A stretch of DNA of 64,000 nucleotides. Source: Cladocopium goreaui. Taxonomy: Eukaryota; Sar; Dinophyceae; Suessiales; Symbiodiniaceae. The notes under the pieces are model-generated. The model was not told the DNA's origin, made no database searches, and worked only from the letters and a program-made list of their open reading frames with translations. Made by a program: the position numbers and the translations under genes. Numbering within the stretch: the first letter of the stretch is position 1; every line of letters starts with the position of its first letter. Location: contig CAMXCT020006575.1 of the NCBI GenBank assembly GCA_947184155.2, positions 276,591 through 340,590 of the forward strand. The letters are read 5' to 3'. Below are positions 1 through 64,000 of the stretch, in pieces.

Positions 1-490
1 ATATATACAAACATATGTATATTATGGAAAACGACAAAATGTGATTTGTTCTAAGTGTGGGTTTCGCCAGCTAAATACGCACATATACAAGTATAGACAC
101 AAACGTATACATGTATATAGGTTCAAGGGTGTGTATTTTTATATAAATATATATTATATGGATAAGGACAGAGTGCGATTTGTTCTAAGTGTGGGTTTCG
201 CCACCTAAATACGCACATGTACAAGTATAGACACTGACGTATACATGTATATAGGTTCAAATGTATATATATAATATATATATATAATATTTATATATAT
301 ATAAGTACTACGGATAACGACAAACTGTGATTTGTTCTAAGAGTGGGTTTCGCCACCTAAATACGCACATATACAAGTATAGACACAAATGTATATATGC
401 ATAGGTTCTAATGTGTGTATATACTATATTTATATAGTGAGGTACCCGAACATAGAATTTAGAATTGAACAAAAATAGGTTGTTTGGTGC

Positions 491-569
491 ATCTTCCAGA
501 ACTGAAAAAAACGGTGTACATAGAATACACCAGGAGTGTACATAGAATATTTTTCAATTCTGGAAGATC
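491..569. repeat. Hairpin-forming inverted repeat
   Basis: ATCTTCCAGAACTGAAAAA (491-509) pairs with TTTTTCAATTCTGGAAGAT (about 550-568) with one mismatch over 19 bases. The loop of about 40 bases holds two copies of GTGTACATAGAATA. It sits in the interruption of the tandem array. It could be a tiny foldback element; no function can be assigned. Confidence 0.6.
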
Positions 570-697
570 TTTTTTGTATTTTTTTGTTATCCAAACATTA
601 CCCATACTGCAGCATAAATGGACATAAATGGACAGTTTTCAAACTTTTCACCCCACTAGAATCCGCTAAATTACCATCAAATCCTTCATAAAATTGT

Positions 698-1215
698 TCA
701 AGCTCACCTAAGGGTACCCCCACGACCGGTGCCGGGGAACCATGAAAGAAAAAACCTATTTTGCAATGAAAACCAGTGGAATTAGGTGGTGTGCCTAAAA
801 AAAATGATGAATATTCCCACTGGGGACCTATAATCTATGTATGTAGTTCTGCAAGGAATTAGGTATCTTTCATGTATAAGGGTATATATCATATATGTAA
901 TTCCCTTTGGAGAGTAGCAACCCTGGATGTCTGAGGTTCCTAAACTAGAACGTTTTAACAAAAAAACCGGTCCCCCGAAATGATCAATTTCTTTTTATAT
1001 TGTATGAAAAAATGAGTTTTTCAGGCTCACCGAAGGGTACCTACCCCCCACGACCGGTGTCCTAGAACTATGAAAAGAAACTATTTTGCAATGAAAACCA
1101 ATGGAATTAGGTGGCGTTCCTGAAAAAAATGGATGAACATTTTCACTGTGGACCTATATTCTATGTATGTAGTTCTGCAAGGAATTAGGTATCTTTCATG
1201 TATAAGGGTATATAT
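698..1215. repeat. Direct duplication (~195 bp, two copies) inside the array
   Basis: 698-893 and about 1022-1215 share AGGGTACC, CCACGACCGGTG, CTATTTTGCAATGAAAACCA, and a block from TCTATGTATGTAGTTCTGCA to TATAAGGGTATATAT. The copies differ by scattered substitutions and small indels. This non-array DNA splits the tandem array between about 460 and 1200. Confidence 0.7.
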
Positions 1216-3195
1216 TATATACGCTATAATATATATATATATTATGGATAACGACAAAATGTGATTTGTTCTAAGTGTGGGTTTCGCCACCTTATACAAG
1301 TATAGACATAAACATATGTATGCATATAGGTTCTAACCTGTATGTATGCATGTCTGTCTGTATGTATGTATGTATGTAAATAAATATGGATAACGACAAA
1401 ATGTAATTTGTTCTAAGAGTGGGTTTCGCCACCTAAATACGCCATGTACAAGTATAGAGACAAACGTATACGAATATACAGGTTCAAATGTGTATATATA
1501 TATATTAATGGATAATGGCAAAATGTGATTTGTTCTAAGTGTGGGTTTCGCCACCTAAATACGCCCACATACAAGTATAGACACAAACGTGTACATGTAT
1601 ATAGGTTCAAATTAATAAATATATATGTATATATGTATGGATAACGACAAAATGTGATTTTTTCAAAGTGTGGGTTTCGCCGCCTAAATACTCGCATGTA
1701 CAAGTATAGACACAAACGTATACAAATATACCGGTTCAAATATACCGGTTCAAATGTGTATATATATTTATAAATATATATATATATAAATATTAATGGA
1801 TAATGGCAAAATGTGATGTGTTCTAAGTGTGGGTTTCGCCACCTGAATACGCACATGTACAGGTATAGACACAAACGTATACAAATATACCGGTTCAAAT
1901 GTGTATGTATATATATATTAAATGGATAATGGCAAAATGTGATTTGTTCTAAGTGTGGGTTTCGCCACCTGAATACGCACATGTACAAGTATAGACTCAA
2001 ACGTATATATGTATAGGTTCTAATGTGTGTATATATATATGTATATTATGGATAACGACAAAATGTGATTTGTTCTAAGTGTGGGTTTCGCCAGCTAAAT
2101 ACGCACATATACAAGTATAGACACAAACGTATACATGTATATAGGTTCAAGCGTGTGTATTTATAAATATATATTATATGGATAAGGACAGAGTGCGATT
2201 TGTTCTAAGTGTGGGTTTCGCCACCTAAATAAGCACATGTACAAGTATAGACACTGACGTATACATGTATATAGGTTCAAATGTATATATATATAATATA
2301 ATTTATATATATATATATCATATATATAATATATATATATGTACTATTGATAACGACAAAATGTGATTTGTTCTAAGTGTGGGTTTCGCCACCTAAATAC
2401 GCCCACATACAAGTATAGACACAAACGTGTACATGTATATAGGTTCAAATAAATAAATATATATGTATATATGTATGGATAACGACAAAATGTGATTTTT
2501 TCAAAGTGTGGGTTTCGCCACCTAAATACGCACATGTACAAGTATAGACACAAACGTATACAAATATCCCGGTTCAAATGTGTATATATATTTATATAAA
2601 TATATATATATAAATATATTAATGGATAGTGGCAAAATGTGATTTGTTCTAAGTGTGGGTTTCGCCACCTGAATACGCACATGTACAAGTATAGACACAA
2701 ACGTATACAAATATACCGGTTCAAATGTGTATATATATATATATTAAATGGATAATGGCAAAATGTGATTTGTTCTAAGTGTGGGTTTCGCCACCTGAAT
2801 ACGCACATGTACAAGTATAGACTCAAACGTATATATGTATAGGTTCTAATGTGTGTATATATATATGTATATTATGGATAATGGCAAAATGTGATTTGTT
2901 CTAAGTGTGGGCCTCGCCACCTAAATACGCCCACATACAAGTATAGACACAAACGTGTACATGTATATAGGTTCAAATATATATATATAAATAAATATAT
3001 ATATATATATATGGATAACAGCAAAATGTGATTTTGTCAAAGTGTGGGTTTCGCCACCTGAATACGCACATGTACAAGTATAGACACAAACGTATACACA
3101 TATACAGGTTCAAATGTGTGTGTATATATATATACTGTATGTGGATAACGACGAAATGTGATTTGTTCTGAGTGTGGGTTTCACCACCTGGAGAG

Positions 3196-4101
3196 CATGA
3201 GAAATGGATCCTGTTAATATCCTTTTTAGGGATGCCGGAAGAAAACCCAGTTCCTTTATATAGATAATTTCTCTATATACAATGTGGAGTGTGCTGCTTT
3301 CGGCTGAACCCCAAAAAAAAACTTCACCAGGCCCCCCAGGGAGAACAATCCAGGCTTATTGGTATCCTTCAAGTTTGTTGTAAGTGTGGGGTTCACCAAC
3401 TAGTGAGCGCGGGCAGGGGGTCTCGCAGCAAGTGTTTTTGAACGAATACTTAATTCTTTGTTTCTATACACTATTCAATTGCTTATGTATATTTTTAAAA
3501 ATATCATTTGTCAGTGGGACAAACGTTCAAGTGTTGTGGGGGGAATATGGTCCATTAAAATTGTTCTAAGTGTGGGTTTTACCAACTGGTGAGCTTGAGA
3601 AATGGCTCTCGGGGCAATATTTTTTTTCAGGGGCGTTATTTTTGGAAGAAAACATGGATCATACAGAAACCTTTTTTTCAGGGATGGGTTTGTTCTATAT
3701 TTTTTCTGGGTTTGATCATCGAGTGTGTTATCAGAACTCCAAAAATGAACCATGTATTTATATATATATAGATCATGTTTTCTGGAAGATTAACCGGGAT
3801 AACAATCAATGGGTGAGTTATCATCAATTATCTGCAAAATATTCAAGATTAGCCGTGATAATCTTTGTTTATAGTGCCGGACATCTACGTAGAACAGAAA
3901 TTCCATTACTTAGAACAAATATCATTACACTTAGAACAGAAAACCCATTACTTAGAACAAATATCATTACACTTAGAACAGAAAACCCATTACTTAGAAC
4001 ACATTTTGTTATATACATTTTGTTCTAAGTGTTTTGGTTCTAAGTAGGCCCTTAGAACAAAATTCCCCAGACATTTTGGAAAAAAAAATTTGTTCTAAGT
4101 A
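3196..4101. other. Repeat-derived stretch without a convincing gene
   Basis: Contains diverged single copies of the GTTCTAAGTGTGGGTTT block followed by CACCAACTGGTGAGC-type sequence (3167, 3379, 3561). It then has two and a half tandem 42-44 bp units beginning CTTAGAACAAATATCATTAC (about 3887-4010). Their CTTAGAACA core is the reverse complement of the TGTTCTAAG core of the first array. Open frames here have repeat-derived or low-complexity composition. Confidence 0.6.
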
Positions 4102-4785
4102 GATGTCCGATGCTATAATGTAGTGTAATGTAGTGCAGTGTAGTGGAGTGTAGTGTAGTGTAATGTAGTGTAGTGTAGTGTAGTGTAGTGTAATTTGTAG
4201 TGGAGGGTAGTGGAGCGTAGTTGTGTAGTTGTAGTTGTGGTGTAGTGGAGTGTAGTGTAGTGAAGTGTAGTGGAAGGTAGTGTAGTGTAGTGTAATGTAG
4301 TGTAGTGGGTGTAGTGTAGTGTAATGTAGTGTAGTGTAGTGTAGTGGAGTGTAGTGGAGTGTAGTTGTGTAGTGTAGTTGTAGTGTAGTGTAAGTGTAGT
4401 GGTGTGAGTGTAGTGTAATGTAGTGAAGTGTAGTGTAAGGTAGTGTAGTGTAGCGTAATGTAGTGTAGTGTAATGTAGTGTAGTGTAGTGTAATTTAGTA
4501 GTAGCGTAGTGGAGTGTAGTGGAGTGTAGTTGTGTAGTTGTGGTTGTAGTTGTAGTGTAGTGGAGTGAAGTGTAGTGTAATGTAGTGAAGTGTAGTGTAA
4601 GGTAGTGTAGTGTAGCGTAATGTAGTGTAGTGTAGTGTAATGTAGTGTAGTGTAGTGTAATTTAGTGTAGTGGAGCGTAGTGGAGTGTAGTGGAGTGTAG
4701 TTGTGTAGTTGTGGTTGTAGTTGTAGTGTAGTGGAGTGAAGTGTAGTGTAATGTAGTGAAGTGTAGTGTAGTGAAGCGAAGCGAA
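4102..4785. repeat. Degenerate TAGTG pentanucleotide satellite
   Basis: Almost uninterrupted variants of GTGTAGTGTAATGTAGTGTA, with higher-order duplication: the parts around 4375-4570 and 4555-4760 share the same order of variants, including the GTTGTGTAGTTGTGGTTG block. It produces a 250-codon minus-strand open frame of Leu-His-Tyr-Thr repeats, which is an artefact of period-5 DNA lacking stops in that frame. Confidence 0.95.
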
Positions 4786-5340
4786 GCGACATCTGAACCT
4801 CCAAAAGTGGTCCGAACCCCTGGTGTTTTTAGCACTTTGACTTCGACATGTGCTTCGCGCCACAACGGCGTGCACTTTTTCGACATCTCAACTTCGAAAA
4901 GTTGTCCGGCGCTGGTGTGTTTTCTACATTTTGAGTTCGAAATGTGCTTCGCACCACAACGGCGTGCACTTTTTCTACATCTCAACTTCCAAAAGTGGTC
5001 CGAACCTGGTGTGTTTTGTACATTTTGACTTGGAAATCTGCTTCACGCCACAATGGCGTGCAATTTTTCCATCTCTGATCTGGCCAACTGGCTCCGCACC
5101 CGCCGCTTTAGCGAGCCTACTTGTCGACCCCGGAGACACAAATCATTGGAAAAACACAATGTTTCGCGACTTTCCTACCTTTTCGCGCATCTGCATCTTC
5201 TTTCTTCTGACTCTTTCTCTTCTAATCTTCTCTCTTCTAATCTTTCTCTTCTCTCTGCCTCTGCCCTGCTCTGCTTTTCATCTGTCCATGTTGTCGGAAG
5301 TTTGACTTCTAAACTTCCTCCGAACATTGCCATATATTAG
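4786..5340. repeat. 3 x ~92-bp tandem repeat with TC-rich tail
   Basis: Three units start near 4790, 4884 and 4977. Each carries CAAAAGTGGTCCG-like sequence, a TGGTGTG(T)TTT block, GTGCTTCGCGCCACAACGGC and GTGCACTTTTTC. The last unit runs into GATCTGGCCAACTGGCTCCG and then a TCTTCTAATC-rich tail. All plus frames are open and would encode hydrophobic or basic peptides. I remember this exact composite as a very common dispersed repeat in Symbiodiniaceae gene models. I treat it as a mobile or satellite repeat, not a gene, and as support for the taxonomic call. Confidence 0.75.
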
Positions 5341-5800
5341 GGTCGTCCTGATTTTGATACTAACCGACCCAAACATGCTAAACCAGCCAATCACATCCGC
5401 GCTATGGTTGTGAATCTCCATTTTAGTTTGTGATTTCCGCCTAATTCTCTGTGCTTACACCACCGAAAAAACAATGCCAGAGATCAGTTTACAGGGCGAA
5501 ATCCCGAGAATCCAAACCCGGATTATATCTCCCACATATATATATATATAAAAATAGATTATATACGTGTATATATATATTATACGTATATATACATATA
5601 TATATATATACATCTATATATATATATATGTATATATGGGGTTTGACAATCTTCGCATCAGAGAACTCCTACAAGTGGTGGTGACCTGATGGTGTGCAAT
5701 GACCTTTTGACATTTGGGTTTGCGTGTGTACGGCTGGCGCTTTGCAATGGGATTGCCGTTTTGGAGCTAAGCGGCGAAGCCTTCTGATGAGGAAGCACCC
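5341..5800. other. Intergenic with (TA)n microsatellite
   Basis: Unique-looking AT-rich sequence followed by an alternating TATATA/TATACG microsatellite at about 5530-5640. I see no exon with supporting splice borders. Confidence 0.5.
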
Positions 5801-6096
5801 TCAATTTGGAGATTGCCCATTTTACATCATTTTACAACTTTTGCTTTCCCTTCCTGGATTCGAAAGTTTGACGCTTTGTCACGGCCTCTTGGGAGCGGGA
5901 TGGATCATGGACCACTGCGCCTTTGAAAGAGTATCCTCCTGCGTTCTGTAGAGGACTTGCAACTGCTTTCCGATCTGCTGTTGGGACTCCACTCGTTGTT
6001 AAGCACTGTGCTTGTCCCAAACTGTTCTTGTCCCAATGCGAACATTTATTTGTGCAGGCGTCCTCGCAACATTTTGGGCAAGACTTTGCAGGTTGA
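5801..6096 (+). pseudogene. Decayed coding fragment
   Basis: A plus-strand frame from 5872 to the TGA at 6094-6096 reads as ordinary protein, including WTTAPLKEYPPAFCRGLATA and a Cys-rich stretch KHCACPKLFLSQCEHLF. The same frame continues upstream to about 5801 across one in-frame TGA at 5869-5871 (FCFPFLDSKV before the stop). Composition is GC-richer than the surroundings. The APLKEYPP-type string reminds me of dinoflagellate retroelement polyproteins, but that is memory only. No start, splice border or domain is visible, so a relic is the best description. Confidence 0.45.
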
Positions 6097-6163
6097 ATGT
6101 ACAGACTAGAATTTATGTAGGGCCGCAGTGTACAACCTCTGAGTGCCTAATGCAAAAAATAAC

Positions 6164-6296
6164 GATGTGGGACCCCCTAGATAGTTAAGTTGGTTGATAA
6201 CTTCAATACTGTAACTAGGGTTTATGGTAGCTATATCGAACTAGTTGCTATGGTTTATAAACCAACAATCATAACTGGGGGGCCCACATTGTATGG
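6164..6296. mobile_element. MITE family D copy
   Basis: Terminal inverted repeats ATGTGGGACCCCC (left) and GGGGGGCCCACAT (right) enclose AT-rich sequence with internal AGTTGGTTGATAAC and TTATAAACCAACAAT arms. Similar termini bound 27143-27272 and 27573-27693. A related arm structure lies at about 13300-13430. No coding capacity, so non-autonomous. Confidence 0.65.
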
Positions 6297-7599
6297 ATAG
6301 TAAATCTAGGTATATCTATATATAGTTATCATGTTACTATATATAATGGTAATGTATAGTATATCTAAAAAATATCGCCATAATATGTAGGTATATCTAT
6401 ACTATCACATTGTATTATATGCATATATATATATATATTATATTGACATCCATTAACTAGTTCGTGATATCTACCATAAAGCATAGAATTCAGCCACTTG
6501 TAGTTATATCCCGAGTATACACATTTGGGTAAATTATACTATTTGACTAACCTGAATCTTGCAACCATTTGGGAATGATTTCCCTTATTAACTATATTAA
6601 CTATGATTCCAGGCTTTGGGAGAGCAGGGTTCGGTCGTGATTACATTTATCGGATTAAACATACCATAAATGATCATAAAATCAAGATTCAAGGGAGTCA
6701 ATCCATTAACTAGTTCGTTATATCTACCATAAACCATAGAATTCAGTCACTTATAGTTATATCACCAATATATACATATGAGCGAAGGTTATATCTACCA
6801 TAAACCATCGAATTCAGCCACTTATACTTATATCACCAGTATATACATATGAACTAGAGTTGTATCTGCCATAAACCATACAATTCAGCCACTTCTAAGT
6901 ATACATATACAAATATATATATATATACATACATATACATATACGCATACGTACACATATACATATACATCGAGTTAAAATTCCCATCGGACAGGGTTCG
7001 GTCGTTATAATCTACACTGGTAATTTCCATGGAATCCTATGGGATTATACATACCATAAATGATAAAACAAATGGAGATTCAAAAAACCAATCCATGTGT
7101 AATCATGCAAAATTATGAAACCTATGATTTTTATAATCATTTCATCTTAAAGGTCACTCGTTGAATCATCATACCATAAAAAGTCAATACATGGGATTTA
7201 TATACCTATCCCTGTGGCCTGTGACCCTTCACATGTAAAATCCCATGATTTTTATCTCACCCAGCGACGATACTCCAGGCCCGCAGGGCATGCGGCACCT
7301 GGAGAAGTGGATTTCTGGAACTTTTTCGCGTTTTCAAAGGGATCTCATAGGGATTTCTAGAGATTTAATGGTGATTCAATGGGATTTAATGGTGATTTAA
7401 TAGGATTTAATGGTGGTTTAATTTAGACTTAATTGAAGTTTTATGGGATTTAATATGGATTTAATGGGATTTAATTGAAATTTTATGGGATTTAATATGG
7501 ATTTAGTTAGATTTAATCGAAATTTATGGGGTTTAATATGGATTTAATGCTGATTTAATTGATTTTTTGTGGGTTTAATGGAATGTGTCATTTTTCCCC
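6297..7599. other. AT-rich intergenic DNA with MITE fragments
   Basis: Three imperfect copies of CCATAAACCATAGAATTCAGCCACTT-type sequence occur near 6470, 6730 and 6790-6890. A MITE family C fragment lies at about 6525-6660. From 7380 to 7570 a simple GGGATTTAATGGTGATTTAA-like repeat leads into the minisatellite. No coding signal seen. Confidence 0.6.
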
Positions 7600-8470
7600 T
7601 ACAGCGTAAGCTAATGGGATCTTCAGCCCAGAACAGCTCCGGTGTGAACTGGTGCAGGCGCCGGGTCAAGTTCAACGAGGTTCAGGAGAAGGTTCCGAAG
7701 GTTCCGGAGAAGGTCTGGGAGGCTTTGGTGCTAGAGCCAGGTCAGGTTCAACAGGGTTCCGGAGAAGGTCTGGGAAGCTTTGGTGCAGAGCCAGGTCAGG
7801 TTCAACAGGGTTCTGGAGAAGGTTCCGGGGAAGGTTCCGGAGAAGGTTCCAGGAAGCCTTGGTGCAAAGCCAAGTCAGGTTCAACAGGGTTCCGGACAGA
7901 CTGCGAGGCGGTCCATCATCGAGCACAATGCACAAGCAGCCACCAGCGGCAAGGCCAAGGCCTCTGCCGCTCCGTCTTTGCCTGCAGACGAGATCCTGGA
8001 TCTGACTGGCGATGCCGACGAAGAGGAAGAGCTGATGAAGCTACAACAACTCCTCGAGCAAAGCGCCTCGGCCGTAGGAGTGGATATTGGCTTTGGCTCT
8101 TCAAAATCTGGGGACGAGATGGAGATCCTCAGCGACAGCGACTCCAAGCACCTTCGAAGGGTTCAACAGGGTTCCGGAGAAGGTTCCAGAGAAGGTTCCA
8201 GGAAGCCTTGGTGCAAAGCCAAGTCAGGTTCAACGGGTTCCAGAGAAGGTTCCGGAGAAGGCCTGGGAGGCTTCGGCGCAGAGCCAGGTCAAGTTCAACA
8301 GGGTTCCGGAGAAGGTTCGGGAGAAGGTTTGGGAGGCTTTGGTGCAGAGCCAGGTTAGGCTCAGCAGGGTTCCGGAGAAGGTTCCGGAGAAGGTTCCGGA
8401 GAAGGTTCTGGGAGGCTTTGGTGCAGAGCCACGTGAGGTTTAACAGGCCGGAGAAGGTTCGAAGTGTACA
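7600..8470. repeat. GGTTCCGGAGAAGG minisatellite, left locus
   Basis: Tandem composite of GGTTCCGGAGAA units with a longer module (GTCTGGGAGGCTTTGGTGCA, GAGCCAGGTCAGGTTCAACA). It has a unique left edge, CAGCGTAAGCTAATGGGATC, that recurs at about 58292. Period multiples of three keep all forward frames open, giving VPEKV-, GSGEG- and RRFRR-type peptides. It is interrupted at 7900-8160 by an exon-like island. I treat the repeat itself as non-coding intronic DNA. Confidence 0.85.
7900..8160 (+). CDS. Internal exon, acidic protein with SIM-like motif
   Basis: A 261-base island (87 codons, phase 0 at both ends) without repeat character lies inside the minisatellite. It is bordered by GGACAG|ACTGCG and CGAAGG|GTTCAA. 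It encodes a Ala/Lys segment, then DEILDLTGDADEEEELMK, a short helical stretch, and DEMEILSDSDSKH. ILDLTGD followed by acids resembles a SUMO-interaction motif; that is inference. The opposite strand gives only poly-Ser/Ala shadow sequence. Flanking introns would consist of minisatellite DNA. Joining exons were not found. Confidence 0.6.
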
Positions 8471-8822
8471 TCATTTCAAAACGTGGGCAAGTATTCTAAG
8501 TTCTGACCCTCAAGAATGGGGGCTTGGGTAGAAATTCTAAGTTTCAGATCGGCACTATATTGTATATATGTATTTATATATATACATATATATATATATA
8601 CTTTTGTATAATATAATATATATATATACACATGTATAATATATATATATATATGGCTGACTTGTAAAACAACTTACTTGAAAATCGCTGAAACAATGCC
8701 ATTTGGGATGATTCCCCTGACTAACCATCATTCCAATGACGTCACATTGAGGTTATTAACGGTCATTTTAGTTCATCCAGACGGTATTACAGTATATATC
8801 ATTACAGTATATGTCGCTATTG
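8471..8822. other. AT-rich gap with TA microsatellite and MITE C fragment
   Basis: Holds (TA)n runs at about 8560-8655 and a fragment with GCCATTTGGGATGATTCCCC near 8697, typical of MITE family C interiors. Nothing coding. Confidence 0.5.
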
Positions 8823-9020
8823 CATCGGAGAAGGTCTGGGAGGCTTTGGTGCAGCGGAGAAGGTTCCAGAGAAGGAGAGAAGGTCCTGGAGAAGGTTTTG
8901 GGAATCTTTGGTGAAAGGCCAGGTCAGGTTCAACGGGTTCAACAGGGTTTCCAGCGCTTGGCTTCGCAGCAGGGTAAAAATAAAACGTTGCGGCTGTTGG
9001 GGATACCACCGAAGCTTATT
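8823..9020. repeat. Minisatellite continuation and right edge
   Basis: Short resumption of the GGAGAAGGTCTGGGAGGCTT modules, ending in GTTGCGGCTGTTGGGGATAC. The same end sequence follows the 58-kb copy at about 58941. The 8471-8822 block therefore appears to be an insertion into the left locus. Confidence 0.7.
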
Positions 9021-10068
9021 TTTTTGTTAATTCATAATTCGAGAATCTTGCATTTAGGCAGCAACGGTGAACCCTTTTGTACCCGAAAGAAAGAAAGAAT
9101 CAAAGACATATCCCCATGAAAAAATGGGTTGGCCTGCAAATGGAGTACCCCTATATCATATATTTACTGGTTGATCATCAATTCTCCCCTTATTTGATGA
9201 TCATTTTGGTGGTGTGCCCCATTTTCAGACAGGTATGAGCAATGTTCAAAACCCTTGTTGTTTGGGTATTTAATGAGAAGACAACCATGATGGATAGAGG
9301 CGTTATCCGATTTTATCCATCCGAAATTGGGAGACATAATTAAGACATGGTGGTTGGTTGATGATTAGGGTTTTACTTCCCTTTTATGTATTGGTAATTG
9401 CCAAAGTCCATTCTGGGAATGAACATGGCTCGTATGGATGTGTCTGAAAATTTGGCATACCAAACGTTGGGTTTTGGGGTACCGAAAAGTGACGGAGACA
9501 TGGGTACCCTATCAACAGCGAAAGTGCAATCAGGCGGATCTCACAATTATCTCTATAGGGGGTTGTTTTCATTTAATTGCGGTTGATATCAACCAAAAAT
9601 GGGGATGTTAATCAACCCACATGGAGATATTGAGATATTGATTGACCTGCAAAAACGGGATACAAATCATACATGTATGCATGCTTGAGGTTGATGGTGA
9701 AAACTACGGTTGTCAATATCTATCAAATCTATCAATATCTATTTCTTGTGATTGAGAAACAACTCACTGATGAAATCTATAAGTACTTCTTCTTCAACAT
9801 TGATTCAACAAGTTCACCTTTGATTGGCTATGAATTGCTTAGTTACCCATGAAGCAACAAAACACCTAGTAGCGTCTAGTGGCACCGTGTCGCACCATGT
9901 CGTGTAACATCCGGTGGGCCAAGTTCCGTGTTGTCTTACTGAGAATTGAAAATTGAAAAGCCGAATGAAGCTATCGAAACACAATCTTTCTGGGATATTT
10001 CCCAGTTTTGTCGATTTAAGATGATTTAAGATACCTTTCCCCATGGCACAAGTGGCACATCTTTTCAC
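9021..10068. other. Intergenic or intronic DNA, no gene seen
   Basis: Unique-looking AT-rich sequence. Open frames of about 60 codons on both strands at 9384-9586 lack splice borders or coding-like composition. I see no repeat unit of note. Confidence 0.4.
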
Positions 10069-10200
10069 CTCCAAAATCCGCCCCTGTCAAAAAGGGGCCT
10101 TGGGGCACGACGCTCCATTTTTTCGTGGGGGTAAAGGCTTCAATTTGAGCGTGTTCTCGTGGCAAACTCTCCACAGCAGCCTGGTGGCGCTGACATTTTC
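10069..10200 (-). CDS. Exon candidate
   Basis: The minus strand reads CTCAG|AAAATG at the upstream border and TTTGGAG|GTGAAA at the downstream one. The frame between contains CQRHQAAVESLPREHAQIEA and then a TPTKKWSVVPQGPFLTGADF segment. GC content is above its flanks. Function not recognised. The upstream border could lie slightly further out, because the frame stays open. Confidence 0.45.
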
Positions 10201-10609
10201 TGAGGCAAACTCTACCGAGATTTACCGAGATCCAACCAATATGGGCTATAGCAGCTATACCAACAAATATTGAAGAAAAAATCGCAACACATATCTTCAC
10301 CGGGAACTTGGAAGACTCCGAAACACCTTGACATTATTTTGTGTCTGGCTCCACCTTATCCCATCTCCAACATCTTCAAATGGCGTGCCCTTATAGGTGT
10401 CATTACAGTGTATCTTGGTCATTTCACCCAAGGAAACCCGGATCAAACACCCAAACATGAACCGACTCAAGTATCTTTGGATCCTCACCTATCCCAGTTT
10501 TTATGTTTCGGTCTTTTATGGTCTTTTAAAAAAATAGGTGTCTTTGTGTCTGAAACTTGGGTATATACCCAAATTTTCACCCATTTTGGGCCCAGGACCC
10601 CAGTATGAC

Positions 10610-10726
10610 CCATCTCCATTCCTGGAAACCCATGGGAGCCCGCACCAGCACATTGCATTGAAGCTGTCGCTGGCACGCTGATAACAAGGCGCTGAAGTCA
10701 AAGCTGCCGTTGTTCCCACTCGCCTC
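10610..10726 (-). CDS. Exon candidate
   Basis: Borders CCTGCCAG|GAGGCG and GAGATGG|GTCATA enclose 117 bases that are open in one frame, with EASGNNGSFDFSALLSACQR and a following QLQCNVLVRAPMGFQEW segment. A second open frame also exists. I chose this one because it starts exactly at the AG|G acceptor. No domain recognised. Confidence 0.45.
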
Positions 10727-11121
10727 CTGGCAGGTGTGAAACAACGGCGAAGCCATCCCGGTAAGAAGACCCACATCTGAAACCTGTAACCCGAATGATC
10801 CGCCTAAAGCGCAGTAAAAAAAACAAAGGTCCAAGGCAATAAAAACCTAGCAAAATGCGTGAACGAGCCGAGCCCACAGCAAACAAGAAACCAGAAGGAA
10901 AGTGAAAGGGGCACACCGAAACGAAAGTGGTAAAGGCATACCAGAAGTGCAAGGTGCCTACTTATTCAACAATTATCCAAAAAATGGTAATGACTAGATG
11001 GCAGCAGCATCTGAACAAATATTATACAATCTTAGTCGCTTCACCCCGTTCTCATACGCATTCCGCATTGGTACAAGATCCTGCTTTCAGCACAAGTGCA
11101 CTCAAGGACCTTACACATACT

Positions 11122-11250
11122 ACCCTCTGGTAAACGTTTACAGTTTGCGAACTTGAAAATGATCATAGAAATAGTGGATTTACCATGATTTACCCAGCTA
11201 TAAAATGGTGGATCTTTCCATAGTTTTTTGTATGTTTACCAGGCAGGGTA
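11122..11250. mobile_element. MITE family B copy
   Basis: Begins ACCCTCTGGTAAACGTTTAC and ends TATGTTTACCAGGCAGGGTA, with family-typical interior (GTTTGCGAACTTGAAAATG, CATAGAAATAGTGGATTTAC, CCATAGTTTTTTG). Other copies: 45056-45181, 47028-47141, 61865-61968, a partial copy near 43111-43196, and one split by the tyrosine-recombinase element at 47345-47372/54744-54820. Confidence 0.7.
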
Positions 11251-11557
11251 AACCAATAAAGGTCTTTGGAAAAACGCCACCATCCGACGAGTTTCACTAC
11301 CAGGCCGTTCGCCTCGATGAAGGAACGGTAAATCAGATGAACAAATGTATAAGCACGGCACGCTGACAGAAACTTGTTCAATGTTAACAAGGGTGTATAT
11401 AATAATAGATAATAACAGCAAACAATAAATACCAAAACTTAACACTCGCAAGGTGTCTTTGATTCTGTACTTACACATTATAATATTGTATAATTTTGTA
11501 AAATCATACAGTCTCATACGTACAATACTTTTTTGGAGCGTGACAGTTTACTGAAAC

Positions 11558-11632
11558 TTCCGGAAGAGTCAAACGATGGTCATCCTTCAGCGAGTTGAAG
11601 AGTGGTGCCACCTCGCCCAAACCTGCGCTGGA
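11558..11632 (-). CDS. Short exon candidate
   Basis: Minus-strand borders TGATCAG|TCCAGC and TCCGGAA|GTTTCA enclose 75 bases reading SSAGLGEVAPLFNSLKDDHR and then LTLPE. The composition is that of a soluble protein and differs from the AT-rich flanks. Identity unknown. Confidence 0.4.
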
Positions 11633-11699
11633 CTGATCACAGTTGACCGGGATGAGGAGTAATCAAACATTTGATAGAGCTACAATGAGATATAAGCAT

Positions 11700-12193
11700 C
11701 AATACTAGTAATAGAATTGTAGCAAATTGGTTTAAGGGAAACCTAGGTTGAAGCTACTCTTCTTACCACTCAACTGGGTCATGGTCATTTTTAGGATCTG
11801 AAACCGTCGAAATCAAGATGTGCTTTGGCCCTGGGAGCTGCAACATGGGCGGGTTAATGGTTTTTGGGGTACCCAATTTTCCTTAGATTCAACTCATGAT
11901 CTTTCCGTCTGAGTGACTGCACCTGAACTTGTGGTTTATTTTGATTGAGATGACACTTTACCAAGGCGGCCCATGGTGACAAATGTTTGTTGCGTGATAA
12001 ACTTATAACAATTCCGGTTGGTGGATTCAATCCATTTCAAAAATATCTTCGTCAATTTAACTCGGACGTGTCTGTATGCGGCATACCTCATTGCCATTTC
12101 GGGAAACTGGTGATCATCCAAAATTCGAGACATTTTCCCAACATTTCGAGAAAGCTTCCCAATTCAAGTCACCCATTTTTTCCAGGTCAACAC
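11700..12193. other. Non-coding gap
   Basis: AT-rich, no clear repeat or exon. Open frames at 11936-12318 on both strands are mostly shadows of the next exon or have no splice support. Confidence 0.35.
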
Positions 12194-12300
12194 CTTCAGG
12201 TTTTCAAAAAATCCGCCTGACCCCGATTCAAAGGCTTCTTGGATCTTTTCGACTCGCTGCTGTAACGCTGCCGCCTCACAAGGGGTCGAAAGGCGAGGAA
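12194..12300 (-). CDS. Exon candidate with helical segment
   Basis: The minus strand reads ...GTCGGAG|TTCCTC on entry and CCTGAAG|GTGTTG on exit. The frame contains CEAAALQQRVEKIQEAFESG and then GGFFENLK, typical of a charged alpha-helix. An alternative acceptor at TTGTGAG|GCGGC would shorten it. No family recognised. Confidence 0.5.
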
Positions 12301-12309
12301 CTCCGACAG

Positions 12310-13612
12310 GAAGAATGAAACATCAACACTGCAGGGTATCTATAGGGTCGTAGCAATCCCAACTCTCCCATAGATTTACAGAAGATTTGCCCATTAAAAT
12401 ACTAATGTATGGTTGATTTTCCTCTGCCATGTCTAATTACCAGAGGGTAATCCTCCCAAAGTCTTGGAGGAAAACCGCCTTGTTAGCCAACAGTCCACCC
12501 GGACTGTGATGGTGTCATGATTCCCCAAAGAAAATGAAAGGTTTCGCTTTGCCCGACGAATTGAAACCCACAACATGATTATGATCTTGACATATTGAAA
12601 TCAATTTTCTGGTCAAGAAACCATTGTAAATGCAAATAATCATAGTCGTAGGTTGGTCTTATAACCACCATTTTCAATGTTTCAATTCCCAAATCGAGTT
12701 GGTCAACACATGAGTTTGTCTCAAAAGAAGGGTATGCCCCGTTAGATACCCATTAAATTCCTTTCAATCACCACAAAATCCGCATTAAGTCCCTTTAAAT
12801 CCTCTTTAAATGCCTTGAAATCTTCATCAAATACCATGAAACATCCCATTCAATCACCATTAGGTCCCAAAAAAAACTTTCATCAAATCCCCACGGAAAT
12901 CCCTGTAGAACCCATAAAAAATCACCATAGAAATCTTCATGCAAATCCCATCAAAAACCCATAAAAATCTCCACAAAAAATCCCGAAATCCGACAATTTC
13001 GCCTCCCCAGACCCCACCAGACCAAAAAGTTGACGAATCCTGGGAACACGGCGCCCACCGGCTGTGAAGCGCCGCAGAACATGCTGATTTCACCGAGAAA
13101 GTGGGGATGAAGAGGCAGGAAAAATGCCGCAATTTGCGTTCATGTGAATTTCATGTGGATTTAATGTTTTTTTTTTCAGGGATTTTAATGATATTTAATG
13201 GGATTTAATAGGGTTTAATCATATGCAATGGGCATTTAGTGGAATCTGATATAACCAACAGTTTGATTCAACCTACTAAAATCGGTGATTTGGATGATAT
13301 ATAGCTGATGTTTGTGAACTCTGAGTTGGTGAACATAACTAGCTGAATTCTATGGTTTATGGCAAATACATCAAACTAGTTAACGGGATGAACATAAACC
13401 AACAACACCAACAAACATAAGTGAGAGGGCATGACCTTGTAACAAGTATATAACATATATATTATAGTGGTTTCAATGGGGTTAAGGATGAAAGCGACTT
13501 AATTTCTTCCCTTCAAACCAACCCCTTCTTTTAGGCTTCCCTTCATGAGATTTTTCCTTGATGGGATTGGATGATCCAGAAGTTGATGTTCCAGTGTGGT
13601 AAACCTGAAGGC
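12310..13612. other. Mostly intronic or intergenic DNA; one weak exon
   Basis: A block of AAATCCCCATCAAATCCC-like simple repeats lies at 12770-12990. A GC-rich patch at about 13010-13100 is open in two minus frames (MFCGASQPVGAVFPGFVNFL in one) and could be an exon, but the frame cannot be decided. A family-D-like MITE arm lies near 13300-13430. Confidence 0.4.
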
Positions 13613-13671
13613 CTGGCCTTTTTTGTTGGGATGATTCCCGTCGATCTTCAGCGTCAAGGCCTCGGACCATA
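13613..13671 (-). CDS. Short exon candidate
   Basis: Borders AGAAAG|TATGGT and GGCCAG|GCCTTC; the latter would be a GC donor, which dinoflagellates use. The frame WSEALTLKIDGNHPNKKGQ looks like structured protein. The same frame stays open beyond the donor, so the exon could be longer. A competing frame (MVRGLDAEDRRESSQQKRPG) is also open. Confidence 0.35.
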
Positions 13672-13840
13672 CTTTCTAATTAATCTTAATGCATTCTATG
13701 GGGATGTGCCCCCCCAAGGCTGGGTAAATGGATGACTATCCCGCGGAAAATTGTATTTATGTGTTTATCAAACCATGGTTATATTCCCATGTTCGATGGT
13801 AAACATTCCAATGTCGCTGCGTTCACAATGCATCATGTTG

Positions 13841-13974
13841 TCACTGCCGACTGAAGCTGCTCCCGAGCATCGGATGGTGCTTTTTCAAGGCCACCAACAC
13901 ATCACGCTGTGAGACCTGATGCTGTGCCAAACGAAATTTGCACCCAACGTGAGCAAGGCGAGGTTGCTGCCGAT
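13841..13974 (-). CDS. C-terminal exon candidate
   Basis: Acceptor CAATAG|ATCGGC. The frame runs RQQPRLAHVGCKFRLAQHQV, then SQRDVLVALKKHHPMLGSSF, and ends at a TGA at 13841-13843. It lies about 120 bases beyond the donor of the next upstream exon (14094), consistent with one spliced gene on this strand. Function unknown. Confidence 0.5.
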
Positions 13975-14093
13975 CTATTGGTAAGAACGAGATGATAAGA
14001 AAACCACAGGTTAATTTTCTTCAACGGATTCAATACGTCACAAGACTCATTTGAAACATCGCAAAACTGGCCAATGCGGAGTTTGTTGGTTAC

Positions 14094-14243
14094 CTTCCAA
14101 TCCCCAAAAATCACTGGGTGGGTTTCAGTTTTCGCTTCGAATCTGACTGGAGCCACCTCCCCCTTGCTCTTGCCATCCAGCAATTCGAAGAGTTTGCGGA
14201 TCTGCCCTTCCTCTACCGCTGGAGGTGGCGTAGCCTGCAACTT
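14094..14243 (-). CDS. Internal exon
   Basis: Acceptors TACAG|AAGTTG or TTGCAG|GCTACG are both phase 0. The donor GGAAG|GTAACC is canonical. The frame reads KLQATPPPAVEEGQIRKLFE, then LLDGKSKGEVAPVRFEAKTE, and on to FGDWK. Good coding-like composition, with splice sites on both sides, makes this one of the better host exons. Probably the same gene as the exons at 13841 and 14617. Confidence 0.6.
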
Positions 14244-14616
14244 CTGTACCAAGCGGGTCAGGGTTGGTTCATGTTGATTTAATCAGGATGAAACCAATAG
14301 GATTCAATGCTTTTATTACGTGGAAACCACGGGGGTTGGAGATATATTCCTGCTTCAATCTGCATCGACCTGTAGCCTCATGGATGTTAATGTTGGTGTT
14401 GGCCAATCGATCGGAAAAACAGAACATGATATCATGCCTGAGTCATCAACAACCAAACCATGGTTTTTAATGGTTTGAACGCTTCGATAATTTGGAAACC
14501 AGCTACCCTCTGGTCATCAAGCATGGCTTGCAGTTCCATGATTTTCCCATGAGCCAACCACCATTTCTTCGAACCTCAATTTATTTGTGATTCCTCCCAT
14601 TAAATCCGCCATTTAC

Positions 14617-14800
14617 TTCGATGATTTCCCCATATGTCCCATAGCGACACGGGATGTTGCGGGATATGCGGGTAATCTCCTCTGCTACGGTGAGCTCACC
14701 CTTTGGAACCTGCGGCTTCCGGCGTTTCCGCTCGATGCTCTGCGCCGCCGCAGCAACTGCGGCCGCTTGGGCTTGGGCGGCTTCGGCTTGCTGCTCCGCC
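14617..14800 (-). CDS. Internal exon, Ala/Gln-rich then basic
   Basis: Strong acceptor with pyrimidine tract (GTGTCCTCTTCACAG|GCGG) and donor ATCGAA|GTAAAT. The 184 bases encode AEQQAEAAQAQAAAVAAAAQ, then SIERKRRKPQVPKGELTVAE and EITRISRNIPCRYGTYGEII. The Ala/Gln helix followed by a Lys/Arg patch suggests a nuclear or RNA-associated protein, but no family is recognised. This is the best-supported exon on the minus strand. Confidence 0.7.
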
Positions 14801-14859
14801 TGTGAAGAGGACACTAACGGTGATTTAATGGTGATTCAAAGGTGATTTAATTGATTTTC

Positions 14860-16940
14860 TATAGTTTCTTGTATGTTTACCAGAGGGTACAAGATGTCAT
14901 AAGATGATATACCTTTGTAAATCCATGCATCCCCATTCATCCTCTAGTTGGTGTCTTAACAAACTTGCCTATCTTGGCAACACAAATTTCTGCACTGATC
15001 AAAGGGATCTATAAACCAAGGTGTTGGATGATAACAATTACCCACATATTTGGGCATTTATGTATCTTGATTCACCAAAACTAGATATGGATTGTCCATA
15101 CACGAGGTGTTCGTGTACACATATAAAAATAAGTATATGCATTTAATCATAAGGAATTATATGTGTATATATATAATTGTAATTAGTTGTAGATATGATA
15201 TACATATATATATGTACATATATATATGTACAGATATATTTAAAACAGATAAACAACTGTATTGATATATATATACATGTATATGTATATTAATGTTGGA
15301 TCCTGATTAGTGTGGGGGTACACTATTGCGTCCACAGACTCCAAAATAATTGTAAAAGTTTAGTTTAATTTAATTTTCATTTTCTTGAAATCGATTGAAA
15401 ATAAATTGAAACCAATTCAAAGTAAATTGAAATCAATTGAAAGTAAAATTGAAATCAATTGAAACCAATTGAAAGTAAATTGAAATCAATTGACAGTAAA
15501 TTGAAATCAATTGAAATCTATCATTTTTTGATTCCACACTATTCAGAACCCGGTCCCTTGAAATTTCTACACTATTCAGTAGCCAAAATTAGTTTTGGGG
15601 GGGGCCCTACACTAACCAGAAACCTACATTAATATATATATATATGTGTGCCCAAAATATACACTAAGTTATGGTCATTAAAAATTGGACAATTGAAATT
15701 TTACACAACTGGATTCTTGGGGTACAGTATGGTACAGTATGTTTTGTCAACACCATATCCCAGAATTGGAAATGCAATCGTTGACAATCAAAACCACGGT
15801 TTTCTGCAGATTTTCGTCTCTAGTGGAATGTGGCTGTTGTAGAGAAAAACGAAACTATCGACTGTCGAGAAGAACCCCAACTGGAACTGGGTTTCTATAA
15901 TTGGAACTCGGTGGTTTTCCAAGTTCCAACCGGTTCCAACCAGTTCCAACCGGTTCCAACCAGTTCCAACCGGTTCCAATTTTTTTATTCAGGTGTTCCA
16001 GTTATTTACATGTGAACATCATATATATTGTTACTTTAATAATATAGATGGACAAACATATACACATGTTAATGGTTATTCGGTATGGAACCTACGAACA
16101 TTTCTTTCTGTCTGGGGTTCAAGACATCAACATACATCAACTGCCAGACTGCTTGATCCACGAGAGGAATGGCTACAACCCGACCATCTACCAATTCCAT
16201 GTCCGATGATAGATGATTACAGCACTGTGGCAAACCCAATGCCATAAACTACGGGTGGGATTCAAACCACCTCCAAATGGTAGTTGTTTAGGCATTGGGC
16301 TCCCATATTGCATAGAATATTCAGAGAACCAAACATTGGAGAATTACACTGCAAACAAGTGTATTCTTCAACATGGTGGGATTCCCGAATCATAATTTTT
16401 CAATCCAATCCCGGTTCGACGTCAAACCACCAAACCTGCCAGCCGTTCACCTGACCCGCCGACCCGCCTCAGTCTGTGCAGAAATCTTCAGAGAGTCGCC
16501 TGAGGTGGCCCAAAGCCATGGTGATTTGGGGTGGCAAACAACAACTGGTTGGTGGTATAACTACCCCTCTGAAAAATATTAGTCAATGGGAAGGATGATC
16601 CCATATATTATGGAAGTTCATCCCACTAAAATTGACAATCTGGTTGGTGGTTTAGCTACCCCTCTAACAAATATGAAGGTCAGTTGGGATGATTATCCCA
16701 TATATTATGGAAAAATAAAATTCATGTTCCAAACCTCCAACCAGAACAATTTCTTAATTGGGCCATCGTCTCATTTCAATTGTTGCAAGTATAAAACATA
16801 TGTACTTGAAACCACCAGACAGTTTCATTGGTTATGTACTATACATTAAACTCCATTAAATTATTCCAATACAGCACAATTTTCAACAAAATTGCCATGA
16901 AATCCACATGAAATCACCATAAATTTTCCCTCAACCAACC
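14860..16940. other. Long repeat-bearing gap
   Basis: Contains the end of a MITE family B element at about 14860-14890 and TA-rich DNA at 15110-15290. A TTGAAATCAATTGAAAGTAA repeat lies at 15395-15525. A 10-bp tandem repeat GGTTCCAACC/AGTTCCAACC lies at about 15905-15980. A GC-richer patch at 16430-16530 could be an exon on either strand. No supported gene. Confidence 0.5.
16545..16744. mobile_element. Two adjacent MITE family A copies
   Basis: The first copy starts at 16545 with CTGGTTGGTGGT and loses its right end near 16605. The second, 16640-16744, is complete: CTGGTTGGTGGTTTAGC at left, TCCAAACCTCCAACCAG at right, 105 bp. No clear target duplication at this pair. Confidence 0.7.
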
Positions 16941-17014
16941 CCTCATCGCCTTTGCTCTCTCGGGCTGCACGGCGTGCGCTGTCATCCACAGACTGCGCGA
17001 TCGCCATAGCATCC
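16941..17014 (-). CDS. Short exon candidate
   Basis: Minus-strand borders GATGGCAG|GATGCT and GATGAGGG|GTTGGT enclose 74 bases reading DAMAIAQSVDDSARRAARES and then KGDEG, a charged helix. It lies 330 bases beyond the end of the 17.35-18.43 kb coding block. That block has its own stop, so this exon would belong to another gene or splice form. Confidence 0.5.
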
Positions 17015-17346
17015 TGCCATCGTTGGTGGATCCATCCATAGCAAAGCCAACAAAAGGAATTTTAAGGGCATATGTGGAGGTATAATTTGATATAATTTGG
17101 GCATAATTGCGATATAACTAGGATGTAGTATACATCAAAGCATTTCCAAAACCCGATGGATGGTGCTTAAACCACAACTTAATTGCCAATGAACCGCCAA
17201 ATCCAGAAGTGTTGGTCAAAAAAACCCGACATGGTGATGTTGCTTTGTCAAAGCCACCACTAACCGGGCTTCCATTCATTCCAAATGGCACTCCTCCATC
17301 CACTTCCCTCATACCACTGCATGGGGAAGATTTTCGAAACCGACTC

Positions 17347-18430
17347 TTATGCATCTTCTTCTGCAACAACAGCGTCTTTGGAAGCACATGCATAAGCACC
17401 ACCGAAACCAGCAGCTTGCGCTAAAGCAAGTTTGTCGGCACCGCGGCAGCTAATACTCTCCAGTGACTTCCGCGCATCTCCGGAAAGTGAAGGCCTTGCG
17501 GATACGGGGCCTAGTGCGGCCCTTGCTTGGCCACCTTGCACAGATGGATGCTCCCACCATCCCTCGGTCACCTCTTTGGCTTTTCTTCCAGCAATGAAGC
17601 TTGCTCCGAACTTCGGCGAGTTTCGCCGTCGAAGCAATATTGGGTTTCCTGGCTTTTTCAATATCCCTGTGCACCTTCGCACGAGCAACTTGTGCGTCAA
17701 CCTGCGAGAAAGCCGTCCCAGCTCGCACAAGAGCCTCCTCGAGCCATTCAGGAACAATAACGGCCTGGCATTGTGGGGCCGAGTTGTGATGGAGACCGCT
17801 CATCTCGCAACAACCCTGAATGTTATATGGTTTTTCGCCAAGCCACAATGGTGTTTCTTGTGGTGCACGCAGGACATTCCAAGACGACGCCCCACAAATG
17901 GGCGCAGGCTGGGCATCTGAAGGCACTCCAGATATGGAAAAAGTCATGCGACTCTTGGAAACTTCCTCCCCTCGCTGTTTATGCTGTTTCGAAAATGCTA
18001 CGAGCTTCTCGTGCCTCTCCACCGGCTGCTGTGCTTTCCGTGGCACCGCATGACCCTGGATCTTGTCAGGGTGCACTTGTCGGATTATATTTGGGAATGC
18101 CTCTTCGACAAGTTTTACACCTTCTTCAAAGGAAGCTGTCCAAGGGTCGTAATATTTTGCGCGCAAGGATTCTACACAGGCCTTGGCAGCTCCTTCATCT
18201 GCCAGCGCGCCCTCCTCAGCAAATCGAAACCGCCTCATTTCCTGACTCAAAAGGTTCACCAGGAAGCCCTTCTTCCTCGGCTTCTTCATATAGCCAAACA
18301 ATGATGGCAAGACGTCAGGATTCGCATCTTCGTTTTCATTGTCCAGATTCAGATTCAGATAGCGATGGCGGAATCCAAGGGGATCTGGACAATGAGAAAG
18401 AAGAAGATGCGGATGCTGACGTTTTTCCAT
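17347..18430 (-). CDS. Coding block, possible J-domain-like protein
   Basis: From ATG at 18430 the frame stays open for 326 codons. It contains a DNENEDANPDVLPSLFGYMK segment, a basic stretch KKPRKKGF, a helical region with EEGVKLVEEAFPNIIRQVHP and the tripeptide HPD as in J domains, and later VPEWLEEALVRAGTAFSQVD. Near 17560 the good frame shifts. Removing a possible 37-base intron (CAAAGAG|GTGACC ... GTGCAAG|GTGG) joins it to a C-terminal segment, SLESISCRGADKLALAQAAG, ending at TAA 17347-17349. Whether HPD marks a real J domain is unclear, because flanking helices are only weakly similar. The start is the first Met; upstream exons may exist. Confidence 0.55.
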
Positions 18431-18539
18431 GATTTATATTGGAAGCGTTGGGACGTGCACATCTTCGTCCTCCGTCCTTAACGACGAGAAGGCAATGCAG
18501 CCAAATCAGGTTTAATTTTTTCAATAATGGCAAGCTGCT

Positions 18540-19561
18540 GCTGCAGGCGCAGGCGTGGGGCGCGAGAAGGCGCAATGACTCAGCTCAGCCCGGGGGGGCA
18601 AGAAGGTGCAATGCCCGGGCTCAGCCCTGGGGCGCAAGAAGGCACAATGTCCTTCAACCTCCATACTTAGTAATGGAATCCAGAATCCACATCGCAAAAA
18701 TACTGACCCTATGCACCCACAAAAAACCTTGCATAATCTACAAGACAAGCCGATCGATACTGATTCTTTCGCCACTTGCACGTGTTCACATGTCACCCTC
18801 CACTGCATGCTTTTTCGCCCGAGCTCGCCTACTATGTGCAAATACTTACGGACGAAGACGCAATTCAATCAATTCAACTGCTTGGCTGCACTGTTACTTT
18901 CAACCCCTCGCCACGTGCAACTGTAGCCTGAGGACAACAGCAATAGTGACAGGGACGGCTCGCAATGAACCCGCCGCCCGCCAAGCACTATCTCTTGGTT
19001 TTTCCATATAATTATTGCGTTTACAGTTGCAGCATTCACTCACGAGGACTGAGATTGATCGTCAATGAACCCACCATACATATACTCACTCGGTTTGAAG
19101 CGTCGGCAATGCGATGAACAATGAAGAAACAACTGTGGCTTCTAGTGACGTACACATGCAATTTGCGGAGGGAGCCAAAGAACAAGCAGCCAGGACAAGG
19201 TTTTAGCAATGCTATATATGTGAGCAGACATGTGTCCTGGCTTACACATGCAGCTGCAAAACGCAAACGCACAAGAAGAAAACACAATATAGTGTGATCC
19301 AATCACAAAAAACTTGAATACACTGTTACACTGTTGCAAACCATGTCCTATATATGGGCCACTGCTCACGCCTCGAAGAATGGGACGCATCTGGACTCTA
19401 TGTCGGCGCATTGCAAGTGGAAATGGCATTAATGATTATTTTTGAGTGGTGTTCGCTAAAAGACTGGGGGCGTGGCGCGGAACATAGCCCAACGTGAGCC
19501 CAAGCAGAGATGTTTGGCCCCGAAGCAACCCAGCAACAGGAGCAGTCGAGATGCACCTGAC
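18540..19561. other. Gap with short GC-rich repeats
   Basis: About 18540-18650 holds three diverged copies of GGGGCGCGAGAAGGCGCAATG/GCAAGAAGGTGCAATG-like sequence. The rest (18650-19560) has moderate GC and open frames on both strands, none with a convincing pair of splice borders. Confidence 0.4.
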
Positions 19562-19792
19562 CTCCGTAACCTTCTTGCCCGGCGTGTGAGCTACGCGATG
19601 GCTTTCTTTGAATCCCAATATTGCAGCGAGATCAAAATCCAGAACGTGGTATAGTCTCATGATGCCCTGCCTGATATGATTTCCTTGCTCGGCTTTTTGC
19701 TTAAGTTGCAAGACCGTGTCACCCCTCACAGGTGCCTGCGCAGTCCATGTAGGCATTTGTGCTGCCAAACATACAAAGAAACAAACGCGCAT
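19562..19792 (-). CDS. Possible first exon, signal-peptide-like start
   Basis: ATG at 19792 opens MRVCFFVCLAAQMPTWTAQA, which has the shape of a secretory signal, followed by a polar helical region (GDTVLQLKQKAEQGNHIRQG) and RLYHVLDFDLAAILGFKES. The frame remains open past a donor at TACGGAG|GTCAGG (19561/19562). No family recognised. The frame is also open beyond the donor, so exon length is uncertain. Confidence 0.4.
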
Positions 19793-19799
19793 CAACAAG

Positions 19800-20550
19800 A
19801 GCCATCAGCTGAGGTGCAAGCGGTGCTCAAGGCTTAATTTGAAGAACCAGCCTCAAAGAAAGGCGCGGCTGACTGGGAGAAGTCCACACTCGTGATCCTG
19901 CCTATGAATCAACACATTGAAACAACAGCTCGCAGCACTTGACATGCCCAATTTGTCCTCGTGCCAGGCACTGCTCAGTCTGATTCGATCGGTGAACTCT
20001 TGAATTCTGCACGCCTTCAGCACAGCCTGGGTGTAAATGGTGCAAAGGCTAGATTCATTCTGAGCACAACCTTACAGTTTGGCATGCCGGAGATGGCCAT
20101 TCTTGGCAAGCCCGGAGAATGCCACATAAACAATAAAAAAGTATGTATATATATAAATATACGCAGCGGGCTTCCTTCTGAACGCAAGGCACTTGCGCAA
20201 GGGCTGGCATGTGTGCTCGTGGCGATTGTGCACTTGATTTTTTTTTGAACAACCTGCTCTGGTCGGTCACACACACACACCAAATCAAGCACTGCATCAT
20301 TCAATTGTCATAATGTTGCCTCCCACACCAAGACTTGCCAAAGCAAAACGGGTGCCTGCACTTGGTTCCTAAAAACGCAGGCATAATGCTACCTTTTCCC
20401 AACATGGCAAACGCGGCATGCACCGATGAATCTCAGGAAAACGGTGAAACTGCATATTAAAATCATTTACCTGCCTTGTGGTCAATCATATATGGATTGC
20501 CTTCCCAATACTTGAACAAACAAAAGAGGCCTCTCCTGTATCTTGTAGAG
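19800..20550. other. Gap without supported gene
   Basis: A plus frame at 19961-20150 (SDSIGELLNSARLQHSLGVN) and minus frames are open, but strand and splice sites cannot be decided. There is a short CACACA run near 20270. Confidence 0.35.
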
Positions 20551-20556
20551 CGGAGC

Positions 20557-20785
20557 CACCACCAACCGGGTTTCCATTCATTCCAGATGGCACTCCTCCA
20601 TCCACATCCCTCACACCACTGCTTGGGGAAGATCTTCGAAACCTTCTCTTATGCATCTTCTTCTGCAACAACAGCTTCTTTGGAAGCACATGCATAAGCA
20701 CCACCGAAACCAGCAGCTTGCACTGAAGCAAGTTTGTCGGCACCGCGGCAGCTAACACTCTCCAGTGACTTCCGCGCGGAGAGTG
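20557..20785 (-). pseudogene. Duplicate of the C-terminal exon of the 17.35-18.43 kb gene
   Basis: About 215 bases match 17258-17485 with roughly one difference in ten. The match spans both the coding part (SLESVSCRGADKLASVQAAG, AYACASKEAVVAEEDA, stop) and 3' flank up to CCACCAACCGGGTTTCC. The homology stops sharply at GACTTCCGCGC, where the upstream coding context is replaced by unrelated sequence. It is therefore a 3' fragment duplication rather than a second gene copy, unless it serves as an alternative last exon. Confidence 0.65.
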
Positions 20786-20789
20786 GGTG

Positions 20790-21509
20790 GGATATCATGG
20801 AACATACAGTGAATGGTTGCGAAATCCTGCACCAGTTGATAGGTGGTTTATCCAACTGTGTTGTATCCAACAATTGCTGAAACTACTCTTGACAATGAAA
20901 GCCATTGGGATTAAAAGGGATACAACGAAATATCAACACAATCCGTCAAAATATGGGAATCTATTGAAAACCATGAACAAACTTGCTATAGCCGATAGAT
21001 TGTAGTAACATTATTAATTCAATGTATGGCCCAATATTTGGGATTTGAAGGGGATCCATAGGTGCAATTAGGACATGAACTGGTTTTCATTACTGTATAG
21101 GATAATTGATCAAAATACCCCTCTTGATTGGTTCTTATAGGGAGATTTAACCATCAACTATGGGTCTGAACCAATCTTTGAAGGTGATATAACTGATAAA
21201 TGAGAGACCAATCTGGGGTTCATGGGGATATAACGGGAGATGGTATAATCTCCTTAACCAGCGCCACACTACCATGTTGACAGAAGGAACATGGAAGGGC
21301 GCAGAGCGGCGCAGAAATAACAAAAACTACCAAATGGGATATGATTGGAATTTTCTGTGATATGCAATAAAATCAACAAATATCACCGTATATTTTATCA
21401 ATGCCAAATCATATTCGTCACACTGCAAGAAATATCATGACATGAAACAACATCAAGCTATCCGGTTGTGAATTTTTCAAATCAACACCATTTCACACTC
21501 ATCTTGCAC
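20790..21509. other. AT-rich gap, no gene seen
   Basis: No recognisable repeat family or exon. Likely intron or intergenic. Confidence 0.4.
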
Positions 21510-21574
21510 CCATGTATAGCATCCGCCTCCTCGCGCTTCTGCTCTCGAAAGTCTTTCCTCTGCTGCTCCCTTTC
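21510..21574 (-). CDS. Short exon, charged coiled-coil type
   Basis: Borders CGCGACAG|GAAAGG and CATGG|GTGCAA. The 65 bases encode EREQQRKDFREQKREEADAI, a strongly charged helix. The exon at 21825-21951 upstream on the same strand has the same character, so they may belong to one gene. Confidence 0.5.
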
Positions 21575-21824
21575 CTGTCGCGTGAGATTTTACCCCATTG
21601 CACTGGGTGAAAATCGCATGATGCTCAACCCTTCAGAAAGTGTTCCGACAAGCAGGTTGAGCACTTATTTTTCTCAAATCAAGATACACGTATTAAAAAT
21701 ATCGATTTGTATATACATATATAAATTTGTATATACATATACAAATGTGTATATAATTATATATATATATACACATATTTGTATATATGCTTGAGGCCGT
21801 GCTCCGAGTCGAGCACAGCTGCAC

Positions 21825-21951
21825 CTTGGTGGCAGAGTCACGCTCAGCTCGTTTCAAGCGCGCTTTTTCACGTTCCCGTTCCATTTGTTCTTTCGCCTGA
21901 CAGTGAGAGTCACAGGACTCGGCGGTTTCGTCGCCCGAAACGTTTGTTTGC
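21825..21951 (-). CDS. Internal exon, charged coiled-coil type
   Basis: Acceptor ATCCAAG|GCAAAC and donor CACCAAG|GTGCAG. The frame reads NVSGDETAESCDSHCQAKEQ followed by MEREREKARLKRAERDSATK. The second half is a near-perfect charged helix. No catalytic domain is visible. Confidence 0.55.
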
Positions 21952-21959
21952 CTTGGATC

Positions 21960-22880
21960 AACACCATGGTTTTCACATGTTTTCACCGCCAAAATAGTTG
22001 GTATGGATACTACTCCCGCATAAATTGTCATACCATGGCATTCTAGCTTTTGACCCATCCCATCCCATACCCAAATAGGTACACTGCAGTTGAGTAATCT
22101 TTTGGTATGCGATAGTATGCTACGGAATAGCAGCCATGTCCACTATTTGGATCTTTTTGGGCAAATTTGATGTGCAAACCAAATGACAAACGCCGGATCC
22201 CTAACCAACCATCCTTTCTAGCGAGGTTGCTATGAAGTTGTCTCATGTTGCCGAAAAATGCTGGGTTCTCCCACAGTCCTTCTACCATCGAGTGGTTACT
22301 GTTGTGTTTAATGATTAATATGGATTTATGATGATTTATGGACGATAATATTTCATTAATCTGGGTAAATTCATTGTAAGTTATATGACATATTTCAAAT
22401 TTCACTAACCTGAAATTAGCCATTTAGGATGATTTACGATATGGATCCAGTAGAGCAGCACAGAGTTGGGCTAGTGCAGAATGGGTCAACCAAACACAGA
22501 CAACTTGTAGACTGTAGACTGATATAACCAACTAGTCACTAGATATATAGTTACAGTAGACTTACAACTTGTTGACATATAAATGTATATATATATATCT
22601 GTAACTAATACCAACGAATTATAAGTGGCCTTCACAACTAGAACCGGAAGAACTGGGCATCTTCATCTCTTCACTTGGCTCAAGAATGGGGTACTGCATC
22701 CGTAAGATTCATGAAACTTTGTTTCAAACTTTGTGCTATAAAAGTAAATGACTGTGTTTCATTGAACATAAACTAGCTTAGCTCATATGCACCGGATTAT
22801 GCATATATATTAGAAAATTCGTGCAATTGATGATGCAATTCTTCTTGAAATTCATCATTTTGAGCCGCAGTGAATCTTAC
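21960..22880. other. Gap with one weak exon
   Basis: About 22200-22305 is open on the minus strand, with MVEGLWENPAFFGNMRQLHS. It could be coding but lacks clear borders. A MITE family C fragment lies at 22363-22435. The remainder is AT-rich. Confidence 0.4.
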
Positions 22881-22931
22881 GGATATCACATCCGAAGTCT
22901 TCCTGGCGAATCCCATCACACAAATCCATCA
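22881..22931 (-). CDS. Short exon candidate
   Basis: Acceptor CCATGACAG|TGATGG and donor GATATCC|GTAAGA. The 51 bases read MDLCDGIRQEDFGCDI. Splice borders are good but the exon is short, so confidence is moderate. Confidence 0.4.
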
Positions 22932-23010
22932 CTGTCATGGGAACAAAAAAACACATTTTTGATGACTAAAATCAAACTCGTGATCCTTGATATATCCTAA
23001 AGTACATTAT

Positions 23011-23126
23011 CTGTTTGGTGGTTCACCCACCCCTCTGAAAAATATATGACTTCGTCAGTTGGGATAAAATGACATTCCCAATATATGGAAAAGATATATG
23101 GAAAAATGTTCCAAACCACCAACCAG
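23011..23126. mobile_element. MITE family A copy with TTAT target duplication
   Basis: Left end CTGTTTGGTGGTT, right end AAACCACCAACCAG, 116 bp. It is flanked by TTAT at 23007-23010 and 23127-23130. Interior shares CCCTCTGAAAAATAT and GGGATAAAATGACATTCCCA with the copies near 16.6 and 60.5 kb. Confidence 0.8.
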
Positions 23127-23255
23127 TTATTTTATAGTTCAAGTCCTATGTATGAAGATTTTATAGTCCAAATTTGCCGGGAAGATCCACATTTTCATGG
23201 TCAAGTAGCGTGACGAACATCCCATCTTCAGCTGATTCTCACATTCCGTTTCAAC

Positions 23256-23332
23256 CCGGAGCCTTCTCCCTAGCACCTTTCACTGCTTCCTTTACTTCCC
23301 TGAGAGATACGGCATGGCGCGACATTGAATGG
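23256..23332 (-). CDS. Short exon candidate
   Basis: Acceptor CCACCCAG|CCATTC and donor GCTCCGG|GTTGAA. The frame contains MSRHAVSLREVKEAVKGARE and then KAPG. The Met could be a start if this is a first exon. The plus strand is also open, but with serine/proline-rich composition. Confidence 0.4.
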
Positions 23333-23339
23333 CTGGGTG

Positions 23340-23994
23340 GAGCTTATCATCAGACGCTGAATCAATGAAGCACCGTTCACCGTTCATACAATACTCATTC
23401 TGTGGGTGAAGTTTTCATTTTTATATACATTTCACATATCTAGTACTGTAAATTTTCATTCCAATGCTCTCATTTCCTATACATTTCCTATAGTTTTCAT
23501 TCCGATGTTCTCGACCGTTTCATTTTGGGCCAGGCAAAAAACTGAGGCAAAAAAGTGAACCGTAACAGAAACTGCGAAAACGCGTTTCGCAGAACTTTGG
23601 CACAACAAAAAAAGGGACGATATACAGAAAATCATTGTCAGATGATGTATCATAAGCAACGAATCATTATGATAATTGATCTGACAATTTGCTGCTTCTT
23701 TTCACACTACATGATAGAACGCGTCCTTGAATGTCAAACATGATGTAAAATGATGTAAACTTGTTGTGCAGTTTGTACAAACAATCATGTGGTTGCATGG
23801 GCAATTTTGTCAACATAACATATCAAAGTTTGCCTTGTTGATAATCTTTCGTTCACCGGGTGCCCATACATGCGGACAAACACATGCAATAACCGACGAA
23901 TCAAAGGTCAAACATGGTCAAACCATCTGGGGGTCGTTCACAAATATACAATAAAACGTATCAAATATTAACAACTTATCATTTATGGTGGCAC
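23340..23994. other. AT-rich gap, no gene seen
   Basis: No exon with paired splice sites and no recognisable repeat. Confidence 0.35.
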
Positions 23995-24063
23995 CAGTGG
24001 GGTCATTATGTCCAGTGGTCATGCTGGCATCACGGGCAGAAAGGCCACTGGCATGACTCATCT
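23995..24063 (-). CDS. Short exon candidate
   Basis: Acceptor CAACTAG|AGATGA and donor CCACTG|GTGCCA enclose 69 bases reading MSHASGLSARDASMTTGHND. GC content is above the flanks. Unknown protein. Confidence 0.35.
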
Positions 24064-24069
24064 CTAGTT

Positions 24070-25313
24070 GTATCCCGCGCCAATGGTGATAAAATTCAAT
24101 GTACCCAGCTATATATCTAGGTAAGTGAAACAACCTAAAACGAGGGAAACAAGAACATGTTTGAGGTCTATGATAAGGTGGGGAGGTTGCTACCTTTGTT
24201 TGGCATTCATGTATTCAAAACCCCCCCAACAAAGTGTCGTTGATTCACATTCCCATAAATCGAACTTTACTGGTTCCCACATGTGGCCAATTCAACATGG
24301 CTTTGTCTGTAATAGAGTACGCTTACAAATCCGCCGGTGATCGCCGGCTAGTTGTCTTCAACTTTTTATGGCCTTGATTTGGGAAAAAAATCTCCTGTCA
24401 GGTAGACAACCCCAATATCATCTTGCTGATTATATCCCTAATTGATATGTTATTGTGAGGTGAATCAATGCATAAGATCAGGCATTATATCATTGATTCC
24501 CATTGTATCCCAATTAAACCCCAAATTGTAATTGGTTTATCCCAGTTACATCCAATTGTCTCAATCATCATTATATCTCAATGATCAGTATATCATAAAA
24601 AAAACATATATATATATATACCAGCGTATCCCAAATATATCTCCTTCTATCCCAGTTCACTCTCAGAATGTATCCCGATTATATGGGGTTGGCTGAAAAG
24701 ATGAATATTTTCCCTTTTAAAAGTGCATTTTGGGGGGAGACACAATTTTCAGACACACCCATATGTCAAAATTGGGTCCCCCAATAGTTGGAAGGTTAAT
24801 ACTCAAACATAGACTCAAATCTGTGGTCCCTTAGGTCGTCTATTTTTGACCCATTCTCTTATATCCAGTAATCATTCCTGAAATCCCTATATTCCAAATC
24901 CCAATAACCAATGATAAATATATATATATATATGTCTTAACATGCTTGAACTGGATGTTTGACTTTTAAATCTTATGATTATGTAAACTGACAGCTCTTA
25001 AGTTGGTAACTTATGGTAACTTGATACCTTGATAACAACTGAAGTCCCATTTGGGGATAATGCCAACTCCGGATTAATAAACCATGGTTCATTTTCATTG
25101 TGGGGGTACCCTCCAAATAGTTACAGTATGATACTTAAATGGGATCCCCCCAATTAAAGAACCGTAAACGGGGTTTATTAATCCATAATACTGGGTAAAT
25201 TATCATATTTCACTAAGCTGAATCTTGCGGCCATAAAAGGGGATGATTTCCCTAAACTAAAACCATGATTCCAGGTTTCGGGAGAACAGTGAGGGTTGAC
25301 ATTACACCCATAC
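24070..25313. other. Long AT-rich gap
   Basis: Simple TA tracts occur near 24600 and 24920. Several CCCAATTATATCCC-like short repeats lie between 24430 and 24680. A MITE family C fragment lies at about 25190-25310. No gene supported. Confidence 0.45.
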
Positions 25314-25444
25314 CCCACGTGGATGGTGAAATGCCGCCTCGAACCCAGACATCTCCAAGGATCTTCGAAGCATCGTCCTGGCCGCCGTCCTTCTCTCGCT
25401 TCCCCTCGCCACGGGAAGAACGCCGTTGTGGCCGCCTAGCTGTT
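25314..25444 (-). CDS. Exon candidate, basic
   Basis: Acceptor CGACACAG|AACAGC and donor CACGTGGG|GTATGG. The frame encodes TARRPQRRSSRGEGKREKDG, then GQDDASKILGDVWVRGGISP. The basic Arg/Lys/Gly start followed by an ordered-looking segment suggests a nuclear protein. Identity unknown. Confidence 0.5.
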
Positions 25445-25449
25445 CTGTG

Positions 25450-26067
25450 TCGCGCAATGAAAACACATGGGAAATCCACTGGAAATGGAGGTCTTAGTGG
25501 GACAACTATAGAAAAACCATAGGAAAATCAAGGAACATCATCTACTAATGGAGGTTTATCGCTGCAAAAAATCATCTATCAGTGGAACTTTGAATGGGAA
25601 ACTTATCTATGAAAGGTATTTTTTAGCTGCGACAAATCATCCATAAATGGAAGTTTGAATGGGAAACTTCTCTATGAAAAGTGGTATAGTTGGTGCGACA
25701 AAAACCATCTATAAATCCGTTTTTTTCCAGCAAACCATGTTTGATGACCGGAGGGTTTAGGCGTTGTGGTCGTCTTGGCCGTTGAGCCGATTGCCATTTT
25801 GAAGTAATCACAGATGGCAACAGAAAACAACAACGTAAATCAACAAGATTTGCTGTACTTCGAGTGGCCCCAACTGTCATTTCAGTGAGTCATTTGTGAT
25901 GCATTCTATTCGGACTTTCGATAAATAGTTTTCACATGTTTCCAACATTTTATCTGATCTGACACTTTAGTTGACAGATATTTTGATATTCCGACATTTT
26001 ATTTGACAATTCTATCATATTCTGACACTGTGTTTGACAGATATTCAGTGTTTGGGTATGGCGAAAC
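25450..26067. other. Gap, weak coding patch
   Basis: A GC-richer patch at 25745-25800 is open on the minus strand in two frames (KWQSAQRPRRPQRLNPPVIK in one) without clear borders. Several AAATCATCTATGAATGGAA-like short repeats lie at 25540-25720. Confidence 0.35.
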
Positions 26068-26110
26068 CCAGAGACTCTGCGTGCTGTGTCTTCATCCCTC
26101 ATGTCCACGA
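26068..26110 (-). CDS. Very short exon candidate
   Basis: Acceptor CCCAAAAAAG|TCGTGG and donor TCTCTGG|GTTTCG enclose 43 bases reading VVDMRDEDTARRVSG. It is short, so the call rests on composition and borders only. Confidence 0.35.
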
Positions 26111-27142
26111 CTTTTTTGGGGGGTTGTTTTTTAAGGGGGGGTGGAAGATCCATGGAACTCCATATATAGATTAGATCCATAAAACTTTACATAAATCCAT
26201 ATAAATGCAAATAAATTCACAATCTAACATTAAACATGATAAACATTGCGTTTTATTTTGATATTCCGGGGAAAGGATTGCTCTCCGGTAAGCAAATGTG
26301 GCTGGCTGGGAAATCGCCAAAAATAATGGTTTCTGGCTGGGAAAATCATCTATGAATGGGGTATTGTCCATTGCAACGTTTGTTTTGAGGAGGGTACTGA
26401 CTTTGATGTTACTGGGGGCTGTTAAGGGATTTATCTTCATATGTTGGGAAATATCTTACAATACAAGTAACATCTGATACTATAGAAAATTAATCCCTTC
26501 CCAGTAATCTTATCTAATGTATATAATGCGGGCAACCCAATTAAAGAAAAAAACATCCCAATAGAGGATTGTTATTGGGTACACCCCTATTTGGGATGAT
26601 ATAAAATGCCCTCCACTGGTTTGAAAATTTGATGGTTTGGGTCTACCACATCCCTTCCCAACAATGATCCCTATAGTTATTGCATTTATCACAGCAATCT
26701 CGTTTAATAAACTGTTAATATACTCTTTTGGAAGTTTCCTGAAATGGGTGGGGTTACCCCTAAATCATCCATTTTATTTTCGGTATTTCCATTATAAACC
26801 AACCATTTTGGGGACTCCCCATTTATGGAAGCCCTCATTTACACGCATAAATATTAACATTCCTGGGAAATATCTCCATATGTGAATCCTGTGAATCCCT
26901 TCCGACTCATTTCTTGAACCGACTCATATTAGATATCATATAAGAAATATCTTATATAGAAGATGAACCCCTTCCCAGTCTCTACTGTATATCATATATA
27001 CATATATAAATATGTATATATATATATAAAGAAATTTTATGTCATTGACTAACAAGTCATAAATTATACCCGCTGGTAAATGAGCAGTTCGACCCTGAAA
27101 ATACCAAACAACATTTTTAGTGGAACCTAATCTTCCAACCCC

Positions 27143-27272
27143 TACAATGTGGCACCCCCAAGATAGCTAAGTTGGTGAACATAACCACAATAACTACAAT
27201 AACTAGGTGACTATGGTAGTTACTATACTTAGATGGGATTATAAACCAACTTACAAGTAGGCGGCCTCACAA
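27143..27272. mobile_element. MITE family D copy
   Basis: Left end AATGTGGCACCCCCAAGATA, right end with GTAGGCGGCCTCAC, and the family AGTTGGTGAACATAAC and TTATAAACCAACTT arms inside. More diverged than the 6.2-kb copy. Confidence 0.5.
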
Positions 27273-27572
27273 GGCAAGTCAAAACCCTGATACCCAAACG
27301 GTACCCAAAGTCATAGCTGGTTTAGCTGGATGGTTATTCCCAGAAATATGGTGATGACAGGTTTCGACCCACGATATTGGTGGTTATATACCATTATGTC
27401 CCTACAGAAAAACCCATTTATGAAATGTGTAATCCCATTTGTGACCAGTTACAATGTCAACCCGGGATTAATAAACCATTAGGGGGTACTTTTTTAATGG
27501 TACCCTCCCAATTCAACAGCCATTTGGGCTTTGATTAATCCAGGGTTGACATTCATCCCATACAGGATGGTG

Positions 27573-27693
27573 CCCCCGTTCGATAGCGTTCAGTTGGTGC
27601 GTTTATAACTCCAATTTCACTAAGGTTTTTGTTGGTGATATATCTATAGTTCATGGGCTTATAACCAATTTATAACTGGGGGGACACCACCTT
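27573..27693. mobile_element. MITE family D copy
   Basis: Left end GGTGCCCCCGTTCGATAG, right end TAACTGGGGGGACACCACC. The internal arms CAGTTGGTGCGTTTATAAC and TTATAACCAATTTATAAC are partly complementary. Confidence 0.5.
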
Positions 27694-27892
27694 GTATCAT
27701 ATATCAGGTAAAATCCACCATGTTTCCCAAAAACTGTATATATGTACAGTATATTACAGTATATATCTGGGTAAATTAGAATATATCTGGCTAAATTTCA
27801 GCCCAAGATATATGTAGTATATGTATATCCCTTACAGTATATATATGGGTAATATTTCACTAAACTGCAAGGGGCACCACATTGCAGCGTAC

Positions 27893-28005
27893 CTGTGCTC
27901 GCCGTTCACGCTCCGCGGGCTCCGCGGGCTGCGCGGAGCGTAAGGGCTTCGGGAGCTCCGCGGGCTCCGAGTCCGTCGCCGGGGAGAGGCCATGGTCAGC
28001 GCCAT
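27893..28005 (-). CDS. Possible first exon, Arg-Ser-Pro-rich
   Basis: ATG at 28005 starts MALTMASPRRRTRSPRSSRS, continuing SPYAPRSPRSPRSVNGEHR to a canonical donor GAGCACAG|GTACGC. The sequence is strongly GC-rich against AT-rich flanks. RS/SP dipeptides resemble the low-complexity region of SR-type splicing proteins. A second open frame (GLSPATDSEPAELPKPLRSA) is equally possible and would be an internal exon, so the frame is not certain though the donor is good. Confidence 0.5.
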
Positions 28006-28009
28006 TTTT

Positions 28010-28360
28010 TTGGGGGTTTCGGATAGGGGAAGTTGATGTTTTTGGATGCTTTTTGGAGGGATTTTGGTGAATGTTCTTATATGTTCTTATGCTTTTTCAT
28101 GGCTTTTCATGGATAAAAAGGACGGATTTTGGTGATTTTCTGATCGTTTTTGATGATTTTCGAATCGCTTTTTCGTGGTGTTTCATGATTTGTGAGTGAT
28201 TTGTCGATAATTTCGGGTGATGTTTGAATTTAATAAGGGTAGATTTCTCATGTTTTTGGTAATTTTATTTTTTTGTGATGTTTTTTTGGTGGTTGATACA
28301 TAGTTTTCATGGTAAATTCTTTCGATCTAGATGCATTGCTTGTTTATGCTTATTTATCTT
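28010..28360. other. T-rich gap
   Basis: Repeated TTTTTGGTGATTTTC-like and TTCATGGTTTTTCATGG-like short motifs. No coding signal. Confidence 0.45.
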
Positions 28361-28740
28361 TTATAATATAGTGAAACGGGTCCCTCTTTCTTTTGATTGT
28401 TCTAACAGGATTTCGATTGATGACTGATGCATCATGAAACTGTACAGGCTTTCTAGCACATGATCATGCATGTGCTGGCTGTTCCAGATGGCTCTGACAG
28501 TGTAAGCAAAAGCTCCATACAATCCGCATGACTCCTCTTCTGGCATCCTTGGACATCAATCCAACTATGGGGAACGAAGAAATTGAAACCAATGTTTAAC
28601 AACTTTAAAGCCTCGTGTGACATTTCTTTTGATTTTTTCACTGGAGCAAAATGGGCGGCGTAAGAGTTCCAGTAGTTGCTGTAGTTCCTAGGAAGCCAGG
28701 AATGGGCTCTTGAAGATTGATGCATCTCCTTTCAACCCAA
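28361..28740 (-). CDS. Coding patch, frame shift or tiny intron inside
   Basis: Two overlapping minus frames read as protein. Upstream: HFAPVKKSKEMSHEALKLLN and GFNFFVPHSWIDVQ. Downstream: EEESCGLYGAFAYTVRAIWN, HMHDHVLESLYSFMMHQSSI, ending at TAA 28361-28363. They switch near 28545 without an obvious intron. This may be a decayed exon, a sequencing frameshift, or two exons with non-canonical borders. No family recognised. Confidence 0.4.
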
Positions 28741-28744
28741 TGAT

Positions 28745-29068
28745 CCACGGATTTTTCCAGTTAGCAAGTTGACCCACAATCATATGCTGTAGATATTGGA
28801 AGACCTGGATGGCTGGGCTTGTCGTGGCTTGACCCAACAGTCATGGCGGTGACTTACTAGGTATCATTAGCCTGGACTGTTTGTCACACATTGTCACACA
28901 TGTTCAATGTGGAGCTGCAAATGATGCGAGTAATCCCATCCCTCTAATATTAAACACAACCTAAATGGTCCCAAATAAGTGTTTAGTGGGGGATTTACAC
29001 TTATTTGTGACCCTCCAATGGGGGTGTGTTTAATAAGGGGCATGGGATTACTTCCTCAAAATTGATGA
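28745..29068. other. Gap, no gene seen
   Basis: Contains an inverted pair of ATGGGATTACT / AGTAATCCCATC flanking 28933-29050, which could be a small foldback MITE with a GTGTTTAAT/ATTAAACAC arm. Confidence 0.4.
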
Positions 29069-29221
29069 CTACGCGCGCGCCACAGTCCAAAAGGCGGAAC
29101 ACTTTTCATTGAAGTAACGGCCAGGCCGGCACATTGCGCGTTGCGCCACGCGAGAGGAAGAGATTATGGCAAAGTTCAAGAACTTGACAAACTCGGCAGA
29201 GGTTGTGTTTTCAGTTGCCAC
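29069..29221 (-). CDS. C-terminal exon candidate
   Basis: Acceptor ATCAAAG|GTGGCA is phase 0. The frame reads VATENTTSAEFVKFLNFAII, then SSSRVAQRAMCRPGRYFNEK, ending at TAG 29069-29071. The composition is plausible for a folded protein. Unknown family. Confidence 0.45.
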   Translation of the reverse strand: MATENTTSAEFVKFLNFAIISSSRVAQRAMCRPGRYFNEKCSAFWTVARA

Positions 29222-29229
29222 CTTTGATG

Positions 29230-29939
29230 TGATGATGTGATGGGTTTCCCTCCCAACAATAAAAAGAAGAACCATTCCGGAAAATGTGTTTTCTTCTCCA
29301 TTACCCTCCCTTTTTATAACTTGACAATATTCCATAAATAGATGATGTTCCCATTAACATATCCACTAGGGGATTTTCAAGCCAGCCATGACTACCGGAG
29401 GGTAGATACTACCATTTTTTTCAACGCTTAAATGTCACGGAAGCAGCTATCAATCAAGGGTGTCCTCCATTTGACCTAGTTTTATGCCAATTTTATGCAT
29501 TGGTCATGTAGCAGCAGTGTGAAGTCCAGATATTTTTTTAAAGCCTGCTCCAATAGTGCGTAAATTCTTCCCACAATTAGCTGATGATGATAATCCACAA
29601 ACTATTGGGTAGTACAGTATAACCCCCAAAGGAATCATCGACCATCAATAACCAACAAGGGTCAACAATGGGTTTAAACACTGGTCAAATGTCGTTTTCA
29701 CATGTTGTCCGATTGATCATCCCGTTCACACGCGGCCCGTATCATGGTGTCATGCACGAACTTTCAGAATATAGTAAAAAACAACTTGTGATGGAAAACG
29801 GATTCAATGTGCGGTATCTGGGTCTTTGTCAATCGGAATTATGACCTTCATAGCCTTATCTTAAAACACATCATGACGTTCAGCATTGTGACTCTGATCA
29901 AGAATACCAGCATTGTGACTCCGATAAAGAATATCTCTT
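29230..29939. other. Gap, no gene seen
   Basis: AT-rich. A MITE-B-like end (GACTACCGGAGGGTAG) lies at about 29390. A tandem pair of CAGCATTGTGACTC(T/C)GAT lies at 29881-29925. Confidence 0.4.
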
Positions 29940-30072
29940 TCACATGATGTTGAGAGCTGAAGTGAGGTCTTTCAAAAGCTGCTCCAAGTCTGCCTCTGTG
30001 CTTTGCATCTCCGTGCTCGCGCCTAAAGACTTTCGCTTTTCTGCGAGGCTCCGTTTAAAACATTCACCATCG
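29940..30072 (-). CDS. C-terminal exon candidate
   Basis: Acceptor GCAAGTAG|CGATGG. The frame contains DGECFKRSLAEKRKSLGAST and then EADLEQLLKDLTSALNIM with a TGA stop at 29940-29942. The end is a clear amphipathic helix. Identity unknown. Confidence 0.5.
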
Positions 30073-30580
30073 CTACTTGCGGTAATCCCCGCATCTGGCA
30101 GAATGCCATGATTACGGCTGGAAAGGTTGATGGAAACGGTGGCAGCCATGGGCTGCCAGGTGCTGGGTCCAGATCAGTGACGCAGGAACCAATGATGGGT
30201 AAAATAACCTGGTGGTTGAGCCACCCCACCAAAAAATCGGAAACATATGGAAAAGGCGTTCAGGATCACTATCCTCGAAGGAGTGGAACTTTCAAAACAA
30301 TGTTTCAATCCAGCTTTTGATTCTTTTTTTGCAGCAAATACCTCAACCTTTCCCCCTTTTTTTGTTGGATTTCATACAGCTATCCGATCCTATGTGTTTA
30401 TTATTTGTGACATACGGTACAAACTGAGAAGAAGTACCCAGCACCGTATCAAATCACTTGACCCAGCACCAACTGAGAACTCATGGATTGAGCCAGTGGT
30501 GACCGCTTTTTCCTGGAGTGGCTAAACAAAAATTCCACGGTGCTTTCTCATTCTTGAGCCTTGTGATGCAGAATAGATGA

Positions 30581-30691
30581 CTGGTTGGTGGTTAAAAAAC
30601 TATCTTGAAAAATATGAGTCAATGGGTTTCGGATGACATCCCATATATGAAATGGAAAATAATCCATTCATGGTTTGAACCCACCAACCAG
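30581..30691. mobile_element. MITE family A copy with ATGA target duplication
   Basis: CTGGTTGGTGGTTAAAAAAC at left, GAACCCACCAACCAG at right, 111 bp. Flanked by ATGA at 30577-30580 and 30692-30695. Lies 110 bases outside the copia element. Confidence 0.85.
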
Positions 30692-30803
30692 ATGAGGCTT
30701 TAGATGAAAATAGATCATTTTCCACAAAATCCACTCAATTTCTTGGTTCATCTGATCCCCATCAAATCCCCATCGATCATCCCGCATCGACTCTGAAAAT
30801 ATC

Positions 30804-30947
30804 TGTATTTTACAAGGTCAGCCAACAATAGTTACAATAACTAATGGGGCAACAACAGACCGGTAAGCACTCAGCTCTTTTGAACCAACGCTATCGGGTA
30901 GATCGATGATATATACAATACATGGTTTTACTGCAGGAGTTTTTACA
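30804..30947 (-). repeat. 3' LTR of the copia element
   Basis: 144 bp, TGTATTTTACAAGG at one end and GGAGTTTTTACA at the other, matching 42944-43087 with no difference seen. Very short for an LTR. The inner flank carries the polypurine tract (30948-30956 on the minus strand). Confidence 0.95.
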
Positions 30948-31168
30948 CCCCCCTCGGGCGAGCAGGGACGACTGCGGAGAACGAATAACCCAGAAAAGCA
31001 CACCCTCGCGGGTAGCCAAATTTCTTTAGTTGGTTTTAGACATTTTGTGCAGTCTTTCAAAGGTCCCTCTAAAAAGCTCAAGCCCGTAAAACCCAGCGCA
31101 GCGTTGCAAGGAAGGCACATTACCATGCCACATCTTGCGCTATGCTACAAAAGAAAATCATCGTCTCC
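30948..31168 (-). other. 3' untranslated region and polypurine tract of the copia element
   Basis: 221 bases between the pol stop and the 3' LTR. The GAGGGGGG run immediately before the LTR fits a polypurine tract for plus-strand priming. No open frame of note. Confidence 0.7.
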
Positions 31169-34100
31169 CTAACGGTTCCAAAAGATCCAACGGCCGCCGG
31201 CCTCGTCACGGTAATACCAAGCCCCACGCCAGAAACTCCATTCTCGGCGTGCACCATAGTGATCACGATTCCAACTCCAAGAGGCATCCGGGCGACCGGA
31301 GCTTGCAGCCTTCGAAGTGACTCCTGCGGTTGCTGCTTTTGCAGTGGGCGGTGTCTCAGGCTCCAAGAATGGTCGTGCTCCTGCTTTGGATGTTGGTGGT
31401 TCAGGTACCAGAAATGGTGCGGCTGGGGCATCAGCGTGCGAGGCATCTGCGCGAGCAGAGCTTGAGGCGGCTGTGACATCTGGTGCGGTTGCGGATGCAT
31501 CAGCTTCGGCTTTGCGCTTTCGCTCAATGGTGGGCGCGACCGTGGGGTCGGCCTTATGACCTCCAGGACCTCCAGCCTTTGCAGCGGCGCTCTGCTTCTC
31601 TTTGCGTTCAAGATTGCTCCGAACCAAGGGAAGGTTTTCCTCATACACCTTTTCGAGGAAATCACGAGTGCCATCAAGAGGGACTTGGACAGTACCCTTC
31701 CAGGTCAACAGGCCACGGAATGCGCCACGACGGCCGATGTAGCTGACATATTCATCCTCTGTAAAAATGTGGCGGCCAAACATGAAACCCCAGACCTTCT
31801 TCCATGTTTTGCGGAACTCAACTGGGAAGCCATCAACGCCACGAGGCTGAGACATGAAAATCAACTTAGATAAGCAGTTCTCATTTTGGGCATTGGCGGC
31901 GACGCCAGCCGAGATCTGAGCTTTGGTCCTTGGGGGATCGGGGAGGTTGCCATATGCGAACATATCGTCAAATATGCAGTCCTGCAGGTCCTTCCCCTCA
32001 CCGTGGATGCGGTCGCAAAAAGTGACGTCGCTGGAGTATCTGTCTTCCACGTCCTCGTAGCCCAGCGCTTTTGCACGTCGATGCCTGTCGCGGCAGTCTT
32101 TGAGGACTGCTGATTCCACGGATGTGATTCCCCTGGGGCCCAGTTCTCGGCGTAGCAGGTTGGCTTGCTCTTCCGTCAAGGCTGTCAGCAAGCTTCCGCT
32201 CATCTTCCCAAACATTCCGAACCCGGCGAGACTTTGCATTCGCCGTTCAAGGATGCGGGTCCTCCTGTTGGGTTTGTTGGCCTCTTTTGTATCGCCACTT
32301 TCGTCCACTGGGAGTGGCTCAAAACCACATGTGGTGCATGTCACTTGGCCACTGACGTACTCAACCTGGCAGAGGGGACAGGAGCCCATGAAAGGTTCGC
32401 AGTACTTGGGTGCAATGTAAACACGGCGCGTCCTTGCGGGCGGCTGGTCAACTTGCATTGAGGCAGTGGCTGCATCATCATCAGTGGACTTGGCATCGGG
32501 TCGCCCCGTGCTGGTGTCATCCATTGGGTCGTCATTTGCATCATCTCGGGCAGTCAAGGTGACCGCTTTGGCTTTCGGTGCTGAGGCTGATGCCGCGCCA
32601 GTCCATGTGCTGGGCTCGAGATTGCTCTCGGCGCGGGACCAAAGCACCTGTCCTTCTTCTGAGATGCTGACCAGAAACTGCGGTGGGATGCGTTCTGAGC
32701 ACAAAATCCCATCCATTTCTGTGCGACTAAAGATGACACCAGCTTCAACTGCTTGCCGCATTGCGATTTTGACTTCGATTGGACATTTTGCTCTTAATCC
32801 AGATCGATACCCCTGCGTGCCAATACAGTGTTCTGCCATGTAGATATGAGCACGGCCACTGTTGACTGTTGCACCGCCGCCTGGAATCAGGCCGTTCTGT
32901 GCGATGCTCTTCCAGCTGCTTTTCATCGTGCGATGGAAGACAACCTCAGGAACCTCAGTCATGGCACACAGGGGCACGCCAGTGAAGGCGGCTTTTCGCT
33001 CGGGGGATACATGGTCTGAGCAATACACCATGGTTGAATTGGCATAAAGACCCCCTGCGGTTTTCAAGGCAGCTTCGGAGTGACCCTGAATTGCACGGAT
33101 TTTCACAGGATAATACGGCATGCCTAGGCCATTGTCGACAGGAAAATGGGAAATCTTTGCACACAAGAATTGGAACCTACTCTTGCCATGCTTGTCGATC
33201 TTCATTGCGGTGCCAAACAGGTTTGCGACAGTGATGAAAACATCTGGGGGCACTTCCTTGCGGAAGGCTTTGGCAAAATCCTCCAAGTCAATCCAAAGGT
33301 CTTTGTCCATTGGCACCTTGGCACAGGATCCATGCCCCCTGCAAACTTTGTTGACACGAGTTGCAAAATCAGAAAACTTCTTGTCGACGCGAGTCTGGCT
33401 GGCAATGGTCTCAACGTCGGATGCCGATATCAGCTCCAGCTCATAAGCCGCACCTTCAAAGAGGATGCCGGGCACATCGTCCCCGTCTGCATTGGTCACC
33501 ATTGTATATTGGTATTCAGGCAAATGCTCTTCCATCCAATATGCTTTCACGTGGCCAGATGCTTGTCCCTCTAAGCGCGCAGTTGCCTGCGGCTGGTACT
33601 GGCTGGATGTGGCTCCCTTGTCATCTGCGGGCTCATCCATTGATGCTGGTGCTGCTTTCGGCCGCGACTTCAACATGACCTCAGCTGTCTGGACCAGGAT
33701 TGTTGCTCTGCTGGATGCAGCGGGCTCGCCGTCGCCGGCGGCCTTTGGAGGGTCATCTTTGGGAGGCTCAGCAAACGTGCCCGAAGGCATCGTCTTGATG
33801 TCGATGTAGTCCTCAGTGTCTGGTTGTTGAGCTTCGACGTCCTCCTTGGTGAATGACCTGCCCGTCGGCACAATGTGTCTTCGGGACTCTCCAAAAAGCA
33901 ACTTGGTGATGTTTGCACATGTCTCCTGATAGGATCTTGGCAGCTCGTCCAGGACGGCGCTCATGTTCCTCCGCAAATCATCCCATGTCTCCTGGGCACA
34001 CTCAGAAAGCTCCAAACCAATTTGGCCGACCCGCCATCCGGAATCAAGTGCGAAAAGGGTAGCTGTCCAATAGGCAGCAAGGCGCGTGCGATTTTCTTCA

Positions 34101-37100
34101 GAGTTGGCGAAATGCCACTGGTCTCTGAATTCCATTGCATCGGCGTACCCCTTTGCTTTTAGCCACGGATACCGCGGATTGGCACGCCCTTGCAGGCTGC
34201 TGGTTAGAGCTTTGAATCGGGGCTCCAAATGGTCGAAAAATTGATCGAAAATTGGATGAATGCCGTAATCTGCGCTCCAGGGCGCGGTCGTGAGACCGGC
34301 CGTCTGCAAGTCCAACTCCCGGGCCTTGTTGATGAACCATGTCAAGTGGCGCTCACAATCATCCAGGATCGTGGGCCAGTGCCCGTTGGGACCATCGTAC
34401 GGCCAATTTGGATTTTGGGCAATTCCATCCTCTCCTACCAATTCATTTCCGAACCAGGACAAGTGCAGGTTGATGCGTGCATGAGGATAGCGCTCGCGGG
34501 CGTCCGCGGCCAATTCGATCCCTCTCTTGACCAACTTCTGCAAAGTTTTGCCCCAAAGCATCTCGTGGATGAACTCAGTCACGTACTTGGGTTTGCGCTG
34601 TCGGTAGTGCTCGGACAGGTCAAACTTCTTAAGTGTTTTCCTACGCCCTGTGATCAATGCACATGACGAGTCAGAGACTAAGATCCAGATTACATCATTG
34701 ACGGGCATCTCTGGCAGCATGATCTTTTCAATGTGGGACTCCTTTGGCAAAAAGCAGAAACTAAGGTATTCTGCAAGCGGATCCTCTCGACCATAGAACC
34801 TCAGGGCCGAAGCCGGCGTCCATTCGGTCATCAATCCATCCACAAGGTCCTGAGCAGCCTGATTCTCACCTTCATTGCGCATGGCCAATGCATACAAAAT
34901 GCGATTGTGAAGGAGCAACCATGCTTCTTTGTTAGCCTCACGTGTGGCTTCGAGCGCAGCCTCGCGGCTGGCCGGGTGTGCTGTGGCATATCGTGAGTCA
35001 GCCATTTTTGCAGGACAGGCACGAATGACAACGGGTGAAATCCTTTTGGATGTTTGGCCCACCACAGCTACCCGGAAACACTCATGGAGCATGTCAGTCA
35101 ACTTGAAGGTATAGTTCTCAGCAAGTTTAAGAGCTTTGCCCCTACTTTGATCATGCTCATGTTTGCCATCACATTTGAATGAGTCTAACACGGTGAGTTC
35201 TTTAAAATTTCCTGCAATAGTCCAACTTTTCTTCATTGGTTGACCGTTGTTTCCAAGAACACCCAACATACAACCATCAAAGTGATGAGTAGTCATGGAT
35301 CGTTCTTTAAGGAATCTTCTAACCATCGGCCATCTCCAATATTTGCAATTCTTGGACAGTTCAAATGCTATCAAGGTTCGTTCATCATAAACTTCATCCA
35401 CAAGTTTGACAAAAGATTTAAACAACTTGGTAAACTGTTTTTGTTGCTCTTTGATTCTTTCTTGACCCTCAACAGTAAGGCCATTCACGTTCCCCCATGG
35501 GCTACCTCCTACACAAGGCAACGATGCATAGAGTATCAAAGTGCCGTCATTGAAATCATTTCTGAAATCTTGGACTTGGGAGGCTAGCCGTTGCCGACAG
35601 CTGTTAGTGGTACCATCTTCTTTTTCGGTAACCCTAATGCAGTGGCAATCTTCATTGGACTTTCTTGGGGTACTAAGCTTCGAATCATCAGAGCAGCAAA
35701 ATTCGATCAACATTCTGGGCTTAAAAGACTTTTGGGAGCCCCCCTGATTCCCGGCAGCGGTTGCTAGTTTTGGCACCTTAGTGGAGTTCGGCGCCGCGGT
35801 GTGGCGGGCTGCTGCTTCTTCCACCTTTGTCGGGCCAATGCCAATGAGATGAATGGCATGCAACCAAAGGGCTGGTCGGGTAAAAGGTTTTGTAAGAATG
35901 TCTGCAACTTGGAAACTGGTTCCTACGTTGAGAAGATCGAACTGTTTACATTCAAATTGCTGTTTCAACCATTTGAAGTTGATGTTTTGTGTTTTGTTCA
36001 TGTGTCTCATGGATGCTGATGAACCGGTGGACATGACTGTAATAGTCGCCTGGTTGTCCTCCATAAATTTGACTTGATAAAATTCAGGGAAACTGGCCTT
36101 GAGGGAGTTGATGTCCGCAACACTACAACCTGTATCGACATTCCCATTACGGATTTCGTCAATTTCATGGTCGATCCTAGTGAACACAACATCTTCTTGG
36201 GGCTTCGCGGCATCGCGAGCTGGTTTGCCCTGCAGCTTCTTGAAAAGGTTCAACTGCTCAAACAGGGCCAGCATTGGAATGCCCTCGGCTCTCATGCTGT
36301 GATTTGCGGCAACTACCTCAGCCTCAGTTGAAGATATGGCAACAACCGTTTGTTTCTTACTGAATGCATTTAAGGGGTAATACGTGTTGGGGCCTACAAG
36401 CACAATGGCACTGCCAGTGGTACTCTTGCTATCATGTTCGCCTGCATGATCTGCATCGGCAAAAAGCCAGAGTTGGCATTCATCAAAGGCATCCCCAATG
36501 AAACCCTCTAGGAAATGGTGCTTTGTACAATGAATGTATGACACCAATCTGTGCAAGGCAACATCGCATTCTATGGACCATTTTGTCACTCTAGATGCTA
36601 AGCTTTGTGTGGCACGCAACAAGTCGAACCTTGCCATTCTGGCGGCAAAGAGTATCTTCATCAAGATCTTGCTGGCCACTGGCTGGAGTTTGCCAGGCTT
36701 TTCATCTTCACTGAGTGTGGGCCGTGCGATGCCAGCATCTGTGAATGGTGTTGGCACCTCTTTCAAGGACGATGGGCTGACTTTTGCAAGATTACAATAA
36801 TTTTCTACACAGGACCCCAGGAAATCGCTCATGTCATACCTTACTAAGTTCACGGGCTTGGCCATGACGCCAGCTTTGTTCTTCACGGCGTGTTCAACCC
36901 CCCTGAACTTAGAGGCCTTGGCTTCCTTTTTCGCCTCACGTTTGTCGCGATGTGGTCCTGGTCTGGCTTTACTTGCCATTGCAAACTGCTTGAATTTGTC
37001 AGGTCCATCTTGTCCATAACAGAAAACTGTTTTTCCTGTCCAGAATTCATTTGTTTGATTGCTAGATGTTTTCCAATCATCTGTGTAAACATCATAGCCC

Positions 37101-38365
37101 CCCTGATTGTTCCCGTCGGTGATGCTAGGACAACTTTTCAGTGTTACCTTTTTGTCAAAGAAAGTTATGCGACTTGAATTTTGACAAGTTACATCTCCCC
37201 CCTCATCAACCGGCTGGTACAATCTTTTTCGGGGTTGAATGTGGTGTCTAATCCATGCCATGTTGGTTTCATCATGCTCCCACCAGTCTTGTGTTCTGTG
37301 TTGTGCGGCTGCTGACTTCTTGGCTTCAAAGGCAAATGCGAAAGGGTGTGCCTGCGAAGGCAACCGGATGTTGTGAAATTCACGGTGCATACAGCCAAAG
37401 TAGCGGTCATATGGCTCAGGGTCACCAATGTTCACTGCAGCCTTGACGCTTGCCCATGCCTTTTCCAGATTGGCGGTGGGGCCAGCCATCTTGAAGTCAT
37501 CTACATACACAACCAAAAGACAGTTGAGCTCTTGATGATGAAAAATTGAATGCCAAATGTCAGGTAAAATTTGCTTCCAACCCTGTTTCACCACACGGCT
37601 ATTGAGATGATTTTCCCAAATACCCCCGCTATCAGGATGACCATAAAGGGCAAGTAACATAGGAACCATGGGTTGCCAGTACTTTTTCTCCCAATCTTTA
37701 GGCCATCTGTTGCGTGGAAGTGACAACCATGTGGGCACCCCTGTGAAGAGGGCTTGTATGTAGGCTTGGATTGCATCTGCCTGCTGTTTGGAGAACCCGG
37801 GCTGACTACCGAAAGCATCTAGCAGCTTTGCTGCTTCCATGGATGCTGGGGAAGAGCCTAACTCATTGAAGAGTGCGTGATCGGAATTCTCGTCCCTGAC
37901 ATTGTTCCCTTGGAAAACCGTCCTACCCTTGAACTTCCGGCGAGGGTCTGACTCAGGCAATTCAGAACCCTTCTCATAGCAAGCCTCAAAGATTCGACCT
38001 AGGTGCACAGTTTGGCCATTGCGACGAGCCTCAGCTACTATGTCGCGGCATTCACGAACACGCTTCTCATCCCAAACACCCTTATTACGGAGATTATCCC
38101 ACTCCTTATCAAGGGCGGCCTTGGCCTTGGGGTTGCTGGCAATCTCATCTTTTGATACAAGCCTAGCAACTGAAGCGAAAAGCTCGAGTGCGACCTTGAA
38201 CTCAAGTTCCTTGATCTTTTCTCGGACGAGCTCTCTAATTCGAGGCCGGTGCTCAATTGTGGCAGGCGCGGCAACTTTTGGCATTGCCGGCACGGAAAAC
38301 TTTTGGGAATTGGCTGGAATGATTTCCCAAACATTGCCTACGAGCTTTGCAGTTGCAGGAGGGCA
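31169..38365 (-). CDS. Copia pol: RT, RNase H and a ~1,550-residue accessory extension
   Basis: The frame opens directly after the TAA that ends gag-integrase and is the same frame. Residues below are counted from the GTG at 38293, as no ATG start stands out. About 95-310 is the copia RT (ALYGHPDSGGIW; catalytic YVDDF at 263-267). About 605-810 is RNase H (FADADHAGEH with Asp613, SSTEAEV with Glu657, MEDNQA with Asp746, ADILTKPF). About 860-1080 resembles a methyltransferase-type Rossmann domain (LIEFCCSDDSKL; SLPCVGGSPW). About 1195-1475 is an unidentified domain. About 1630-1890 is Tpt1/KptA-like. 1972-1989 is a CxxC-x10-CxxC ribbon. The C-terminus is Trp/Tyr/Arg-rich. Translation probably needs readthrough of the TAA or a subgenomic start. 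Confidence 0.9.
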   Translation of the reverse strand, partial: CPPATAKLVGNVWEIIPANSQKFSVPAMPKVAAPATIEHRPRIRELVREKIKELEFKVALELFASVARLVSKDEIASNPKAKAALDKEWDNLRNKGVWDEKRVRECRDIVAEARRNGQTVHLGRIFEACYEKGSELPESDPRRKFKGRTVFQGNNVRDENSDHALFNELGSSPASMEAAKLLDAFGSQPGFSKQQADAIQAYIQALFTGVPTWLSLPRNRWPKDWEKKYWQPMVPMLLALYGHPDSGGIWENHLNSRVVKQGWKQILPDIWHSIFHHQELNCLLVVYVDDFKMAGPTANLEKAWASVKAAVNIGDPEPYDRYFGCMHREFHNIRLPSQAHPFAFAFEAKKSAAAQHRTQDWWEHDETNMAWIRHHIQPRKRLYQPVDEGGDVTCQNSSRITFFDKKVTLKSCPSITDGNNQGGYDVYTDDWKTSSNQTNEFWTGKTVFCYGQDGPDKFKQFAMASKARPGPHRDKREAKKEAKASKFRGVEHAVKNKAGVMAKPVNLVRYDMSDFLGSCVENYCNLAKVSPSSLKEVPTPFTDAGIARPTLSEDEKPGKLQPVASKILMKILFAARMARFDLLRATQSLASRVTKWSIECDVALHRLVSYIHCTKHHFLEGFIGDAFDECQLWLFADADHAGEHDSKSTTGSAIVLVGPNTYYPLNAFSKKQTVVAISSTEAEVVAANHSMRAEGIPMLALFEQLNLFKKLQGKPARDAAKPQEDVVFTRIDHEIDEIRNGNVDTGCSVADINSLKASFPEFYQVKFMEDNQATITVMSTGSSASMRHMNKTQNINFKWLKQQFECKQFDLLNVGTSFQVADILTKPFTRPALWLHAIHLIGIGPTKVEEAAARHTAAPNSTKVPKLATAAGNQGGSQKSFKPRMLIEFCCSDDSKLSTPRKSNEDCHCIRVTEKEDGTTNSCRQRLASQVQDFRNDFNDGTLILYASLPCVGGSPWGNVNGLTVEGQERIKEQQKQFTKLFKSFVKLVDEVYDERTLIAFELSKNCKYWRWPMVRRFLKERSMTTHHFDGCMLGVLGNNGQPMKKSWTIAGNFKELTVLDSFKCDGKHEHDQSRGKALKLAENYTFKLTDMLHECFRVAVVGQTSKRISPVVIRACPAKMADSRYATAHPASREAALEATREANKEAWLLLHNRILYALAMRNEGENQAAQDLVDGLMTEWTPASALRFYGREDPLAEYLSFCFLPKESHIEKIMLPEMPVNDVIWILVSDSSCALITGRRKTLKKFDLSEHYRQRKPKYVTEFIHEMLWGKTLQKLVKRGIELAADARERYPHARINLHLSWFGNELVGEDGIAQNPNWPYDGPNGHWPTILDDCERHLTWFINKARELDLQTAGLTTAPWSADYGIHPIFDQFFDHLEPRFKALTSSLQGRANPRYPWLKAKGYADAMEFRDQWHFANSEENRTRLAAYWTATLFALDSGWRVGQIGLELSECAQETWDDLRRNMSAVLDELPRSYQETCANITKLLFGESRRHIVPTGRSFTKEDVEAQQPDTEDYIDIKTMPSGTFAEPPKDDPPKAAGDGEPAASSRATILVQTAEVMLKSRPKAAPASMDEPADDKGATSSQYQPQATARLEGQASGHVKAYWMEEHLPEYQYTMVTNADGDDVPGILFEGAAYELELISASDVETIASQTRVDKKFSDFATRVNKVCRGHGSCAKVPMDKDLWIDLEDFAKAFRKEVPPDVFITVANLFGTAMKIDKHGKSRFQFLCAKISHFPVDNGLGMPYYPVKIRAIQGHSEAALKTAGGLYANSTMVYCSDHVSPERKAAFTGVPLCAMTEVPEVVFHRTMKSSWKSIAQNGLIPGGGATVNSGRAHIYMAEHCIGTQGYRSGLRAKCPIEVKIAMRQAVEAGVIFSRTEMDGILCSERIPPQFLVSISEEGQVLWSRAESNLEPSTWTGAASASAPKAKAVTLTARDDANDDPMDDTSTGRPDAKSTDDDAATASMQVDQPPARTRRVYIAPKYCEPFMGSCPLCQVEYVSGQVTCTTCGFEPLPVDESGDTKEANKPNRRTRILERRMQSLAGFGMFGKMSGSLLTALTEEQANLLRRELGPRGITSVESAVLKDCRDRHRRAKALGYEDVEDRYSSDVTFCDRIHGEGKDLQDCIFDDMFAYGNLPDPPRTKAQISAGVAANAQNENCLSKLIFMSQPRGVDGFPVEFRKTWKKVWGFMFGRHIFTEDEYVSYIGRRGAFRGLLTWKGTVQVPLDGTRDFLEKVYEENLPLVRSNLERKEKQSAAAKAGGPGGHKADPTVAPTIERKRKAEADASATAPDVTAASSSARADASHADAPAAPFLVPEPPTSKAGARPFLEPETPPTAKAATAGVTSKAASSGRPDASWSWNRDHYGARREWSFWRGAWYYRDEAGGRWIFWNR
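32620..33420 (-). other. Tpt1/KptA-like RNA 2'-phosphotransferase domain within copia pol
   Basis: Pol residues about 1630-1890. Motifs in family order: VNKVCRGHG (the family has an RH here), LWIDLEDFAKAF (as GWVxVDDLL), KSRFQF, IRAIQGHS at 1732-1739, FHRT at 1786-1789 (family HGT), GRAHIYMA, and DGILCSERIPPQFL. In the family these bind NAD+ and a 2'-phosphate on RNA, releasing it as ADP-ribose 1'',2'' cyclic phosphate. The first Arg-His pair is changed to Arg-Gly-His and HGT to HRT, so activity is uncertain. The spread of matched motifs makes the fold assignment good. Confidence 0.75.
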
Positions 38366-41300
38366 TTAAGTTGCCTCAAGCCGGGCCGGTGAAGATTTCT
38401 TCTTTTTGCCCTTGCTGCCAGATGATGATGCTGGCTTTTCCTCCTGCTCCTTGGCTGCTTTCTTTGCTTCTTCCTCGATGATCAGCTTCCTATCTTGGGG
38501 TCCTAACATCTTCCACAGTTCTGAGTCAATCCCCTCCGGACGCTTTGAACCTTTGTAGTTACGTACAATCCGGTGACCATCCCAATGATGTCCATCTGGA
38601 ATAATTTCACCTTTGGGGGTCAATTTGAGATCTGGAAATACGGGCGCTTCGGGTGCATCAGGCTCGACATCGCTGTCGGCTGGTAGAGGCGTACCTGGCT
38701 CGTATTCATACTCATCTTGCGGTGGATGCAAACTGGACTCAAGAGGCACAGCTTTGGGTGTCTGCGGAATGACCTGGTCCTCGAGGCGATCGGCTTTGGG
38801 TGCTTTCGAGTCGATCAGAGCTTTCAAAGGAAAGATGAAACCCTCGGATGGCAATTCCAACCTCTTTGTTCTTTGGATTGTCAGTGCACCCCAGTTGACA
38901 TGATAATCTGCGGCTTCCAACTTGGCAACTAAGTATTCACCCTTCCAATCATGACCTGGTTGGATGTAATACCCAAGGAAAATTCCTTCATTTGCTGTTG
39001 GGGAGAGCTTACCTGATGTGTTATCCAACCTCTTGGGGTTATTCCAGAACAACACTTTGGCACCAAATGGAATGTGCATTGCAGGGAACTCTTCACCAAA
39101 CCTGAGTTGCCATGGGGAATCACTGCCGTCAAGCTGGGGGCTTGCATTGATCGCGGTCGCATGATGCTGCATGGCCAATGGCCACATCTTCAAAGGAAGT
39201 CCTGATTGCAACAAGTTGCTCCGGGCACCTTCCAACATCTGACGAACTTCGCGCTCAGCAAAAGACTTTGATGAATCTACGTATTCAATGGAAGTCTGGT
39301 GTCTGTAACCCAAATCCTTGATGGCCCTGATCAATTCTGGGGAATTGTCAGTGTACACAACTTGAACATCATCCTTTGATCCAATGAAGTGATTCAAACC
39401 ATCAACACAGCTTTGTGAGTCCTTGGACTGGCTAGGGTAGACATACCGATATTGGGTGTGCAGATCTTTCAACACCAACGCAACTTGCTCCCCCCTGAAA
39501 CCCTCTTCTACATTTTTCTTGATGATGACATGATCCCCAATGATGTGGTCACCAAACACTTCAGTTTCGATTCTCTTCTGACCACCCTTCTTTCGTGCCT
39601 GAGGTGCCATCATCCTTGCTCGTTGGCAAGTTCTGCAAAAGGGGTTCTTGGGGAAATGCGTGTACTGATGTTGGGTACTTGCAGCTTCAGCCAACAGATC
39701 CTCAGTCTTGCGGCTTCGGATGTACTCCTGCTGAGCGTCATCCTCCACCAACTCATCCAACTGCTCTTCATCTTGGGCTTCGTCCCGCTTGGCTTTTGAG
39801 CTCGACCGTGAGGTCGGCATTGCAAACAACTTTTTGAGGTGCTTATCCTTTTGAAATTGATCTTTGGGATAAACCTTGCAACTATCATCCAAGATTGGGA
39901 CATGACCTTCGATCTTGAGCTGGACGACCTTGTCATCTGGACGGACTAGGATTGGTTTGCCATTGGCAGGCCATACGAAACTGTAACCCTGATCTACACA
40001 TCTCGTTCCTACAGAGAGCACAGCTGGGGTATGATCAAGCACATACGGATGCACGGGATCTGGCAATGCGGACAACTTGACATCAGCAACTTCGTTTGCC
40101 TCAGTCGAACCGTTGGCTGTGACTAAGGAAATCGGATGCTCGGCTGCACGGCAGTTCTTGGCACTTACATCCCTCAGCATTCCTTTGGACACAAGATCGG
40201 ATTCACTACCTGAGTCAACAAGCCAACTAACACCGGCCTTTGGCGCAGCTGTGGCAATTGACGGGAAACGACCAATGTCTCTAAGGGCTTTGGGACCGCT
40301 GATGAACCTGCACTCTTTGCATGTGATGTCACGTGTGTCCTCATCCCAACAACAAAACCCACAACTTGGTGCAACATCTGAATCATGAAGTTTCACAGTT
40401 TCTTGGAGCTGTCTTGCACGAACCTGAGCTTCATGCTGTTCAACCTTTGATGAAACTGGAACATCTTCAGCTGTCTTGTACACCTTAGTGAACTCTCTTG
40501 GACGGTGCTTGACTGGGACTTGATGACCAACTGCTTTCACTTCGATCACATGTGGGGCCGTTCGGAAGCTAAGACGCTTCATGCTGACACTTGCCTCATC
40601 AGAGCACGAAGTTGCCTTCGGCTGTTTTCGGACGATGCATGCAAACTTCTGGATCAGACATGGAGCGGCTGTGGAATCCTTGCCCTTCTTCTTGGGAGCG
40701 GGTGAATTGGCCCTTTTGGTGTCTTTGGTGGCGGCAGCGGCTTTGTCATCATGTTTATAAAAACATTTGTCACCACGTCTGCACTTTCCCTGGGCATGAT
40801 AGATGCATGGGGTTTTGGCCATTTCTTCTTTGGACATCTTCTTCCCCTTATCATCCTTATTGCCCCTTGATGGTGAACGTGTTTTGGTTCTTCTGGGTGA
40901 TTGAGTTCGAGATTTATCATCTTTGACATGCTTGAATGGACACTTCTTCCCCTTATCACAGGTACCCTTTTGGAACTTATAGCAAATTTTGTCACCTTTG
41001 CCTCCTCGTTCCTGCGATCTACCACGACTTGGAGAGCCCTTTCGGCCGCCGCGACCATCGCCTTTGGCGGGTGCGGCCTTTGTGTCCTTAATCCCAGCCT
41101 TGTTCTTCTCCGCAATGCGGTTCCTGTTCTCCCTCAATCGTTCACGATCGATCAAGTTCTTCATGGATTGATGAAGAAAACTGTAAGACTTTTCATGGGA
41201 TTTCTCATGAGCACGGTCAAACACCTCGATGTCATATTTCAGCAACTGACTTGGTCGGATCTGCCTCAACAAGATGTCCCTTAACACAGCATCATCAGGG

Positions 41301-42913
41301 GTGACAGCCATGCCAGCTAGGGTAGCATCCCATTTGTTGATGAATCTTCGGAGATCCTGGACAGTATCGCCTACTTTGACAACACCCAAAAGATCTTCTA
41401 CTCTGTAAAGGCTACCTGCTTCTTCTGATGTCTTGAAGTAGTCCTCAAACATAAGCAGAACATATCTTCCCCTGACCTGGATGCCTTTTCGGGATTGCTG
41501 CTCCTTGAAATTCAAGATCCTAGTTGCGAGGTCCCCTCCGGCTGAGCGCGTGAGCGCTGCTGATAACTTTGTATCCAGCGTAAGGAACTTTCCAGGATCT
41601 TGGAGTTTCTTCTCCAACTGCTCTCTGGTGCACTCTTGATCGTACACCTCGTTGAGCCAGAGCCACGCCTCATCCGGGCGATCTGAACAGCTCTTCACTT
41701 CATCCCTGACATGATTCTTCCAAGTTCTATATGACTCCGGAGCGGGCATGTTGTTCAGCTTGATGAGTTCAGCCTCCTTAGTTTTTGGCTTATCCTTTTC
41801 TTCCCTTTGGGTTAAGGCTTTCACCAATTCAATAAGATCTGAGGGACCCATTACTTGCTGTTGCTTGGTTGCGCTCTTAGGAGATTCATTTGGGGGAGTT
41901 TTGATAGCTTCAGTGGGAGTGAAAAACCCTGACTGCGTTGGCAATTGGGGCTGGTCGTTGCCGACAGCCGGCTTTTGCTTGGGACTGCCACCTTTGAGCA
42001 GCTCATCCAACTTGGCCTTTGCTTCCTGCGCCAACACTGCAGGCGTCTTCAACTCAAGAATCGGCTCCTCACTGCCTCTGGCAGCCTGTGCATCGGATGC
42101 TTTGGGAGTGGCAATATTGAAGTGGGGCACGCTAGTGGTAGCGGCCGGCTCGGCGTTCTGGACGGATGCTTTCGGAACGGAGGCATGCTGCGCTTTGGCA
42201 ACATGCTTTAACTGCTCCTGAAGATCATCGATTTGGTCCTGAAGGCTAAGGTTCTGAGCCGCTGCCTCGTTGATCTTGTCGGCCATCTCCTTCTTGTAGT
42301 TCTCAAACTCAGTCCTCAAACTGATGAACCTGGCCTGATCAATTGCAGCCTGATCTTCATATTGCTTCTTTGTGGCAGCTATGGCATTCTTTGCATGTTC
42401 AACTGTCTGTGCATAGGAAGCTTCGAATTCACTAGTGATACGTTTCCTTTCCTCTGCAATTTTCTGATCATGCTTTGTGTTTGCCTCTGCCTTTACATCC
42501 TCTATTCTTTTGTCATGCGATGCCTGAGCCTGATTCAACCTGACCTCCATCTCGTCGCCTCGTTTCCTCTCCTCGTTGAGGGCACTAATGGCATTACCTT
42601 CAACCTCCTGCAGCCTTTGCTCATACTCCTGCTCCTGCATTACGAGTCTACTTGACCATTCGTTTCGAATTGCGTCAACTACTCCATGCATTATCTGAAG
42701 GTGCCTCTGTTCAGCTTCCCTCATGACTTGCAGGGTATTCCCACTAGTAATCTGGGACAGGTTGTTTTGTATGAAGGTAAAGTACGCAACAACGGGTTGG
42801 AACATTGTTTCGTCATCCATCGGCTCAGGGTTGCCCCCGGCCATATTAGGCACGGCGACAGCCGATGGACCTGACCCTGGAACGGCGAGAGGATGGTCAA
42901 TTGGGGTCCCCAT
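38366..42913 (-). CDS. Copia gag-protease-integrase polyprotein
   Basis: ATG at 42913, 31 bases inside the 5' LTR; 1,515 codons. Residues 64-240 form a long charged coiled coil. 360-600 is Gag-like (VYDQECTREQLEKKLQ, LRRFINKWDATLAGM). Two CCCH zinc fingers (C-x7-C-x5-C-x3-H) lie at 644-662 and 703-721, replacing the usual CCHC knuckle. A zinc ribbon C851-x2-C-x10-C-x2-C868 precedes the aspartic protease motif WLVDSGSESDLV (Asp900). Integrase has the HHCC residues His1082, His1086, Cys1093, Cys1096, and catalytic Asp1150, Asp1189 and Glu1220. It ends at TAA 38366-38368, in frame with pol. Confidence 0.93.
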   Translation of the reverse strand: MGTPIDHPLAVPGSGPSAVAVPNMAGGNPEPMDDETMFQPVVAYFTFIQNNLSQITSGNTLQVMREAEQRHLQIMHGVVDAIRNEWSSRLVMQEQEYEQRLQEVEGNAISALNEERKRGDEMEVRLNQAQASHDKRIEDVKAEANTKHDQKIAEERKRITSEFEASYAQTVEHAKNAIAATKKQYEDQAAIDQARFISLRTEFENYKKEMADKINEAAAQNLSLQDQIDDLQEQLKHVAKAQHASVPKASVQNAEPAATTSVPHFNIATPKASDAQAARGSEEPILELKTPAVLAQEAKAKLDELLKGGSPKQKPAVGNDQPQLPTQSGFFTPTEAIKTPPNESPKSATKQQQVMGPSDLIELVKALTQREEKDKPKTKEAELIKLNNMPAPESYRTWKNHVRDEVKSCSDRPDEAWLWLNEVYDQECTREQLEKKLQDPGKFLTLDTKLSAALTRSAGGDLATRILNFKEQQSRKGIQVRGRYVLLMFEDYFKTSEEAGSLYRVEDLLGVVKVGDTVQDLRRFINKWDATLAGMAVTPDDAVLRDILLRQIRPSQLLKYDIEVFDRAHEKSHEKSYSFLHQSMKNLIDRERLRENRNRIAEKNKAGIKDTKAAPAKGDGRGGRKGSPSRGRSQERGGKGDKICYKFQKGTCDKGKKCPFKHVKDDKSRTQSPRRTKTRSPSRGNKDDKGKKMSKEEMAKTPCIYHAQGKCRRGDKCFYKHDDKAAAATKDTKRANSPAPKKKGKDSTAAPCLIQKFACIVRKQPKATSCSDEASVSMKRLSFRTAPHVIEVKAVGHQVPVKHRPREFTKVYKTAEDVPVSSKVEQHEAQVRARQLQETVKLHDSDVAPSCGFCCWDEDTRDITCKECRFISGPKALRDIGRFPSIATAAPKAGVSWLVDSGSESDLVSKGMLRDVSAKNCRAAEHPISLVTANGSTEANEVADVKLSALPDPVHPYVLDHTPAVLSVGTRCVDQGYSFVWPANGKPILVRPDDKVVQLKIEGHVPILDDSCKVYPKDQFQKDKHLKKLFAMPTSRSSSKAKRDEAQDEEQLDELVEDDAQQEYIRSRKTEDLLAEAASTQHQYTHFPKNPFCRTCQRARMMAPQARKKGGQKRIETEVFGDHIIGDHVIIKKNVEEGFRGEQVALVLKDLHTQYRYVYPSQSKDSQSCVDGLNHFIGSKDDVQVVYTDNSPELIRAIKDLGYRHQTSIEYVDSSKSFAEREVRQMLEGARSNLLQSGLPLKMWPLAMQHHATAINASPQLDGSDSPWQLRFGEEFPAMHIPFGAKVLFWNNPKRLDNTSGKLSPTANEGIFLGYYIQPGHDWKGEYLVAKLEAADYHVNWGALTIQRTKRLELPSEGFIFPLKALIDSKAPKADRLEDQVIPQTPKAVPLESSLHPPQDEYEYEPGTPLPADSDVEPDAPEAPVFPDLKLTPKGEIIPDGHHWDGHRIVRNYKGSKRPEGIDSELWKMLGPQDRKLIIEEEAKKAAKEQEEKPASSSGSKGKKKKSSPARLEAT

Positions 42914-42931
42914 AGCAAAGTAGTGAGACTA

Positions 42932-42943
42932 CGGCTGATAACC
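42932..42943 (-). promoter_or_regulatory. Putative primer-binding site of the copia element
   Basis: The first bases after the 5' LTR on the coding strand read GGTTATCAGCCG. They resemble the TGGTATCAGAGC primer site used with initiator-Met tRNA, with an extra T. Position is exactly right; the tRNA of this host is unknown to me. Confidence 0.55.
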
Positions 42944-43087
42944 TGTATTTTACAAGGTCAGCCAACAATAGTTACAATAACTAATGGGGCAACAACAGAC
43001 CGGTAAGCACTCAGCTCTTTTGAACCAACGCTATCGGGTAGATCGATGATATATACAATACATGGTTTTACTGCAGGAGTTTTTACA
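42944..43087 (-). repeat. 5' LTR of the copia element
   Basis: 144 bp, matching 30804-30947 with no difference seen. It must hold the promoter; no TATA box is evident on the minus strand. The plus-strand (TA)n stretch GATATATACAATAC near 43050 is the only AT-rich candidate. Confidence 0.95.
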
Positions 43088-43110
43088 ATATCAAGCATTT
43101 TTGTTGTCCC

Positions 43111-43196
43111 CGGCCTGGTAATGACTAACAGTTTGCGAACTTGAACATGGCCATAGAAATCATGAGTTTTCCATAGTTTTTTGTATGTTTACCATT
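43111..43196. mobile_element. Partial MITE family B copy
   Basis: Shares GGCCTGGTAA, AACAGTTTGCGAACTTGAAC, CATAGAAATCATGAG and CCATAGTTTTTTGTATGTTT with the copies at 11.1 and 45.1 kb. The right terminus is degraded (ACCATTTTTAG). Confidence 0.55.
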
Positions 43197-43218
43197 TTTA
43201 GTAACTGGAAACTCTCAC

Positions 43219-43273
43219 CTATGCCATCTCCAGCGGCGCTCCACATGGCAAACTTCAGAAATTTTTGTCCCAC
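43219..43273 (-). CDS. Short exon candidate beside the copia insertion
   Basis: Textbook borders TTCCGTCAG|GTGGGA and GGCATAG|GTGAGA. The 55 bases can be read as VGQKFLKFAMWSAAGDGI. It lies 127 bases outside the copia element. If real, the element sits in the following intron, in the same orientation as the gene. Confidence 0.45.
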
Positions 43274-43289
43274 CTGACGGAAAAAGACA

Positions 43290-45056
43290 GTGTGGCTGGG
43301 TTCCATCCATCAGACCACTATGAATTTGGTCCCAATGATCTACATCCATGCTGAGTCTTCCATGGGTTTTTCACATCAAAAAACAGATCCATGGGATTCC
43401 AAACAAAGCCATCCAAAAATGCCTTGCCTTTTCCGATCTCATGTGGTTTTCCAAACAATGGGGTTCACACCATCCCCAAGTCATCAACATAGATTCTATG
43501 CCAAATTTTCAAACACCATCAAACATGCCCAATTTTCATCAATTTTCTATGGTTTCTATGGGATTTTCAGCAATTTTCACCAAATTTCCAATAGATCTAT
43601 GGGATTCTATGGCTAAATGGCTGGTTTCTACCCATGAAAAAATTGGGCTGTTTCTCCACTGCCGATCCTCCGAGGTGCTGGAAAATCATTTCCCCAGATG
43701 CATATTATGTTAAAACGTATGTATTATAATATACTACGTATGTATAATATGATATGATATGATATGATATGATATGATATAAATTTTTAAATCATATTAT
43801 ATTAGATCATGTCATATAAAAAATAGATCATCTATATTAATGATATAATACATATATATATATATATGATTATATTGTACATATTGCTGCTTCATATCCA
43901 TGTATCTGTGCGTCAATATATCTGCATGTTTGAGAATTGGTATTCCCCCAAAATGATCAAAGTGGCACCTGTACTGGGGCAAATGAGATTGGAGAGCATT
44001 GGATTCAGGTCCCACAATACGCAGTTTTTTGGGCAAACCCCAAACTCGTTGAAACTCTTCTTTTGTCGTGCTCGTTTGCCACCTTTGGGATGTGTAAGGC
44101 AGTTTCCAAACAACGCTTCAATATGTCCATGGGCAGATTACTTTCGCTAGTACCTCATATTCAACCATATTCAACCATTTGAATCGGTTCAAGGGAACAT
44201 TTTGCAAGGTTTACCGCCATATCTTCAGAATAGAACATGTGGTTTCAACCTTTCAACGTTTTTTCCTCCAACGAAAGGAAATCCATTGAACCCATCAATT
44301 CAATTAGCATTGAGCATATCGTTTCCGTAAATGTTCACTAACGAAACTAATCCCTCTCATATTGAATACCCTCCATATTCAACCAGGGTTTCAAGGATGG
44401 TATTTTTCCACATATTTTGACATTAGAGGGATGGGATTGGATCAAATTATTGGGGATTTAGGGGGTTCCTAGAATATCGGTACCCAAAAATGGATGGTTT
44501 AGAATGGTTTAGAATGGAACATCCTATGAAAATGGATGATGTAGGGATACCAGCCTTTTAGGAAAGCTTCATTTTTACAGCATTCCGGGTATTCTCCCCG
44601 TTTCTTGGTTCCTCCCCAGCGCCTGGTGCTGATTCTCACCAGGCCTGTTGCCCAAGCGGCAGGGATATGTAGAAATTCACGGACATATCTTGAACTGTAT
44701 ATATGAGCTCATATATCTGGGTAAATTAAAATATTTCACTAACCTGAATTAAGGCCATTTGGGGATGATTTCCCTTACTAACCATTATTCCCAGTGAGGT
44801 CGCAGTGAGGTCGTTATAATTTACCCAGATATATGGAAGTGTGTATATATCATTATACTATTATATCTATATACACCCTATATACGCTAATCTACACTAT
44901 ATATATATATGTATACACCTATATATACACACTGTGTGTATCCTAATATAAAAGCCGTGGTAATAAAATGACTACATGGGGTAGGGTCATTCATCCCTGG
45001 GAAGATTTTCTTGTCAGGTCAGAAGATGTGAGCCACATCTTCAGTGGGATATATTA
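43290..45056. other. Gap with repeats and a MITE
   Basis: Includes a GATAT pentanucleotide run at 43745-43785 and TA-rich DNA near 43850. A GC-richer patch at 43945-44115 is open in two minus frames (FGNCLTHPKGGKRARQKKSF in one) and could be coding. A 10-bp TTTAGAATGG duplication lies near 44500. A complete MITE family C copy lies at 44711-44834. No exon with decisive borders. Confidence 0.45.
44711..44834. mobile_element. MITE family C copy
   Basis: Ends ATATATCTGGGTAAATTA and TAATTTACCCAGATATAT are near-perfect inverted repeats. The interior has TTTCACTAACCTGAATTAAG and CATTTGGGGATGATTTCCC. Fragments with the same interior occur near 6550, 8697, 22390, 25210 and 27770. Confidence 0.75.
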
Positions 45057-45181
45057 CCCGGCCTGGTAAACGTTTACAGTTTGCGAACTTGAAAATGGCC
45101 CAGTCGAAATAGTTGATTCCATCAAAAATTCTGATTTTCCATGATTTTCCACAGTTTTTTTTTATGTTTACCAGAGGGTAG
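45056..45181. mobile_element. MITE family B copy
   Basis: Begins ACCCGGCCTGGTAAACGTTT and ends TATGTTTACCAGAGGGT. Interior GTTTGCGAACTTGAAAATGG matches the 11.1-kb copy. No target duplication can be read with confidence. Confidence 0.7.
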
Positions 45182-45256
45182 CACCTGAAAAACTGCCATG
45201 AAAACCTGCAACGCCAACGAGTTTTGTTCTGATCTTCGGGCAGAAAAAAAACACAC

Positions 45257-45308
45257 CATTGCCAGCGTAGGGGGGCTCATCCAGGCAAAACCCCGCACTT
45301 GAGATTTC
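45257..45308 (-). CDS. Short exon candidate
   Basis: Acceptor TTCCAAG|GAAATC and donor GGCAATG|GTGTGT. The 52 bases read EISSAGFCLDEPPYAGN. Both borders are good; the family is unknown. Confidence 0.4.
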
Positions 45309-45329
45309 CTTGGAATATAAAAAATTGAG

Positions 45330-45439
45330 CTGGTTGGTGGTTAAAAGACCATCTTGAAAAATGATGGAGTTCGTCAATGGGAAGGATGACATCCCATATA
45401 TGAAATGGGAAAAAAACCATGTTCCAAACCACCAACCAG
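45330..45439. mobile_element. MITE family A copy with TGAG target duplication
   Basis: CTGGTTGGTGGTTAAAAGAC at left and CCAAACCACCAACCAG at right, 110 bp, with TGAG at 45326-45329 and 45440-45443. It lies 21 bases upstream of the preceding exon on the minus strand, that is, within its intron. Confidence 0.85.
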
Positions 45440-45449
45440 TGAGGCACTG

Positions 45450-46162
45450 ACGACACGTCCTGTTAGCCAATGTGCCATTCTGTTGCAAATCATGGTCAAT
45501 GTTTACGTTCCTATCATGGATGACAAGAATAGACATTGAATCAGCTAATATATCCCCATGTTACCACCAAACAACCATCATTTCTAGGTTATCTAGCAGT
45601 TCTGTTCTAATTTTGCAGCTGAAATCTAACAATTGTCTCCCAAGACACGTTTGCCAACTCGTGTTTTCTTGTTGTTTGCATACCGGACATCAAAGACCCA
45701 TCAAAGTAAGAAATCCGTAGGACACGCCTCCGCATTTGGGCATAACCGGCCAGCCCATGTCTGTACTATTCACCAAGCTTTACCTAGTGAAAACCCACTC
45801 ATGATTGGTACAGTTCCCATTTTTGTTTTTTAATGATTGGTTTGTCAATTGTTATAATTGTTCATGACCTTTACCTCCATGATGGTTACCCTCGGGTAAT
45901 CAGTCACATGGCTTGCTGGAAAACCCACCATTTCGTTCGATGATTTCCCCATGAACAAACCTTTGAGACTCTGTTTAGTTCGGGGGTTTCCCAGCCAGCC
46001 ATGTTTGAACTCGTTTCATCAATACATATCAATAGATTAAGTCCCATAAAGTCCCCCCAAAAATCCCTCCAGAAATCGTCATGAAATCCCAATGAAATCC
46101 CATAAATTCCTACGAACACTACGCATTAAATGGTTGGTTGACCTGGCATTTTCACATCTCAC
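45450..46162. other. Gap, no gene seen
   Basis: A minus-strand patch at 45950-46000 (PELNRVSK before a GTTTGT donor) is too short to call. The rest is unremarkable. Confidence 0.35.
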
Positions 46163-46261
46163 CAGTCCCTCGACCTCCACGTTGTATCGTCCATTGATCT
46201 GCATCTCCTGGACGTACCTCACGTCACCGAGTCTTCTGCTTAGTTCATAGCTGGGGGTAAC
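46163..46261 (-). CDS. Internal exon
   Basis: Acceptor AAATGGAG|GTTACC and donor GGGACTG|GTGAGA, phase 0 at both ends, 99 bases. Encodes VTPSYELSRRLGDVRYVQEM, then QINGRYNVEVEGL. The alternation of charged and hydrophobic residues looks like beta-strand protein. Among the better host exon calls. Identity unknown. Confidence 0.55.
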
Positions 46262-46295
46262 CTCCATTTCGAGAAAGATCATAGAAATATAATGC

Positions 46296-46402
46296 CTGGT
46301 TGGTGGTTAAAAAACCATCTTGAAAAATGATGGAGTGAAAGTCAATGGGAAGGATGACATCCCATATATGAAATGGAAAAAATGTTTGAAACCACCAACC
46401 AG
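46296..46402. mobile_element. MITE family A copy with ATGC target duplication
   Basis: CTGGTTGGTGGTTAAAAAAC at left, GAAACCACCAACCAG at right, 107 bp, flanked by ATGC at 46292-46295 and 46403-46406. Ends are complementary over at least 14 bases. Confidence 0.88.
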
Positions 46403-46726
46403 ATGCTAATATATGCTATACTGTATACTATATCTGTAATATCTGTAATATGTATAATGTCTACAATATCTATAATATCTCTGTATAATATGTATAATAT
46501 CTATCATATCTATAACGTATATATATATATATATGTATATATGTACACATATTCTAGCTCAAAAAATAGGTAGTAACACGGTGGGCAACTGGACTATATA
46601 TATAAATATATATACATCGCAACAATCAGCTGTAACATATCGTGGTTGGGATCAGCACTGCTGATCGGCTGTGCTTGTGATTGTTCCATGGAGTTCAGAG
46701 GTTCATGATGTCATCTCTTTATGAAA
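46403..46726. other. TA/AT-rich spacer
   Basis: Repeated ATCTGTAATATGTATAATGT-like simple sequence at 46425-46540 and unique sequence to 46726. No coding signal. Confidence 0.5.
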
Positions 46727-46839
46727 CTGGTTGGTTAAAAAACCATCTTGAAAAATGATGGAGTGAAAGTCAATGGGGTTGGGATGACATCCCATATATG
46801 AAATGGAAACTAAAATTCATGTTTGAAACCACCAACCAG
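46727..46839. mobile_element. MITE family A copy, left end damaged
   Basis: Left end CTGGTTGGTTAAAAAACC lacks part of the repeat. Right end GAAACCACCAACCAG is intact. Interior closely matches the copy at 46296. No target duplication is visible. Confidence 0.75.
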
Positions 46840-47027
46840 TGTTTTTTGTTTGCTTTTTGGAAGAAATGTATTCTCAAGTTCTTTGCTAATACTCGTTTAT
46901 TCCAGCATCTGCAGATGGCTTTTATTACATGTTCAACGTGAAAGCCTCGGGCAGGCTGACCCCGTGTGAAACTCTATCTTTCTTGGTCAGATCTACTATG
47001 ATATCTTCATATATTTAAGATAAATTC

Positions 47028-47141
47028 CCCTCTGGTTATGACTAACATAGCCATGGTATAGATGGCCCATAGAAATAGATGGTTTACCTATTAACAGCAT
47101 GGTGATTTTCCATGGCAAACTGTTAGTCATAACCAGATGGT
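47028..47141. mobile_element. MITE family B copy
   Basis: Ends CCCCTCTGGTTATGACTAAC and GTTAGTCATAACCAGATGG, with interior CATAGCCATGG and GATGGTTTACCTATTAACAG. It provides the intact comparison for the copy interrupted by the tyrosine-recombinase element. Confidence 0.7.
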
Positions 47142-47344
47142 AAATAAAATGTACACAATCTCTTGTACATCCATTCTGGAGAATCCTAGCTCTTCCTGGC
47201 TACCGCCATATCTGCCATTGGCCAAGTCACTTCTCTGCATATTCAGCACCTAATTGGGCCATCATTGGGCCATCGGGTTTGGGGATACTCCATGGTGATA
47301 TCATGGATATCATGGTGACAACATATGGATGATATATATATACC

Positions 47345-47372
47345 CAACCTGGTTATGACTAACATAGCCATG
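47345..47372. mobile_element. Left part of MITE family B copy split by the YR element
   Basis: AACCTGGTTATGACTAACATAGCCATG abuts the left end of the element. The remainder of the same MITE resumes at 54744-54820 (GAAAATGAATC ... AAATAACCAGGTGG). Compare the intact copy at 47028-47141. Confidence 0.7.
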
Positions 47373-47592
47373 TCAATGCAGAGACTTTTTCCTCCACCAC
47401 CAGAGTTGCTCAATTTCTGATGGCTTTGCCACCTCTCTTAAACAATGGTACCTTGGCAGGCTCGAGCTGTTGTACAAGGGGCCCTGGCCGTCACCAGGGA
47501 ATCCCTCACCTTTGACCTTCATCAAAGGAGGCAAAATCAAATTATGTTGCCATGCCCAAGGACCAAAAAGAGAGAAAAAACATCACCTATCC
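47373..47592 (-). repeat. Split direct repeat B2
   Basis: 220 bp from TCAATGCAGAGAC to ACATCACCTATCC, matching B1 at 47720-47939. Outer end of the element, preceded by CATG. Confidence 0.95.
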
Positions 47593-47636
47593 GGCGGTCC
47601 CACCGCCGGAACTGAATCCGCGGTGGGATGGGTGGG
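47593..47636 (-). other. Spacer between A2 and B2
   Basis: 44 GC-rich bases with a GGCGGTCC/CACCGCC foldback. It is present only at this end, not at the inner end of B1 (the recombinase ORF follows there) or of A1. Confidence 0.6.
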
Positions 47637-47719
47637 GATCTGAAAACTGCAGGTCAGAGACCGGCTGCTACCTTCAAAAGCTCTTACTGACATGTCTACT
47701 GATACATCATAAGGACATG
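47637..47719 (-). repeat. Split direct repeat A2
   Basis: 83 bp from GATCTGAAAACTGC to AAGGACATG, matching A1 at 54661-54743. It abuts B1 directly. Confidence 0.95.
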
Positions 47720-47939
47720 TCAATGCAGAGACTTTTTCCTCCACCACCAGAGTTGCTCAATTTCTGATGGCTTTGCCACCTCTCTTAAACAATGGTACCT
47801 TGGCAGGCTCGAGCTGTTGTACAAGGGGCCCTGGCCGTCACCAGGGAATCCCTCACCTTTGACCTTCATCAAAGGAGGCAAAATCAAATTATGTTGCCAT
47901 GCCCAAGGACCAAAAAGAGAGAAAAAACATCACCTATCC
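47720..47939 (-). repeat. Split direct repeat B1
   Basis: 220 bp, matching B2. The recombinase stop codon (47930-47932) lies inside it, so the last codons of that gene are part of the repeat. Confidence 0.95.
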
Positions 47940-48892
47940 ACGGTTTCCATCCTGGCTTTTGCCGCCAACAACTGAGCAAGTTGTCGCATATACTGTTTCT
48001 GGTCACCCGTGATTTGCAGATGACTCAAAGTGGCTGCAGCATCTTGCAGATAAATTCGTGCTGTTGAAGTGGAAGCCCACCGGCCACGCAGTAATGTCTG
48101 CTCAATATTCTGAGCAACAACAAAATCCCATGTGGCTCCACCCCGGCGGAAGCTATACATGGAAAAATAGCCAGGGATTTGGAGATGCTCCAAAATGGTG
48201 AAGAAGAGGTGACGAAGAGAAGCAGGCGAGCAGCTCAAAAGGGTATCCTCAGGGGCTTTGTCCTTGAGGGCGTGCAGCAACCAGTAGTTTGCAACTCTGC
48301 TTCGGCACACAACCATTTCACTGGCATTCTTGCGCTGCCCTGTCTTGGTTTGACCCAAAGACAGGACAGCTTGACCACCAGCCCAGGTTATGTCTTGCTT
48401 CCGTAAATGGTACAACTCGCCTGGTCGTAGAAAGGTATCAAAACACACCAAAAATGCTGCCGCAGCCGCTGGCTTGTTGAGCTTCAGACAGGCCCCACTG
48501 ATGGCCACCACCATCAATGGGCTGATAGGTAGCACTCTGACTGGCGGCTCCATTTTCTGCCAGGATTTCAGCAAACGCCAACTGTGACGAAGTTTACCTG
48601 CTATTTCCGGCAGATAGTGCTGCAAAGCCGCCAATCCATCTGAGGCATACCCCTTCGGGTAGCCCTCAGCAAAGAGGTGCTCCAACCATTGCCCTGTAGC
48701 AACATCGAAATCATCCCAGGTAGCTGGGTAGGATCCGGAATGCTTCCAGAACCTCAAAACTCGCATGGCTGCTTGTTGGTAACGCACATGAAGACCGGGG
48801 CTGAGAACTTTATCATGTAGCTTCAGCGAGGCTCTCTGTTTCTTCCTTTCTTGTCGGCGCCTTTCAGTTTGAACTTTGGTTTGTTTGCCCAT
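47930..48892 (-). CDS. Tyrosine recombinase of the YR retrotransposon
   Basis: ATG at 48892, 320 codons, overlapping the end of the RT ORF by 70 bases in another frame. It starts with a basic segment. The core has the box I arginine in TFLRPGELYHLRK (Arg156), a beta-hairpin lysine in QTKTGQ (Lys183), SFRRGGAT at 247-254 in place of the family HxxR, a tryptophan in GRWAS (272) and the nucleophile tyrosine in ARIYLQDA (Tyr281). The first position of HxxR is Ser here; otherwise all catalytic positions are present. It would integrate the circular DNA copy at a short identity such as CATG. Translation may rely on frameshift or reinitiation from the RT ORF. Confidence 0.9.
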   Translation of the reverse strand: MGKQTKVQTERRRQERKKQRASLKLHDKVLSPGLHVRYQQAAMRVLRFWKHSGSYPATWDDFDVATGQWLEHLFAEGYPKGYASDGLAALQHYLPEIAGKLRHSWRLLKSWQKMEPPVRVLPISPLMVVAISGACLKLNKPAAAAAFLVCFDTFLRPGELYHLRKQDITWAGGQAVLSLGQTKTGQRKNASEMVVCRSRVANYWLLHALKDKAPEDTLLSCSPASLRHLFFTILEHLQIPGYFSMYSFRRGGATWDFVVAQNIEQTLLRGRWASTSTARIYLQDAAATLSHLQITGDQKQYMRQLAQLLAAKARMETVDR

Positions 48893-51800
48893 CGGCTGGG
48901 AAGATCAGCAGGGTTGTCGTGAGTAGCTACGTAGCCTATGGCCAATTGTAGCCCCCCTGAGAGACTCAGAGCTGACAATCTTTGAAGACCAATCCGTAGC
49001 CGGCGGCTGCTTGAGCGACCTTTTGCTATCACTGCCGCCACAACCTGGCTGTCCACCAGGTGAAGCAGTCGACTCCTAAAGCCGTCCACTTTTCGAAGGC
49101 GCCATTGCAAGCTATTGACAACCCCTTGAAGCTCTAGAACATTAATATGTGCAGCAAACTTCCAAGGATATCCATGTATGATTCGCCAATTGAAGAGGCT
49201 AGAACGAATTCCCGCACGCGGCCATGCTTTTGTTCTGAAAGGAATGCCTACATCAAGTTTAACATCACAACCACCTCTGTCACTCTGCCTTAGAAATTCT
49301 TGAACCAACCTACCAGAGGCGGCATCAGGTTTGCTGGACGGCAAAAACTCAGGTTTGCTACACCACCCTTGAGGGGCCACCTCACCCCTTGCTAGGATGC
49401 TGTCAAGGCACCTGGTTCGGTGGAGTGGGTTCACTGTCTTGAGCAGTTCGTCCAGCAAGAAGGTAATAGCGTAGACGTTGAACGAGTTCCCCAGCATGCT
49501 TGCCCCCATGTTGAACGCCTCATCCATGGTCAGTTTGGGATTCAATCCGCATGACACATATCCTTGCGGAAACCCCATCACTCGTTCACGTTCCATGAGG
49601 CTGGGCAATCTCAAAGATCCATCAGGGCGAAGGACCATCTGCCAGCTTTCATAATTGTAAACCTGAAAGCGATGTCGGTCCCGGGTCCACCTTTCAATGG
49701 CCTCTTGCGAGGCTTGGTGAATACCGGCCGGCTGTCGAGGGGGCGAAGCCCGAGGGAGCGCCCTCGTCAAGGTCGGCAGGGGATCTTTGCAAGCCCGTTG
49801 ACAGAGTGGATCTAACCACCAGTCCCTGTCCGCCAACAGGGGGGGGAAGATCCATTCTCGGTATCCATCTCGTTGTAGGAGAGCCTCCCCTGTCCTAGCT
49901 TCCACTTTCCAGTCCACCCAGAAGAGGCGCGGCCTTCGGCACTGTGAGAACGCCGTGCAGTCAACGAGGATTGGCTCAACCTCAAGTGTTGCTGAAAACT
50001 GATCCCTGTTGTCCTTGGTCATGGAGAAGACATTTTCCACAAAGGAGTGAACAGGGCAGTTGAAGGCTTTCCGCAACCCTTTGAAAATGCGCGGCATCTC
50101 AAAGAACAGTTTGCTTCGTGCACCTTGCAGTCCTTGACGATTCGCCAGAAGAGCAGAGAGGTCTTGGCAGGGACTACCACCCCCTACCAAGACCAAGTCC
50201 ACTGCGTGTCCGCAGCTCTTACTGAGGTTGTCCAAGACACCTTGGTTGATCTTCTCCACATTGCCCAACTCTATGACTCCAGGCCAACGTCGCCGCACAA
50301 GCCGCTTGCAACTTGCATCGATTTCGGATGAAGCGAAGGCCACAACCCTGCACTGCAGCCTGCATAAGCCCACCATAAGGGCAGCAATGCCATCGAAGAG
50401 TGACACCACCACAATGCGGGGACCTTCGGTTTTTCTAGACTCCATTGCACCTTGAGCAGCAAAGGGTAACATGCGGTCACGTCGATAAGCTGGGCTTGCA
50501 AGTTGGTTCAGCATAGTGTGCCCTTCATCTGTAAGGCCTCCAGACGCGCACAGGCCACCACCTGCTTCACTCGCATCGGAGCTGGTAACCATGCTGCTGA
50601 CCTGAGCCCTCAGGTCAGTTCCAGCCATTGGCAGCATGGCAATGCACCTCAACAGCTCTTGGATGCCGGAGGGCGAGAGAGGTCGTCTCACTTGCAAGTT
50701 CCCTCTCGGCCACACTGCAGACAACAGGCACATCAGAGGTCTTCGGAACTCGAAACACCTCACCAACCTCCCCAAGACCATCAGTCGCACCTTGGTAGCC
50801 GTGGTTCCACGCCCCATCATCCAGATGGCAAAGAAGGCCACTTCCAGCTTCTTGTCTAGTGGAGCGGAGACCGTTCCTCTCAGGCCGTCTACCTCTGCTC
50901 CCATCCGAATCACCTTGGGCTCCCTCAAGTGTGCTTTGTTCTCCGCTATGCCAACCCCCCACCTTCCATAGGCCTGCCGCTGCCTGGCGTGGGTCTCACT
51001 CATAGAGCCTCGCTTTTCTTCCCAGCCTTCACTGGGAACCAGCTCTGGACAGTCAAAGTCATCCAAATAGAACTGCACAAACTCTGTAAGGGTTCCATCT
51101 GAGGACTGGGGGGCTGGCAAGTCTCGCCGCCATTCCAGCTCGGCTGCATGTCCTGCTCCCTCAGGTTGTCTCGCCATCCCAATCTGACGGTGCAAGTGCT
51201 GAAAGAGGCTGACCGCCTGGATCCACCCCATAGGAATCACTCGTGACGCGACGTACTCCCAGGGCTGAGTGGACCCCACCACTTCGCCAGGCACCGGCCA
51301 CGCAAACGCCATAAATGGTCGCCAGCTGTCTGGCAGCTCCCAGGCATAGAAGGCACCTCGTTGATCATCTCCACTCCATAGAAGAGTCTCACCATCCCTT
51401 AGAATCAGTTGGCACCAAGCAGAAGAACTAGATAACGTGTTGAGGTCACCAGCCATCAAGTTCTGGAAGGCATTTGTGGGAACAAAGTTCATGATTAGTC
51501 TGGTAACACGTTTTTCACTTCCCTCTGCTTTACCTTTTTTCTCCACAGAGAACGCACCATTGAGCACTGGGACCCCCCCAGCGTGAAAGACATTTTCAAG
51601 GGGTATGGCTTCTATAAGCCCCCTGTCAAATAGGACTCTGCAGACCCGGTACCATTCAGTTTTACTGGCATTTATGCGGGCTTTGGGAACAACTTTTGGC
51701 CACTGTTCAGGGGGTTTTAGAGTCAGAGAAGGATCACACACCCAATCCTTAATGCCGCCAGTTGCAGCCGCCGCTGCACTCAAGGAGCCAGCCACCCCTC

Positions 51801-52455
51801 GAATTGGCAGTCCAGGAAGTAGTTCTTCCAGCCTCAAGGGAAGCGCATGACCCACCTCATCCCCTGAATAATCAATGGAACGTGATTGAACAAGTTCTGA
51901 AAAAACGGGAAGTGTGACCTCTTTCAAGGGCTCCTGACAAAAACCGTCAATCCATCTGTTGATGACATCAATGGCAGCTGCTTGAGTGGGGGTGTGTTTT
52001 TCTGACTTCCAAGATCTATAAACCCAATCATCATTCATACCATTCAATACCACTATCACCAGCAAACGCCACAACTGTCGTGACCCCTCCCGGACCAACC
52101 GCCCGAGTTGTTGACGCCCCTTCTTTTTGCTGGGCCCAGTGGACAAGTTCGACGCCACTAGCAGGCCGGATTGAGTAGCCTCCATTCGGGCCACAAGTTT
52201 CATGGCAGCTCCCACAGGAGTCAAGGGAAGAGGCAACACATCCCTGACTCGAATAGGTGTTGTGGAGGAAAGTGAAAACTGTTGTTCAAACCATTGGCAC
52301 ATCGACTTCCCATCACGTGGGCTGCAAAGTAGGAGCTGCATCACAGAAATTCCAAGCTGGAGAACTGAGGGACGCAAAAGGGTCACTTCGGTGCACAGTT
52401 CACAAAAAGCCACCTGAAAAAGTTTTTCTGAAACATTTTCAAAAAGTCACACTTG
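48823..52455 (-). CDS. RT - DNMT3-like methyltransferase - RNase H protein of the YR retrotransposon
   Basis: Open from about 52455 (a TGA precedes it), with residues counted from GTG at 52413 (1,196 codons). RT: RLIMNFVPTN (305), GDDQRGAFYAWEL (348), IPMGWIQAVSLFQHL (393), catalytic YLDDF (449-453). RNase H begins at TSSDASEAGGG (Asp613), is interrupted at about 665-995 by a full cytosine-5 methyltransferase, and resumes with NVLELQGVV (Glu1094), HLVDSQVVA (Asp1121) and THDNPADLPSRW (Asp1166 or 1170). No ATG lies at the N-terminus, so frameshift from the overlapping upstream frame (52793-52383) or use of an internal Met is likely. Confidence 0.92.
49431..50421 (-). other. DNMT3-like cytosine-5 DNA methyltransferase domain
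   Basis: Residues about 665-995 of the RT protein. All core motifs are present: I SLFDGIAAL, II SSEID, IV GGGSPCQDLS with nucleophile Cys749, GLQGARSKLFFE, VI FVENVFSM, VIII QCRRPRLFW, IX MERERVMGFPQGY, X GNSFNVYAITFLL. SLFDGIA, the GL-x7-LFFE string after PC, and MERxxGFP match the DNMT3 pattern rather than Dcm or DNMT1. The expected reaction is S-adenosylmethionine-dependent methylation of cytosine, probably CpG. The domain replaces the loop between the first catalytic Asp strand and the Glu helix of RNase H. Confidence 0.9.
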
Positions 52456-53086
52456 AACTCAAATTCCAAAACTTCTGCATTACACCAAAACGACATTGCA
52501 GGTTTCCCTGCACTACCCTCCTCATTGGAAGGGTCATTCAAATTGGCCCCACGCTTTACACTGGGCACTTCCATGCCAGCTACGCAGGCCGCGGCCTTCC
52601 CTGCCACCACAGGGGGCTGGACCTCACAGCCTGCCATCACAGACTGCATGGTCATCTCACAGGCTTCCACCTGCGCACGGTTCCCCGCTACCACGGGGGC
52701 TTTTACTTCCTCGCTTCCTTCGTCTTTCCCTTCGAGGACTGGGCCATCTTCTCCTCGAACTTCCTCTTGTGCTGAAAGATGCGATTCTTCCAATCGTTCC
52801 TGGACTCTCCTTCTTTCCGGGGCACCGCTTCTCTGGCATCTTTCATCCTCATCAAATTGGGGTTCGAATCCCCTAACTCCGCAGGGATCTCCTTCTCCTT
52901 CGGATCGAACTGCACTTGCACCTTCCTCGGAAGAGGGCTGCGACTCCTGTTCGGGCTTTCTTTCCCCGGCGACCTCAGAGCTGTCTTCCTGGCAGGCTTT
53001 TGCTTTTCTGCTTCCTCTGTGATTGCAGGTTGGGGGTGGCGCTGAGAGGGTGTGGTTAGAGGACCCACATCCCTCCCGCCGAGTCC
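52383..53086 (-). CDS. Gag C-terminal extension and linking frame
   Basis: After the TAG at 53087-53089 the Gag frame continues open to 52703 with basic, charged sequence (EEAEKQKPARKTALRSPGKE, KNRIFQHKRKFEEKMAQSSK). A second frame, 52793-52383, rich in Glu/Val/Ala, overlaps both this tail and the start of the RT ORF. The chain TAG readthrough then frameshift could connect Gag to RT, or the copy may be damaged here. No domain is visible. Confidence 0.5.
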
Positions 53087-54628
53087 CTAGCCCCTCCTGC
53101 TCACCTGCTCCAAGAGACGCTCACTCTTGGCATGCTTCACTGCCAACTCTCGGGCATAGTCCGTCTCTTCCATAGTGGCCGCCATGGGATACACCTCCGT
53201 GGGGATGAGCTCCAGGTAGCGACTTGCCGCCGTAGATCCATCACGCATTCCCATCAGAATGCTTTTCATGCGCTGCATCATGTGGTCTCCTGCAGCACCC
53301 ACACGGCCACTGACCAACAGGTCCAACGAGCATGCAAGAGTGCGCAACTCTCGCAACTTCTCTTCGCCGACCTTCTTCAGATCAGTCAGGGGCAGCGCAC
53401 TGGACAGCAGATACCGTACAGCAGCAGGTTGTAGCAGGGCCTCCTTGTCAGGATTGCCTCCTTTGTCTCCGTGAAGCGTTCCCAACTGCTCGTGCATAAG
53501 GCCATAGCCTCGTGCCAGGAGACAGCCCGGCTTTGCAGATGACATACGCCGCAACTTTTTCTGTCTGCCCAGCAAGTCACTGTCTTTGCTTTCACCACGT
53601 AGATAGGACTCATCATCGTCCTCACTGGGGCTCTCTGATCCCGATGACTCCTCCTTCTTCTTCCCCGAAAGGATCTTCAGCGCCTTGTGAACCTTGTCCT
53701 TTTCCGACTCCTTCTTTCGCTTCTTCTGCCCCCCTTCAGGGGTCTCAAGGACCCGCTTTGCCAGCACAGCACTGGCATCAGCACGGGTGCGCTTCTTCTC
53801 CTCCAGGGCTTTTCGCAGCTCATCAAAGCGCTCATCAGTTTTGCTCTGCATGGGATCCAGGACGTCATCATCCAGCATGGCATCCAGCGGAGTGGTCCGA
53901 TGTCGACGGAGGGCCTCTTTGCCCCTGGTGACTGCTCCCACAGTCCCCCGGGCCTTTTCAGGCTGACCCCTCTCATCGCGAGAGTCATCTTCAGGAGTCC
54001 TGTCTGACCGATGTCGCCTCCTGCGTCGGGCGTTGGAGCGTCCCACATCACCATCTTCAGAGACTTCATGCTCATCCCCAGAGATCCGCCTGGAGCCCCG
54101 GCCATCACCGGGGGAGCGTCCTCTAGTTCGCCCTTCTTCATGTCGTCCGCTCTCAGGCTTCCTCTTGGGTGCCGTCTTCAACGGCTCCTCAACCAAGGGC
54201 ACCCCCTTGGGAGGAACAGGCGCCCCATGAGGGAGCGGTTTTGTCTTCCATCCTTTAACTATGGACGGGACAAGCTCGCTGGACACTGGCATCCACCGCA
54301 GCACGTGCACCAGGTTGTCCCTGCCTACCTTATTGGTGCATGTCCTCAGTGAGTGGGTGCACAGGTGATGGAAGAAGTTGCCTCCTCCCGACGAAGCCAA
54401 CCAGTGGGCGTAGTAAGGGTCACTGGTCTGCAGATATCTCACCTGCAGAAAGGCCCCGTCCTTGTCGGCTCTGAACTTCTTCACCACCTCAGCCACAGCG
54501 TAGCCCTGACCATTTCCCCTATCATCGACACATTCGAAGTAGAGATGGTCAGTCACCCGCCCATAGTACTCCTCAAAGTCCTCTTGCTTCAGTTTAGGTC
54601 CTTCGAGTAAATCCAACCTCACAGCCAT
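53087..54628 (-). CDS. Gag-like ORF1 of the YR retrotransposon
   Basis: ATG at 54628, 513 codons, 33 bases inside repeat A1. The N-terminal 145 residues look globular (VTDHLYFECVDDRGNGQGYA, VRYLQTSDPYYAHWLAS, RDNLVHVLRWMPVSSELVPS). The middle is a long Arg/Glu/Ser/Asp-rich disordered region (ESGRHEEGRTRGRSPGDGRG). The C-terminal 130 residues are helical (RYLLSSALPLTDLKKVGEEK, AARYLELIPTEVYPMA-like). No zinc knuckle is present. Position and composition fit a nucleocapsid. It ends at TAG 53087-53089. Confidence 0.8.
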   Translation of the reverse strand: MAVRLDLLEGPKLKQEDFEEYYGRVTDHLYFECVDDRGNGQGYAVAEVVKKFRADKDGAFLQVRYLQTSDPYYAHWLASSGGGNFFHHLCTHSLRTCTNKVGRDNLVHVLRWMPVSSELVPSIVKGWKTKPLPHGAPVPPKGVPLVEEPLKTAPKRKPESGRHEEGRTRGRSPGDGRGSRRISGDEHEVSEDGDVGRSNARRRRRHRSDRTPEDDSRDERGQPEKARGTVGAVTRGKEALRRHRTTPLDAMLDDDVLDPMQSKTDERFDELRKALEEKKRTRADASAVLAKRVLETPEGGQKKRKKESEKDKVHKALKILSGKKKEESSGSESPSEDDDESYLRGESKDSDLLGRQKKLRRMSSAKPGCLLARGYGLMHEQLGTLHGDKGGNPDKEALLQPAAVRYLLSSALPLTDLKKVGEEKLRELRTLACSLDLLVSGRVGAAGDHMMQRMKSILMGMRDGSTAASRYLELIPTEVYPMAATMEETDYARELAVKHAKSERLLEQVSRRG

Positions 54629-54660
54629 CACTGCAGGTTGGAATCTACCCTCCGGACCTT

Positions 54661-54743
54661 GATCTGAAAACTGCAGGTCAGAGACCGGCTGCTACCTTCA
54701 AAAGCTCTTACTGACATGTCTACTGATACATCATAAGGACATG
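54661..54743 (-). repeat. Split direct repeat A1
   Basis: 83 bp matching A2. Its outer end CATG|GAAAAT borders the interrupted MITE. The 5' transcript start should lie here, but no promoter motif is recognisable. Confidence 0.95.
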
Positions 54744-54820
54744 GAAAATGAATCATTTATAGATGGTTTACCTATTAAAAATGGTGATTTTCCATGCCTA
54801 TGTTAAATAACCAGGTGGTA
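54744..54820. mobile_element. Right part of the split MITE family B copy
   Basis: GATGGTTTACCTATTAAAAA, GGTGATTTTCCATGCC and terminal AAATAACCAGGTGG match the right half of the 47028-47141 copy. Confidence 0.7.
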
Positions 54821-54829
54821 TATATTATG

Positions 54830-57759
54830 GTGATATAAATCACAGATATCAATGATTTGAGATGGGAGATCATGGGGTTGGACCATGGGCACATGCCCAT
54901 ATTTCAACAGAAATATTTTCGGTTCTCGAACCTCCATCAGTGGCAATGTCATCGACCGTTGAGAAAGGCATATGGATATGGGAGTTCCCTCCAGGCATCT
55001 AACATCATGGCATCGAATCAATTCATATCTCTTCAAACCATTGCCAATCTCAGATACCCTGCAAAAAATGACAAATTCTTTGCTGGTGAACGTAGATATT
55101 CCCATTGATACGAAAGACTAGTCAGGATTAGTTTGCATCCATCTAAGATTGACCTAGTGATTTGCAATTTCCATGTTTCTTCACTGGATGTATGGCAACT
55201 TCTGACTAACAAAATCACACATTTTATGAAATCCTATGGCTATTTTCGTCACCGCATCCAAACTCTACCCTGAGGCCCTGAGTCATAGCTGGTGAAAATG
55301 GATGGTTACTCACAAATATGGTAACAATAGGTTTTGACCCATCCCTGTATTGGTGGTTATATAATGTTATATATCCATATATATATATATACACAGTATA
55401 TCCCACTATTGAAGATCGTATCCGAATGTATGCGATTCTTTGTTGGCATTATCCCTCATGCCTGTTGCTTCCATCATGCGATCTTTATTGATGCTTGAGG
55501 GGTTCAAACAAATGGGTGCATGTTTGATGCCATGAAACAGAGCACACCCAACCGTACCCAACGGTACCCAACAACCAGGCTTTAACAAACACCCACAAAA
55601 ACACTAGAAAAACAGCCAAAGAAAATTCATGGCTCCTGGAGCCCGAAAAAATCTTCTCAAACTGGGGGGAATACTAACAATGACCCGTTCATTTTTTCTG
55701 TCCATCTGTGGTTTTTGAGGTGACTTTTGACCCCTAGTGGACTTTCAGGGTGACATGCGGCGACAGCATTTTTGGGAGCCCGCGAACGATGGCCGGCGTC
55801 CGGCGCGTCCGGCGTCCGGCGCGTCCGGCGTCCGAAAAAAAACACCGGCGATTGCAGGATGGCGTTCTGTGGCACAAGAACCCGTGGACGTTAGCTTCTC
55901 CGGAGCTTGGAAACCGCAGTACCTACCATTCCTGTCATTGGATGTTGAACATGTTCTTAGGATTTCTTAGGATTCTTTCAAACATGTCATTTTGGTGTCA
56001 TTTTTTTTCCTGGTCATCTATTCCCAGCTGCTCACTTGTGTGATCCAGCAACTTTTCTACATGCCGTTGCACAAGCTCCTGCAGAGAACACGCTGTCGAC
56101 CAGAAAACTAGATCAGACTAGCCAACTCAGCACAGCTGAAGTTCCGCCACATGGCCGTTGCTGCAGAGTTTAGTCATTTCAGAGCGGATGAGAATTACCC
56201 GTCATCAACTACATGGCTAAAACACCTGGGCATTTCAATGGCCATGGAAATTCCAGTGGAGTGAGGGACCCCCAGAAATGGGAAGATGCGTATGCCATGA
56301 CTTTGTGTATTCTGCGCAAATTCTGGGTGTGTGCCCAGGGTACCAATGCAAAATGGCCCGATCATCCGCCAAGATTTTTCAGTGTTGCAAATTTTTCCCT
56401 GAGGGGAAAGTATCAATTAACCAATAACCGACCCAAATCATTAAAGATTCTTTCACAAATCAAACCAGTTCTCTACCAGACATTACCACATTAAATCTCG
56501 ATACCCTCTGGGTGTTCAGTTACATGGCTGGAACATATTCATTTACTTTGAACATGTCCCATTTACTTTGAACATGCCCCATTTCAGTGTCTAGCATTTT
56601 GACAACGATTTCCCAGGTAGCCATGTTTGAGGACACAAGACACAATCGAAGCGCGCTAATCTCTATGTCTTTACAAATATAGTGGCTACCGTGGTCGCAA
56701 AATGTTGGAAAACTGTGAGGACCTTTGGAAGACAAGGTCGGGAAAATGGATGAAAATGGGCAGGAGACTGTAGCGAGAGATCGATTTTTCTCACAACAAA
56801 AAGGCAAAAAACTGAGGGTTTCAGACCGCGGAATTCTTCGCATTCTCAACTCTGCGTGCATGAGAAGAAGTGGCTCCGTGAACAGGTGGTTAGAGAAGAC
56901 TTGGGTTGGGGAATGGGTAGCTCAACGAAGAAGTAGCTCATTCATTGATTCGTTCATTGGTTCACTAAATTATTGATTGGTTCATTCATTCAATGCCGTT
57001 CTGTTGCATTTCATTAAAAAATCATTTCCTTTTGTTTTGGTTCGTTTCATTTCGATTCAAATCATTCATTCATAAATTTCTATCTTTCATTTCATTTCAT
57101 TTCATTTCGTTTCCTTTCATGCCATTTTATCTCATACCATTTATTCATCTCATGTCATTTCATTTCATGTCATTTCCTATCCTCTCCTATTGTTTCACTC
57201 ATTAATTCCATTCCATTCCATTCCATTCCATTCCATTCCATTCCATTCCATTCCATTCATTAGGTTCCATTCCATTGGATTCCATTCGATTTGATTTGAA
57301 TCCATTTTATCCCATTCATTTCATTTCATTTTATTTCATGTCATTTCAATCATTCAGTCACTCACTGATTCATTAAGTCACTCAGTCGTTGATTCGCTAA
57401 AAAAATGTGGTTCATTGATTGAATCTTTGACTCATTCACTTCATCATTGATTCATTGACCGACTCTTCCCTTCACTGACTCCAAAAAAAAATCGTTGATT
57501 CGCTCCGAGCCATTGAGTCACCGACTCATCGATTGCTTCGTTGGGTGCGTCGCTCTGTCCAGTGACCAGTGGTCATGTCACGTGTCATTTCAATGGCATC
57601 CCAACATTTGCTCATTCGTTGACACACACACACACAGCTTTCCTGATCCATCCCAAAAAAGCACTCCTCTATATAGGTTATTGATTTCTGCCCCGCTGGG
57701 CACTGGCCGGCACTATCTGGTGACTCTATGGTACTTCCAAATTCAGCAATCAGTAGCAA
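54830..57759. other. Gap with simple repeats and weak coding patches
   Basis: A minus-strand patch at 54900-55000 (AMMLDAWRELPYPYAFLNGR then stop) and a plus-strand patch at 56255-56345 (DPQKWEDAYAMTLCILRKFW) could be exons, but borders are unclear. 55785-55835 is a GGCGTCCGGCGCGTCC tandem repeat. 56985-57380 is a TTCAT/CATTC microsatellite with an (ATTCC)n core at 57205-57258. Confidence 0.45.
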
Positions 57760-57852
57760 TCAGCAATCGCTTCGGCCGTGCCGTTCTAAAAATGCTATCA
57801 TTTTCTTCGACAAGTCATGCTCCGCAGCAACTGACGACCATCCGCAGCCTTG
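57760..57852 (-). CDS. C-terminal exon candidate
   Basis: Acceptor GCCAACAG|CAAGGC. The frame reads QGCGWSSVAAEHDLSKKMIA, then FLERHGRSDC and TGA at 57760-57762. Short, with support only from border and composition. The plus strand is also open over this interval. Confidence 0.35.
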   Translation of the reverse strand, partial: QGCGWSSVAAEHDLSKKMIAFLERHGRSDC

Positions 57853-57869
57853 CTGTTGGCATCCGTGGA

Positions 57870-58289
57870 TGGCTATCACATCTCACAAGGGAATGGCACT
57901 GCTTGGGGAATGGATCGTTTACGAAAAAAACCTTCATGTTCATGAACATCTTGTGGGCGAGGAACTGTACATATATATATATATAAATAAAATTAGCACC
58001 AACAATGATAGAAAAGCAACATATGTTCTACTCAAATATACCAAGAAAGTGATCAATCTCATTTTTTGGGGGTTACCATCACCAGCTGCCATACACATTT
58101 TGTAAAGGCATGTTGGCATGTAGCGGCCCAAGATTAGCTGAAACAAGCTGAAGCTTCTTGGGGTTTGAAGCTCATTTTTTGATGTCATCTCAGGTGTATG
58201 ACATCCATGGTCAAATTGGGGGCACGCAATTTCGGATGGTTTCACATATACAAAAAATGCAAACAAAGTTCAATTCATGATTATTCCCC
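57870..58289. other. Gap, no gene seen
   Basis: AT-rich with a short TA run near 57970. Leads into the minisatellite. Confidence 0.4.
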
Positions 58290-58980
58290 AACAGCGCAAG
58301 CTAATGGGGTCTTCAGCCCAGAATAGCTCCTGTGTGCATTGGTGCAGGCGCCGGTTCAGGTTCAACGAGGTTTCGGAGAAGGTTGCGAAGGTTCTGGTGA
58401 AGGTCTGGGAGGCTTTGGTGCAGAGCCAGGTCAGGTTCAACATGGTTCCGGAGAAGGTTCCGGAGAAGGTCTGGGAGGCTTTGGTGCAGAGCCAGGTCAG
58501 GTTCACCAGGGTTCTGGAGAAGGTTCTGGAGAAGGTCTGGGGAGGCTTTGGTGCAGAGCCAGGTCAGGTTCAACAGGGTTTTAGAGAAGGTTGCGGTGAA
58601 GGTGTGGGAATCTTTGGTGCAGAGCCAGGTCAGGTTCAACTGGGTTCCGGAGAAGGTTCCGGAGAAGGTTCCGGAGAAGGTCTGGGAAGCTTTTGGTGCA
58701 GAGCCAGGTCAAGTTCAACAGGGGTCAACAGGGTTCTGGAGACGGTTCCGGAGAAGGTTCCAGGAAGCCTTGGTGCAAAGCCAAGTCCGGAGAAGGTTCC
58801 GGAGAAGGTTCCGGAGAAGGTCGGGGAGGGTTTGGTGGAGAGCCAGGTCAGGTTCAACAGGGTTCTGGAGAAGGTTCCGGAGAAGGTCTGGGAGGCTTTG
58901 GTGTAGCAGCACGCATCAGAAAGAATTGTTTCCACTAATCGTTGCGGCTGTTGGGGATACCACTGAAGCTAATTTTAGGA
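58290..58980. repeat. GGTTCCGGAGAAGG minisatellite, right locus
   Basis: Same left edge (CAGCGCAAGCTAATGGGGTC), same modules and same right edge (GTTGCGGCTGTTGGGGATAC) as 7600-9020, but with no exon-like insert. Period multiples of three again keep several frames open, including a 209-codon one. I regard these as artefacts. Confidence 0.88.
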
Positions 58981-59084
58981 GGCTTTTACAAAATTTGTAT
59001 TTTTCCAGCGGTTACCATACTTGTGGTTACATACTAAACATGGCCTAAATTGTCCCCTCACGTCAGCCCTAAGGTCATCAAAAC

Positions 59085-59305
59085 ATGTAGATATCCTGGT
59101 GCTTCGCCAAGAAAACATGCATCGTGCTCAATATACGACGATTCTAGTCACCACAAGGACCGGATCAGAAAGCAGTTTGCTATTGGCCCCTGGAGAGACT
59201 TTCGCCGTTTTAGCTAGCTGCTTCACCAAGGGTCGCTCATATTTTGCCCCGAACGGAGAGTCCTTCGGTGGCCTTGAGATGACCCATCTCCATAAGAATC
59301 GGTGA
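59085..59305 (+). CDS. Weak coding patch, plus strand
   Basis: The plus frame reads HVDILVLRQENMHRAQYTTI, then SESSLLLAPGETFAVLASCF and FAPNGESFGGLEMTHLHKNR to a TGA. GC content is above the flanks. No acceptor is convincing, so this may be an exon or chance. Confidence 0.3.
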
Positions 59306-59319
59306 AGAGATGTGTATTC

Positions 59320-59980
59320 AATGGGAATTTCAGGATCCTAAAATGGAGGTACCTACCATATATAAGGCCTATATAAGGCCTATGTAAGGGAATATCGCCA
59401 CAAAATATGGCCAACAATATGGTACTAACGTACCTCCATGTATTAGATCCTGAAATTCCCATTGATGTATCGTGCTATGGTCGAAGCTCATATGGGGTAT
59501 GGTCATCTATTCCATATTGGAAATCCACACATAATGTGTATATCTGCGTATATAAAGCCCTATCTCATGCCTATGAACATGGATCGATGACCGTTTCTGG
59601 AAATAGAAACCATGTTTTGACCATGGAAATGTGTGAATTTTCCCATCCCCACAACTTGGTGAAATGCCTGGGAGAATCACTTTGGACACAAGCAATTCTT
59701 GACGGTCAAAAGAGCACGTCCCACGAACCGTTGCTGTCCAGTGCATCTCAGGAAACACAGGACACAAACATGAGGAGTGACATGACAAAATATGACAAAG
59801 CGACAAAATGAAGTGAGTGTCATTTACTGGCCTAACTAGACTAAGCATGCTAAAATGCTAAAAAGACAAATTCTGTGCTATTATTCCTGAGATGCACATG
59901 TTCTTTGATGTCGAAAAACACCACAACCAACGGAGAAGTCACAGGTTCAGTGTTTTCGGGTGCAAAAGGGGACTTTTTGT
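59320..59980. other. Gap with an inverted repeat
   Basis: GGGAATTTCAGGATCCTAAAATGGAGGTAC (59319 onward) is nearly complementary to GTACCTCCATGTATTAGATCCTGAAATTCCC ending at about 59461. The two enclose about 80 bases, so this is a foldback MITE of about 143 bp. No gene seen. Confidence 0.55.
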
Positions 59981-59984
59981 CGTC

Positions 59985-60062
59985 ACGCAATTGAGCGGAT
60001 CTGACCTGAAAGAATATGAAGGCCTGGCAATGATGCTGGCAAAGCTTCGGCGGTGCTGGCAG
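59985..60062 (+). CDS. Weak exon candidate, plus strand
   Basis: The plus frame reads LSGSDLKEYEGLAMMLAKLR and then RCWQ, a plausible helix, ending at a CTGGCAG|TGTTTT border that is not a standard donor. Low support. Confidence 0.25.
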
Positions 60063-60064
60063 TG

Positions 60065-61057
60065 TTTTCTTTTTTTGAAAACATCATATCGTATGAGATT
60101 GGAAAAAGTACATACAACACTGGTTTCATTTGGGCATATCTACGTAGGTAAAATATGCCAGCCTCGTCAATGATCTAGGTAGAACAACCTCATTTTCGTT
60201 GGTAAATCATCAATCTGTTTGGGTAGGAGGTATGGCTCCAAATAAGCAAATAAATCCGCATTTCTCACCCATTGGCCAATGAAAGGAACATCTTTAGACC
60301 AAACAAAACAAATGGGCCTGGTTCAAAATCATTGGGGCAAATGTTGAGGCCCCAATTGAAAGTTGTTGTAGATACTGTCAGAACAGCATTCTACAGCCAC
60401 GTAGAAGGCCGGCAAACTTTAAATAGTAAAACATGGGGCTGTGACCGCTGGGCTCTACTTAGTTGGCAAAAAAACATGATGACGTTGGTGGTTGACCTAC
60501 CCCTCTGAAAAATCATGGAGTGAAAGTCAGCTGGGATGAAATGACATTCCCAACTGAATGGAAAAATAGAACATGTTCCAAACCACCAACCAGATCATGA
60601 CGTTAGCTTATCGAATCCAGCTCGCGTCCATGGAAAAAGCGGTCAGATCGGTGTCGATTTTTTGAGGTGTCCGGCGTGTCCGGATCTCAGAATTTTGACC
60701 GGTAAGCTTTACTAATCAAACATGGCAATGAAACATATCCTATTAACTATTGTTATTATTATTATTACTATTATTATTATTATCATCAATTATATCATTA
60801 TTATGATGATTATTATGTGATTATTGTTATTTACAGATGTTTTTTCCATCAAAACTTCGATTTACAGGGATTTTCCGTTGCCGCGTTTGATTACCAAAGG
60901 GTATACATAGGGATTCTATCAGGTCTCTGGGGGCAAAAAAGATCGGCACTGCTACGAGGCCTCGATCGTTCTGCAGAAATATTCATTGCGTTGCGCAGCT
61001 GGGATTTTTTCATCTCCAGCATGCACTTCGAAACGACTCTTGTCACTCAATGTCATG
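60065..61057. other. Gap with MITE and ATT microsatellite
   Basis: Contains a MITE family A copy (60482-60583) and a degenerate (ATT)n run at 60740-60830. The intervening sequence has no supported exon. Confidence 0.45.
60482..60583. mobile_element. MITE family A copy, left end mutated
   Basis: Left end reads ACGTTGGTGGTTGACC; right end CCAAACCACCAACCAG is intact. The interior matches the 23.0-kb copy (CCCTCTGAAAAAT, GGGATGAAATGACATTCCCA). Both flanks contain ATGACGTT-like sequence, so the exact target duplication cannot be read. Confidence 0.7.
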
Positions 61058-61150
61058 TCAATGGAATTGGCTGGATGTTGCTGGTGTTGCTCCAGCATGT
61101 GGAACATTAGCATCTCTTTTCTCTGCATCCTCCAGCGCATCCATCAGGTC
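61058..61150 (-). CDS. C-terminal exon candidate
   Basis: Acceptor AGTCGCAG|GACCTG, phase 0. The 31 codons read DLMDALEDAEKRDANVPHAG, then ATPATSSQFH and a TGA at 61058-61060. A competing open frame on the same strand has Met/Gln-rich, less protein-like composition. Confidence 0.45.
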   Translation of the reverse strand, partial: DLMDALEDAEKRDANVPHAGATPATSSQFH

Positions 61151-61159
61151 CTGCGACTA

Positions 61160-61864
61160 GTCAGCGGAAGCGGCATGGGTCAGGCCATGGGGGGCACCTT
61201 CGTGATAGCGCATGTACAACAAGGAGCCACGTGGTGCTTTTGAACACACATTCTGTGGATCCTCTCCAAAAGTTTATGGTCCCTGGGACCAAGGTGCGTA
61301 TTTTGTGTTATACCACAACAGTGTTGGCATATGGGTGATATCAGCATTTCTATGTACTTATTCCTTCCAAGGGCTACCAGTTTCTTTTTGTTGCAATTCT
61401 GGCCGATGGCAAAGCGATGGGAACAACCCTGTCCCCATTGGTTTCACAATTGATTTTGAGTTCCTCAAAGACCAAGCTTTGAACTCAAAATGAGGAACTA
61501 GTTGAACTAACCAAGCTATATATAGATCAATTCACTATTTGTTTACCATCAACATATTGTTTTGGTTAGTGTATATATATATCCCCATCGAATTGGCAAA
61601 CAATGATCCCATCCCCCTTAAAAAACACACCGATCCTATGATCCCTCCCTGAAAAAAAACTACGGTTTAAATATCAAAGTAATGTGGGACATACCCAAGT
61701 TCCGAAACCATCTCCAAAATCACCATGTTTATGGGTGATATAGATATAAAATGATATAAACCCCTCCCCAGTCATGGCAATTGTTTACGGCATTGGCTTG
61801 CCATCAGATTTATAGTGATATTGGGGGAATGTTCAATGGGTGTACCACATGAAATCACCATTAT
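61160..61864. other. Gap, no gene seen
   Basis: Plus frames at 61212-61493 are open but lack splice support. A TGAGTTCCTCAAAG/CTTTGAACTCA-like inverted pair lies near 61460-61490. Confidence 0.35.
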
Positions 61865-61968
61865 ACCCTCTGGTAATTTAACATAGCTATTAAACATGGC
61901 CATAGAAATAGTGGATTTACCCATTGAACATGGTGATTTTCCGTTAAGTAAACGTTTACCAGAGGGTA
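61865..61968. mobile_element. MITE family B copy
   Basis: Ends TACCCTCTGGTAATTTAAC and AAGTAAACGTTTACCAGAGGGTA are inverted repeats. The interior shares GGCCATAGAAATAGTGGATT with other copies. It lies 15 bases from the donor of the following exon, within its intron. Confidence 0.75.
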
Positions 61969-61983
61969 CCACCACCCATTTAC

Positions 61984-62099
61984 CTCATTAAAGTACCGTT
62001 CTCCCACCGTTGGTTTCGGAATCCTGCATAGAGCTGATCTCTCCAGAAACGGCCCCTGGGCGATTGATACGAATTTTCGGTCGGCTGTCTGTTGTTGAT
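61984..62099 (-). CDS. Internal exon
   Basis: Acceptor TTTGTGTAG|ATCAAC and donor TAATGAG|GTAAAT. The frame contains QQQTADRKFVSIAQGPFLER, then SALCRIPKPTVGERYFNE. Good composition and a canonical donor. Possibly upstream of the exon at 61058 in the same gene. Unknown family. Confidence 0.5.
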
Positions 62100-62109
62100 C
62101 TACACAAAT

Positions 62110-62777
62110 GCAGTCTGACTTTGAATATATAATCCTGACTTTGCCATTTGGGACAGGTCCCAAATCTTTCTTGATGCATTTTTTTTTGGTCATACTCTGG
62201 TGATGGCGCATTTATAGTTCAATGATCTACCTAAACACGGTGATTTTCCATAGCATGACTCTCATCAGTCAGGCTGAGGCTCATCCCCCAGTCTGAGACC
62301 AACCCACCTACACAGATCATATGTTGATTGTATTTGTGTCTGGTTGTTTCTTGTTGTATCCCATAATCACCCCAGAAACGAATGAAATCTAATCTCCATA
62401 TATGTGTATATATATATGTATGTATATGTATACAAATATAAATATATATATATATATCCATTATGCTGCTTAGATCATGTTTCACTGAACATCGAAGCAC
62501 CATGGCCACTCGAAAAGAAAACGCCACTCTGAGGGCCCAGACGTGGGGCAAACCACTGAGGATCCGAGTCCTCGTTCATCCTCAGAATGTTTCAATTTGA
62601 TGGCATTGAATCAGGCATCTACACCTGCACACATGTATATATATAAATGATATATATATATGACATATATATATATATATGACATATCTATATATATATA
62701 TATATATGATATATATATATATGATACATATATAGATATATGATATATATATATGCTACCCCCCCCAAGACCTACAT
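62110..62777. other. Gap with TA microsatellites
   Basis: (TA)n tracts at 62400-62455 and 62630-62755. The rest holds no supported exon. Confidence 0.5.
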
Positions 62778-63405
62778 TTTTTGTATTAGGTATGTCCTTG
62801 GCTGCCTTGTCTTTCTTCTCATCTTCTCACCTATTGCAACACTGCATCAGGAAAGTAGCTTGTGCGCATGCACCTGGACACATCTCGCCCACATATGTAG
62901 CTGTAGCATAGCACATGTGAAGAAACTGACCACGTAGGTGCATGAACACTGAGAGCACCTGGGTGGGTGGGAAAGGACAAGCAATACACTAGACATTTTG
63001 TGTACCAGATATGTCCTTGGCTGCCTTGTCTTTCTTCTCATCTTCTCACCTATCGCAACACTGCATCAGGAAAGTAGCTTATGCGCATGCACCTGGACAC
63101 ATCTCGCCCACATATGTAGCTGTAGCATAGCACATGTGAAGAAACTGACCACGTAGGTGCATGAACACTGAGAGCACCTGGGTGGGTGGGAAAGGACAAA
63201 CAAGACACGAGACATTTTGTGTACCAGATATGTCCTTGACTGCCTTGTCTTTCTCCTTATCTTCTCACCTATTGTAACACTGCATCAGGAAAGTAGCTTG
63301 TACGCATGCACCTGGACACATCTTGCCCACATATGTAGCTGTAGCATAGCACATGTGAAGAAACTGACCACGTAGGTGCATGAACACTGAGAGCACCTGG
63401 GTGGG
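62778..63405. repeat. 3 x ~220-bp tandem repeat
   Basis: Units begin near 62778, 62997 and 63217 with TTTTGTGTACCAGATATGTC-like sequence and contain CTGCCTTGTCTTTCTTCTCA, CATCAGGAAAGTAGCTTGTG and GCACCTGGGTGGGTGGGAAA. The copies are about 95 per cent alike by eye. The third is cut at GGGTGGGTA. Confidence 0.9.
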
Positions 63406-63584
63406 TATCCAAGATCTAAGAATTGCGGAGAAGTCTTGTGCAAATCTTGGGTTTGGAATTTGCCAGAATACTCTTACTAGTCCCTATGAAACTTCTTTAG
63501 AAATCCAAGATTTTGATCAAAAGTCTTGTGGGAAACTTGGATCTTGGATTTTGAATCTTGCAAAGAATGCATTCAGAATGCATT

Positions 63585-64000
63585 CTTTCGGCAGGATTCA
63601 AGATTCAAGATTCAAGATTTCTAGGGACTCTTGGGAGCAAATCTTGAATCCACCCCCTGGATTCAAGATTCAAGATTCAAGATTCCTGAGGACTCTTTCC
63701 AGCAAATCTTGAATCCAGGATTCAAGATTCAAGATTTCTGGGGACTCTTTGGGGCAAATCTTGAATCCAGGATTCAAGATTCAAGATTCCTGAGGACTCT
63801 TTCCAGCAAATCTTGAATCCAGGATTCAAGATTCAAGATTCAAGATTTGCCCCAAAGAGTCCCCAGAAATCTTGAATCTTGAATCTTGAATCCTGGATTC
63901 AAGATTTGCTGGAAAGAGTCCTCAGGAATCTTGAATCTTGAATCCTGGATTCAAGGTTTGCTGGAAAGAGTCCTCAGGAATCTTGAATCTTGAATCTTGA
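63585..64000. repeat. Nested GATTCAAGATT repeat forming a large inverted repeat
   Basis: Left of about 63845, units of about 70 bp read GATTCAAGATT, a TCTTTCCAGC or TCTTTGGGGC block, then AAATCTTGAATCCAG. Right of it the same units appear as reverse complement (GCCCCAAAGAGTCCCCAGAA, GCTGGAAAGAGTCCTCAGGA). The arms are at least 150 bases each and the right one continues beyond the window. Confidence 0.9.

Follow-up and report, generated by a model that had tools for sequence, protein, structure and literature searches.

A Tpt1/KptA-like domain in the pol extension of a Cladocopium copia retrotransposon, a candidate RNA-end enzyme of the element

The ORF1 protein of CR1-type LINEs has an esterase (SGNH) domain, and RNA-repair enzymes are, to our knowledge, rare in retroelements. 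It is also not settled, as far as we know, how a usable primer end arises in half-tRNA-primed copia elements. In the extracts of the literature on which our comparison draws, DNMT capture is described for SymbioDIRS-Dnmt3 and SymbioLINE-Dnmt of Symbiodinium and for KnitGypsy-Dnmt3, a charophyte Gypsy element, and the copia elements of Symbiodinium are stated there to lack any DNMT domain (PMC5890265). The half-tRNA-primed genus of the Ty1/copia elements is Hemivirus, which includes copia, Ty5, 1731 and Osser (extract of PMC1181622). What most Tpt1 proteins do is described as elusive (extract of PMC6582358). Here we describe a copia element in a window of Cladocopium goreaui DNA (the whole stretch analysed, 64,000 nucleotides) whose pol carries a Tpt1/KptA-like domain. 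Our best explanation of the whole, to which we give a probability of roughly 55%, is that a copia element captured a Tpt1/KptA-type domain and kept it as an NAD+-dependent RNA-end enzyme for its replication.

The element has a total length of 12,284 bp and, like all of its features given below, is read on the minus strand. Its 5' LTR (42944..43087) and 3' LTR (30804..30947) are both 144 bp long, run from TGTA to TACA and match at 100%; since they are identical, they point to a recent insertion. The LTR ends were set by the 5-bp target-site duplication GATAT, with the upstream copy at 43088..43092 and the downstream copy at 30799..30803. The primer-binding site (PBS) GGTTATCAGCCGTAG at 42929..42943 follows directly after the 5' LTR and does not start with TGG, and the polypurine tract GAGGGGGG at 30948..30955 precedes the 3' LTR. 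As to copia membership, the TG...CA LTR ends, the short target duplication, the PBS and the polypurine tract are thus all present. ORF1 (38366..42913, 1515 aa) consists of a gag-like part with CCCH fingers, for which the Pfam match is above the cut-off, followed by protease-like and integrase-like motifs. We take DSGS at 40216-40205 to be the protease-like motif and HFPKNPFCRTC at 39658-39626, together with GDHVI, YTDNS and SSKSFAERE, to be the integrase-like motifs, in both cases by motif only; the Pfam search of the window gave no integrase, protease or RNase H match. ORF2 (31169..38293, 2374 aa) begins with RT and RNase H motifs and continues into an extension of about 1500 residues. The RT motif YVDD is located at 37507-37496, and the sole Pfam RT match is the copia-type model RVT_2 at 18.8 bits, below its cut-off of 31.6; the RNase H is presumably encoded here as well, being assigned by motif only. 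The order integrase-like, RT, RNase H is therefore read from motifs only, with the RVT_2 match below cut-off. When ORF2 is divided into blocks of 200 residues, the third-position G+C is 0.46-0.52 for residues 1-1200 and 0.53-0.64 for residues 1201-2200, a shift that could mean that the extension arose separately. At a distance from the element, an ORF at 4052-4804 (minus strand) has weak pentapeptide-repeat matches below the cut-off.

Relatives were collected in three protein searches. The first, with a length window of about 1306-4154 aa, returned four matches with identities of 99, 78, 62 and 37% over the searched region, three of which are polyproteins of 3599, 3909 and 3973 aa. As database clusters, P0002 represents 282 member sequences and P0004 21, and a search from P0004 added P0005 (2200 aa, 175 members). 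The third search, which used an alignment of the domain at E <=1e-5, gave 60 shorter proteins that, judging from how similar they are and how little they cover, seem to be fragments of the same lineages. An in-frame TAA (38366-38368, minus strand) parts ORF1 from ORF2 between the integrase and the RT in the young window copy, while P0002, P0003 and P0004 are continuous at this place; the TAA is either a defect or a regulated stop.

The Tpt1/KptA-like domain occupies 32636..33385 (ORF2 residues 1637-1886) and combines a winged-helix RNA lobe with an NAD lobe. With the whole ORF as query, the Pfam model PF01885 matches residues 1652-1866, a core at window positions 32696-33340, with an E-value of 1.1e-10 and 42.3 bits; for the excised domain the values are 5.7e-13 and 49.7 bits. 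The curated cut-off lies at 26 bits. The preliminary description of this DNA had proposed a KptA-type domain and a profile search as its check, and the claim is borne out by this match above the cut-off. RNA 2'-phosphotransferase is also ranked first in NCBIfam, but weakly (E 5.3e-5, 23.2 bits, far under the cut-off of 239), and weakly in PHROGs (E 5.7e-5). A PDB sequence search with the domain placed human and mouse Tpt1 on top (E 9e-4 and 0.015), and a five-sequence profile returned the same two proteins at 1.3e-5 and 0.001. The KptA motifs named in the preliminary description were found in order on the minus strand within its claimed span of 32620..33420. They are CRGHG (33343-33329), KSRFQF (33184-33167), IRAIQGHS (33100-33077), HRT (32935-32927), GRAHIY (32857-32840) and DGIL (32713-32702). 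Two details depart from the preliminary reading: the R-H in the first helix of Tpt1 is R-G here, and the motif given as HxT is HRT, where Tpt1 has HGT.

The structure of the domain was predicted from an alignment of 15 sequences, namely the window copy, its relatives P0002-P0005 and ten taken from the 60 shorter proteins. The five resulting models had mean pLDDT values of 80.7, 79.3, 72.0, 68.7 and 60.3, and the best (80.7) was taken. It was found that the predicted structure matches Tpt1 across both lobes, with the winged-helix RNA lobe joined to an ART-type NAD lobe, which is the outcome of the second check that had been proposed. Tpt1/KptA entries fill all 18 Foldseek rows with E <=0.001 and the first 18 ranks of VIA-align, although the best Foldseek match superposes loosely (rmsd 5.5, target TM-score 0.70). 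With these results the domain is almost certainly homologous to Tpt1/KptA, and it is hardly conceivable that it is some other ADP-ribosyltransferase and not a Tpt1 relative. Directly before the Tpt1-like unit and outside the Tpt1-matched part, about 43 residues (33428-33556, minus strand) are confidently predicted as beta; this segment is partly conserved among the five sequences.

We then consider the active site. The residue tallies cover 67 aligned stretches, which come from 65 sequences (the window copy, P0002-P0005 and P0006-P0065), leaving out P0001, a 98% duplicate of the window copy. Since the 60 shorter proteins are mostly incomplete over the domain, there are 26 to 42 letters per tabulated position; these proteins represent clusters of related copies in the database and do not count as independent events. 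The catalytic tetrad Arg-His-Arg-Arg of Tpt1 reads Arg-Gly-Arg(Lys)-Arg here and so departs from the canonical form. The first Arg is kept in 35/36 stretches and the His is replaced by Gly in all 36 that cover the position, where R-G is equated with R-H by a gapless count-back from the profile alignment to Clostridium Tpt1 over a stretch that scores low (1.6 bits). The third position is Arg in 33, Lys in 8 and Ser in 1 of 42 stretches, and the fourth is Arg in 28 and Lys in 2 of 30. HGT has become HRT, with the His in 31/31, Arg for the middle Gly in 32/32 and the Thr in 28/32; the Arg of GxR is kept in 28/29, and the NAD-pocket residues mostly persist. Because the tetrad lacks its His, we call the domain Tpt1-like and not a canonical Tpt1 enzyme. 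From these residues the NAD side looks usable and the RNA-phosphate side altered, and in view of the Lys and Ser variants at the third position and Lys at the fourth some lineages may be inactive.

The published work on the tetrad points in two directions. The tetrad is described as essential, its His touches only the junction 3'-phosphate, and one bacterial Tpt1 without this His was only three times slower in step 2 (extract of PMC6333775). Human TRPT1 H41A, in contrast, showed no ADP-ribosylation of 5'-phosphorylated RNA (extract of PMC6582358). The mild effect on step 2 in the bacterial enzyme set against the human mutant leaves the activity uncertain, and we consider the domain somewhat more probably active than inactive. 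A pseudoenzyme is possible, if on the unlikely side: such a protein would do no chemistry and would bind NAD+, ADP-ribose or the phosphorylated ends of RNA, in the service of packaging, particle assembly or primer placement. It would agree with a fold that is kept while the His is gone throughout, the third and fourth tetrad positions admit Lys and the Gly of HGT is always Arg. It fits less well with the near invariance of most NAD-lobe residues and of the first tetrad Arg, and the bacterial Tpt1 in which step 2 is only mildly slowed by the loss of the His also counts against it.

The history of the domain was followed in the window copy and its four relatives, in which it is present down to about 37-40% identity; over the domain itself, the window copy is 80, 64, 39 and 40% identical to P0002-P0005, respectively. 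Separate trees of these five sequences for the RT-RH, methyltransferase-like, SGNH-like and Tpt1-like segments share one topology, so the simplest history is a single capture before the lineages split. By this comparison there was probably one ancestral capture, before the split of the five sampled lineages, followed by selection. Along ORF2, fast linkers lie between conserved blocks. A functionless passenger hitch-hiking with an active element could account for the faster divergence of the Tpt1-like domain than of RT-RH (18.6% vs 4.1% between the window copy and P0002) and for the partial coverage of the domain by most of the shorter proteins. Nevertheless, the conservation is biased towards the motifs, as shown by the NAD-lobe stretch aligned to human Tpt1, in which shared residues are invariant in 14/29 cases vs 8/64 (Fisher p 3.3e-4), and the Tpt1 fold is kept. 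In a neutral simulation of the segment with 500 runs, 56, 14, 0 and 1 remained free of stops at divergences of 18.6, 35.2, 58 and 61%. Open frames are thus unexpected under drift at the two largest distances, while the test is weak at the two closest; the argument is biased as well as weakened, since P0002-P0005 are predicted proteins and have open frames built in. They align with the window domain with short gaps only, and therefore no broken stretch was skipped there; the invariance bias of the shared residues is independent of this caveat. Taken as a whole, the sequence comparison makes it very probable that the domain has been kept by selection, a confidence held down because predicted proteins are unable to show stops, and we regard the passenger as very improbable. 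Of the proposal that a copia element carries a Tpt1 domain, the homology, the position in the pol extension and the retention in diverged copies stand; that the domain is an active Tpt1 is less certain, the tetrad His being Gly.

The same extension appears to fold like a C5-methyltransferase and an SGNH hydrolase in a low-confidence model. The C5-methyltransferase-like domain (35024..35731, ORF2 residues 855-1090) has invariant LPC and FEL motifs and is more conserved than the Tpt1-like domain; it is divergent, and Pfam gave no match for it. The SGNH/GDSL hydrolase-like domain (34037..34702, residues 1198-1419) contains the blocks SDS, GNEL and DQWH, and its catalytic residues are invariant in 5/5 sequences. 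A PDB search with a sequence profile of the methyltransferase/SGNH region reached a best E-value of 0.75, for a lipase, and NCBIfam and PHROGs gave one row for the two regions, a chloramphenicol hydrolase at E 0.19. After the Tpt1-like domain, a zinc-ribbon-like CPLC...CTTC (32324..32380) was recognised by eye, with Pfam Zn_Ribbon_1 at E 1.9. Elsewhere in the window, a second retroelement-like stretch at 47930-52413 (minus strand) resembles SymbioDIRS-Dnmt3. Its ORFs contain a C-5 DNA methylase domain (E 4.1e-11), and they match a tyrosine recombinase weakly (E 9.4e-4, below cut-off); the resemblance points to a host in the Symbiodiniaceae. Beside this stretch are identical direct repeats of 224 bp at 47369-47592 and 47716-47939.

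For the capture of an RNA-end enzyme, which we prefer, the steps could be the following. A copia lineage would have acquired a Tpt1/KptA-type domain, placed behind RNase H in the pol polyprotein. With its RNA-binding and NAD lobes, the domain would be a specialised NAD+-dependent enzyme on phosphorylated RNA (or DNA) ends, and it would work during element replication, carried in the particle as part of pol. That diverged copies keep the domain suggests an editing of RNA or DNA ends from which the element itself benefits. An action on the host, by modifying its RNA or DNA ends or by undoing an RNA-end or NAD-based defence, is compatible with this explanation and improbable as the role of the domain. 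Pol products normally remain with the particle, we know of no RNA-end or NAD-based defence in dinoflagellates, and the sequence holds no pointer to a host target. In its favour, the element also carries the two other enzyme-like domains, and Tpt1 enzymes are capable of ADP-ribosylating RNA and DNA at phosphorylated ends (extract of PMC6582358).

A narrower version of the enzyme reading concerns the primer. We infer that the element could prime with a tRNA cut in the anticodon loop, and that the domain could remove or ADP-ribosylate the phosphate at the cut, giving a usable 3' end for reverse transcription. The case for it is circumstantial. The TGG that pairs with the CCA end of a tRNA is missing from the present PBS. 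Its complement reads GG-CUGAUAA-CC, which has the form of a tRNA anticodon loop and suggests a half-tRNA. Repair pathways can open a 2',3'-cyclic phosphate to a 2'-phosphate, and in one study some Tpt1 enzymes reportedly removed terminal 2'- and 3'-phosphates. Such cyclic ends are often left by RNase cleavage (extract of PMC6277466), and the primer end near nucleotide 40 is at the position reported for half-tRNA-primed copia relatives (extract of PMC1181622). The loss of the tetrad His also fits, because this residue holds a 3'-phosphate that is absent from a free tRNA end. The anticodon implied by the PBS is GAU. It is unusual for nuclear tRNA-Ile, and the tRNA search of the window found none. 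Since no host tRNA was matched and GAU is unusual, it is rather doubtful that a half-tRNA-primed element supplies an NAD+-dependent Tpt1-type enzyme of its own to free a cleaved tRNA from its end phosphate. In this version the methyltransferase-like and SGNH-like neighbours would make pol a multi-enzyme kit for nucleic-acid ends and modification. An element-encoded Tpt1-like enzyme would make the half-tRNA primer-end question testable, and a Tpt1 relative would have a biological role outside tRNA splicing; the methyltransferase-like and SGNH-like domains would extend algal retroelement enzyme capture to copia.

We finally compare the element with the known systems. The domain shares with Tpt1/KptA/TRPT1 (PF01885) the two-lobed fold and the IRA-QGHS, HxT, GR-H, GxR and DGIL motifs. 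Unlike Tpt1, it has R-G for R-H and HRT for HGT, is longer by about 25 residues from QGHS to the His, is preceded by an additional beta segment and is fused to a retroelement pol, whereas the solved Tpt1 chains listed have 177 to 253 residues. The element resembles Hemivirus in the integrase-like motifs before RT and RNase H, the short LTRs, the 5-bp duplication and the PBS without TGG, and differs from it in its 12.3 kb, its pol extension of about 1500 residues and its three enzyme-like domains. With CR1-type LINE ORF1 it has in common an SGNH-type hydrolase in a retroelement protein, although the latter belongs to another element class and protein and has no Tpt1. In the open-licence full-text literature, the matches listed held no relevant report of Tpt1, KptA or PTS_2-RNA in retrotransposons, in agreement with the preliminary statement that none was known in copia elements, and the nearest case among those listed for dinoflagellate elements is the DNMT capture in LINE and DIRS elements of Symbiodinium and in the charophyte Gypsy element. 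Like SymbioDIRS-Dnmt3, SymbioLINE-Dnmt and KnitGypsy-Dnmt3, the present element appears to have a captured nucleic-acid-modifying enzyme; unlike them, it is a copia element with a Tpt1-like domain. Enzyme capture by retroelements is known, while the Tpt1-like domain, the copia host element and their combination appear to be new.
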